From a virus: a stretch of DNA of 33,789 nucleotides. Both the position numbers and the translations under genes were made by a program. How positions within the stretch are numbered: position 1 is the first letter of the stretch; the number at the start of each line of letters is the position of its first letter. Shown here one piece after another: positions 1-33,789 of this stretch. The DNA is taken from the IMG/VR virus record IMGVR_UViG_3300020162_001932, positions 1 through 33,789 of that record; one strand, given 5' to 3'. The notes under the pieces were generated by a model. It searched no databases and was not told the origin of the DNA. It saw nothing but the letters and a program-made list of their open reading frames with translations.

Positions 1-604
1 AAGTGTTACCTGAATTATAGATCAAATCATCTGCAACAGGACGAGGACGAACTCCATTATCAAGTTTATACTTATCACCTCTGCAGTGCAAATTGATCAG
101 TTTCTGTGCGTGATGTCTTGTAATGACATAGCAAGCTGTAGAAAATTCATTCACAAATCTCTTATGGATTTTTACATGAATATCACCAGTGCAAATAATA
201 GCAAGTTGAACTACATCCCAATCGTAAGGAACTCTTGCAATAGCATCTTGCCAAGTAAAGTTCCAATATTGAACAAGATCCAAATTACAATCATCTTCCA
301 TGATGATTGCATAAGGACTATTGGAAGTTTCATACCAATGCTTAATTGCTTTCAAGTGAGAGGTAACGCAACCAACCTCACCAGAAGTCATATTTTCTGG
401 ATACCTACCTTTGATAATGTCACTCAAATCATCTTCTCTACCATCATATGCAGAAACACGATGATAATCAGTAAGTTCCCAATACTCAAACTGATCTCGC
501 ATGTATTCCCAACGCTCTGGTTGTCCATCAAGATTAATGAGATAAATCGGACCAAAGTTCTTAAGTTTATGTGCGGACTTATTTTTGTCTCTAATGATAT
601 CCAT
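1..604 (-). CDS. Glycosyltransferase family 25 (LgtB/LPS-type), 3' end cut by window edge
   Basis: The reverse strand is open from an ATG at 604 to the left window edge with no stop, so only about 201 residues are seen and the C-terminus is missing. The N-terminal region has the family-25 signature: IYLINLDGQPERWEYM near residues 20-35, then SAYDGR, then GEVGCVTSHLKAIKHW followed by the acidic YAIIMEDDC. GT25 enzymes transfer galactose or glucose to LPS-type oligosaccharides (family knowledge). The start overlaps the end of the preceding gene by 14 bp. It is the last visible gene of the glycan island, and the donor and acceptor cannot be read from sequence. Confidence 0.85.
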   Translation of the reverse strand, partial: MDIIRDKNKSAHKLKNFGPIYLINLDGQPERWEYMRDQFEYWELTDYHRVSAYDGREDDLSDIIKGRYPENMTSGEVGCVTSHLKAIKHWYETSNSPYAIIMEDDCNLDLVQYWNFTWQDAIARVPYDWDVVQLAIICTGDIHVKIHKRFVNEFSTACYVITRHHAQKLINLHCRGDKYKLDNGVRPRPVADDLIYNSGNT

Positions 605-1541
605 TGACAATCTTTTCTATGTTTGGTAGATAATGTTTTTTAATTATTGTACACCATTCAAACTCTTTTGCATAGTTTAAAATTTCTTGTCGGTGCTTAA
701 TAGAATATTCTCTATTTTTTACAATTACTTCTTCTACAAATGAAGTATCTTCAATTTTATTTTCAGGAATTACAGAAATAAATTCTCTATCAAGATCAAG
801 ATTGGCAGTAGCCCACTGACTTACAACTACACCAAGTCCAGCGGCAAATGCTTCCATACACACTAGTGGATGTGCTTCTCCATCAGATAGAAGAACCAAG
901 TTACCGTAGTCAGTTAAGTTTTGGTATAGAACTTCTTTTTGCCACTCTCCAAGATAATTCTTAGTTTGATCAAATCTATCCTCAGCAATATTACCAGCAT
1001 ACCAAAGAGAATCAATATTTTGAAATAAGAACTGACGCTTTCTATGATCTACTTTTGCGAGATAGATTGACCTATCAGGAAAATCAGGATTCTCAGAGAA
1101 TCTAAAGTTTTCCATCATTACACCATTTGGATTAAGATAAAGTTTATCTTTTGGAATCTCTGCAAGTGTATTGTAGATATTATTAATACCATCCGATAAA
1201 CCAAAAACATTTGGTTTAATGTTGGTAAACTGATCAAATACTCTTTGTCTATATCCACCCATCAATTCTGGACGTTCAATATATGCAAAGTGTGTCGTAA
1301 CTGCACAAGGATATTGAATATAAGGATACAATCCAATCCAATCATCATAATTAATATGAACAAAATCTGGACGAAATTGATTGATCATATTGATAATCTG
1401 AAAAGGATCACCAACATTTACAATCTGAACTTCATGACCAAGTTTATTCAGAGATAGTTTCATATCCCAGATTAAAGATTCTACAGCACCCCATCCTTTT
1501 GGAGGAATTGGAAGTGCTGGACCAATAATTGATATTCTCAT
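591..1541 (-). CDS. GT-B glycosyltransferase (GT4-like), paralogue A
   Basis: A 316-aa protein. Residues 1-40 carry the N-terminal signature MRISIIGPALPIPPKGWGAV...ESLIWD followed by LGHEVQIVNV, as in retaining GT-B enzymes. The C-terminal half has LLSDGEAHPLVCMEAFAAGL, which fits the nucleotide-sugar-binding E-x7-E region. It shares the PIPP-GWGAVESLIW start and the overall plan with the gene just upstream (1538-2509), so the two look like a tandem duplication. The start overlaps that gene's stop by 4 bp, which suggests translational coupling. A soluble or peripheral sugar transferase acting in glycan assembly is the reasonable role. Donor sugar unknown. Confidence 0.8.
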   Translation of the reverse strand: MRISIIGPALPIPPKGWGAVESLIWDMKLSLNKLGHEVQIVNVGDPFQIINMINQFRPDFVHINYDDWIGLYPYIQYPCAVTTHFAYIERPELMGGYRQRVFDQFTNIKPNVFGLSDGINNIYNTLAEIPKDKLYLNPNGVMMENFRFSENPDFPDRSIYLAKVDHRKRQFLFQNIDSLWYAGNIAEDRFDQTKNYLGEWQKEVLYQNLTDYGNLVLLSDGEAHPLVCMEAFAAGLGVVVSQWATANLDLDREFISVIPENKIEDTSFVEEVIVKNREYSIKHRQEILNYAKEFEWCTIIKKHYLPNIEKIVNGYH

Positions 1542-2509
1542 TTTAGAATTTCAAGAATGTCTTTTTCATATTGATTAACAATATTCTCCCATGAGAAGTT
1601 CTTTACACCATAGTCACGAATTTCTTGGCGCATAGTAATGGAAACATCTCTATTTTCTTTGATAGCATTCTCAACATACTCAAGATCATTCAGTTTATCA
1701 TCAGGAATTACTGTGATAAAAGGAAGAGATTCATCAAGATCATATGCGGCATACTTAGAACATACAATGCCAATACCAGAGACAAGTGCTTCTTTAATGA
1801 CCAAAGGAGTTCCATTTTCACCATCAGAAAGCAACATCAAATTTGCATACTTAGTTACATTCTCATGCTTTTCTTCAGTTGTCCATTCGCCAATATAACT
1901 CTTATGAAGTCTATCAAATGTAGTTGTTGGAGAATAGCGACCAACAAATTCAATACTATCAATTGACTGATAAATCCACTGACGCTTTCTGACTTCAATC
2001 TTTGCCATGTACAAAGTCTTATCTGGTTTTTCACACTCAATATTGAACTTAAAGTTTTTATGTTGAGCACCAAGACCTAAACGAAGAAGTTTAGAAGTAT
2101 CTGCTCCACCATTCTTATAAGTTTCTAGATCTTTATCGGAGAGACAGAAATTATAATGATTCTTCTGATTCGCCAACCAATTATAAGTAGCAGTATATCC
2201 ATCTCTCTGATGGAATTCAAACTGATCAACATAAGGATATGCACTACTAATAGCAGTTACAGATCTTGGAGATACCTGTTTAATGGCATCCATCACTGGA
2301 TGAAAGACATCATAAAAAAGATGAACAAAGTCGAAATCATTTTCTTGAACTGTCTTTACAATTTCATTCAAATCAGAAACATTAATGATCATTCCTTCAT
2401 GACCTTTCTCACCAAGTTCACAAGCAATCTCCCAGATTAAGCTTTCAACAGCACCCCATCCATCAGGTGGAATAGGCATGATACCAGGACCAATAAATCC
2501 AATTTTCAT
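1538..2509 (-). CDS. GT-B glycosyltransferase (GT4-like), paralogue B
   Basis: A 323-aa protein starting MKIGFIGPGIMPIPPDGWGA, then ESLIWEIACELGEKGHE, the same N-terminal plan as its downstream paralogue. The C-terminal donor-site region reads LLSDGENGTPLVIKEALVSG with two glutamates spaced as in GT4-type enzymes. The middle of the protein has diverged from the paralogue, suggesting a different acceptor. The ATG overlaps the upstream stop by one base (TGATG), and the 3' end overlaps the next gene by 4 bp. Family placement is by motif only; linkage and donor cannot be inferred. Confidence 0.8.
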   Translation of the reverse strand: MKIGFIGPGIMPIPPDGWGAVESLIWEIACELGEKGHEGMIINVSDLNEIVKTVQENDFDFVHLFYDVFHPVMDAIKQVSPRSVTAISSAYPYVDQFEFHQRDGYTATYNWLANQKNHYNFCLSDKDLETYKNGGADTSKLLRLGLGAQHKNFKFNIECEKPDKTLYMAKIEVRKRQWIYQSIDSIEFVGRYSPTTTFDRLHKSYIGEWTTEEKHENVTKYANLMLLSDGENGTPLVIKEALVSGIGIVCSKYAAYDLDESLPFITVIPDDKLNDLEYVENAIKENRDVSITMRQEIRDYGVKNFSWENIVNQYEKDILEILK

Positions 2510-3237
2510 CAGTACAATTCCTTATATGCATGGACAAGTGTGAAATCACTTTCACGGAAATTAGGTGTTTTCCACACCTCAGTGAGATTAGTATTAATAG
2601 AATAGTGCTTACCAATCACAAAATATGCAATTTGCATGTAAAGATCCAACCATCCAAATCTATAATCCATGTTCTTAAGTATATTCTCGAAATCAAAATC
2701 AATAAAGTCATAGATTTGATGATAATTATCAAGGAAGGTTTCGATATTATAAATGCTACCTCCACCTGCTCCGTACCAATCTACATTTGGATCTGCACCA
2801 TACTTATTACGAATGAAATCTAAAAGTGCTGGTGCAATTGTATTTCCAGGGACTTCGAATCCAGCACATTCCCAAATAGGGTTAATCTTTACTTCACCCT
2901 GAGTAAGAACATCATCCTCCATCATAATCATATGAGTTCCACCATTTTCTCTCACATGTCTAGCAGCTTCTCTAAACATATGAATCCAATGCAAACTTTC
3001 ATCTTTAGTAAATCCATAGACTCCTGATGGATGCCCAGAATTTCTACGGCCTATTCTCATATAAGAATGGACGTAGTTAACATTATATTTCTCACATAGA
3101 TCAGAATAATCTACTCCACCATCACAACAAATTGTATATGGTGCCTCGGGATGATATTTTCTAAATTCTTGTAATACAAACTCAGTTGCTTTTTTGTTTT
3201 CATATACTGTATGAAAACATCCAAATTTTGCGGTCAT
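2509..3237 (-). CDS. Putative GT-A-like glycosyltransferase
   Basis: A 242-aa protein of uncertain family. The N-terminal part (KFGCFHTVYENKKATEFVLQ, then APYTICCDGG) resembles a Rossmann-like nucleotide-sugar domain. An acidic MIMMEDDVLTQG at about residues 103-114 is placed like the metal-binding DxD region of GT-A enzymes. An aromatic-rich segment with YGAGGGSIYN follows (about 155-164), as in the acceptor-side glycine loops of such enzymes. It sits inside a run of glycosyltransferase genes with a 1-bp overlap downstream and a 4-bp overlap upstream, which supports the role. I do not recognise a specific family. Confidence 0.6.
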   Translation of the reverse strand: MTAKFGCFHTVYENKKATEFVLQEFRKYHPEAPYTICCDGGVDYSDLCEKYNVNYVHSYMRIGRRNSGHPSGVYGFTKDESLHWIHMFREAARHVRENGGTHMIMMEDDVLTQGEVKINPIWECAGFEVPGNTIAPALLDFIRNKYGADPNVDWYGAGGGSIYNIETFLDNYHQIYDFIDFDFENILKNMDYRFGWLDLYMQIAYFVIGKHYSINTNLTEVWKTPNFRESDFTLVHAYKELY

Positions 3238-3998
3238 GATTCTTTAAGATAGTGTGGGTGAATGTCGTCACGATATAACCAGAACCAATGTGGTTCTCCT
3301 GGAGGAGTAGGTTGCACGTCTGGCACCATATCCTTAAAGTCGTAACTAAATGGAGGATTATAAAAACTGAATACAGATGGATCTTTCATACCTACCCACT
3401 TCTCAAAATTCATTCTTTCAATAGGTCCAAAGTCCTCGTTCTCACGAACGAATGCTTTTTTAGTTGGATGTTGAAGAGTTGAAATATAATCTGCTCTTGC
3501 CCACCAAAAATTACCACTCATATGTGGCCATGGATCTAAACAGTAATTAACTCCTGTAACCTGATAGTTATCTAACCTCTCAAGGTTTTCTTTCCATTTA
3601 TCAATACAACCCCATTCCATGAGGTGTCTCCAACTATTTATTGCTCGTACTCGACGATCAGAATATACATCCCTCACACCACAGAAATGACTGATACCTT
3701 TTGTGTGAAAGTACATTACTTTATGAGCACGTTCATTCACACAATCTTCATAGAGATGTTTAAGAGTAAATCCTTCATACTCTTCATCACTATCTCTACA
3801 ATCTACAATATTAATCCAATCATAGATGGAAACAAACTCTTTAATTCTAGATGCTTGTGCTCCATTAATAGCACACTTTACAGTTGCTATTTCAGTAAGT
3901 CCAGAACGATATAATCTTTTAATTTGTTCATCAACCATAATCTTCCACAGATCAGTATCTGCAGGAGACCAGATGTGATAGTAAACATTTACTCTCAT
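3234..3998 (-). CDS. Putative glycosyltransferase of the HTKG type
   Basis: A 254-aa protein with no transmembrane segment. Visible landmarks are VMYFHTKGISHFCG (about residues 93-106), a Trp-rich SWRHLMEWG, and HMSGNFWWARADYI (about 159-172). An HTKG motif followed by a GNFWWA loop recurs, as far as I recall, in uncharacterised transferases of surface-polysaccharide and large-virus gene clusters. No classical DxD can be assigned with certainty. It is separated by 4 bp from the GT6 gene upstream and overlaps the next gene by 4 bp. The role as a sugar transferase is inferred mainly from context. Confidence 0.55.
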   Translation of the reverse strand: MRVNVYYHIWSPADTDLWKIMVDEQIKRLYRSGLTEIATVKCAINGAQASRIKEFVSIYDWINIVDCRDSDEEYEGFTLKHLYEDCVNERAHKVMYFHTKGISHFCGVRDVYSDRRVRAINSWRHLMEWGCIDKWKENLERLDNYQVTGVNYCLDPWPHMSGNFWWARADYISTLQHPTKKAFVRENEDFGPIERMNFEKWVGMKDPSVFSFYNPPFSYDFKDMVPDVQPTPPGEPHWFWLYRDDIHPHYLKES

Positions 3999-4002
3999 AA
4001 AA

Positions 4003-4734
4003 TTACCATTGATTGTTATCTAATGCTTTATTGTCTTTTGCAAGATGAACCATTTTCTTGGAGAAATTGCAATATTGTTCAAACATTTCCGGAAAAGCAT
4101 AATCAGGAGCAAGTGTTTGTGTATCGTCACGATGAGTTAGAAACCACTTGTTCATATAACTTTCTTCATAGAATCTTGCTTGAATGTTTTTGGTAATATC
4201 TTCTTTTGTCCATTCATCTATTTTACGAATCATATCAAAAATATAAGGAACTTTTCCTCCCCATAAACATCCCTGATAATACACGGACATGTCCATAATA
4301 CTATCATCAATGTAAGCATTTGACAATGGATTTACATCATATGATCCTGGAAGTTGATTGTGTGGTTGTAACCCGACTTTATGACAGGGATGATGAACAC
4401 CAATATATTTTTTAGTGTCATCAAAAAAATCAGGATATTTAATTTCTTCCCATGCATAAAGATCTGCATCAACAGATATCAACCAATCACAATCAGAAAC
4501 TTTATCTTCAAGTTTCATCATCTCTTCAAATGTTTTATTATAAGTTGTAGGAAATCCATAGTGAGGAATTTCCATCTTTATAACATTATCAGGAGATCCT
4601 TCAAGATCACCATCAGTAAAAATAAAATACCTTTTCTCTATTTCAGGAATAAAATATTTTTCTAACCTTTCGTACCATTGTGGAAGGAACTCAATATAGT
4701 TTTGTGTTCCCCAAAAAGTGACTGCGATTTTCAT
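4003..4734 (-). CDS. Glycosyltransferase family 6 (ABO / alpha-1,3-Gal(NAc) transferase type)
   Basis: A 243-aa GT6 enzyme, a GT-A fold retaining family that adds galactose or GalNAc in alpha-1,3 linkage. From the chosen start the landmarks are FWGT (7-10), RYFIFTD (35-41), the metal-binding D89-A90-D91 in SVDADLYAWEE, HHP (114-116), the donor/acceptor loop VYYQGCLWGG (151-160), and EESYMNKWFL (190-199) with TLAPDYAFPE after it. These match the vertebrate ABO/alpha-Gal plan without its membrane stem. The ATG at 4734 overlaps the upstream stop as ATGA. A longer reading frame begins with TTG at 4758 and is less likely. A DxD rather than an NxN suggests metal dependence. Confidence 0.85.
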   Translation of the reverse strand: MKIAVTFWGTQNYIEFLPQWYERLEKYFIPEIEKRYFIFTDGDLEGSPDNVIKMEIPHYGFPTTYNKTFEEMMKLEDKVSDCDWLISVDADLYAWEEIKYPDFFDDTKKYIGVHHPCHKVGLQPHNQLPGSYDVNPLSNAYIDDSIMDMSVYYQGCLWGGKVPYIFDMIRKIDEWTKEDITKNIQARFYEESYMNKWFLTHRDDTQTLAPDYAFPEMFEQYCNFSKKMVHLAKDNKALDNNQW

Positions 4735-5516
4735 TTTAAAATATGATTTGGTTGCCAATCAAAAGTTTTTCTAACCTTGGAAGTTTCAATATGCAAATAT
4801 GTCTTTTCTGCTTTTTGATTAATTCTAAGATTTAAAGATCCACGTTTCGACAGTATATCTATTATATCACAAATACAAATACTTTGTCTTCCAACTAGAA
4901 ACAATTCATTCTGTTTTTTTGTATCAGCATTAATGACCTTGATAAGAAGATTCACAAAATCATCAATATGAACTAAATCAATTTTGGTTTTAAGATTAGC
5001 AAAGATTTCAATTACTTGATCAGTATTCAAAGAATTTGTAAGTTTATCAACTAAACCATTAACTCTATTACTATTAACATCCGCACCCCAAATATTAGAA
5101 ATTCTAAGTACTACTGTTTTACATGAAAGTTCTTTTAATATATTCTCCACATGAAGTTTACACTCTCCATATAAGGAATGTGGTGATGGTTCATGTTCTT
5201 CACAAACAGTTCTCTCATAACCAAGATGCAAATCTCCTGCTGAAGAAATGAATATGATTTTTCCATTTGGATTTTTCTTTACATAATAATCAAATAAAGT
5301 TTTACTATTGATTACATCATTTTTGATAACTTTTTCAAATTCATCATAGGTATTTCTAGTTGTAGAAGACCATGCAAGATGAATCAAACAAGAGTTCTCA
5401 TGAGATTGAAAAACATCTGAAACTTCATCTCGATAGGAGATTGTGGTAACTTCTCCATTATATATTTTTAAAAATCTTGATCCGATTAATCCGTTAGCAC
5501 CCGTGATATAGATCAT
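4731..5516 (-). CDS. NAD(P)-dependent epimerase/dehydratase/reductase (extended SDR)
   Basis: A 261-aa extended short-chain dehydrogenase. The nucleotide-binding glycine motif TGANGLIGSRF lies at residues 5-15. ISSAGDLH comes before the catalytic pair YGECK (Y and K four apart). VVLRISNIWG and DLVHIDDFV are typical of sugar-nucleotide SDRs. At 261 aa it is short for the family, and the C-terminal substrate domain is reduced. It lies between the GT11 and GT6 genes with 4-bp overlaps on both sides. Together with GDP-mannose 4,6-dehydratase in the same operon it could be the 4-keto-6-deoxy reductase that finishes a GDP-6-deoxysugar, but that is inference. Confidence 0.8.
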   Translation of the reverse strand: MIYITGANGLIGSRFLKIYNGEVTTISYRDEVSDVFQSHENSCLIHLAWSSTTRNTYDEFEKVIKNDVINSKTLFDYYVKKNPNGKIIFISSAGDLHLGYERTVCEEHEPSPHSLYGECKLHVENILKELSCKTVVLRISNIWGADVNSNRVNGLVDKLTNSLNTDQVIEIFANLKTKIDLVHIDDFVNLLIKVINADTKKQNELFLVGRQSICICDIIDILSKRGSLNLRINQKAEKTYLHIETSKVRKTFDWQPNHILK

Positions 5517-6334
5517 TTAATGATAACCCATCCTTCCGGAATTATATCAGACGTGTCCAAATGTGCATTATTTGGACCAAACCATTTTTTTGGATCAGGG
5601 GAACAAACTATTTTATTGATACTTTTGGATAACCATGCACCCCACCAAGAGAAAGTAGAGTTGGCAATGATAAAATCAGTACATAAACTCATTAAACAAA
5701 GATCAGTATAACTATCATTTCCCTCTGAAACTAAGAAGCGATCTTCTTCAAACAAACTCTGCTCCTTACACCATTCAGGATCATCAGAAAAGATAATTAC
5801 AGTTCTATCACCATCAAATTTTTCTAAAGCAGATGCATAATAATCAAGACCAAGATTATTATGGTTTGCAGAGTTAATTAGAAAGTCACCCCGACGAATA
5901 TGAAGTGCAATAGGTCTATCAACTTCACTCATTCTATGCTTACAAAGAAGGGAGATTTCATTTTTAAAAGTGAAGTCCTGACGAATTTCATCTTCAATAT
6001 TTTTGAAATATTTTTCAGTTTGAAAATATCCTTGAAGATTTACCCAATCAGGACACTCATTAAAAATATTTTCATTAAAACCAAATCCTTCTTCGTCAAT
6101 AGTTGGACGATCCTGGTCAATGGTTTGAATATTGAGTTGAGTAACATTTGACATTACAAAAGGATCGAATAATTCAATCCTCAATTTATTACCTAGTCCA
6201 TCAGAAACTACTTCATTGTGGTATGGGATACAAAAATTATATCCACGATTCTTTGCAATTCCACAAAGAGATGCATACTGAAACATTTGATTTCCCAGTT
6301 GACCCATTTTACCAAGATAATTAAAACCTATCAT
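5513..6334 (-). CDS. GT11 family glycosyltransferase (alpha-1,2-fucosyltransferase type)
   Basis: A 273-aa protein with the GT11 signatures: GQLGNQMFQYA at residues 11-21, LHIRRGD (144-150), IIFSDDPEWC (180-189), and CTDFIIANSTFSWWGAWLS (218-236). The HxRRxD motif binds the GDP part of the donor in this family, which uses GDP-L-fucose or related GDP-sugars. This fits the GDP-mannose-derived sugar enzymes in the same operon. The ATG overlaps the upstream stop as TAATG, and the 3' end overlaps the SDR gene by 4 bp. The length is normal for bacterial GT11 enzymes. The acceptor is unknown. Confidence 0.9.
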   Translation of the reverse strand: MIGFNYLGKMGQLGNQMFQYASLCGIAKNRGYNFCIPYHNEVVSDGLGNKLRIELFDPFVMSNVTQLNIQTIDQDRPTIDEEGFGFNENIFNECPDWVNLQGYFQTEKYFKNIEDEIRQDFTFKNEISLLCKHRMSEVDRPIALHIRRGDFLINSANHNNLGLDYYASALEKFDGDRTVIIFSDDPEWCKEQSLFEEDRFLVSEGNDSYTDLCLMSLCTDFIIANSTFSWWGAWLSKSINKIVCSPDPKKWFGPNNAHLDTSDIIPEGWVIIK

Positions 6335-7266
6335 TAATCTCTAACCTTTTCTACAATTTTAAGAATACCTCTACAACGATTCAGATATGTATGATCTCTC
6401 TTTATAATTTCCATTTGATGAAGGATGAGTTCTTTATTGTTTTGATTTTCCACACCAAGATCAAAAATTTCCTGAGCATTCTCTGAAGTAAGAATGCTAT
6501 CATCAATAAAATTCTTTAGATATGGTGCATCAGAAACTGCAAGACATCCATAGCTAATTGCTTTTAGAACTCTACATGGAAGATACCAATTACCTTTTTG
6601 TTCTTGTGGTCTAAAGTCAGGAACAAACATTGATTTCTGCAGAATACCTACATGATCTTCATCTGTTGCAGGATTTACATTTGGATCATAATGGTTAAAT
6701 GAAATACCTTTGTTTTTTACAATCTCAATAAATTGTTGATGAAGTGGTTCTACATTTGGTCTAGGAGCATGAATAGTTCCTACGAAATTATATTCATTAT
6801 TGCGTTCTTTGTTTACCCAATCTAAATCAATTTCTTCGGGCATTAAATTTGTTGCCCAACTAAAGTAAACAACATTATAAGGTTCTGGTGCTTGAGTATC
6901 AAAAGTTACACCCTTTTCGATCTCAACATAACGATCATCATCTGGAATAGGTTTCTTAAACTCTGCGACTCGATAATTTACCAAGCATCTAACTTTATCA
7001 AGGTACTTGTTAACATTGGTAAATTTATCATATGCGAAATAAATTCCAGTATTAACAATAGGTACATTATGATCAAGAGGACCTTGATTATCCACAAAGA
7101 AAATGCAATTTGAATAGTCAAACTCAGATTGTGAAGGAAAAGATTGATCACTAAACCAATGAACTTCGCATCCTAATCTTTCAAATGCTTTCTTCATTCC
7201 AGCATAAATGTAAGAAAAGGTTTGGTTTGGTTTATTCTCTACCCAAAATACAATCTTATTTTTCAC
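6334..7266 (-). CDS. GT-B-like glycosyltransferase (Glyco_trans_1_2 type)
   Basis: A 310-aa protein. The start is a GTG that overlaps the upstream stop as GTGA, matching the coupling seen along the operon. The N-terminal part ([20 protein letters not shown], then [11 protein letters not shown]) looks like a GT-B acceptor domain. The C-terminal segment [20 protein letters not shown], then [16 protein letters not shown], resembles the donor domain of glycosyl-transferase group 1 type 2 proteins. No membrane segment is seen. It sits between GDP-mannose dehydratase and the GT11 enzyme. Enzyme class is likely; sugar and linkage are unknown. Confidence 0.65.
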
Positions 7267-8288
7267 TTTGTTGCCTCCAGATCACTATCACACATTTCTT
7301 TAACAAGATCAGCAAAAGAATACTTAGGTTTCCATCCAATCTTTTCTTTGGTATATGTAGAATCTCCAACAAGAGAATCAACTTCTGCAGGACGATAAAA
7401 CTCAGGATTAACCTTCACTAAAATTTCACCAGTTCCTTTGATAGTTGCGACTTCTTTTACACCTTTACCAGACCATTCAATATCAAATCCAAAATGCTTA
7501 CATGCAATGTCTATAAACTCGCGAACAGAGTGCTGCTCACCCATAGCAACAACATAATCATCTGGTTGTTCATTCTGAAGCATTAACCACATTGCTTCCA
7601 CATAATCTTTTGCATGTCCCCAATCACGTTTTGCATCCATGTTACCTAATTCAAGTGGAGCAGTGCGTTTGCCATTTTTAATTTCAGCAAGAGTTTTGGT
7701 AATCTTTCGTGTTACAAAGGTTTCACCGCGACGAGGACTTTCATGATTAAAGAGGATACCACTACATCCAAACAAACCATATGCTTCACGATAATTCTTA
7801 GTGATCCAATGAGCATAAAGTTTTGCTACTCCATACGGAGAACGTGGATGAAATTTAGTATCTTCTCTCTGAGGAATTGTTTGAACAAGTCCATACATTT
7901 CTGATGTACTTGCTTGATAAAACTTAGTCGTATTAATCAATCCAAGAATTCTAATTGCTTCAAGAATGCGACATACACCTAGAGCATCCACGTCAGCAGT
8001 GTAGAGTGCATTTGAGAAGGACACTTTTACATGACTTTGTGCCGCAAGATTATAAATTTCATCGGGACGTGTTTCTTGAATGATAGAGGTGATGTTAGAA
8101 AAATCTGTTAAATCCCCATAATGCAAAGTGATATTAGGATTACCTAAAAGGTAATTAATTCTATCCGTGCAATCTGAAGTTGAATTTCTGCGGATAATAC
8201 CATCAACTTTATATCCTTTACTTAGAAGAAGATCTGCAAGATAAGATCCATCTTGACCAGTAATGCCAGTAATAAGTGCTTTTTTCAT
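7263..8288 (-). CDS. gmd: GDP-mannose 4,6-dehydratase
   Basis: A 341-aa enzyme of full family length that converts GDP-D-mannose to GDP-4-keto-6-deoxy-D-mannose, the precursor of GDP-L-fucose, GDP-rhamnose and GDP-perosamine. The NADP motif [11 protein letters not shown] is at residues 7-17. [12 protein letters not shown] follows, then [12 protein letters not shown], the active-site STSEMYG (127-133), and the catalytic YGVAK (Y152, K156). [17 protein letters not shown] and [18 protein letters not shown] are near-invariant Gmd segments. The host would have to supply GDP-mannose. It starts one base after the upstream stop and overlaps the next gene by 4 bp. Confidence 0.95.
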
Positions 8289-8289
8289 A

Positions 8290-9030
8290 TTAATAATGAA
8301 CTTGATAGTCTACAGGATTTGTTTTAATTTTATTGTTTGCAATATGATGTTTCAGAAGGAGTTCATTACACCAATATCCATCAATCTCATTTGATTGTCT
8401 AATGAGTTGTCCTATTTGATTATAGACACCACAGAATACATTCATTGTATTTGTTGAACCCATACCAAACCAATCACTAATCATACCATCAGGTTGGTAC
8501 AGATCTTGATATATTAATGTATCATCATTTACAGATACCTCATCCAATTTTAACACTACATGAGGTGAGTAGTCAATTCTGTTTCTAATTACTAAATTAT
8601 ATTCAGTACCAGTTTCTACCGAATACTGCTCTTTCAAAAGGTTAGCAATCATGATACTATAGAACATACTATTCGTAGTATCGCAAATGTAATCTTTTGC
8701 TACTTCTAGTCCCGAAGGAACTTCAAGTGCCCATGTATGTGAATGAGTGAATACCTTATCAGGAAATTGATATCGCCTAATCCACTTCTTAGGTTTCTCA
8801 ACCATTATTCTTTTTGGTTGGAAATAATGAACCAGTTTATCAATTGCTTGAGGATCTAACCTATGTGCTTCTCTTCCGGGTATAACTGAATTGGTGCTTA
8901 GATTTTCTGGATCAAACCAAGTATGAATGAATACATCAACATCGTTATGTTGAAGAATTGTTTGATTTAATTTATGAAAACCAACATCAACAACTCTAGG
9001 TTGTCCAGATAAACATAATGCTATTTTCAT
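8290..9030 (-). CDS. Hypothetical protein, possible glycosyltransferase (SGQPR type)
   Basis: A 246-aa protein beginning [20 protein letters not shown], followed by [13 protein letters not shown]. This start (LSGQPR, then DVFIHTW) occurs, as far as I recall, in uncharacterised proteins of polysaccharide loci and large phages. An acidic RNRIDYSP lies in the middle (about residues 148-155), and a Trp/Gly segment [15 protein letters not shown] follows. There are no membrane segments. It overlaps the upstream methyltransferase gene by 4 bp and abuts gmd, so it is part of the same transcript. A transferase role is inferred from context and the N-terminal fold-like pattern only. Confidence 0.5.
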
Positions 9031-9638
9031 AATTCTCGTTTATTTATGAAAACGACATCACTCAAATCTGATTTATTCCAAGGCTCAATAGTAGTATCAT
9101 ATTCATAAAAAAATTTAAAATTTATAGAATCAAAATAATCAATACAATCTTTTTTAATATATTCGCCATCATATCTTGGAATTTTATTTGGACACTCTAT
9201 TGCAATAAATTTTATTCTATTTAAATTTTGTTTTGATAAAGATTTTACAATAGACAAATCTTTTCCTTCTGCATCAATTTTAATAAAATGTATAATTTCT
9301 TCTGGCAAATCAATATCAATAATGCTATTGATATTTAAAATGTCAATGAACCCCATTTCTTCACCTTTGGAAGAAAAAAGTGAAGAGGATTGATCATCAT
9401 TATAAAATATTTTCCTTTGGGGAGTTCTAACATCATCTAGACAAACACGATAAAACTTATCATAATGAGATTCTACTCCATAATCAATTGGATCAATTCC
9501 TATAGAATAAACATTTTTTAGATCAAAGAATTTTTCCAATTCTACCAAAAAAGATGCTCTTGCAGATCCAACATCTATAACATTAATTTTATCATATTGT
9601 TTTAATTCTTTAAATACTGGGGAAATCGTAGATGTCAT
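9027..9638 (-). CDS. FkbM-family SAM-dependent methyltransferase
   Basis: A 203-aa class I methyltransferase. INVIDVGSARASFL (about residues 18-31) is the SAM-binding motif I region. SIGIDPIDYG is the acidic motif II, and IHFIKIDAEGKDLSIVKSL is the signature of FkbM-type O-methyltransferases (Methyltransf_21). FIAIECPNKIP follows. These enzymes often methylate sugars or glycans in capsule and O-antigen clusters, which fits the context. It overlaps both neighbours by 4 bp. Base use is somewhat more AT-rich than that of gmd, which may reflect separate acquisition. Substrate unknown. Confidence 0.8.
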   Translation of the reverse strand: MTSTISPVFKELKQYDKINVIDVGSARASFLVELEKFFDLKNVYSIGIDPIDYGVESHYDKFYRVCLDDVRTPQRKIFYNDDQSSSLFSSKGEEMGFIDILNINSIIDIDLPEEIIHFIKIDAEGKDLSIVKSLSKQNLNRIKFIAIECPNKIPRYDGEYIKKDCIDYFDSINFKFFYEYDTTIEPWNKSDLSDVVFINKREL

Positions 9639-10102
9639 TTAAATTTTTCCACATAGTCACTACATACAGCAAAAAATCTTTTGCTGTATGCTATTGTAGC
9701 ATTATCTTGAATATTTTGCAAGTCGAATACTTCTGGCATTACAATAACAGAATTATTTTCAAATAATTGCCCAGGATAAGTCCAAATATAACCTTTACTA
9801 GTCAAAGTATACTTATCGTTTTCATGCCAAAAAAAGTTAAAATCTATTGGACTATTAGAAAAAATATTCAAAGATTTAAAATCTTTACAATGAATCCAAA
9901 GTTTATCTTTTCTTTTAACTAACCAAGTCATAGGAACATAATATTGTGGTTCATCATGCCCCAAATAAAACTGATGATCTTCGCATCTTACATCAATCTC
10001 AACATCATATCCACCTGCAATTGCTGCTTCAATGTATTCTAGTTTATTCTCCTCTAGAGGATTAGGTCCTACAATATTACCTCTATGTGCTATCAGTTTC
10101 AT
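9635..10102 (-). CDS. Short GDPD / PI-PLC-like phosphodiesterase-fold protein
   Basis: A 155-aa protein starting MKLIAHRGNIVGPNPLEENK, then AGGYDVEIDVR and FYLGHDEPQY. The HRG, the ExN near residues 18-19, the E-x-D at about 36-38 and the later H-D are the metal and acid-base residues of glycerophosphodiester phosphodiesterases. Typical enzymes have about 240-300 residues, so the C-terminal part of the TIM barrel is missing or very short. In a glycan operon it might release or transfer a glycerol-phosphate-type group, but this is speculation. It overlaps the cupin gene upstream and the methyltransferase gene downstream by 4 bp each. Confidence 0.6.
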   Translation of the reverse strand: MKLIAHRGNIVGPNPLEENKLEYIEAAIAGGYDVEIDVRCEDHQFYLGHDEPQYYVPMTWLVKRKDKLWIHCKDFKSLNIFSNSPIDFNFFWHENDKYTLTSKGYIWTYPGQLFENNSVIVMPEVFDLQNIQDNATIAYSKRFFAVCSDYVEKFK

Positions 10103-10419
10103 GCGATATACTTATCCGAAGGAATAGATGGCCATCTCACTACTATAAGATCGACATCACTCAAGAACTCAACATCAGAAACTTCATTTGGTTCATAGAT
10201 CCACATATCACCCGTTTTCAAATACTTTTTAGATACTATTAGTTCACCCTTTACAATGTAATTAAGTTCATTAGTGATTGCATGGTAATGAGGAAAAGTT
10301 TGTTGACCTTCTGTATGAGAATGATGTGCAACTTCAAAGAAAGGATTCTTGAAGATTGATGGATTAAAATCACCCACAAACCATCCTGCTTTAAAGTCAA
10401 CAATATTTGCTTGAATCAT
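10099..10419 (-). CDS. Single-domain cupin
   Basis: A 106-aa cupin-type beta-barrel. The histidine-rich EVAHHSHTEGQQTFPHYHAI (about residues 29-48) supplies the cupin-1 metal ligands. NYIVKGELIVSKK and GDMWIYEPNEVSDVEF give the glycine and proline turns of the second cupin motif. Small cupins in sugar clusters act as isomerases, epimerases or binding proteins. It lies directly after the nucleotidyltransferase-isomerase fusion, overlapping it by 4 bp, so a role in the same nucleotide-sugar pathway is plausible. No specific reaction can be assigned. Confidence 0.7.
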   Translation of the reverse strand: MIQANIVDFKAGWFVGDFNPSIFKNPFFEVAHHSHTEGQQTFPHYHAITNELNYIVKGELIVSKKYLKTGDMWIYEPNEVSDVEFLSDVDLIVVRWPSIPSDKYIA

Positions 10420-11573
10420 TTTTCCAATTCCTGAATACGAACCTGATGACGACCACCATCAAAACTATGTGTTGAACAGATTTCTAGATACTTATCCAAT
10501 TTCTCAATGGTGTAGTCCTTCGCAGGAATTGCAAAGAAGTTTGCACAATTATGACGAATGGCCATTTCCATAGAGAAGTCATCATAGATAAGTGCTGAAC
10601 GAATACCTTTATATTTGTTTGCACAAATATTCACACCTTGACCAGTTCTACAGAAACCAAATCCATAATCACAATCACGTTCAGCAATTGCTTTAACTGC
10701 TTGTGCAATGTAATCACTATAATCACAATCTTTATTCAGAATAGTTCCAAAGTCAATATACTCAAGATTATGCTTTTCAAGAATATGTTTAAACTCTTCT
10801 TTTGCTTCAAATCCAGAATGATCTGAGCAAATAGCAATTGGTTTATCACCAACCTTACGAATAACATTTTCTTTATAAAAATGAAACTCATCAGGAGTTC
10901 CAAATACATGCATCTTATCTACGTCTGAGGTAACAATTTTTTTACCATCATCAATGAGAAGATTATACAAAGGTGCGATATAAAATTCATTCTTTGTCCG
11001 AATATCCTTATTAATCATTTCCTTTGCATACTTGCAGAAGTCAGAACCTTTTTTGAATCCATAGATTCCAACACAAGCATTAGAACTAATTGCTTTCTTC
11101 TCAGCAGTTCTCTTTACATACCCATCTTGATCAACATCAGCATAACTATAATTTGCAGAATTTGATTTAAATGTCAAAAGGAGTCCATCTGCATTCAAGT
11201 TATTCATAGTATGCGGATCAAATACTGGACGGAATTCAATATCTAGAGTATGAATTACAAGAGGTGCATCATTATCAATATATTCTTCTGCATACAGACA
11301 ACTGCTCACAGATCCATCAGTAAGTTTATCAAGAATCACAATCTTGATGTCATCACCAAACTTTTTCTTTAGGAGTTCATCAATATGAAAATTATAGACA
11401 GTTTCATCTCTAACCACAAAGATTAGATTGCAATCTTCATAGCTTAAACAGTCAAGTGAAATATCAATTAAATGTTTGTCTTTAATATTGATTAACTGTT
11501 TTGGTACTTTAAACCCTTCTTTAATGAATCTACTACCAAGTCCCGCCATCGGAACAAGAACATTTGGTTTCAT
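10416..11573 (-). CDS. Fusion: sugar nucleotidyltransferase + RpiB/LacA/B-type sugar-phosphate isomerase
   Basis: A 385-aa two-domain protein. Residues 1-238 are a GT-A-fold nucleotidyltransferase: NVLVPMAGLGSRF (4-16), VPKQLINI (23-30), IHTLDIEF (107-114) and a late YNLLIDDGKKI. Residues 244-385 are a complete RpiB-type aldose-ketose isomerase: ICSDHSGFEAKEE (248-260), YGFGFCRTGQGVNICANK (303-320), GIRSALIYDD (323-332), RHNCAN (340-345) and GGRHQVRI (373-380). The usual isomerase residues D251, H252, C308 and H341 are kept. The frame is continuous with no frameshift. With the kinase and phosphatase genes just upstream it gives all four enzyme types needed to make an NDP-sugar from a ketose phosphate. 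Confidence 0.88.
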   Translation of the reverse strand: MKPNVLVPMAGLGSRFIKEGFKVPKQLINIKDKHLIDISLDCLSYEDCNLIFVVRDETVYNFHIDELLKKKFGDDIKIVILDKLTDGSVSSCLYAEEYIDNDAPLVIHTLDIEFRPVFDPHTMNNLNADGLLLTFKSNSANYSYADVDQDGYVKRTAEKKAISSNACVGIYGFKKGSDFCKYAKEMINKDIRTKNEFYIAPLYNLLIDDGKKIVTSDVDKMHVFGTPDEFHFYKENVIRKVGDKPIAICSDHSGFEAKEEFKHILEKHNLEYIDFGTILNKDCDYSDYIAQAVKAIAERDCDYGFGFCRTGQGVNICANKYKGIRSALIYDDFSMEMAIRHNCANFFAIPAKDYTIEKLDKYLEICSTHSFDGGRHQVRIQELEK

Positions 11574-12241
11574 ATTGAATTCCTAATAATTTCAGTCGTT
11601 TTTAAATGAGCAAATTCAATCCAGTTATGGATGTCTCCCACATTCCTTAGTAATTTATATAAGAAGCAAGAAGCGAATGTATCACCAGCACCAAGAACGT
11701 TCACTCCCTTTAGTATAAATTCTTCTGGTAGTTTATAGAAGAACTCATTCTCTCCATTTGATACAACACTTCCTGACGAACTATGAAGTACTACATATCC
11801 TTTTGTTGCGTTCACATAATCAGATAAATCCCCATCAATATCTTCATCAGAAATGAAGAGATAATCAACATGCTTAAGTAAATCTTTATTCAATGATTTT
11901 CCAGGACATATATCTGCAGTGATAGTACCATCCAGAGCAGGAATAAAATCATGAATAGACATCTCATTTAGATAGATGAGATGATGAATTTTTGATTCAA
12001 AAATCTTTGCTTTGTGTTGCACAAGATTCAAGTTTGTCTTTGAATATCTTTGCGCTGCTGGTTTATCAATATAAACAAGTGCTTGACCTACATCAATCGG
12101 AGATAGTCCAATATTTAATGTTGAATCAATCTTAAGCAATGATTTCCAAACATTTGCCATTGATCCTAAACTTTTCTTTTCACTATCACCACCAAGAATC
12201 GTATCAATAGTCAAATGTCCATAAAGTGAAATGTCTTTCAT
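11570..12241 (-). CDS. PfkB-family (ribokinase-like) sugar kinase, short form
   Basis: A 223-aa carbohydrate kinase. The C-terminal NVLGAGDTFASCFLY contains the PfkB anion hole and catalytic Asp (D187). ISDEDI before it matches the family's middle segment, and the N-terminal YGHLTIDTI fits the first strand. At 223 aa it is about 80 residues shorter than usual; the N-terminal lid region is reduced. The ATG at 12241 overlaps the upstream stop as ATGA (a TTG one codon earlier is rejected). The PfkB fold is shared with the heptose-7-phosphate kinase half of HldE, which suits a role beside the isomerase and phosphatase. Substrate not shown by sequence. Confidence 0.8.
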   Translation of the reverse strand: MKDISLYGHLTIDTILGGDSEKKSLGSMANVWKSLLKIDSTLNIGLSPIDVGQALVYIDKPAAQRYSKTNLNLVQHKAKIFESKIHHLIYLNEMSIHDFIPALDGTITADICPGKSLNKDLLKHVDYLFISDEDIDGDLSDYVNATKGYVVLHSSSGSVVSNGENEFFYKLPEEFILKGVNVLGAGDTFASCFLYKLLRNVGDIHNWIEFAHLKTTEIIRNSI

Positions 12242-12777
12242 CAAAACTTTTCCTTCAGGTCAAGTTCATAAATTTTAGTCATTACTTCATCATAAGGAAC
12301 AATAGGAATTAGTCCATCAATTTCCAATTTATCAAATAATTGCATAATGACATTTTCACCTGCTTTACAGTAAAGTGTATTTGCATTCTGTTTTACAATT
12401 ATTGGAGAATCCAGAAGACAGTAAGGATGTCCTACTGATTTCATAATATTAACATCAAAAAGATCATCTCCAAGATAAAGAACTTCTTCTGCAAGACAAT
12501 TGTAATCGTCAAGAACTTCTGTAAGATAATTTACTTTATCTTTATGAAATCCTTCGCCACGATTCACTACAACAGGAAGATTTCTATTCTTAAGAATGAT
12601 CTCATTATAAGGATCACCAGTTATAAAAACAACTGGAATTCCAATAGCACGAAATCTTTTAATTGCAGTCCAATCCTTATCACAGAAAAGTTTAAGAACT
12701 ACTTTCCCATCATGATCATAATATTTGGTGCCATCAGTAAGAACACCATCCACATCAAGGATTATGAGTTTGATCAT
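12241..12777 (-). CDS. HAD-superfamily phosphatase, KdsC/YrbI-like
   Basis: A 178-aa HAD hydrolase of KdsC size. The nucleophile motif is LIILDVDGVLTDG (D8 and D10). KLFCDKDWTAIKRFRAIGIP then VFITGD is typical of KdsC-type tetrameric phosphatases. HKDKVNYL supplies the lysine, and YLGDDLFDVNIMKSVGHPYC the acidic motif III. KdsC-like enzymes dephosphorylate Kdo-8-phosphate, and relatives act on other sugar acids or heptose phosphates. It lies between the SAM methyltransferase and the kinase with 1-4 bp overlaps. In this context it probably supplies the phosphatase step of an activated-sugar pathway. Confidence 0.85.
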   Translation of the reverse strand: MIKLIILDVDGVLTDGTKYYDHDGKVVLKLFCDKDWTAIKRFRAIGIPVVFITGDPYNEIILKNRNLPVVVNRGEGFHKDKVNYLTEVLDDYNCLAEEVLYLGDDLFDVNIMKSVGHPYCLLDSPIIVKQNANTLYCKAGENVIMQLFDKLEIDGLIPIVPYDEVMTKIYELDLKEKF

Positions 12778-13427
12778 AATTTAAATGTTTTCTTAATTTC
12801 TTCAATTAATTCTGCATCATTTGAAGCAACACCGAGGCCAGCAGAATTTGTAAAATTAACTTTAGGAACTTCAAGTTGAGAAAAGAATAATCCAGCACCA
12901 TCAGGATTTGAAATAGTATCATGAAAGATAATTGCACCATTTTCTTTCAAGAACGGTGACCAAGTATCACAATCATTTTTACAGTTTGCATAATCATGAA
13001 GTCCATCAATATGTAAAAGATCTATTTCTTTATTCCATTCTTTTGCAACTTCATCAAAATAACCTTTAATAATTTCAAGATTATTTAATTTTAATTTATC
13101 CTTAACATCTAACACAAATTGATAATCTTCATCTGATCTCAATTCATGTTTAGATTGGTCAAAACAATCGATTCCATATACAACACCTTTACTATGAAGT
13201 GCTAATAAAAAAGATGAGTACCCCCAATCAACCCCAAGTTCAACCGTAACTTGAGGATTAATTTTTTGAATCAACCAAGATATAAATTCATTATGACTTT
13301 TAGGTGGAATATTCCATGCAGATGGAATTGCACCCAAAATTTCACTCACATTATCATCATCCAGAGAAAGAACATATTCTCTCCAATTATCTCTTTTATT
13401 TTCACACCAAGAAAAATTTTCAACCAT
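12774..13427 (-). CDS. Class I SAM-dependent methyltransferase (Methyltransf_24-like)
   Basis: A 217-aa methyltransferase. VTVELGVDWGYSSFLLALHS is the SAM-binding motif I, VVYGIDCF motif II, and LLHIDGLHDYANCKNDCDTW with GAIIFHDT the family-24 motif. I chose the ATG at 13427 (MVENFSWC) because a strong Shine-Dalgarno AAGGAG lies 7 bases upstream and it overlaps the upstream stop by only 8 bp. A longer frame to 13508 would overlap gme by 89 bp. Likely substrate is a sugar or sugar nucleotide. Base use is AT-rich, as in the FkbM gene. Confidence 0.8.
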   Translation of the reverse strand: MVENFSWCENKRDNWREYVLSLDDDNVSEILGAIPSAWNIPPKSHNEFISWLIQKINPQVTVELGVDWGYSSFLLALHSKGVVYGIDCFDQSKHELRSDEDYQFVLDVKDKLKLNNLEIIKGYFDEVAKEWNKEIDLLHIDGLHDYANCKNDCDTWSPFLKENGAIIFHDTISNPDGAGLFFSQLEVPKVNFTNSAGLGVASNDAELIEEIKKTFKL

Positions 13428-14466
13428 TAATTTGCTCCTTAATCCAATCATAAGTCTTACGAATACCTTCTTCAAGTGTCTGCGAATAATCCCACCCAAG
13501 TTTTTCACGGATCAAATCGTTGTTTGAGTTACGACCACGAACACCGAGAGGTGCATCTAATTTATATACTTTCTGAACTACTTTACCAGCAACCTTTGCA
13601 GCAGTCTCTACAAGTTGATTGATAGTCACCATTTCTTCTGAACCAATATTTACTGGTCCGATGAAATCAGATTCCATCATTCTACGAGTTGCTTCAATAC
13701 ACTCATCAATATAAAGGAATGAACGAGTCTGAAGACCATCACCCCATACTTCTATCGCACCACCTGTTTCTGGGAGGTATGCAACCTTTCTACAGATTGC
13801 TGCGGGGGATTTTTCTCTTCCACCTTCCCAGGTTCCTTCAGGTCCAAAGATATTATGATAGCGAGCAACCCGAATATCAATCCCGTAGTTACGATGATAT
13901 GCGAAAAACAATCGTTCAGAAAAGAGTTTTTCCCATCCATATTCTGAATCTGGTGCTGCTGGGTATGCCGATTCTTCACTACAGTTTGGGTTATTTGGAT
14001 CTAATTGGTTGTGCTCTGGATACATGCAAGCAGAACTAGAATAAAAAATCTTAGTGTTGTTTACACCACTCATTCTATTACGTTCTTTTTGCATCTCAAG
14101 CACATTCAGATTAATAGTTGCGGAATTGTGCATAATGTCTGCATCATTCTCACCACTAAAAACAAATTCTGCTCCACCCATATCGGCAGCAAACTGATAG
14201 ATCTCATCAAACGATGTAATATGACTATCAGGTACTAATTGATAAAAATTTCCCAGATAACCCTTAAACTGAAGGCAAGAAGCAACAAATCTAACATCAC
14301 GCAGATCTCCCCGAATGAATTCATCTGCCTCAGAGATAGAAAACTCTGGATACTTAAGATCTACACCACGAACCCAGTAACCTTCTGATAGTAGTCTTTT
14401 AACCATGTGACTTCCAATGAACCCACCAGCACCCAGAACCAGTGCTGTTTTCTTATATTCACTCAT
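13420..14466 (-). CDS. gme: GDP-mannose 3,5-epimerase-like SDR
   Basis: A 348-aa extended SDR closely resembling plant GDP-mannose 3'',5''-epimerase, which makes GDP-L-galactose (and GDP-L-gulose) from GDP-D-mannose. Landmarks: VLGAGGFIGSHM (10-21), QFAADMGGAEFV (91-102), YSSSACMYPE with C147, the catalytic EYGWEK with Y176 and K180, YHNIFGPEGTWEGGREKSPA with K219, and WGDGLQTRSFLYIDEC, VNIGSEEMVTINQLVE and GVRGRNSNNDLI. These correspond to the catalytic Cys, Tyr, Lys and Lys of the plant enzyme. It is the first gene of the glycan island, just after a terminator and weak promoter. Confidence 0.88.
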   Translation of the reverse strand: MSEYKKTALVLGAGGFIGSHMVKRLLSEGYWVRGVDLKYPEFSISEADEFIRGDLRDVRFVASCLQFKGYLGNFYQLVPDSHITSFDEIYQFAADMGGAEFVFSGENDADIMHNSATINLNVLEMQKERNRMSGVNNTKIFYSSSACMYPEHNQLDPNNPNCSEESAYPAAPDSEYGWEKLFSERLFFAYHRNYGIDIRVARYHNIFGPEGTWEGGREKSPAAICRKVAYLPETGGAIEVWGDGLQTRSFLYIDECIEATRRMMESDFIGPVNIGSEEMVTINQLVETAAKVAGKVVQKVYKLDAPLGVRGRNSNNDLIREKLGWDYSQTLEEGIRKTYDWIKEQING

Positions 14467-14492
14467 AGAATGCTTTAAATCTCTTCTTATAT

Positions 14493-14521
14493 ATCATAGC
14501 AAAAAAGGAGAGTTTATGCAA
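14493..14521 (-). promoter_or_regulatory. Possible sigma70-type promoter for the glycan island
   Basis: On the minus strand TTGCAT and TATGAT are 17 bases apart, with TG one base before the -10 (extended -10). The -35 half overlaps the preceding terminator stem. The -35 is weak. A transcript from here would lead straight into the gme gene at 14466. Confidence 0.4.
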
Positions 14522-14530
14522 CTCTCCTTT
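14501..14530 (-). terminator. Intrinsic terminator ahead of the glycan island
   Basis: A perfect 11-bp stem (AAAGGAGAGTT with its complement) and 5-base loop, followed on the minus strand by a run of Ts. It ends transcription coming from the tRNA-side genes and separates them from gme. Confidence 0.85.
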
Positions 14531-14653
14531 GGGTCTTTTAGGCTCGCCACTTATTCTTTGACTGGAAACAAGAAACCAGGCGGGAGTATTCTCCATCCGC
14601 ACCACCAATTTTTGAAGGAAATTGGAAACCTATTGAGGGGTCATTTTGGATCC

Positions 14654-14679
14654 ACCAGTACTTTTAGAGTCTCTCCGTG
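14654..14679. repeat. 26-bp direct repeat, copy 1
   Basis: Plus-strand ACCAGTACTTTTAGAG, then T, then CTCTCCGTG. It matches 14700-14725 at 25 of 26 positions; the differing base is the centre of a small AGAG/CTCT palindrome. Flanking bases (GGGG(T)TCAT before each copy) are also similar, so the full unit is about 46 bp in tandem. It sits in the 180-bp stretch between the terminator and the next gene, where I see no convincing gene. Confidence 0.9.
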
Positions 14680-14699
14680 ACTAAAGGGGTTCATCACCG

Positions 14700-14725
14700 A
14701 CCAGTACTTTTAGAGACTCTCCGTG
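14700..14725. repeat. 26-bp direct repeat, copy 2 (overlaps the end of a gene)
   Basis: Same unit as 14654-14679 with A instead of T in the centre. This copy contains the last codons and stop of the CDS at 14710-14973, so copy 1 may be a duplicated gene tail left by recombination at the edge of the glycan island. Confidence 0.9.
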
Positions 14726-14973
14726 TCTTCATCATCATAATCTTTCACATAACAAGGAACTCTATCAGGATCCAACCAACGGGCATATTGATGATCCTCC
14801 ATAGCAGTCAAACACTGCATCTGATTATCAAAAAGATAGATGTCATTCCATCGTTTTGTATAATAGTCTTTTTTCTGAAGACGATAATCAGGTTTGCCGT
14901 TGAGTTCAATAATACCTTTTTCTACAAACCTATATTCTTCTTTCTCAAGAATAACTTTAGACTGTATCATCAT
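14710..14973 (-). CDS. Hypothetical acidic protein
   Basis: An 87-aa protein of unknown function. It is rich in charged and aromatic residues (RLQKKDYYTKRWNDIYLF in the middle) and ends in an acidic tail DYDDEDTESL. It has no membrane segment and no known motif. The ATG at 14973 overlaps the upstream stop as ATGA, so it is coupled to 14970-15182 and probably expressed from the strong promoter at 15206-15234. Its last codons lie inside a 26-bp direct repeat. Confidence 0.7.
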   Translation of the reverse strand: MMIQSKVILEKEEYRFVEKGIIELNGKPDYRLQKKDYYTKRWNDIYLFDNQMQCLTAMEDHQYARWLDPDRVPCYVKDYDDEDTESL

Positions 14974-15182
14974 ACTTCTACAGTTTCCAAATCAACAAGA
15001 ACATATTCCATAAGCATTTCATAATCATCCAGAGGATCACCAGAGAACACTACACCTTCAGTTTCATAATATCGACGAACTTTTTTGTAAAGTTTCGGAT
15101 TCTTTACATCGAGATAAAAATCACCGTTCGCAGCAGCACGAAGTGTTTGAAGATCTTTTTTGAATTTAGCAGTGAGAGTCAT
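14970..15182 (-). CDS. Hypothetical small protein
   Basis: A 70-aa protein starting MTLTAKFKKDLQTLRAAANG, with a basic N-terminal half and an acidic C-terminal half (DPLDDYEMLMEYVLVDLETV). No family recognised. It is the first gene after a near-consensus sigma70 promoter 24 bp upstream, so early expression by host RNA polymerase is likely. It is coupled to the next gene by a 4-bp overlap. Confidence 0.7.
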   Translation of the reverse strand: MTLTAKFKKDLQTLRAAANGDFYLDVKNPKLYKKVRRYYETEGVVFSGDPLDDYEMLMEYVLVDLETVEV

Positions 15183-15205
15183 TTGACTTGTTTGTTTACC
15201 TGTTT

Positions 15206-15234
15206 ATTATAGAGGTTTGACTTGTGAAAGTCAA
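15206..15234 (-). promoter_or_regulatory. Strong sigma70-type promoter with operator-like dyad
   Basis: Minus strand: TTGACT, 17 bases, TATAAT, 24 bp before the ATG at 15182. The -35 box is part of a perfect 7-bp inverted repeat, TTGACTT-TCAC-AAGTCAA (15217-15234). A third TTGACTTG-like copy lies at 15183-15190. The dyad could be a repressor site. Confidence 0.75.
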
Positions 15235-15260
15235 GTAGGACAGTTTGGGAAGTGTCCTGA

Positions 15261-15333
15261 TGCCCCTTGCGTGGATCGAACACGCCTATGTCGTCTTATG
15301 AGGACGCTCCTATCACCAGATGGGTAAAAGGGC
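15261..15333 (-). tRNA. tRNA-Met (anticodon CAT)
   Basis: A 73-nt cloverleaf. The acceptor GCCCTTT pairs with AAGGGGC (one G-T), discriminator A. The T arm is GCGTG-TTCGATC-CACGC. The anticodon loop CTCATAA gives CAT. A paired G1-C72 argues against an initiator. CAT could also be a lysidine-modified Ile2 tRNA. CCA is not encoded. Confidence 0.85.
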
Positions 15334-15337
15334 AAGG

Positions 15338-15425
15338 TACGAGTGCCTGGATTCGAACCAGGTCAAAGGCCCTGATCTGGGGCAAAGGCGTTATAAGTGC
15401 CCTCTGACTACCAAGTCTCACTCGC
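15338..15425 (-). tRNA. Class II-like tRNA with ambiguous anticodon (loop CTTATAA)
   Basis: An 88-nt gene. The acceptor GCGAGTG pairs with CACTCGT, the T arm is CCTGG-TTCGAAT-CCAGG, and the discriminator is A. A long variable arm (GCCC...GGGC) implies Leu, Ser or Tyr. But the 7-base anticodon loop reads CTTATAA (TAT at 34-36, an Ile anticodon) with an A-C mismatch at the loop base and a short D loop (TTGGTA). The identity is therefore unclear. Confidence 0.7.
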
Positions 15426-15431
15426 ATAAAA

Positions 15432-15656
15432 TCACGAACCTTCTTCGTGATCGGTGTGAATGCGTATTATATCCTCACTCACACCAGATTCTTCAAGTAT
15501 TTGCACAACTTCATTATAAGGAATCATAACTGCATTGCCATGTTCGCTTTTAATAACAAAAGATTCTCCATTCTCAACTCTATCCAAAAGAGCATCAAAA
15601 TCTGCTTGAAACTCTTCGACGGTAAATGATTCTAGTTTGTTGAGTTCTTGATCCAT
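15432..15656 (-). CDS. Phd/YefM-like antitoxin, orphan
   Basis: A 74-aa protein with the Phd/YefM plan: FTVEEFQADFDALLDRVENG (about residues 11-30), FVIKSEHGNAVMIPYNEV (33-50), then an acidic helix. In these antitoxins the N-terminal part binds operator DNA and the C-terminus masks a toxin. No partner toxin gene (Doc, RelE/YoeB type) is present next to it: the neighbours are a tRNA 6 bp downstream and a 2OG oxygenase 43 bp upstream. It may act as a stand-alone regulator or neutralise a host toxin. The C-terminus is short for full toxin binding. Confidence 0.7.
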   Translation of the reverse strand: MDQELNKLESFTVEEFQADFDALLDRVENGESFVIKSEHGNAVMIPYNEVVQILEESGVSEDIIRIHTDHEEGS

Positions 15657-15699
15657 TTTTAATAATTTATTGATTTTATTTTGATATAATTGATTTCAG

Positions 15700-16269
15700 T
15701 TATTTTAATTTTGGACCCAGCATCCAAGAAACGAGAGAAATTCTTTTCCCTTCAGTAACAGGAGTAACTCTATGTGGAATTCTAGAATCAAAAATTACCA
15801 TAGTCCCCTTTATTTTAGGGACCGTGATTGTATTTCCATGATAATCAATAAATTCAAGATCTCCACCTTTATATTCGGATGGGTCAGTAATCAAAAGTGA
15901 TGCGCTCAGTTTTCTCGTGTATCTATCATCGGTAGATGTACCATAATCACAATGCCATGCGTAATGACCTCCTGGTTCATATTTACTAATTTGTATACTC
16001 TGTAAATAATTTAAATCGTATTCCCAAAAATCTCTATTGACTTTATTAAAGTAGTGAGAAAAAATAGAGCAAACCCAATGATCTTCATACCACCAAGAAA
16101 TTTTAGAATTTCTAGATTCTAATTTAATTTCATCAGTAGTTCCAACAGCAGACTCAGAATACATTTCTCCCGACATTGATTCAATTTCATTTACCATAAT
16201 GTCGATTAATTTTGAAGGAATAACTTGTTCAAAATATCCTACAGGTTTTGCAATTTTATGTTGTGCCAT
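15700..16269 (-). CDS. 2-oxoglutarate/Fe(II)-dependent oxygenase (prolyl-4-hydroxylase-like)
   Basis: A 189-aa enzyme of the double-stranded beta-helix fold. The iron triad is H106 and D108 (AWHCDYG) with H166 (IPHRVTPV), and the 2-oxoglutarate-binding R176 follows in EGKRISLVSWM. LSASLLITDPSEYKGGDLEF and MVIFDSRIPH are typical of the P4H/PiuC branch. 2OG oxygenases are frequent in T4-like cyanophages (family knowledge); substrates are mostly unknown and may be proteins or nucleic acids. It is probably read from the promoter at 16388-16416 through tRNA-Pro. Confidence 0.9.
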   Translation of the reverse strand: MAQHKIAKPVGYFEQVIPSKLIDIMVNEIESMSGEMYSESAVGTTDEIKLESRNSKISWWYEDHWVCSIFSHYFNKVNRDFWEYDLNYLQSIQISKYEPGGHYAWHCDYGTSTDDRYTRKLSASLLITDPSEYKGGDLEFIDYHGNTITVPKIKGTMVIFDSRIPHRVTPVTEGKRISLVSWMLGPKLK

Positions 16270-16293
16270 AATAAATTTAAGAGTTTGTGTAAG

Positions 16294-16369
16294 TCCGAAT
16301 GCTCAGATTTGAACTGAGATTATTCCGCTTCCCAAAAGCGGTGCCATAACCAAGTTAGGCGACATTCGG
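16294..16369 (-). tRNA. tRNA-Pro (anticodon TGG)
   Basis: A 76-nt cloverleaf. The acceptor CCGAATG/CATTCGG is fully paired, discriminator A. The anticodon arm is CCGCT-TTTGGGA-AGCGG (TGG), and the T arm CTCAG-TTCAAAT-CTGAG. CCA is not encoded. A TTGACA/TATCAT promoter lies 19 bp upstream. Confidence 0.93.
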
Positions 16370-16387
16370 GAGAATTGGTTCATTAAT

Positions 16388-16416
16388 ATGATAGCAGCAT
16401 CAACCAACTTTGTCAA
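16388..16416 (-). promoter_or_regulatory. Sigma70-type promoter for tRNA-Pro
   Basis: Minus strand TTGACA, 17 bases, TATCAT, directly before tRNA-Pro and downstream of the small CDS at 16428-16580. The -35 is perfect and the -10 is 4/6. Confidence 0.65.
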
Positions 16417-16427
16417 CCACTATTTAA

Positions 16428-16580
16428 TCACTCATTTGCATCACCAAGATATTTTGCGAGAGGGTCTCTTTTTGTTTTTACAATTTCACACGATCTTATG
16501 TAAAACATATTATTAGTATTACCAGATGCCTCAAATGTTTGTTTGATCTTTACCCAATTATCGTAGGTGCGTTGATCCAT
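16428..16580 (-). CDS. Small conserved-looking hypothetical protein
   Basis: A 50-aa open frame, MDQRTYDNWVKIKQTFEASG, then NTNNMFYIRSCEIVKTKRDP, ending in LAKYLGDANE. The composition is protein-like (balanced charges, aromatic residues, no low complexity) and it fills a gap otherwise without a gene. It has no known domain. A 9-bp inverted repeat lies 13 bp before the start. The frame is real-looking but short, so this rests on coding character alone. Confidence 0.6.
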   Translation of the reverse strand: MDQRTYDNWVKIKQTFEASGNTNNMFYIRSCEIVKTKRDPLAKYLGDANE

Positions 16581-16593
16581 TTGTTTTGTGCGT

Positions 16594-16615
16594 TTATACT
16601 AATAATTTAGTATAA
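16594..16615. repeat. Perfect 9-bp inverted repeat upstream of the small CDS
   Basis: TTATACTAA, 4-base spacer, TTAGTATAA, in an 80-bp AT-rich stretch with several more TAGTAT/ATACTA words up to 16680. It has no T-run typical of a terminator. It could be an operator or mRNA leader hairpin for the 50-aa gene. Confidence 0.6.
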
Positions 16616-16684
16616 GTATAATACTAACTATGAGTATTATGTGTTGATATTATCATATTAAAAGTGTTTTAGTATCTTATGTAA

Positions 16685-16769
16685 CGGAAAGGAGAGGATT
16701 CGAACCTCCGGATGCTTTCACATCTTTTGTTTTCAAGACAAACACCATAAACCACTCGGTCACCTTTCC
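16685..16769 (-). tRNA. tRNA-Ser (anticodon TGA)
   Basis: An 85-nt class II tRNA. The acceptor GGAAAGG/CCTTTCC is fully paired, discriminator G. The anticodon loop CTTGAAA gives TGA. There is a long variable arm, and the T arm is GGAGG-TTCGAAT-CCTCT (closing pair weak). CCA is not encoded. Confidence 0.93.
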
Positions 16770-16780
16770 AATAAAAGTTC

Positions 16781-17041
16781 TTAACGAACCTCAAAATCCA
16801 AACGACGAACCTTACGTTGTCGTCTTTCTTCTTGCCACATAACATCTTGTGAAGAAAGAACATTTGATTTTTGTTCTTTATGTGGAGAGTTTAACATCAC
16901 CACATTAGACAAATCAAGTGCGGTGATTTTATTATTATTTACTATAGTTGCCATATTAGAACAACCACAAGAAACTGTTTTTGATGAGTGACCCTCTAAT
17001 TCTCTATTACAAGATTTACATCTAATTCGTAAGTTTTCCAT
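16781..17041 (-). CDS. Zinc-ribbon-like hypothetical protein
   Basis: An 86-aa protein. The N-terminal part has C8-x2-C11 and C25-x-C27 (RIRCKSCNRELEG, then SCGCSN), which could bind zinc. The C-terminal part is basic and Gln/Arg-rich (WQEERRQRKVRRLDFEVR). I chose the ATG at 17041 because the longer frame would run through tRNA-Asn. A late promoter TATAAATA sits 22 bp upstream. A nucleic-acid-binding role is a guess. Confidence 0.75.
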   Translation of the reverse strand: MENLRIRCKSCNRELEGHSSKTVSCGCSNMATIVNNNKITALDLSNVVMLNSPHKEQKSNVLSSQDVMWQEERRQRKVRRLDFEVR

Positions 17042-17063
17042 AATATTTTCATATTTCTTTGGG

Positions 17064-17071
17064 TATTTATA
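17064..17071 (-). promoter_or_regulatory. T4-type late promoter
   Basis: Perfect TATAAATA followed by C on the minus strand, 22 bp before the ATG of the zinc-ribbon-like gene and only 2 bp after the 3' end of tRNA-Asn. Confidence 0.75.
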
Positions 17072-17073
17072 AA

Positions 17074-17145
17074 CTCCAGAGGCAGGATTTGAACCTGCGA
17101 CCGAGGAGTTAACAGCTCCCAGCTCTGCCACTGAGCTACTCTGGA
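17074..17145 (-). tRNA. tRNA-Asn (anticodon GTT)
   Basis: A 72-nt cloverleaf. The acceptor TCCAGAG/CTCTGGA is perfect, discriminator G. The anticodon arm is GGGAG-CTGTTAA-CTCCT, and the T arm GCAGG-TTCAAAT-CCTGC. It lies 19 bp after tRNA-Gly and is probably co-transcribed with it. Confidence 0.93.
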
Positions 17146-17164
17146 ATAAGAACCTTATGGTTCA

Positions 17165-17235
17165 AGCGGATACACGGATTTGAACCGAGGATAAAAGTTT
17201 GGAAAACTCTTGTGTTGCCACTACACCATACCCGC
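17165..17235 (-). tRNA. tRNA-Gly (anticodon TCC)
   Basis: A 71-nt cloverleaf. The acceptor GCGGGTA pairs with TATCCGC (one G-T), discriminator T. The anticodon loop TTTCCAA gives TCC. The T loop is TTCAAAT. A near-consensus promoter lies 10 bp upstream. Confidence 0.92.
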
Positions 17236-17245
17236 ATATGAGACA

Positions 17246-17274
17246 ATCATAAACTATTTAAGTTTGATTGTCAA
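17246..17274 (-). promoter_or_regulatory. Sigma70-type promoter for tRNA-Gly, with dyad
   Basis: Minus strand TTGACA, 17 bases, TATGAT. An 8-bp inverted repeat, GACAATCA with TGATTGTC, starts in the -35 and ends just after the -10. Almost the same cassette recurs at 17358-17386. Confidence 0.8.
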
Positions 17275-17275
17275 G

Positions 17276-17349
17276 CGTCTTGGGAGGGATTCGAACCCCC
17301 GACCAATTCATTAGAAGTGAATTGCTCTATCCAGCTGAGCTACCAAGAC
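17276..17349 (-). tRNA. tRNA-Arg (anticodon TCT)
   Basis: A 74-nt cloverleaf. The acceptor GTCTTGG/CCAAGAC is perfect, discriminator G. The anticodon arm is ATTCA-CTTCTAA-TGAAT, and the T loop TTCGAAT. It has its own promoter 9 bp upstream and ends 1 bp before the next promoter. Confidence 0.94.
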
Positions 17350-17357
17350 ATAAGACA

Positions 17358-17386
17358 ATCATATCAGTTATGAGTTTGATTGTCAA
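17358..17386 (-). promoter_or_regulatory. Sigma70-type promoter for tRNA-Arg, with dyad
   Basis: Minus strand TTGACA, 17 bases, TATGAT, with the same GACAATCA/TGATTGTC inverted repeat and the same AATCAAACT start of the spacer as 17246-17274. The two look like a duplicated promoter cassette. Confidence 0.8.
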
Positions 17387-17387
17387 G

Positions 17388-17460
17388 TGGGTCAAGTGAG
17401 ACTCGAACTCACGACTTGCAGGTTAAAAGCCCGATACTCTACCATCTGAGTTATTGACCC
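17388..17460 (-). tRNA. tRNA-Lys (anticodon TTT)
   Basis: A 73-nt cloverleaf. The acceptor GGGTCAA/TTGACCC is perfect, discriminator A. The anticodon loop CTTTTAA gives TTT (stem with one weak pair). The T arm is GTGAG-TTCGAGT-CTCAC. Confidence 0.92.
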
Positions 17461-17468
17461 ATAAAGGA

Positions 17469-17506
17469 ACCTCCCTGTTTGTGCATCGTTGAGAGGCATG
17501 GGAGGT
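17469..17506 (-). other. Hairpin-forming leader before tRNA-Lys
   Basis: ACCTCCC and GGGAGGT form a 7-bp stem around a 24-base loop. It lies between the promoter at 17550-17578 and tRNA-Lys, so it would be in the pre-tRNA 5' leader. There is no T-run, so not a classic terminator. It could be a processing signal or a small RNA. Confidence 0.4.
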
Positions 17507-17549
17507 GTGGGATTTATAAGAAGTTTGGACCTCCTCCACCCGTCAAACT

Positions 17550-17578
17550 ACTATAAGGCATCAGGGCACTAAAGTCAA
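17550..17578 (-). promoter_or_regulatory. Sigma70-type promoter for tRNA-Lys
   Basis: Minus strand TTGACT, 17 bases, TATAGT. The -35 overlaps the stop codon of the upstream Hc1-like gene. It gives a leader of about 80 bases before tRNA-Lys. Confidence 0.65.
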
Positions 17579-17763
17579 GCCTTTGCTTCCTTACGGGCGT
17601 TCTTCTCTTCGGTAATTTCTCCTCTACGGGTCTTAACCAGTTTACCGACCTCTTGTAGTGCCTTACGGGCCCGAGTACCAGCAGCATTATTACCAGCAGT
17701 GAACTTTTCGTCTTCTACTTTCCAAGCTTCAATAGCATTCAGTAGTTCTTGTGATACAGACAT
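17575..17763 (-). CDS. Histone H1/Hc1-like small DNA-binding protein
   Basis: A 62-aa, Lys/Ala/Glu-rich helical protein. The segment AGNNAAGTRARKALQEVGKL, then VKTRRGEITEEKNARKE, resembles the Hc1-type nucleoid proteins (pattern GN-AA-R-R, then a long charged helix). Such proteins are thought to bind or compact DNA. The ATG at 17763 has a GGAG Shine-Dalgarno 6 bases upstream; a frame starting 12 bp earlier lacks this support. The basic/acidic alternation gives only a modest net charge, so DNA binding is an inference. Confidence 0.65.
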   Translation of the reverse strand: MSVSQELLNAIEAWKVEDEKFTAGNNAAGTRARKALQEVGKLVKTRRGEITEEKNARKEAKA

Positions 17764-17806
17764 AATAATCTCCAATAAAATAAGATGTGTTTATATATAA
17801 CACTTT

Positions 17807-18211
17807 TTACTTACAGTCATCAACCCATGGGGAACATAAACGCATTTCTCCACCGAGTGATTTACATTCTTCGGTATAACACTTAGAAGTATCTAGAGGA
17901 CTCTCTATCAACCTAGGTAAAGGTATTTTAACTTCTCCAGTGTCTCCTGTCAAGCGTTCATAATCACGAATGGCTTTATCAACATCTCTTTTTACTCTCC
18001 TATCCACCACACCAGGATCCTGGAGCAGTACGTCGTTAATGATGGTCTGTGGGAACAACCTCCTCTGTACCTCATCTAGAAGGTCCCAGAGGTGCTCCTG
18101 AGGTGCTCCTGAGCACTGAGAGAGGGTTGCTACAACAGCACTCAATACGATGCTTACAAGGATTATCTGCTTCTTATCTGGTTTCTTTTTACCAAAATTA
18201 AAATTAAACAT
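17807..18211 (-). CDS. Membrane-anchored Cys-rich hypothetical protein
   Basis: A 134-aa protein. A basic start (GKKKPDKK) is followed by one hydrophobic helix IILVSIVLSAVVATLSQC at about residues 16-33. The rest looks extracytoplasmic and has four Cys near the C-terminus (KCYTEECKSLGGEMRLC, then DDCK). The cysteine at 33 is not in a good lipobox (LSQC), so a lipoprotein is possible but weak. No family recognised. The start codon directly follows the T-run of an intrinsic terminator, so no free ribosome site is visible. Confidence 0.65.
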   Translation of the reverse strand: MFNFNFGKKKPDKKQIILVSIVLSAVVATLSQCSGAPQEHLWDLLDEVQRRLFPQTIINDVLLQDPGVVDRRVKRDVDKAIRDYERLTGDTGEVKIPLPRLIESPLDTSKCYTEECKSLGGEMRLCSPWVDDCK

Positions 18212-18241
18212 AAAAAAAGAGGAGGTCTAAAGAACTCCTCT
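18212..18241 (-). terminator. Intrinsic terminator touching the next start codon
   Basis: A 7-bp stem AGAGGAG/CTCCTCT with a 10-base loop, followed by seven Ts on the minus strand, which run directly into the ATG at 18211. It lies downstream of the modular protein gene 18283-18828. Confidence 0.8.
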
Positions 18242-18282
18242 ATATTTATTAAATTGTATATATTTTTAGACTTCAGTAAGAA

Positions 18283-18828
18283 CTAACCAAGAATACTTTG
18301 TCTCCAATCTTCACTCATATTCGCCATAATTGATTCTGCTGCTTCTGGTGTTTCTGCATATCCTTCATCAAGAAGGTGTGAGAGGATGATGTCGTAGAGG
18401 TCTACTTGTTCTTTACTTAAAATGGGTTCTATAGAAAATCGTGCGGTTCTGCCCTTACTAGCAATTGAACCACTAGAAGTTGCATTTTGCCTATCTTTAA
18501 TCTTATCAACCGCATTTACAACTTTTTTAGCCTTTGCATTTATTTTACGTCTATCTTTGACAGGAGTAAAAGTCTTGGTAGTACGGACATCACTCATCTT
18601 ATTAATTCTTCCAGCTCTATTGAGATTGAGCTCACCTTGTCTTCCTTGTGGTTGACTTCCTGACAATCTTTCCGACCTAGTAACACCAGAAGAAAGTTTG
18701 TTTATTTCTCTTTGTATTTTACGTGCAACTTTTTTTTCTGGAAATTGCTTGAATCCCTCATCAAGTTCTTGTTCTTGATAAACTTCCAAATATGCTTCTT
18801 GAAGACTACGAAGTTCTTGTGCGTCCAT
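18283..18828 (-). CDS. Putative virion/prohead-associated modular protein (small paralogue)
   Basis: A 181-aa protein with two modules shared with 32650-33660. One is the start MDAQELRSLQEAYLEVY; the other is near the C-terminus, with KEQVDLYDIILSHLLDEGYA followed by MANMSEDWRQSILG. The middle is basic and Ser/Lys/Arg-rich with no fold visible. In cyanomyoviruses such low-complexity proteins are usually reported as virion or core components, but I cannot assign a position. A late promoter TATAAATA is 20 bp upstream of the start, and a terminator follows, so this is a one-gene late unit. Confidence 0.65.
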   Translation of the reverse strand: MDAQELRSLQEAYLEVYQEQELDEGFKQFPEKKVARKIQREINKLSSGVTRSERLSGSQPQGRQGELNLNRAGRINKMSDVRTTKTFTPVKDRRKINAKAKKVVNAVDKIKDRQNATSSGSIASKGRTARFSIEPILSKEQVDLYDIILSHLLDEGYAETPEAAESIMANMSEDWRQSILG

Positions 18829-18846
18829 TTTACAAATACTTTTTAG

Positions 18847-19614
18847 TTATTTATAAACCCTACCTCTTTTCCATTCAACACCAGGACATTCTTGTTGGCA
18901 TTTAGCAATACCTTCTGGACTAACCCACCATTTACTTTTTCCTTTTATAATATATCTTCCTCTATACCATCCGTCTGGTATTTGTTCACCTAAAGAATTT
19001 ATGTATTTGTTTTGATTTCCATCAGTAATCCATATCTTACCGTAACAAGAATTTTTTTCACCAAGTTTTGATTCAATATATTTTCTTTTCATCTCTGGAT
19101 TTTGATGTGATTTGATTGCAGTCAATCTTCTACGCTCCCTTTCCTCTGGGCGATTTGCAACATCTTTAGTATATTTTTTTCTTTTTTCTATAGAAGAAGG
19201 TGTGTTAGCAGATTTTATTAAGTTTATTCTTGCCTTCTCTCTTAACTCTGGATTACTCATAGGATTGAAATTAGTTTTCATCAACTCGCTCCTTCTCTTT
19301 TTTGCTTCTTCTCCAGGACCTTTATCATAATAAAATCCAGTAGAAGTTTGATATGCCCTATTAGCAAAGTGTGAATTTTCAACTACTTTATAATATTGCT
19401 GTAAACTAATTTCATCTTGTATTGCTTCCTTTCTTGTATCATAATCACTTTTTAGAATTATCTTTTGAGTGGGATTAAAATTTTTATGACTATACGTCCC
19501 AAAATACTTTACATCTTCTTCAGGTAAACATTTACAGGTTCTACTACCAAAATAACCCATACCCCACTCTTCATAAGAATAATAGGTATAATGATACTCT
19601 TTTGGAGTTTCCAT
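18847..19614 (-). CDS. Putative GIY-YIG-type homing endonuclease
   Basis: A 255-aa protein. The N-terminal part fits a GIY-YIG-like nuclease: YHYTYYSYEEWGMGYFGSRT (about residues 7-26), KYFGTYSH (36-43), then KIILKSDYDTRKEAIQDEIS with the possible catalytic Glu (about 51-70). The middle has NUMOD3-like helical, basic repeats (NPELREKARINLIKSAN, then NRPEERERRRLTAIKSHQNP). The C-terminal GKIWITDGNQNKYINSLGEQ then PDGWYRGR is typical of phage homing-enzyme DNA-binding tails. It lies free-standing between the endolysin and a late gene. It has its own late promoter, unusual for a selfish element. Confidence 0.65.
   Translation of the reverse strand: METPKEYHYTYYSYEEWGMGYFGSRTCKCLPEEDVKYFGTYSHKNFNPTQKIILKSDYDTRKEAIQDEISLQQYYKVVENSHFANRAYQTSTGFYYDKGPGEEAKKRRSELMKTNFNPMSNPELREKARINLIKSANTPSSIEKRKKYTKDVANRPEERERRRLTAIKSHQNPEMKRKYIESKLGEKNSCYGKIWITDGNQNKYINSLGEQIPDGWYRGRYIIKGKSKWWVSPEGIAKCQQECPGVEWKRGRVYK
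18848..18855 (-). promoter_or_regulatory. T4-type late promoter
   Basis: TATAAATA overlapping the last codons and stop of the upstream endonuclease gene. It drives the modular protein 18283-18828. The following leader is nearly identical to the one at 33661-33688. Confidence 0.75.
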
Positions 19615-19641
19615 AGTTCTACTCTAACTTGATGACATTAC

Positions 19642-19649
19642 TATTTATA
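19642..19649 (-). promoter_or_regulatory. T4-type late promoter
   Basis: TATAAATA followed by G, 27 bp before the ATG of the putative homing endonuclease and 1 bp after a terminator T-tract. Confidence 0.7.
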
Positions 19650-19650
19650 C

Positions 19651-19674
19651 AAGAAAGGAGTGCCGAAGCACCCC
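19651..19674 (-). terminator. Intrinsic terminator after the endolysin
   Basis: A GGGGTGC-TTCG-GCACTCC stem-loop (7 bp, one G-T, stable TTCG tetraloop) followed by TTTCTT on the minus strand. Confidence 0.85.
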
Positions 19675-19714
19675 AATCTCACCTGAAAAGTGTCATCAAG
19701 TCAGGTATATGTAT

Positions 19715-20365
19715 TTAGGAGTTAATCACAGTAAGAACTAACTTATTTGAGTAGTTATAAGCATATTCAGTTCTTGCTCCTTTATGTCCCCAACCCAACC
19801 AAGTATATGCTAAACGCATATAATATTCAATAGGTTTTCCTGGAACTTTCAATCTATCTTCAATACCTCGCCATTGTGGTTCAGTAATAATATAACGAAG
19901 TTGAGTATCAAGTGTGGAAGGGTCTCCACCAATACGAGCAGCAAACTTACCAAGACCATTATATCTTGGAGCATCGGTAAATTGAATCAATCCATAACCA
20001 CCACTTGTACAAGCACTATAAGACACTCTAGCACCACCCTCACATACATTAGGAGTGAAGGTAGACTCTTGTCGAATATTGCCCATAATGGTTGCTATGG
20101 CATTTTTGTCAGTAATTCCACGTTTCTGTAAGAATTCTACAGTCTTCGTTTCATTAGTATTACATCCTTTACAAATTAGTCTTTTTTCTTTTGGTTTAAC
20201 TGGAGCAACCTCTCTGGTCGCTGTCTTTGGTGTAGGTTCCTCTTGAATAATAGAGAATGGTGGCGGACCACTCACAGGTGGAGGAGGAAACACGTGGGGC
20301 AGTGTTGCCGTGCTGGTTGTAACCATCGCCAAAAGGGGAAAGGCTACAGTAAAAAATTGTTGCAT
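19715..20365 (-). CDS. Secreted endolysin / lysozyme-like (Phage_tail_lys type)
   Basis: A 216-aa protein. Residues 1-21 form a hydrophobic N-terminus (MQQFFTVAFPLLAMVTTSTA) that reads as a signal peptide or signal anchor. A Pro-rich linker follows (about 24-60). From about residue 73 comes a lysozyme-like domain: VEFLQKRGITDKNAIATIMG, then NIRQESTF with the likely catalytic E100, and SGGYGLIQFTD (121-131). It probably cleaves peptidoglycan. With an export signal it would reach the wall without a holin-made pore. A perfect sigma70 promoter lies about 130 bp upstream. A virion tail lysin is the alternative. Confidence 0.78.
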   Translation of the reverse strand: MQQFFTVAFPLLAMVTTSTATLPHVFPPPPVSGPPPFSIIQEEPTPKTATREVAPVKPKEKRLICKGCNTNETKTVEFLQKRGITDKNAIATIMGNIRQESTFTPNVCEGGARVSYSACTSGGYGLIQFTDAPRYNGLGKFAARIGGDPSTLDTQLRYIITEPQWRGIEDRLKVPGKPIEYYMRLAYTWLGWGHKGARTEYAYNYSNKLVLTVINS

Positions 20366-20370
20366 TAATT

Positions 20371-20448
20371 TTAATAGAATTCGGCATCCGTATAGAAGAG
20401 GGGTATACCCAACTCTCGAAGGGCATCTTCCACGGCTCTAAGTGTCAC
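20371..20448 (-). CDS. Possible 25-aa leader peptide or gene remnant
   Basis: A short frame from a GTG, VTLRAVEDALRELGIPLFYT, then DAEFY and a stop 5 bp before the endolysin ATG. The composition looks genuinely coding, but there is no ATG and no clear ribosome site. A three-codon ATG frame (MSL) precedes it slightly upstream. It may be the tail of a lost gene whose 5' part was replaced by the promoter-hairpin segment. Confidence 0.3.
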   Translation of the reverse strand: MTLRAVEDALRELGIPLFYTDAEFY

Positions 20449-20465
20449 GTCACAGACTCATTACG

Positions 20466-20490
20466 ACAAAACCCACCTTTTGAGTGGGTT
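20466..20490 (-). terminator. Terminator-like hairpin just after a promoter
   Basis: AACCCAC/GTGGGTT, 7-bp stem and 7-base loop, then TTTTGT on the minus strand. It lies 7 bp downstream of the -10 box of the promoter at 20498-20526. It would terminate upstream transcripts or form the 5'-end hairpin of the new one. Confidence 0.7.
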
Positions 20491-20497
20491 CCTTTGC

Positions 20498-20526
20498 ATT
20501 ATATAAGATTATTTAGGTTTTGTCAA
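20498..20526 (-). promoter_or_regulatory. Perfect-consensus sigma70 promoter
   Basis: Minus strand TTGACA, exactly 17 bases, TATAAT: full consensus in both boxes. The -35 overlaps the stop codon of the upstream 57-aa gene. Transcription would begin at about 20491 and reach the endolysin gene. Confidence 0.85.
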
Positions 20527-20696
20527 TCCTGTGAGTCAAGAGAAACAATTTCTAGTTCATCATTTTCTGGTTCAATCCATTCATAAAATTCTGCAAGAAC
20601 AGCACGAGCATCCTCTCTAGAAATACTTTTATCTGCTACTCTTTCCAGAGACCAGTCCCTTACGTGAGCAACAATATCTTCAGTTGTTGTATTCAT
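20523..20696 (-). CDS. Small acidic hypothetical protein
   Basis: A 57-aa protein starting MNTTTEDIVAHVRDWSLERV, with an acidic end FYEWIEPENDELEIVSLDSQD (last 21 residues: F-Y-E-W-I-E-P then acidic). No known motif. I chose the ATG at 20696, a 17-bp overlap with the GIY-YIG gene. The longer frame to 20912 would overlap most of that gene and has unnatural composition in the added part. Confidence 0.65.
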   Translation of the reverse strand: MNTTTEDIVAHVRDWSLERVADKSISREDARAVLAEFYEWIEPENDELEIVSLDSQD

Positions 20697-21117
20697 AGTA
20701 ATCTTTTCTGAAATATCGGGACAATACGTTGGAATTGTAGAACAAGGGATCTCCGTTGTCAAGTGATTCTGTGAGGACGTTGTTAATGAAGAGTTGTCGG
20801 GTCTCTTCATAGTTTGTTTTGCCCTTTGTTTTATGTAATGATAAGATAGTTCGACTAAAATTTTCTCTGCCCAATTTATCAATGTCTTCTTTAAGTTCCG
20901 GACAAGACCCATAATAGTTTTTCCAATCTGATTCTGATTTTACTTTTCTTTTTTTACCTCTTGGAGTTCTGAACTGCCAGAAGTATTTTCTACCTACGTA
21001 TTTTCTGTGATTGATTTTATTAAAAATAAGATAAACAAATCCAAAATAATCCTCAATATTATCAGACTCGAAAGGATTCTCATCATAATACCAAGGATTA
21101 GTATAACTACAACTCAT
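20680..21117 (-). CDS. GIY-YIG family endonuclease, free-standing
   Basis: A 145-aa protein. GFVYLI (26-31) and KYVGRK (39-44) are the two strands of the GIY-YIG module with the conserved Arg (R43). GKKRKVKSESDWKNYYGS follows, then LGRENFSRTIL, and the likely catalytic Glu in TNYEETRQLF (E104 or E105). FYNSN near the C-terminus is also typical. There is no separate DNA-binding domain, as in T4 Seg-type enzymes. It lies 61 bp after nrdB, a common place for phage homing genes near ribonucleotide-reductase genes. A late-promoter-like CATAAATA is 20 bp upstream. Confidence 0.78.
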   Translation of the reverse strand: MSCSYTNPWYYDENPFESDNIEDYFGFVYLIFNKINHRKYVGRKYFWQFRTPRGKKRKVKSESDWKNYYGSCPELKEDIDKLGRENFSRTILSLHKTKGKTNYEETRQLFINNVLTESLDNGDPLFYNSNVLSRYFRKDYYEYNN

Positions 21118-21137
21118 TTAAATACTCTTTGTGAAGG

Positions 21138-21145
21138 TATTTATG
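21138..21145 (-). promoter_or_regulatory. Late-promoter-like site
   Basis: CATAAATA followed by C (7/8 match to TATAAATA), 20 bp before the ATG of the GIY-YIG gene. Confidence 0.45.
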
Positions 21146-21178
21146 AGTAGGATTTATTTCTACTGAATATTTTTATTA

Positions 21179-22354
21179 TTAAAGTTTAAATCCACTAAAT
21201 GTATCAGTTTTAACATCCTGTTTAATGCCACCAATCAAATAGGCTTCAACTTCCACTTCCTGAGGTGCCACCTGAAGACCTTTTGAATTCAACCAATGTT
21301 GAGTCCAAGGAAGTGGATTATTGTTCGCAGGAATATCATAAACTGGTTTGAGACCAATTGCTTTCATACGACGATTTGCAATCCACTCAACATATCTCTG
21401 AAGAAGTTTATCATTAAGACCAATCATAGACCCATCTTTAAACAAATAATCTGCCCACTTCTTTTCTTCGTTTACTGCACGATCAAACATCTTATAAACC
21501 CACTCTTCTTCTTCTTTTGCGATCTGTTGCATTTCAGGATCATCACCTTCCTTCCATTTGTTTAGAATGTTTTGAGTAAGTGCTAAATGTTGTGATTCGT
21601 CTCTTGCGATAAGAGAGATGATCTTAGCTGATCCTTCCATAAGCTTAAGTTCGCCAAAGGCGAAACTGCAAGCAAAACTAACGTAGAAGCGAATACCTTC
21701 AAGAATATTAACGTTTGCGACTGCTCTGTAGAGTTTTCTTTTAACATCGTTGAGATTCTCCTTTGCGTAAGTGACTCCTTCAAGTCTGTGCTTCCATGAT
21801 TCAGAAGTACCATAACTTTGTGCTGATTGAATAAAGTCATCATAAGACTCAGTAATGCTTGCTGCACGTTCTAGAATACGATCATCATGAATAATAGTAT
21901 CAAAGATTTCGCAAGGATCCGAATAGATATTTTTGATAATATAAGTATACGAACGACTATGGATCATCTCCATAAATTCCCACACAGTCATACACGCTTC
22001 CAGTTCAGGAAGAGAACAATATGGTAAAAATGCCATACCAGGACCACGACCCTGAATAGAATCGAGCATAATCTGATACTTCAAATTAGAAGTAAAAATA
22101 TGCTTCTGTTCTGAACGGAGAGTTTGATAGTCTCCACGATCTTTTTGAAGTGAGATTTCTTCAGGTCTCCAAAAATAACTTAATTGCTGTTGAGTTAGTT
22201 TATCAAAAACAGGATACTTATATGAGTCATATCTTTGAACTCCAAGAGGGGCACCAAAAAACATTGGTTGCTTCTTAGTATTCACTTCTTCAGTATTAAA
22301 AACGGTCATTCCTTTAATTTTTTGTTCTTCGGGTGACATAAAATTGTACTGCAT
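21179..22354 (-). CDS. nrdB: Ribonucleotide reductase class Ia, beta subunit
   Basis: A 391-aa small subunit carrying the diiron-tyrosyl radical. MFFGAPLGVQRYDSYKYPVF then LSYFWRPEEISLQKDR matches E. coli NrdB. Iron ligands are visible as D98 (MLDSIQG), E129 and H132 (EFMEMIHSRS), the Glu after SFAFG, and RDESQH. The radical Tyr is Y136 in HSRSYTY. SMIGLNDKLLQRYVEW and VAPQEVEVEAYL complete the family. It provides deoxynucleotides for phage replication together with NrdA. Several in-frame Met codons lie near the start (1, 6, 16); the first is used here. Confidence 0.96.
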   Translation of the reverse strand: MQYNFMSPEEQKIKGMTVFNTEEVNTKKQPMFFGAPLGVQRYDSYKYPVFDKLTQQQLSYFWRPEEISLQKDRGDYQTLRSEQKHIFTSNLKYQIMLDSIQGRGPGMAFLPYCSLPELEACMTVWEFMEMIHSRSYTYIIKNIYSDPCEIFDTIIHDDRILERAASITESYDDFIQSAQSYGTSESWKHRLEGVTYAKENLNDVKRKLYRAVANVNILEGIRFYVSFACSFAFGELKLMEGSAKIISLIARDESQHLALTQNILNKWKEGDDPEMQQIAKEEEEWVYKMFDRAVNEEKKWADYLFKDGSMIGLNDKLLQRYVEWIANRRMKAIGLKPVYDIPANNNPLPWTQHWLNSKGLQVAPQEVEVEAYLIGGIKQDVKTDTFSGFKL

Positions 22355-22422
22355 ACTTTCTCTTTGATTACTTTAAACTCAATTCACCCTAACATATTTA
22401 AGGTTTTTAATTGTTATGAAAC

Positions 22423-24726
22423 TTAAATAGTGCAACTTTCACACGATTCTTCATCAGAACTCATAATATCATTTAGGAGAGATTGAAGTTCTGGTTTTGG
22501 TTCTTCAATTACCTCATCGGTCTTAACATCATAAGTGTTTTGATAGTATGCTGTTTTATGCCCCAACTTAAAACAAGTAAGCATATCTTGGGCCATTACG
22601 CTAACAGGAACTTCATTATCGGCATAATTTTCTGGGTTATACGACCAGTTTCCAGAAATTGCTTGATCAAAGAACTTTTGCATAACAGCAACAACATTAA
22701 TATAACCCCGATTGCTAGGCATATCCCAAAGAAGCGTATAATTGTTCTTAAGTGATTGATACTGAGGTACAATCTGCTTAAGAGGTCCCTTCTTCGACTT
22801 CTTAATGGACAAGTATCCACGAGGTGGTTCAATTCCATTGGTTGCATTTGACACAACGGAACTGCTCTCCGAAGGCATCTGTGCGGACAATGTTGAGTGC
22901 CTGAGACCGTGTTCCAGGATAGATGCTCTAAGACTTTCCCAATCATGTTGAAGACCTACAGATGAAACTTGATCGACATCCTTTTTATATGTATCAATAG
23001 GAAGAATACCATCAGCATACTTAGTACGACCAAAGTATTCACAGTGACCTTTCTCTTTCGCAATCTGATTTGATGCTTTTAGAAGGTAATACTGGAAGGA
23101 CTCAGAAAGACCGTGAACGGCGTCCCATGCCCCCTGTGAGTCGTAGTTGAACCCTAGTTTAGCAAGGTAGTGGGCAAGACCAATATAACCGATTCCAAGA
23201 GATCTACGACGTTTGGTAAAGTTCTCTGCTGCCTTCACAGGATAGTTTTGATAGTCAATAAGTTCTTCTAAAGAACGAATAGAAAGATTGCAAAGTTCCT
23301 CAAGTTCTTCATCAGATTTAACCTTACCAACGTTGATTGCTGATAGAATACAAGTCGCAATCTCTTGAGGACCATCATCATCAATATGTTGAATTGGTGT
23401 CGTGGGTTCTGTAATTTCTTGACAAAGGTTTGACATCGTAATCTGGTCCTTATAAGAACTATGAGAGTTACAATGGTCAATATTCATAATATAGATGCGA
23501 CCCGTTTCAGCACGTTCTTTGAGAAGAGTTAGAATAAGGTCCTGTGCTTTAATAGTTTTTTTGGGAGTATACTTATCTTCCTCATAACGTAAATACAATT
23601 GGTCAAAAGTATCAGTTCCAAAAGCATCATAAAGTCCAGGAACATCATGCGGAGAGAACAAAGTAATCTCACCATCTTGAATAAACCTTTCATAAAAGAT
23701 TTTGCTGAGTTGAATTGAGTAATCAAGTTTGCGAACACGATTATCCTCAGTTCCTTTATTGTTTTTAAGAACCAGAATGTCTTCTATTTCTTGGTGCCAG
23801 ATTGGAAAATGGACTGTAGCTGATCCACCACGGATTCCATTTTGGGTGCAGCATCGTACAGTTGATTCAAACTTTTTAAGGAAAGGAACAACACCAGTGT
23901 GCTGAACTTCTCCACCTCTGATTTTAGAGTTGATGCCCCTGATGCGACCTGCGTTGATACCAATTCCTGCTCTTTGAGAAACATACCTACCAATTGCCAT
24001 ATCACTACTGAAGATGCTGTCAAGGGTGTCGTCAACATCAACAAGAACACAAGATGCAAATTGACGAAGTGGGGTTCTAACACCTGCCATGATTGGTGTA
24101 GGAATGTTGATTTTGTGTTTGGAGATTGCGTCATAATACCTCTTGACGTATGACATTCTAATTTCTTTTGAATACTCTGCAAAGATAGTCAGAGCAATCA
24201 TCATATACATGAATTGTGGCGTTTCATATACTCCACCACCACTACGATCTTGAACCAAATATTTATCAACTACTTGACGTAGACCTGCATAAGTGAACAG
24301 ATAGTCTCGGTCATGATCAATATAAGAATCAGCACGTTCAATTTCTTCTTTTGAATATTTGATAAAAATATCCCTATCATATACTTCATGATTAACACAC
24401 TGATAAATGTGTTGCTCAAGATTAGGAAGTTCTTTCATCTTCCCATAAAGTTGCTTACGAACAGAAAATAATAGAAGACGAGCAGCAACAAATTGATAAT
24501 TGGGATGGTCTAGATCAATAAGGTCACTTGCACTACGAATAAGGATTTCTTGTATTTCTTGAGTGGATATTCCACTATAAAATTGAATACCAGAGGTCAT
24601 TTCAACTTGACTCGCAGAGACACCTGCAAGACCCTTACATGCCTCTTCAACCATCAAGTGCATCTTATCTAGGTCAAGAGATTCAATTAGACCATTTCTC
24701 TTGACTACTTTTGTTCCGTTGCTCAT
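22423..24726 (-). CDS. nrdA: Ribonucleotide reductase class Ia, alpha subunit
   Basis: A 767-aa catalytic subunit. The N-terminal KVVKRNGLIESLDLDKMHLM (6-25) starts an ATP-cone for allosteric control. The active-site cysteines are seen in FASCVLVDVDDTL, SNLCQEITEP (the N-x-C-x-E radical triad) and EIATCILSAINVG. RAGIGINAGRIRGINS binds substrate. The shuttling pair is C762 and C765 in the C-terminal tail SCESCTI, closer together than in E. coli. It starts with an ATGA overlap with the primase gene and lies 68 bp before nrdB, making a primase-nrdA-nrdB unit. Confidence 0.97.
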   Translation of the reverse strand: MSNGTKVVKRNGLIESLDLDKMHLMVEEACKGLAGVSASQVEMTSGIQFYSGISTQEIQEILIRSASDLIDLDHPNYQFVAARLLLFSVRKQLYGKMKELPNLEQHIYQCVNHEVYDRDIFIKYSKEEIERADSYIDHDRDYLFTYAGLRQVVDKYLVQDRSGGGVYETPQFMYMMIALTIFAEYSKEIRMSYVKRYYDAISKHKINIPTPIMAGVRTPLRQFASCVLVDVDDTLDSIFSSDMAIGRYVSQRAGIGINAGRIRGINSKIRGGEVQHTGVVPFLKKFESTVRCCTQNGIRGGSATVHFPIWHQEIEDILVLKNNKGTEDNRVRKLDYSIQLSKIFYERFIQDGEITLFSPHDVPGLYDAFGTDTFDQLYLRYEEDKYTPKKTIKAQDLILTLLKERAETGRIYIMNIDHCNSHSSYKDQITMSNLCQEITEPTTPIQHIDDDGPQEIATCILSAINVGKVKSDEELEELCNLSIRSLEELIDYQNYPVKAAENFTKRRRSLGIGYIGLAHYLAKLGFNYDSQGAWDAVHGLSESFQYYLLKASNQIAKEKGHCEYFGRTKYADGILPIDTYKKDVDQVSSVGLQHDWESLRASILEHGLRHSTLSAQMPSESSSVVSNATNGIEPPRGYLSIKKSKKGPLKQIVPQYQSLKNNYTLLWDMPSNRGYINVVAVMQKFFDQAISGNWSYNPENYADNEVPVSVMAQDMLTCFKLGHKTAYYQNTYDVKTDEVIEEPKPELQSLLNDIMSSDEESCESCTI

Positions 24727-25691
24727 ATTTTCTTCCAGGTAGTAAATTTAAGTTTTGCTTCTAAACCAGAGTAAGTGTTTGATTCTATCACAGACTGAAC
24801 ATCAAGTCCAGATAAAACCATGTCGTTCACATCTTTTTCTTTTATTGTTGAAGGCCAGATGACAACTTTTTGTCCAATTTCGATAACACGGGAAATTCTT
24901 GATAGGATTTCTCGATTACGTGGTTCGTTATCATAAACCCAAACAGGATCACTAATACCCCACTTATCAACATCACCATCAGCTCCACAAAGAGCAATTG
25001 AGTTTGAAATAAAAGTGGAGTCGAAGGGACCTTCTGTGATGTAGACACTTTTATTTTTTTGGACTTTATCGAGACCATAGATTTTGGGGGCATCATCAAT
25101 AAGCATTATAGTAATATATTTAACCTTGCTTGGACCAAGTGCTCTTCCCTGAAATCCAATAAGTATATTTTGATAGAACAAAGGAATAATAATCCTAGGT
25201 TCATCTTTACTTACATTATCGAATGTTGGTCGGAGAGAATTAGTCCACTCTTTAAATTTTTCAGTGTAGTAATAGTTATCTGAATTTAATTTTCTATTTT
25301 CTAGATATGCTTTTGCAACAGGATTCTCTGATGCTTTAGGTAAATCTAATTTAGGTTTAAACTTTGGTGCTTCAAATTTTAATACTGGTGCTTGAGTTGT
25401 AAAGTTTTTTCCAGTGTTTCCTTCTTTAAATTTTTCAAAAATATATTGTTTATGAATTTGAGTATCAATTTGTTTTAAAAAGTTATTAAAGGATACATTA
25501 ATTCCACAATTATGACACTTATAGTTTGTGTTATTCTTTATTTGATATAAGTATCCTCTTGCTTTATTTTTATTAGTTTGAGAGTCTCCACAAATTGGAC
25601 AACGAAAGTTGTATAGATTATTCTTTACCCTCTTAAATTTTTGAAATCTAGAAGATATCAAATTGATGTACTTTACATCAACAAAGTCCAT
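24723..25691 (-). CDS. DNA primase, T4 gp61-like
   Basis: A 322-aa primase. A zinc finger near the N-terminus uses two CxxC pairs (RCPICGDSQ at about 30-38 and KCHNCGINV at about 58-66 with the chosen start). The TOPRIM domain shows VYITEGPFDSTF with the catalytic Glu, ALCGADGDVDKW and VWVYDNEPRN with the acidic cluster. It makes RNA primers together with the phage helicase (gp41-like, not in this window). The ATG at 25691 is preferred over an in-frame TTG six bases earlier. It is the first gene after a sigma70-type promoter. Confidence 0.9.
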   Translation of the reverse strand: MDFVDVKYINLISSRFQKFKRVKNNLYNFRCPICGDSQTNKNKARGYLYQIKNNTNYKCHNCGINVSFNNFLKQIDTQIHKQYIFEKFKEGNTGKNFTTQAPVLKFEAPKFKPKLDLPKASENPVAKAYLENRKLNSDNYYYTEKFKEWTNSLRPTFDNVSKDEPRIIIPLFYQNILIGFQGRALGPSKVKYITIMLIDDAPKIYGLDKVQKNKSVYITEGPFDSTFISNSIALCGADGDVDKWGISDPVWVYDNEPRNREILSRISRVIEIGQKVVIWPSTIKEKDVNDMVLSGLDVQSVIESNTYSGLEAKLKFTTWKKI

Positions 25692-25715
25692 AAACAAAAA
25701 TTAACCTGTTGACAT

Positions 25716-25743
25716 ATCATACCACATTATCCTACTTTGTAAA
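25716..25743 (-). promoter_or_regulatory. Sigma70-type promoter for primase-nrdA-nrdB
   Basis: Minus strand TTTACA, 16 bases, TATGAT, about 25 bp before the primase ATG, in a 166-bp gap without a gene. The rest of the gap is AT-rich with a small GGCA/TGCC hairpin at its upstream end that lacks a T-run. Confidence 0.65.
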
Positions 25744-25857
25744 GACAGAGTGAAGTGATTACTGATGTCCATTTAATAATTGAATTAGTTATTTTATGTA
25801 GAGAATATGAAGTAGGTTTTTTTTTAGTTTTCACGGCATCCAAGTGCCAACGATAAC

Positions 25858-26271
25858 TTATTTATTTTTTTCTATTACGACTCCAGAACTATTTGGAGTT
25901 AAAATGTCTACAACCATTGTTGATTGAGATATTGCAAAAGATGCTAAAGTAAAAATTCCAACTATGATCCAACGAAATTTTACAAACTCATCCAATTTTA
26001 TTTCTATTTTTTCTATTCTTCCAGAAACTGTTTCGTGCTGTTCTTTATTTTCATCTTTTAATTCACTAATCATTCTTGAAATCATATCATCAGTTTTTCC
26101 ACACTGCTCTATTCTTTCATCATGAACAGCAAGCATTCTAGTAACATTTACATTTGCCTCAATTAACTTATCAATTGCATTCTCAATTTTTGCCAGCAAT
26201 TGATCTGAAGAATTAAGTTTTTCTTCTAGTATTGCAACTTTAGTTTCTGTTATCTGAGTAGGAGAATACAT
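25858..26271 (-). CDS. Coiled-coil protein with C-terminal membrane segment
   Basis: A 137-aa protein. Residues about 8-95 form long charged helices with heptad-like spacing (ILEEKLNSSDQLLAKIENAI, then SRMISELKDENKEQHETV). One hydrophobic helix WIIVGIFTLASFAISQ follows at about 101-116, then a short polar tail. The plan resembles small phage membrane proteins of the spanin/holin neighbourhood, but no family can be named. It starts one base after the upstream stop. Confidence 0.65.
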   Translation of the reverse strand: MYSPTQITETKVAILEEKLNSSDQLLAKIENAIDKLIEANVNVTRMLAVHDERIEQCGKTDDMISRMISELKDENKEQHETVSGRIEKIEIKLDEFVKFRWIIVGIFTLASFAISQSTMVVDILTPNSSGVVIEKNK

Positions 26272-26272
26272 T

Positions 26273-26473
26273 TTACTTGTTTTTTAGGTACTGCATCCAT
26301 AATTTGCGAGATCCTCTTCCACCACTCATATATCTTTTACGAACCTTCCCCATAACAGGATCAAATCCAGCAACAGGACCTTTAGGATCTGCGGCACTTG
26401 TAAATCCATCAGCGCCAGCAACCATTTGCTCTCTAATAATATTTATAATTTTATCAAGTTTCTTCTTTTCCAT
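26273..26473 (-). CDS. Small basic hypothetical protein
   Basis: A 66-aa protein: a helical start MEKKKLDKIINIIREQMVAG, a Gly/Pro-rich middle (DPKGPVAGFDPVMGKVRKRY) and a basic aromatic end (SRKLWMQYLKNK). It looks like a conserved small structural or assembly factor of cyanophages, but there is no recognisable domain. It overlaps the upstream gene by 20 bp and is followed one base later by the coiled-coil gene, so it is in a coupled set. Confidence 0.65.
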   Translation of the reverse strand: MEKKKLDKIINIIREQMVAGADGFTSAADPKGPVAGFDPVMGKVRKRYMSGGRGSRKLWMQYLKNK

Positions 26474-26846
26474 TGTAGATTTTATAGAGTTCTGTTAAAC
26501 AAGTAAGATCAACTTGAATATCATGAATACTTGATTGTGGATATTCTGGAAGTCTATTAAGAAAAATAATAAATGATTTAACAGAAGACCACAAATCTTG
26601 TTCAATTTTAAAAAACAACATCGGTGTAGTTGCTTCTCCAAAAATGTTATAAAGAATTATAAAATGATTTAAGATCAGGTGAGTTTTTAGTTCACCTGAT
26701 TTCTTATATCTCTTCAGTAATCTTTTTATATACTTAAAATGATTTAAGTCCTTTTCAAAATCTTCTTTAGTGACTGCTTGAGGGTTTTCATAATACCTAA
26801 TAGCAAACAAGAGAAAATTATCCTCATTCAGTTCATTAAAAATCAT
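26454..26846 (-). CDS. Conserved hypothetical T4-like phage protein
   Basis: A 130-aa all-helical-looking protein: MIFNELNEDNFLLFAIRYYE, a basic DFEKDLNHFKYIKRLLKRYK, then LILNHFIILYNIFGEATTPM and a Trp-containing amphipathic stretch. I recall similar small proteins encoded in many T4-like phages without a known role; that is memory, not a search. It starts 6 bp after the structural protein gene's stop and overlaps the next gene by 20 bp. Confidence 0.7.
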   Translation of the reverse strand: MIFNELNEDNFLLFAIRYYENPQAVTKEDFEKDLNHFKYIKRLLKRYKKSGELKTHLILNHFIILYNIFGEATTPMLFFKIEQDLWSSVKSFIIFLNRLPEYPQSSIHDIQVDLTCLTELYKIYNGKEET

Positions 26847-26852
26847 ATTTTA

Positions 26853-27605
26853 TCAGAATGGAGGATAAGGTAGATTATTTCCAGTTGTAATGCCAGACAT
26901 TGCAACAAGAACTTCAGATTTAACTCTGATATTACCTTCGGAGTCTCTATAAGTTGTAACACCAACCCAACCACTATGAGTTAGTTTGAATTTTGTAGAT
27001 ACTGCTGCTTCTGTTTCGGCATCCTCAACACCAATCACAGAAGTCTCATGACCACCAGTGACTCTTGAGAATGTAATAACTGCTGCAGTCGCAATTCCAG
27101 CAGAAATTGTAGATGCAAGTGAAACACTAGTAGCACCAACAGTTGAAACAATTCTAGTATTTGCACCACTTACAAAGGTATCTCCAGAAATAACTCCTGT
27201 TAAAGAATTCACAAAAACAATATTAGTCCCAATTCCAGCATTTGTAGTTGCTGCAGAAACTAGTACAGTAATAGTTTCAGTATCTCCACCACCCGATTGA
27301 TTCAAATGACTATCTAATACCGCAAACTTTGGAGATTCACTAATCTGGAACTGTACTCCAGAAATTGCTGCTCCACTCAGTCCAGCAGTTGATGCGATTG
27401 ATAGTTGTGTTGTGCTTGCAATTCCAACGATTACAGCATCTCCAATATTAACGCCAAATGCTGCACCAAACCTAATCACGTCACCAGTTTTAGCAGCCCC
27501 AACGTTTCCAAAAGTAGTGCCTGTACCTGTTACGACAAGAGTGTCATAGTTTAAAGATACTGTTCCACCAGAACCAACATTATCATTGTTTCCCCAGAGT
27601 GCCAT
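26853..27605 (-). CDS. Putative virion structural protein (Gly/Ser/Thr/Val-rich beta)
   Basis: A 250-aa protein with the composition of phage tail, fibre or head-decoration proteins. It starts MALWGNNDNVGSGGTVSLNY and continues in repeated short beta-strand units rich in T, V, G and A (VVTGTGTTFGNVGAAKTGDV; SAATTNAGIGTNIVFVNS). There are no cysteines. A late promoter TATAAATA 37 bp upstream and an AAAGG ribosome site support late high expression. Its exact place in the virion cannot be told. It is the first gene of a late operon with the three following small genes. Confidence 0.75.
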   Translation of the reverse strand: MALWGNNDNVGSGGTVSLNYDTLVVTGTGTTFGNVGAAKTGDVIRFGAAFGVNIGDAVIVGIASTTQLSIASTAGLSGAAISGVQFQISESPKFAVLDSHLNQSGGGDTETITVLVSAATTNAGIGTNIVFVNSLTGVISGDTFVSGANTRIVSTVGATSVSLASTISAGIATAAVITFSRVTGGHETSVIGVEDAETEAAVSTKFKLTHSGWVGVTTYRDSEGNIRVKSEVLVAMSGITTGNNLPYPPF

Positions 27606-27641
27606 TCTTTTTACCTTTTACTAAAATTTTTTTGCTATGAG

Positions 27642-27649
27642 TATTTATA
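27642..27649 (-). promoter_or_regulatory. T4-type late promoter
   Basis: TATAAATA followed by C on the minus strand. It shares its first T with the T-run of the preceding terminator, so transcription stop and late start are fused. Confidence 0.8.
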
Positions 27650-27673
27650 AAAAAAGAGAAGTTCTCACTTCTC
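27649..27673 (-). terminator. Intrinsic terminator overlapping a stop codon
   Basis: GAGAAGT-GAGA-ACTTCTC, 7 perfect pairs, then seven Ts. The stem includes the TGA of the 56-aa gene. Confidence 0.85.
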
Positions 27674-27835
27674 CTTAGTTTTATCTTTTTTGATTAATGA
27701 TACTAAAATATTTTTAATTAATCTATGAACACTATTTGACTTTACACTTGGAATTTCATCCAGTGCTTCAGATAATCCCAACAACAAAGCCAGAGTCAGA
27801 GCAATTCCCCAGTTAAGAAGAAAACACTCCAACAT
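27665..27835 (-). CDS. Small membrane protein
   Basis: A 56-aa protein starting MLECFLLNWGIALTLALLLG, giving one hydrophobic segment at about residues 4-20, then an acidic turn and a basic C-terminal helix (SLIKKDKTKEK). It could be a small holin-like or anchor protein, but one helix is not diagnostic. The ATG shares one base with the upstream stop (TGATG), strong support that it is translated. The stop lies in the terminator stem. Confidence 0.65.
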   Translation of the reverse strand: MLECFLLNWGIALTLALLLGLSEALDEIPSVKSNSVHRLIKNILVSLIKKDKTKEK

Positions 27836-28017
27836 CACTCTGGGCAGTTATTGAGGAGTTTTGTTCTTATTAAGTTCACTGCAACATCATCAATATCATT
27901 GTCAGTGCTTTTCGCATACTTTTCAAGAAGATGTACTACAAATCTTTTAACTTCGCAACTCTTCCAGAACATTTCAACAAGACTTTCACCAAGTTTTACT
28001 AGTACATTGAAGTTCAT
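27835..28017 (-). CDS. Small hypothetical protein
   Basis: A 60-aa protein, MNFNVLVKLGESLVEMFWKS, then a basic helical part (VKRFVVHLLEKYAKSTD) and an acidic end. No domain recognised. It has a clear GGAG ribosome site 7 bases before the ATG and is coupled to the membrane protein gene downstream by TGATG. A TCTAAATA late-promoter-like site lies about 35 bp upstream. Confidence 0.65.
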   Translation of the reverse strand: MNFNVLVKLGESLVEMFWKSCEVKRFVVHLLEKYAKSTDNDIDDVAVNLIRTKLLNNCPE

Positions 28018-28055
28018 CGTTTTTCTCCGTGTGGAAGTGGTTGTAACTATTTAGA

Positions 28056-28313
28056 TTAATCAAACCTTGATCCGATTTTAGTTTTGGGTGTTTTTTTCAT
28101 ATTCTCTTTTTCTTTTTCAGTGCGAGTATAGTCATAACCACCTGGTTCTTTTTTTGCCTTTGGTGGATCACCTGGCATTCTCACCCGACTACCATCTTTT
28201 TTTACCATCATATAATCTTCCAAAGACATTTTTACTGATGTGCTAGTTTCGTCAACCATATCACCTTCTGGTTGGTAAGATGCCTCAAGAGGAAGTTTAT
28301 TAGTTCTTTGCAT
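28056..28313 (-). CDS. Hypothetical hydrophilic protein
   Basis: An 85-aa strongly hydrophilic protein ([20 protein letters not shown], then [20 protein letters not shown]), probably disordered, with a basic C-terminus. I chose the ATG at 28313; the longer frame begins with TTG at 28334. It overlaps the end of the 528-aa gene by 14 bp. It is probably co-expressed with that late gene. No family recognised. Confidence 0.6.
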
Positions 28314-29886
28314 TTGAAGTTTTTGACGATCCAATATCTGTTTTTTTTTGTTGAAGCATTTTTAGATTAGCAAGTTTTTGCTTATCAAATATCTCTTTTT
28401 TGTTATCAATAGGAGGAGTTGCAGTTACTATTGGTGGTTCATTATTCATTTGTTCTACAACTTTCTTTGCTATTTTTGTAGCAGTAGCATACATCACTTC
28501 TTCACCACGACCAGGATATCTTCTTTCAAAGTCTGCTTTATTACTCTTCATTGACTTTACAAGTCTTTCCTTTTCCTTTGTTTCAGCATCAGTTAAAGTC
28601 TTTTCATAAAGTTCAACTTCTTCTTTTCTAATATCAGAAAGCAGAGAATCTAACTTTGATGTTCTTTTTCTTTTTGGAGTTGCAGGTTTTGCTGCTGCAG
28701 GTGTTGCAGGTTTTGGTGTTGTCGTAGTCTTTGCCTTTGGTGCTGCTACCTTTACCTTTGGTTTTGGCGCTGTTGCAGGTGCTTCTGATGCTGCAGGTTT
28801 TGGTGTTGCTTTTGATGTAGTATCAGTTTTCTTTTCTCCATCTTCCATTCTGCGAGCAACATTTCTTGCTCCTCTTGATACTGCTCTTGCACCAGCACCA
28901 ACTGCCCTTTTTAGTCCACTCTTAAGTGCTGATCCAATTCTTCCAAGCAATCCAGGTCTTTTAGATCCAGTTTCCTTTGTGTCAGAACTTGTTTGTGAGG
29001 AAGAAGAACTGCCCTCACCAGAAGAACCTCCTCTACCTCTTTCATATCCTTTGGAAAACTCTCTACCAGCTGCTCTCGCTCCTCTTACAGCAGCACCAGC
29101 AACATATCCTACTCCACGAGCAAGTCCCTTTCCAACTTTCTTTACAGCAGACTTTACTTTCTCAAGTCTATCACTCTTAATATCAGTATCGTGCCCCAGA
29201 GTGACTTTTGCTTCTGTTAAAAGAGCAGCAGAAACATCTATTGACTCAACTAAAACATTTTCAATTTCTTTAACATCATATCCTTCTTGAATACACTCAT
29301 TAAAGAACTCTTCAACAACTTCTTCAATCAGTTTATCTGAAAGAAGAAATACTTCAGATTCTGAAAGATCATCAAGAATACAATCAGCATCTTCAATCTC
29401 TACCATCTCAAGAAGAGTTCCACCAAGTTCCTCTACTGCTTCACCAAGAGTTGGATTAATTGTAATTTTATTTTTTATTGCTTTTTCAGTAACTTTTAAA
29501 TCTTCACTTTTATCGTTTTTTTTTAAGTCTCCAATCACTTCAGAAAGATCTTGTCTCCAATCAGAGAAACCTTCTTTTACATTTTTCTTTTTGATTGCCT
29601 TACCAACTGCTTTGCGTCTGTTGTGAAGATACTTATCCGACTTATCAGTATCACCATCATTATCAATATCAGCATCTTCTTGACCTACTGGGTCTAGTGC
29701 TTCATCAAACTTCTTTCTAGCTGCAGCAACCATATCTTTATGTGCTTTGGTTTTTTTCATATCTTCAATTGCTTTTTCATTATTTTCACGACGTTTCTTC
29801 ATATCAGGTTCAAGATGTGAAGACTCACCAACCACAACTTGCTCCAGATATACTGATGAGATATCGTTAAGAATATTCATTGACAT
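28300..29886 (-). CDS. Large low-complexity virion/core-type protein with EF-hand-like motif
   Basis: A 528-aa protein. Residues about 60-110 have [20 protein letters not shown], a D-x-D-N-D-G-D calcium-binding loop as in dockerins/EF-hands, followed by a basic [12 protein letters not shown]. An acidic helical region follows (about 140-225), then Ala/Gly/Arg-rich ([20 protein letters not shown]) and Lys/Ala/Pro/Thr-rich linkers, and finally a conserved-looking [20 protein letters not shown] (about 460-480). Such composition fits a prohead core or internal virion protein. A late promoter is 31 bp upstream. A second Met is at residue 3. Confidence 0.65.
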
Positions 29887-29893
29887 TGTAATA

Positions 29894-31195
29894 CTACTTG
29901 CTTTTTACCTTATACTTATTTATAAACTCCTTAATATTAGAAAACTTATATCCACTATAAGGTTTTGCTCCTGGTTGAAGATTTGTTTTATCACCCTTCT
30001 CAAAACCAGGAGTCATACCTGCAACATACTTAAAATATCCAGAGGTTCCTACAAGAGTATTTGGTTTTCCAGGGAGTCTTTCTTTTCCACTCATTACCTT
30101 TTCAGTATATTCCATCAGATCCCTGATCCAAGACTTAAACATATATCCTTCTTCAGTTACATAGATTAAATGATTAGTTCCTCTACGCATTACTTCACCA
30201 ACCAACCCAGTATTTAAGTTCTCAACAATATCTCCAATTCTAAAAATCTTTCCTGTTAAATAATTTTCACGAAGAGTTTGTTGATCGTATTTTGGAGCAA
30301 TCTGCCAGAGTTCTACAACTTCTTTTTTCTTTTTCTTTGCACCCATTCCCTGACGAACTGCATTAAAGAGTGCTTGAGTATCAGCATCATCAAGTGTCTT
30401 TGGAGTTCCTTTGCGGAAGGAATCAAAATCATCATCAATAACTGCTTTTCTCATCTTGGATGCAGACATTCCTTCTACACCATCAGCATCTGCATCTCTG
30501 ACTCCTGCAGAAACTACACGGATTAAATCAAAGTTATAAAGGTCTCCATTATATTTCTGTGCAAGGTTCTCAAACTCTGCTTGACGATCTGATCCAACAA
30601 CAATATTAACACTTGAGTATCCTTCTTCATTTGCATTTATAAGAACATCAAAAATAGATCTCATATTATCATCGTTTATAATGATTTCCTCAAAGTCAGG
30701 AAACATCTTCTTCATAAACGAAATCTTCATATCAGGATCCAACGGGTTCTTCTTTGGATCTTGAGTTCTTGATGGATAAATCTTAACATCTCCACCAGCA
30801 GATATTCTCTTTGCTGACTTGAGAAGTTTATCGTGTCCTACTGTTGGTGGATTAAACCTACCAAATACAATTGTAAGTGGTGGAGTTTCTTGTGTTTGAT
30901 CTTCAGGTGCGGGTTTTTTTGGTGCTTTAGATTCTGGTGCAGGTGCTTGTGCTGCTTTTGCTTTTGGTTTTGTTTCAGGAGCAGCAGTTTTTTGAGTATC
31001 TGTTTTGGGTTCTTCTTGTCCTTTAGAAGTTCTTTTTTCAGTAAACTTTAGTTTTCCCTTTTCTGTTCTTGCAACTACTTTACCGGCACGATCAATCCAC
31101 CCTCCGTGACCATCACCTTTTAGTCCAAGTTTCTTCGCTTGCATTGCTGCTTGCGATTCTGTTGCTTCAGTTAGAAAATTGAGAAAACTTTTCAT
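29894..31195 (-). CDS. Putative virion protein with nucleotidyltransferase (HxGH-like) domain
   Basis: A 433-aa three-part protein. Residues 1-55 form an N-terminal module ([20 protein letters not shown], then [19 protein letters not shown]) that I recall from other marine-phage virion proteins. A Lys/Ala/Pro linker follows (about 55-105). Then comes a Rossmann-like nucleotidyltransferase domain: [20 protein letters not shown] (about 106-125) with TVGH in place of Hx[19 protein letters not shown], and [10 protein letters not shown], which fits the ISSTxxR motif. The C-terminal part is unassigned. The catalytic motifs look usable, so NMN-, CTP- or pantetheine-type transfer is possible. Confidence 0.7.
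29917..29924 (-). promoter_or_regulatory. T4-type late promoter inside the end of a gene
   Basis: TATAAATA within the last codons of the nucleotidyltransferase-domain gene, 31 bp before the 528-aa gene's ATG. Confidence 0.65.
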
Positions 31196-31215
31196 ATTGT
31201 GTTTTGGTATACTTT

Positions 31216-31223
31216 TATTTATT
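31216..31223 (-). promoter_or_regulatory. Late-promoter-like site
   Basis: AATAAATA (7/8), overlapping the stop codon of the 446-aa gene, 21 bp before the ATG at 31195. Confidence 0.45.
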
Positions 31224-32559
31224 CTAATTTTAAATAAGGAGCGGAGAATGATGACTGCGAACTTGCATAAAGATATAAATCTTTTGTAATTTCATCAGCT
31301 ACTTTTTTATTCATATCTCTCATTTTAATTAAAAGTTTTAAAACTAACCATTTAGAGTAACGATATTTTTCAGATTTTCCTTTAATAGTATTTACAACTG
31401 CGTCTTCTTCATTTGCTTTAATTATACCATAATCCATCATTAATTTAGCAATATCCTTAGCATGTTTATCACTATTTTGTCTAGCTAAAGAGGCAGATTC
31501 TGTTGAGGTTGGTAATTCACCTACACCATGACTTTTTAAAATATAGTTTAAGGGTCCCAATGAAATCTTTCCTTGATTAGCAGATGCTCCTTTAATCTCA
31601 CCTTGCCATCCGGATAATCCATCCCCAACACCAAAACTTCTAAATTGTATTTTTTCGGTGGGAGAAGTTCCCCAAATAATATAACCATCCATAGACTCGA
31701 AAGTTGAAGAGGTTCCTCTAAATGATGCCTTTGATATTTTTGCATCATTAGGAAAGTTTTTTTCTGATATTGATGCCCTGTTTGATTCTATCTTTTTTAA
31801 AGATACTCCAATAAGTTTTTCTTCTTGAATTAATTGATACATCCTTTCATTTAATCCCTTTAAAGTAGTTTCTCCATTCAAGATATTGGGGTTAAAACCC
31901 TTCCTTATAATGTATATATCTGCCGGACTCCATTTGTTTATATCACCAAATGCCTTTTCAATTCTATTTATTTTTTTAAAAACATTCTCGATCTGATCTA
32001 CTTTATTCGATCCCCTATGATATTCAAACACCTTATCATCAAATCTTTTACGTAACTCATTTGCTCCTAAAATTGAAGAATGAATCCAATCATCAGGTAA
32101 TTCATTTTTCATTCTATTAAAATCTTCATCAGTAATTGCAAATTTAATTGCTTTATCAAAATTTGTCTGTGTAAGATCACTTTCCGATATATTTTTACCG
32201 AGGACATTAGACATAGAAGCATAAAGTGCTTGAGCAGATTCCCCCAATTTTGTTACTTCGGATCCTGCTCCAGATCCACCACCCTTAAGTGGTTTATATA
32301 CAACTTTATAAGTAATATTAACAGACCCTTCTTTAATATTTACAATGGTAATAGGAAAACTAGATTCATTATCTTTTACATTTGCTTGAAAAGAAACACT
32401 TTCTCTTTTTAAGGCGGCATTTACATCGACAGCAAGCTTTGTTCTATCTGCAGATTTTACAGTGTAAACAACAGTTCTACTAGTTGCTTTTTTTATAGAA
32501 ACATCAAAACCTTGTAAAGCTCTATTTAAAGCAAGTAGAGCATCCCCTGCTTTTGCCAT
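31219..32559 (-). CDS. Hypothetical protein, probably virion-associated
   Basis: A 446-aa protein of unknown family. The N-terminal third is beta-rich with repeated hydrophobic/polar alternation (TSRTVVYTVKSADRTKLAVD; ITIVNIKEGSVNITYKVVYK) up to a GGGSGAGS linker near residue 95. The rest is mainly helical and charged, with a Gly/Trp-rich patch (FGVGDGLSGWQGEIKG). No catalytic motif is evident. Position among late-promoter genes suggests a structural protein. A weak late-promoter-like AATAAATA and a terminator lie upstream. Confidence 0.65.
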   Translation of the reverse strand: MAKAGDALLALNRALQGFDVSIKKATSRTVVYTVKSADRTKLAVDVNAALKRESVSFQANVKDNESSFPITIVNIKEGSVNITYKVVYKPLKGGGSGAGSEVTKLGESAQALYASMSNVLGKNISESDLTQTNFDKAIKFAITDEDFNRMKNELPDDWIHSSILGANELRKRFDDKVFEYHRGSNKVDQIENVFKKINRIEKAFGDINKWSPADIYIIRKGFNPNILNGETTLKGLNERMYQLIQEEKLIGVSLKKIESNRASISEKNFPNDAKISKASFRGTSSTFESMDGYIIWGTSPTEKIQFRSFGVGDGLSGWQGEIKGASANQGKISLGPLNYILKSHGVGELPTSTESASLARQNSDKHAKDIAKLMMDYGIIKANEEDAVVNTIKGKSEKYRYSKWLVLKLLIKMRDMNKKVADEITKDLYLYASSQSSFSAPYLKLE

Positions 32560-32581
32560 TTTATATCAATACTCTTTTAAG

Positions 32582-32589
32582 TATTTATT
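32582..32589 (-). promoter_or_regulatory. Late-promoter-like site
   Basis: AATAAATA followed by C (7/8), 22 bp before the ATG at 32559 and just after a terminator. Confidence 0.5.
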
Positions 32590-32600
32590 AAATAACTATT

Positions 32601-32632
32601 AAAAACCCACTCAACAAAAATTCAAGTGGGTT
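32601..32632 (-). terminator. Intrinsic terminator
   Basis: AACCCACT/AGTGGGTT, 8-bp stem, 13-base loop, followed by TTT on the minus strand; it ends the 32650-33660 unit. The stem is nearly the same as in the hairpin at 20466-20490. Confidence 0.8.
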
Positions 32633-32649
32633 AGAGTAATCTATTAAGA

Positions 32650-33660
32650 TTACTTATTATTCATCTGCCTCTCTTTATAAGCATCAAGTTCTGCTTTTCT
32701 TTGCTCTGGGGTTTTCTTTGCATCTGCATCTCTAACAGATTTTAATGCTGCTTGAAATGCAGGATCATTATTTGGTTTAGATTGCTTATAAACATTCATA
32801 GGACCAGAAGCAGGACGACCTCTTGGGTCCATTTTTACCTCAACAATACTCTGTCTCCACTCTTCACTCATATTTGCCATAATGACTAATGCACTCTCAT
32901 TAGTATCAGCATATCCTTCGGCAATCAAGTACTCAAGGATTGTGTCGAAGATATCAACTTCCTCTTTAGTAACCAATCCAACAACATTCCTGTTCTTTTT
33001 AGTTAATTTATCAAAAAATTTAACATCTCTTTGCATCTTATCAGCATTATCTTTTCCTGCTGCTGGAGAAAGACGATTCTTTATACCAGACTTTCTTTCC
33101 GTAGATGCTGCTTTTCTCATTTCAGTATCGTGACGTGAAGCACCTTTTACTGCTTCATCAAGACAAACCTCATACATTTCATCCCAAGTGTATGAAGAAA
33201 GGTCATAACCCTCTTCAATTAGTGCATTTACGATAAACTCAAACTCTTCTCTGTTAAGTGCTGCTGCTCTTTTTGCTGCTTTACTACCCCTTCCTCTTGC
33301 ATCATCAGCACCATACTTACTATAACCTGCTTTCAGATACTTATCGTGTGCTGCTTTGGATTGGTTAGCAACTTGCTTCTGGAATGGTTTATCTCCATAA
33401 TCTTTTTCATCTTTTTCTGCTCTTGCACGAGATCTATCAAGGATTTGTCTCTTTGCTGAAGTGTCTGATTTTTCTGGTCCTACATTATACTTCTTACGAA
33501 GTTGATCACCTCTACTTTCTGGTTTAGGTGCTTCTGCTTCTTTTTTACCACCACCAAGAAGTCTCTTTACTGCTGAACGAAGACCTTCTTCAATATTTTC
33601 TTGAGGAGCATAAACATCCATATATGCTTCGTGGAGGTTACGCAGTTCTTTAGAATCCAT
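32650..33660 (-). CDS. Putative virion/prohead-associated modular protein (large paralogue)
   Basis: A 336-aa protein. It starts MDSKELRNLHEAYMDVYAPQ, like the gene at 18283-18828. A long basic, Ala/Lys/Arg-rich middle is followed by two helical modules. One is NREEFEFIVNALIEEGYDLS, then WDEMYEVCLDEAVKGASRHD. The other is TKEEVDIFDTILEYLIAEGY, then MANMSEEWRQSIVE, shared with the small paralogue. The tail is Pro/Lys-rich. There is no enzyme motif. A terminator-fused late promoter lies 20 bp upstream and a terminator follows. A prohead core, internal or tail component is the best guess. Confidence 0.65.
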   Translation of the reverse strand: MDSKELRNLHEAYMDVYAPQENIEEGLRSAVKRLLGGGKKEAEAPKPESRGDQLRKKYNVGPEKSDTSAKRQILDRSRARAEKDEKDYGDKPFQKQVANQSKAAHDKYLKAGYSKYGADDARGRGSKAAKRAAALNREEFEFIVNALIEEGYDLSSYTWDEMYEVCLDEAVKGASRHDTEMRKAASTERKSGIKNRLSPAAGKDNADKMQRDVKFFDKLTKKNRNVVGLVTKEEVDIFDTILEYLIAEGYADTNESALVIMANMSEEWRQSIVEVKMDPRGRPASGPMNVYKQSKPNNDPAFQAALKSVRDADAKKTPEQRKAELDAYKERQMNNK

Positions 33661-33680
33661 TTTTTACAATACTTTCTAGT

Positions 33681-33688
33681 TATTTATA
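33681..33688 (-). promoter_or_regulatory. T4-type late promoter
   Basis: TATAAATA followed by ACTAGAAAGTAT on the minus strand. It begins within the T-run of a terminator. The leader matches that of 18283-18828 almost base for base. Confidence 0.8.
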
Positions 33689-33714
33689 AAAAAAAATCCC
33701 CCCGAAGGAGGATT
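33688..33714 (-). terminator. Intrinsic terminator
   Basis: AATCCTCC-TTCG-GGGGGATT, 8 pairs (one G-T) with a TTCG tetraloop, then nine Ts on the minus strand. It lies 3 bp after the stop of the truncated gene at the right edge. Confidence 0.88.
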
Positions 33715-33717
33715 GGA

Positions 33718-33789
33718 TTACACAATCACTTTTTCGAGTTCTGTATCAAGTTGTTCCATAACTTCACGAAGTCTTACAATTCGTTCTGG
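33718..33789 (-). CDS. C-terminal fragment of an unknown protein, 5' end outside window
   Basis: An open frame from the right edge to a TAA at 33718, encoding 23 visible residues ending REVMEQLDTELEKVIV. The helical, charged composition and the terminator right after the stop support a real gene end. Function cannot be read from this piece. Confidence 0.6.
   Translation of the reverse strand, partial: PERIVRLREVMEQLDTELEKVIV

Follow-up and report, generated by a model that had tools for sequence, protein, structure and literature searches.

The function of many cyanophage late genes is unknown. Here, we ask what is the role of two of them, which lie far apart on a 33,789-nt virus fragment (33.8 kb; hereafter the window) and share both a protein start and a helical module. 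Gene A (18283..18828, minus strand) encodes 181 aa, comprising a leader, a basic body predicted to be disordered, and a C-terminal module, and lies in an nrdB / tail-lysozyme island. Gene B (32650..33660, minus strand) encodes 336 aa with leader and module as in A, and is the positional equivalent of SSCSM1_89 of phage S-SCSM1. Judging from the sequences, both are probably modular cyanophage cargo proteins of the head interior, with a capsid-targeting propeptide.

Common ends and a common late cassette

Both ORFs are open at these coordinates. BLASTP aligned the N-terminal blocks of the two proteins with 15/28 identical residues (54%, E 5e-7) and the C-terminal blocks with 27/45 (60%, E 3e-17), and found no similarity between the middle regions. 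The shared start and C-terminal module of the original prediction were thus confirmed, and when the check proposed with it, a module profile search (iterated profile of 41 positions), was made, A and B were the sole matches within the window. The findings on this pair cover the 33.8-kb fragment, the rest of the phage proteome lying outside it. The module is truly C-terminal in gene A, where it forms the very end (residues 140-180; 18289..18411, minus strand; three helices predicted), but not in gene B, where it spans residues 233-273 of 336 (32842..32964, minus strand). Both proteins match PHROG 3708, a family with no assigned function (E 6.4e-19 for B, 8.6e-7 for A). Gene B has also a second helical module (EFEFIVNALIEEGYDLSSYTWDEMYEVCLDEA; approximately 33148..33252, minus strand; phrog_27516 match to residues 135-180), which ends EEGYDLSSYTWDEMYEVCLDEA; other family proteins have one, and it looks like another shuffled piece.

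Sequence comparison placed a late promoter TATAAATA with a 5'UTR cassette upstream of gene A (TATAAATAACTAAAAAGTATT; 18835..18855, minus strand) and of gene B (TATAAATAACTAGAAAGTATT; 33668..33688, minus strand), the promoter standing at 18855 and 33688 as in T4-type late genes. The local alignment score of the two 35-nt upstream regions, 24, was the highest of 55 pairs drawn from 11 upstream regions of the window and exceeded all 5000 shuffles (maximum 19), so that the claim of near-identical promoter-leaders stands. The cyanophage late promoter NATAAATA is already known (PMC2984593). In our set TATAAATA precedes 105/154 distinct module genes, 24/104 other late genes and 3/462 other genes. The extended TATAAATAACTAAAAAGTATT-type cassette, found by regular expression, precedes 36/154, 3/104 and 0/462 of them, respectively. 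This enrichment rules out that the cassette is a mere general late promoter; because it marks the module genes, we conclude that promoter, 5'UTR and leader travel together.

This association bears on the reading that A and B are late host-takeover proteins without specific packaging, whose shared ends serve as regulatory or stability modules. Their location in variable islands would suit such a role, as would the Pfam, NCBIfam and PADLOC searches, which gave no function and no catalytic domain for the module proteins. The strength of the late promoter association argues against it, together with the detection of the S-SCSM1 relative in virions (see below), and we regard it as most improbable.

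The family was collected by two IMG/VR scans that yielded 80 loci each; in the first, 555/557 pattern matches were noted as relatives. An ORF with the module was found 230 times (178 distinct) in 164 sequences with a total of 10,869 ORFs, the copies of the window in the loci being counted too; several single loci have two to four module proteins. Among the 214 M-starting proteins scoring at least 40 bits, the leader was recognized by pattern in 178 and not in 36. Leader and module occurred together in 148/156, a biased figure, as similarity to these proteins was how the loci had been chosen. At E <= 0.01 the module was matched in DSL-LC02 (2), S-SCSM1 (1), S-CRM01 (4), S-SRM01 (4), ACG-2014f (1) and B23 (4), and eight of eight large IMG/VR contigs have it; all these 14 (six named phage records, obtained via BLAST, and the eight contigs) were picked for carrying the module. 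Eight further records were not picked by module score, and only P-SSM2 and, weakly, RN05-S have it; the family is therefore patchy. The module was absent at E <= 0.1 from S-SM1, S-PM2, Syn9, S-CREM2, S-IOM18 and T4, and is therefore dispensable. For S-CREM2, 0/21 proteins selected from the 104-150 kb region have it, and there is none in the entire record.

Among 155 modules on other contigs, 86 are nearer to the B copy, and 90 nearer to the A copy, than A is to B (63%). The duplication must therefore be old and family-wide, and a recent one within this phage is excluded. The proposal of a whole unit duplicated and then changed in its middle accordingly survives in part: the common 5' cassette, the two modules and the unrelated disordered middle agree with it, but a simple event in this phage is not supported.

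The N-terminal leader and the 41-residue module

The leader of gene A comprises residues 1-24 (18757..18828, minus strand); its candidate gp21-type cuts fall behind E11 (LQE↓A) and E24 (LDE↓G). That of gene B comprises residues 1-25 (33586..33660, minus strand), and here the candidate cuts fall behind E11 (LHE↓A) and E25 (IEE↓G). Leaders were located solely through a downstream Y..[VIMT][YVHCW] pattern, which gave 114 distinct leaders and left 20 distinct N-termini unmatched. Their conserved core is [LI]-x-E-A-Y, where x varies freely: 102 of the 114 have L/I at P3, 98 have E at P1 and 94 have A at P1'. A complete [LI]xE↓[AGS] is present in 88/114, including both window genes, and 26/114 are without a complete first site. 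The P1 Glu is residue 11 in 66/89 leaders with E-A.

A second [LI]xE, often about 13 residues beyond the first site, falls within 14 aa past the leader in 60/86 non-redundant proteins, where shuffling gave a mean of 28 (maximum 39). The background is 7.6% of windows taken from other parts of these proteins and 194/1638 other N-termini. The look-alike second sites [LIV]xD, [LI]xQ and [LI]xK showed no enrichment.

In T4, the prohead protease gp21 cuts after the E of L/I-x-E, as given in PMC9026906; T4 propeptides have 10-19 residues, and 10 residues suffice for IPIII targeting. From the T4 genome sequence, ipII and ipIII start MKTYQEFIAE↓A, that is, E10↓A11. A propeptide of this kind (about 10-19 residues ending in L/I-x-E) is found by sequence motif in the same 88/114 leaders. 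The leader itself, MD(A/S)xELRxLxEAY, is unlike the T4 capsid-targeting sequence (CTS) MKTYQEFIAEA. For the prohead-protease processing raised as a check with the original prediction, the leader motif predicts gp21-type cleavage, with a geometry near that of the IPII/IPIII CTS. The conserved E-A-Y could alternatively reflect helix packing. The window has no head genes. Among relatives, S-SCSM1 and loci L091 and L093 have a gp21-type protease, and L-x-E, expected at the propeptide end of the MCP, is present in 7/7 MCP ORF N-termini among those listed.

AlphaFold modelled gene A with three C-terminal helices (block pLDDT 81-89) and a low-confidence middle between these and the leader helix (residues 3-20); modelled alone, the module gave pLDDT 78 and pTM 0.54. 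The family bodies outside leader and module have a median charge of +8.1 per 100 aa and are positive in 142/148, as compared with 724/1576 ORFs of at least 150 aa; these basic bodies are predicted to be disordered.

No known fold was matched by the module in a Foldseek search against PDB at E <= 0.001, and a PDB sequence search gave nothing below E 0.3. The best structure match on a second look was an RNA polymerase segment (Z 4.9), to which we attach no meaning, the query being small and helical. In BFVD the module matched further proteins of cyanophages, SSCSM1_89 among them (TMq 0.83). The LisH dimerisation motif (Pfam PF08513) weakly matched 4/56 module sequences (best E 0.021), the gene A module not among them, and is no more than a lead. 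Our guess for the module's function is oligomerisation or core binding.

[LI]xE stands exactly at the module end in 67/92 non-redundant cases (E frequency 9.8%), in gene B as IVE (residues 272-274). This terminal I-x-E might be one more cut site or have a structural role. As a strict cleavage site, the module-internal L[LIV]xEG is unsupported, P3 being V in 37/90.

Such module ends would suit a role of A and B as prohead-core or scaffold accessories resembling gp67/gp68, which help in building the head, are docked to its core by the module and end as protease substrates instead of cargo. Small module-only proteins near the capsid cluster also point that way (one of 67 aa in L125, flanked by MCP and tail tube, and one of 52 aa in L136, immediately before the tail-tube-like gene), as does the module-only PSSM2_140 of P-SSM2 (51 aa, uvsY / uvsW interval). 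We consider this explanation unlikely, since SSCSM1_89 persists in purified virions and the copies are distant from head genes, patchy and length-variable, unlike an essential core protein.

Virion evidence and genomic neighbours

In S-SCSM1 virions 45 proteins were detected by MS (PMC9602691), and the S-SCSM1 record labels genes 89-93, 95 and 97 as virion protein; we take these labels to be the MS list of the paper. SSCSM1_89 stands first in the gene row that gene B leads in the window. It is the sole significant module match in S-SCSM1 (E 1.8e-9) and the sole leader match there (1/816 ORF N-termini; weak, E 0.023), and carries LSE↓A at 9-11 without a second [LI]xE. The prior of detection for a single protein is about 16% (45/282 CDS), and just one family member has MS support.

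The original prediction had proposed the module as a possible docking or scaffold-binding tag of virion proteins. The virion part gains from the label of the gene B equivalent, but the gp21-type motif and T4 geometry favour the N-terminal leader over the C-terminal module, and the leader is on the best reading the targeting tag.

Mapping the loci onto S-SCSM1 genes revealed recurrent late-gene islands in T4-like cyanophages. Gene B lies in mazG-[module]-v90-NMNAT and gene A in nrdB-[module]-lysozyme; further islands are gp46-[one to three modules]-cobS and sites near psbA/psbD. In the gene B row, all on the minus strand, the equivalents of SSCSM1_90 (31219..32559) and SSCSM1_92 (28300..29886) map to virion proteins, and between them lies the NMNAT/cytidylyltransferase-like SSCSM1_91 equivalent (29894..31195), whose start is close to MKTYQEFIAEA of T4 IPII/IPIII. 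Window ORFs 26853 and 26273 match SSCSM1_95 and SSCSM1_97. ORF 26273 (66 aa, 26273-26473; GADGFTSAADPKGPVAGFDPVMGK) is similar to the N-terminal arm of the mature major capsid protein of S-SCSM1; this arm-like piece is common to SSCSM1_97 and S-CREM2 gp160, both listed virion proteins.

Every one of the 13 distinct starts of NMNAT-like proteins conforms to M..[KTSN].[FY]..F[LIFM].E, a pattern near the T4 tag. NMNAT/cytidylyltransferase proteins are reported from virions of S-SCSM1 (PMC9602691), S-CREM2 and S-SM1. Another 25 distinct non-NMNAT genes have a T4-CTS-like start, MKTYQEFISEA in L065, and some alternate with module genes. Of the 25, 16 are no more than two genes away from a module gene, against 362/1243 others (Fisher p 5e-4). 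Past nrdB in P-SSM2, genes starting MKSLSQFIIET and VKTYQQFNES flank a weak module gene. Loci with T4-CTS-like non-NMNAT genes are L065 (7366-8217), L071, L082, L086, L163, L033, L135 and L159.

Virion detection cannot tell head from tail, and some module genes adjoin baseplate wedge genes (L044, L046, L072 and L161) or precede terL (L091, L093 and L095). Both facts would fit tail or other non-head virion proteins, with leader and module acting as helices for structural docking. The protease-type leader motif, the disordered basic bodies and the interleaved T4-CTS-like genes speak against this, and make it quite unlikely in our judgement.

Proposed role and related systems

Head-internal cargo is the reading we prefer because of the leader motif, the second site, the virion label, the basic bodies, the CTS-like neighbours and the late cassette. 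Each gene would form a separate late unit with a T4-type late promoter and a family-specific 5'UTR, its product being built from a leader with L/I-x-E↓A, a variable, probably disordered positive body and the 41-aa module of three predicted helices. While the head is being assembled, the leader would attach to the prohead core, to be removed later by a gp21-type prohead protease. The basic body would stay with the DNA within the mature head, and might be ejected into the host.

As far as motifs and gene order can tell, A and B most likely work like the T4 internal proteins, with a leader sequence unlike the T4 tag. IPI/IPII/IPIII and Alt (CTS) have in common with this family a short N-terminal tag that carries L/I-x-E↓A at residue ~11, basic bodies of small size and several paralogues. 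The cyanophage leaders differ in their residues and have the extra AYxxVY and second site, and T4 is without the C-terminal module. The anti-restriction Dar system of P1, where the N-terminal 30 residues (the DarB packaging signal) send cargo to the capsid (PMC9024508), is similar in its manner of targeting. Ejection proteins of SPN3US and other giant phages have an N-terminal propeptide with a gp21-like motif as here; the propeptides of the examples have 111-130 residues (PMC7411985), against 11-25 in the cyanophage family. Literature searches on head targeting in cyanophages, covering few subscription papers, listed no report of such a tag.

More tentatively, and with somewhat less than an even chance, many T4-like cyanophages may share an interchangeable system of cargo loading, in which a mobile late cassette (promoter, propeptide and module) with swapped, unrelated basic bodies of disordered type, and a second set with T4-like tags, provide phage-specific ejected proteins. 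A readable tag, if true, would allow head-bound proteins to be listed from sequence alone, the virion-detected NMNAT-like enzyme included, and would offer a loading route for protein delivery into cyanobacteria.

Elsewhere in the window, an HNH-endonuclease-like ORF (18847-19614; phrog_10820) lies directly upstream of gene A, and the ORF list, judged by eye only, shows a long minus-strand block of glycosyltransferase-like and nucleotide-sugar genes at 591-14466.

Follow-up and report, generated by a model that had tools for sequence, protein, structure and literature searches.

A nucleotidyltransferase of T4-like cyanophages begins with a T4-type capsid-targeting sequence and is probably carried in the phage head

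The nucleotidyltransferase encoded in the 33,789-nt stretch of viral DNA analysed here (the window) starts with ten residues that closely follow the capsid-targeting code of phage T4, and a T4-like tag at the start of the protein implies that the enzyme is probably carried inside the particle and delivered with the DNA. As rough estimates, it is highly likely that the protein is head cargo by way of its tag, and reasonably likely, judging by analogy, that it is ejected into the host; the fuller claim, that the tag directs it to the head and that its nucleotidyltransferase is active, whatever the substrate, we regard as likely. On this reading the window gene would encode head cargo of the T4 type, with another enzyme as the payload.

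In the mechanism that we propose, a T4-like cyanophage would make the nucleotidyltransferase late, as an internal protein of its head. The N-terminal ten residues would serve as a T4-type capsid-targeting sequence (CTS) directing the enzyme to the prohead core, and a gp21-type prohead protease would cleave after Glu10. The mature protein, composed of a post-CTS module, a linker, the nucleotidyltransferase and a beta domain, would be retained in the DNA-filled head and would enter the host with the phage DNA at the start of infection. There, the ejected domain would transfer adenylyl groups, with NMN or NaMN as the likeliest acceptor, so that the NAD level might be upheld before phage gene expression. 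We infer targeting, cleavage and ejection from T4, by analogy, and the substrate and the benefit are guesses. Action on NAD or nucleotides after injection, as the first-pass annotation had suggested, would be in keeping with active-site motifs and a fold that are both intact.

The gene and its capsid-targeting sequence

The gene (29894-31195, minus strand) encodes 433 residues from an ATG start, laid out as a short N-terminus, a K/P/A-rich linker, a nucleotidyltransferase domain and a C-terminal beta domain. A PHROGs profile match places the protein in phrog_395, 'cytidyltransferase' (E=2.4e-104), and homologues occur in 533 phage records, mostly of cyanomyoviruses, where they are named 'cytitidyltransferase' or NMNAT. 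A marine-phage N-terminal module and an Ala/Pro/Lys linker had been described before, and both hold: residues 2-49 match phrog_3561 (E=1.7e-14), and residues 55-105 (30881-31033, minus strand), with low pLDDT and a composition of 75% A/P/K/E/Q, form the flexible linker. The post-CTS module proper, A..QAKKLGL.GDGHGGW.DR.GKVVART..GKLKF, spans residues 11-54 (31034-31165, minus strand), is modelled with a pLDDT of about 90 at residues 21-50, and is common to phrog_3561 and the S-CREM2 virion protein gp12. At the other end of the protein, the small beta domain (residues 305-363; 30107-30283, minus strand) matches phrog_4808 at residues 304-362 and has its counterpart in Syn1 as a separate 92-aa gene. 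Stand-alone versions of this domain (phrog_4808, S-PM2p144; cf. Syn1_162) are annotated 'ribonucleotide reductase alpha subunit' or 'NrdB', which looks like a misannotation.

The tag itself occupies residues 1-10 (31166-31195, minus strand), with a predicted prohead-protease cut after Glu10, where LTE is followed by A. In T4, it is the first ten residues of IPIII that head incorporation requires, positions 4 and 7 serving targeting and positions 8 and 10 processing, and gp21 recognizes the motif L/I-x-E and cleaves after the E (PMC9026906); LTE is itself a gp21 site in T4 Alt (PMC5694885). The window tag has F4, F7, L8 and E10 at these critical positions, and T4 IPIII, for which removal of the first ten residues is annotated, starts MKTYQEFIAE followed by A. 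All 79 close orthologues match M..[FY]..[FY][LI].E, and 136 of 150 orthologues, distant ones included, fit the strict tag (146 with slight relaxation). Across 58 diverse rows of the alignment, F7 is invariant, F4 occurs in 56 of 58 and E10 in 56 of 57, with variation at positions 3, 5, 6 and 9. The S-CREM2 orthologue, of only 286 aa, lacks the post-CTS module and the long linker yet retains MKNFSSFLTE followed by A. A gp21-type prohead protease is annotated in both S-SCSM1 (gene 40) and S-CREM2 (gp143), from a region that the window, a 34-kb fragment, does not include.

The open literature searched, subscription papers being outside its scope, does not mention a capsid-targeting sequence in cyanophages; the tag on a cyanophage nucleotidyltransferase is new as far as we found, with priority unproven. 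Not all phage enzymes of this kind can be explained by the tag: it is missing from S-CBWM1 gp39, a virion NMNAT from a different group of phages. Shorter, tag-less homologues are present in Syn1, K64-1 and Callisto, and packaging is therefore not essential to the enzyme family.

Late expression and presence in virions

The gene had been called late on first reading, which fits its upstream sequence: a promoter, AATAAATA, of the NATAAATA type reported as the late promoter of cyanophages S-PM2 and Syn9 (PMC2984593), lies at 31216-31223 on the minus strand and starts 28 nt upstream of the ATG. The motif recurs at 20-60 nt in 78 of 120 distinct orthologue upstream regions (shuffles: mean 5.1, maximum 14), and 50 of these 78 have it at exactly 28 nt. 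Late expression of the nucleotidyltransferase is supported in this way by promoter sequence.

The five cluster genes of the window, all on the minus strand, each have NATAAATA starting 28-44 nt before the start codon, and their order (32650-33660, 31219-32559, the nucleotidyltransferase, 28300-29886, 26853-27605) is the same in S-SCSM1. The gene at 32650-33660 (late promoter at 33681-33688), the phrog_1462 gene at 31219-32559 (NATAAATA starting 30 nt upstream) and the gene for a 528-aa protein at 28300-29886 (late promoter at 29917-29924) are positional equivalents of S-SCSM1 genes 89, 90 and 92, each of which specifies a virion protein. The product of 26853-27605 (late promoter at 27642-27649) starts MALWGNNDNV and resembles that of S-SCSM1 gene 95, a virion protein that starts MALWGNSDNV. 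The cluster is bordered by gp43, uvsX, gp41 and mazG on one side and by gp61, nrdA and nrdB on the other. NATAAATA is absent upstream of nrdA, nrdB and the gp61-type primase gene in the window, and S-SCSM1 shows a similar late-promoter split between cluster and replication genes. Rfam RNAs were not found in window positions 26500-33789, and a sigma-70 promoter scan was uninformative, returning fewer sites than in shuffles.

Several other features of the window deserve mention. A long operon-like run of 18 ORFs at 591-14466 holds glycosyltransferase, nucleotide-sugar epimerase and related genes, and just one of the 18 is preceded by NATAAATA at a distance of 60 nt or less (18 nt). The 528-aa neighbour of the nucleotidyltransferase contains an EF-hand-like acidic repeat and a Pro/Ala/Lys linker. 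The proteins encoded at 32650-33660 and 18283-18828 both start MD(S/A)xELRxLxEAY, with a protease-like motif (L-x-E, then A), and S-SCSM1 virion protein 89 starts MDSKTFNSLSEAY; to judge from these sequences, a start of the MD(S/A)xELRxLxEAY type is possibly a second type of targeting propeptide.

Carriage of the nucleotidyltransferase family in virions is already published and is not new here. Orthologues from S-SCSM1 (2022) and S-CREM2 (2023) were detected by mass spectrometry in CsCl-purified virions (PMC9602691, PMC10665884); both bear the tag, and the one from S-SCSM1 is 61% identical to the window protein. In the mazG-gp61 interval of S-SCSM1, the virion proteins annotated from mass spectrometry are 89, 90, 91 (this enzyme), 92, 93, 95 and 97. 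The combination of orthologues in virions with a T4-type tag argues for packaged cargo and not a structural component, so that the earlier suggestion of an enzyme either packaged in the particle or built into it is sustained in its first form and not in its second.

Could the protein instead be an ordinary auxiliary metabolic enzyme of the infected cell, with its detection in virions due to carry-over of an abundant protein? The authors of the proteomic studies themselves caution that virion preparations may contain strongly expressed proteins as contaminants, and the detection of S-CREM2 ORF154 was based on three unique peptides. It is also true that the gene sits among replication and nucleotide genes and that tag-less homologues are known. 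Carry-over would nevertheless leave the conserved N-terminal capsid-targeting sequence with its protease motif to be explained, as well as the presence of late promoters on the gene and its cluster neighbours with none on gp41, mazG, gp61, nrdA and nrdB. Considering, in addition, that the cluster neighbours are virion-detected and that the enzyme was found in independent phages, we judge this explanation unlikely.

The reading as packaged cargo can be pursued in the S-CREM2 genome, in which 52 of 219 CDS products are virion-detected. The strict tag is found at three of the 219 CDS starts, all three of them virion-detected (p=0.013, with few tagged proteins), and the relaxed tag gives five of six virion-detected (p=0.003, again with few tagged proteins). 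The strictly tagged trio consists of the cytidylyltransferase, a SAM hydrolase/lyase and an APH-like kinase. A large virion-detected protein annotated as Cas9-like, gp12, has the tag-like LRFASFMAE, followed by A, slightly inside its N-terminus; it has the GDGHG module too and falls in phrog_3561 alongside the window module. The non-structural virion proteins listed by the S-CREM2 authors are the cytidylyltransferase, the SAM hydrolase, the kinase and gp12, plus two endolysins. Two hypothetical virion-detected proteins of S-CREM2 (OR473000) also have a T4-type or T4-like tag at the N-terminus, and the tagged virion proteins of this phage map to 3837-5081, 7704-10313, 10310-10546 and 10579-12846 of L177, 8302-9015 of L179 and 9609-10469 of L090. 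In S-SCSM1, the strict tag occurs at a single CDS start, that of the nucleotidyltransferase gene; gene 30 has a relaxed tag, yet is not marked as virion-detected.

The nucleotidyltransferase domain and its possible acceptors

Residues 106-285, approximately (30341-30880, minus strand), are predicted to form a domain of the CoaD/NadD/NadM fold, as judged by AlphaFold2 and structure matches. Two motifs of this superfamily had been noticed at the outset, and both were confirmed: the [H/T]xGH nucleotide-binding motif at residues 112-121 (30833-30862, minus strand), and MSASKMRKA at residues 243-251 (30443-30469, minus strand), the equivalent of ISxTxxR and thus an (I/M)SxxxxR motif. Between them lie the family signature KKNPL (residues 148-152; 30740-30754, minus strand), which aligns with DPF of archaeal NMNAT, and GSDR (residues 201-204; 30584-30595, minus strand), of which G, D and R are invariant across the family. 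G120, H121, S244 and R249 are invariant in homologues, and the residues of GR..P..GH, KKNPL, G.DR and S....R are all invariant in 11 diverse homologues. Given this invariance, the phrog_395 match and the number of records with homologues, the motifs are not a product of chance. The PF01467 score of the window protein is weak (16.8 bits against a 21-bit cut-off), and the S-PM2 homologue, at 30.3 bits, exceeds that cut-off.

The structure prediction suggested by the first-pass annotation, made by AlphaFold2 with 61 window-type sequences, gave a nucleotidyltransferase fold with pLDDT >90 over most of residues 111-280; confidence was moderate in the C-terminal beta domain and low in linker residues 55-98 and the last 30 residues. 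Taken together, the motifs and the model make it probable that the nucleotidyltransferase is an active enzyme. One might argue, alternatively, that the N-terminal motif is a tether and the protein a part of the shell or tail, with the enzyme fold serving as a non-catalytic scaffold, and the accessory domains that flank the enzyme (post-CTS module and C-terminal beta domain) and the cluster neighbours, virion proteins without a known role, would suit such an arrangement. A scaffold of this kind is most improbable, considering that the catalytic-motif residues are invariant across phages, in tag-less forms too, and that free enzymes (SAM lyase, kinase, GNAT-like) are predicted for other ORFs with the tag.

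On what acceptor, then, would the packaged enzyme act? When the domain is compared with the PDB, CoaD, NadD, NadM and archaeal NMNAT are roughly tied (Z 13-14.3, with about 3 A rmsd over about 150 residues); PPAT/CoaD tops the structural list and the best Foldseek match is NadM. The nucleotide-binding half thus agrees with expectation; the substrate is not readable from the fold. The model is compatible with adenylylation of NMN/NaMN and of phosphopantetheine alike, with NAD as the best guess; that the substrate is NMN or NaMN is a tentative assignment, a little short of an even chance. A sizeable possibility, although one that we would bet against, is head cargo without a role in NAD metabolism that uses some other acceptor, be it phosphopantetheine, a protein, a sugar- or polyol-phosphate, or a nucleic acid or tRNA end. 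The first place of PPAT/CoaD in the tied structural list would suit this alternative, as would the family-specific KKNPL and GxDR signatures and scores below the NCBIfam equivalog cut-offs for NMNAT: the window protein scores 14.8 of 341 bits for NadR (and 13.3 of 103.3 bits for CoaD), and the P-SSM2 homologue 27.3 of 112 bits for NadD. Speaking for NMN or NaMN are the Foldseek match to NadM, the weak NadR/NadD profile matches of the P-SSM2 homologue (E about 3e-6) and the alignment of the NP(L/F) signature with archaeal NMNAT.

NMN/NaMN adenylyltransferases have an aromatic residue, usually Trp, that stacks on the nicotinamide. Residues 106-285 contain no Trp, a further point in favour of another acceptor, and an invariant Phe182 is present in the domain. 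The idea that Phe182 replaces the Trp was dropped, because the profile comparison with archaeal NMNAT covers the first 57 residues only (probability 15%) and the multiple alignment leaves the nicotinamide-stacking position unfixed. A sequence search of solved structures gave nothing significant, with NadM and archaeal NMNAT at E about 0.2-0.3.

The gene context bears on the acceptor as well. In some phages, the nucleotidyltransferase has a DUF6267 protein as its neighbour or fusion partner, which also speaks for an acceptor other than NMN or NaMN. Such proteins, with KWDGAP (ligase-like KxDG, judged by eye), lie next to it in S-PM2 (p141-p142), Syn1 (Syn1_160) and S-RIM2 (S-RIM2_173), and the one in S-PM2 is partly fused to it. 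A search for a NAPRTase/NadV gene in 20 records (T4 plus 19 that are cyanophage or cyanophage-like) came up empty, and the host would therefore have to supply any NMN or NaMN. A window ORF at 20680-21117, which matches phrog_447 'NAD synthetase', was tried as a salvage partner; it is not counted as an NAD gene because it also matches homing endonucleases and sits where S-SCSM1 carries a GIY-YIG endonuclease, and the name 'NAD synthetase' is probably wrong.

Other tagged proteins and relation to known systems

A genome-wide search at the DNA level used the pattern M-K-x-F-x-x-F-[LIMF]-x-E, with the reversed pattern as control. The tag was found at 23 places in 20 records and at 21 places in 20 more, all of them ORF starts, and the reversed pattern at none in the same 40 records. 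The tag pattern had no match in Syn1, K64-1, Callisto and pEa_SNUABM_19, the records whose form of the enzyme is short and tag-less. When Tyr was allowed at position 4, the T4 positive control returned ipII, ipIII and the uncharacterised gp61.1; T4 IPI was missed by the strict pattern. The 54-aa gp61.1 (NC_000866, 18966-19130) starts MKTFKEFIKE, a good capsid-targeting sequence, and adjoins gene 61, which is the site of the virion-protein cluster in cyanophages.

Besides the nucleotidyltransferase, the tagged ORFs comprise a 104-106-aa family, SAM lyases, a GNAT-like protein and a family that starts MKTFQEFIAEAKRLKF. The tagged SAM lyases belong to PF23780 (62-70 bits against a cut-off of 28); those encoded on L197, L199 and L189, which have the tag at their start, could, on their sequences, be head-delivered anti-restriction enzymes. 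The MKTFQEFIAEAKRLKF..YHGT family, found on IMG/VR cyanophage-like contigs (L238, 1001-1540; L240, L200 and L216), has a tag nearly identical to that of T4 IPIII. Like the T4 IPs, it has an N-terminus with matches to PHROG 'internal virion/head protein' families, and its model, of modest confidence (pLDDT 60), has ADP-ribosyltransferase-fold structures throughout its match list (Z up to 7.9); if the model is correct, the family may be an analogue of T4 Alt. On two contigs (those of L106 and L070) a tagged ADP-ribosyltransferase-fold protein is encoded together with the tagged nucleotidyltransferase, so that a maker and a user of NAD, both packaged, may cooperate.

We lean towards the view that, in marine T4-like cyanophages, the capsid-targeting code of T4 serves to load pre-made enzymes in modular fashion. 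The proposed set consists of the nucleotidyltransferase, SAM lyase, APH-like kinase, Cas9-like protein, ADP-ribosyltransferase-fold protein and GNAT-like protein, in which the tag stands at the start or near it. If this is true, the host would receive effectors that act on NAD and SAM along with the phage DNA. 'Metabolic' enzymes in the virion proteomes of cyanomyoviruses have lacked an explanation; the tag would address that, and also the reported absence of alt from cyanomyoviruses (PMC2984593). The tag is legible in the genome; it would tell which gene products reach the host at time zero, and is readable from metagenomes. Should the enzyme feed NAD, its action would precede all phage transcription, a stage at which the fate of the infection may hinge on NAD-depleting defences or on host metabolism. 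In the laboratory, the tag could load chosen reporter proteins into cyanophage heads.

How does the window protein compare with known systems? T4 Alt would be a functional counterpart, an enzyme in the head that is cut by the T4 prohead protease at ITE and LTE sites and ejected into the host, but it is an ADP-ribosyltransferase and so of a different enzyme class. T4 IPII and IPIII share with the window tag an aromatic residue at positions 4 and 7, L/I at position 8 and E at position 10, and are carried inside the head, although the window protein has no homology to them beyond the tag. The T4 IPs are restriction inhibitors (PMC12373910), whereas the window cargo is a nucleotidyltransferase with extra modules. 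The closest relatives are the phrog_395 / T4-GC 190 proteins of cyanomyoviruses (S-SCSM1 gene 91, S-SM2, Bellamy 170), full-length orthologues of up to 63-65% identity whose gene neighbourhood is shared with the window gene; they are annotated as metabolic genes or NMNAT, and the tag goes unmentioned in their records and open papers. Finally, NadM, NadR, NadD and CoaD have the fold and the [H/T]xGH and S..R motifs in common with the window domain, which differs from them in falling below all equivalog cut-offs and in its family-specific KKNPL and GxDR, and the Nudix or kinase partner domain of the NadM/NadR/NadD comparison is not seen in the window protein.
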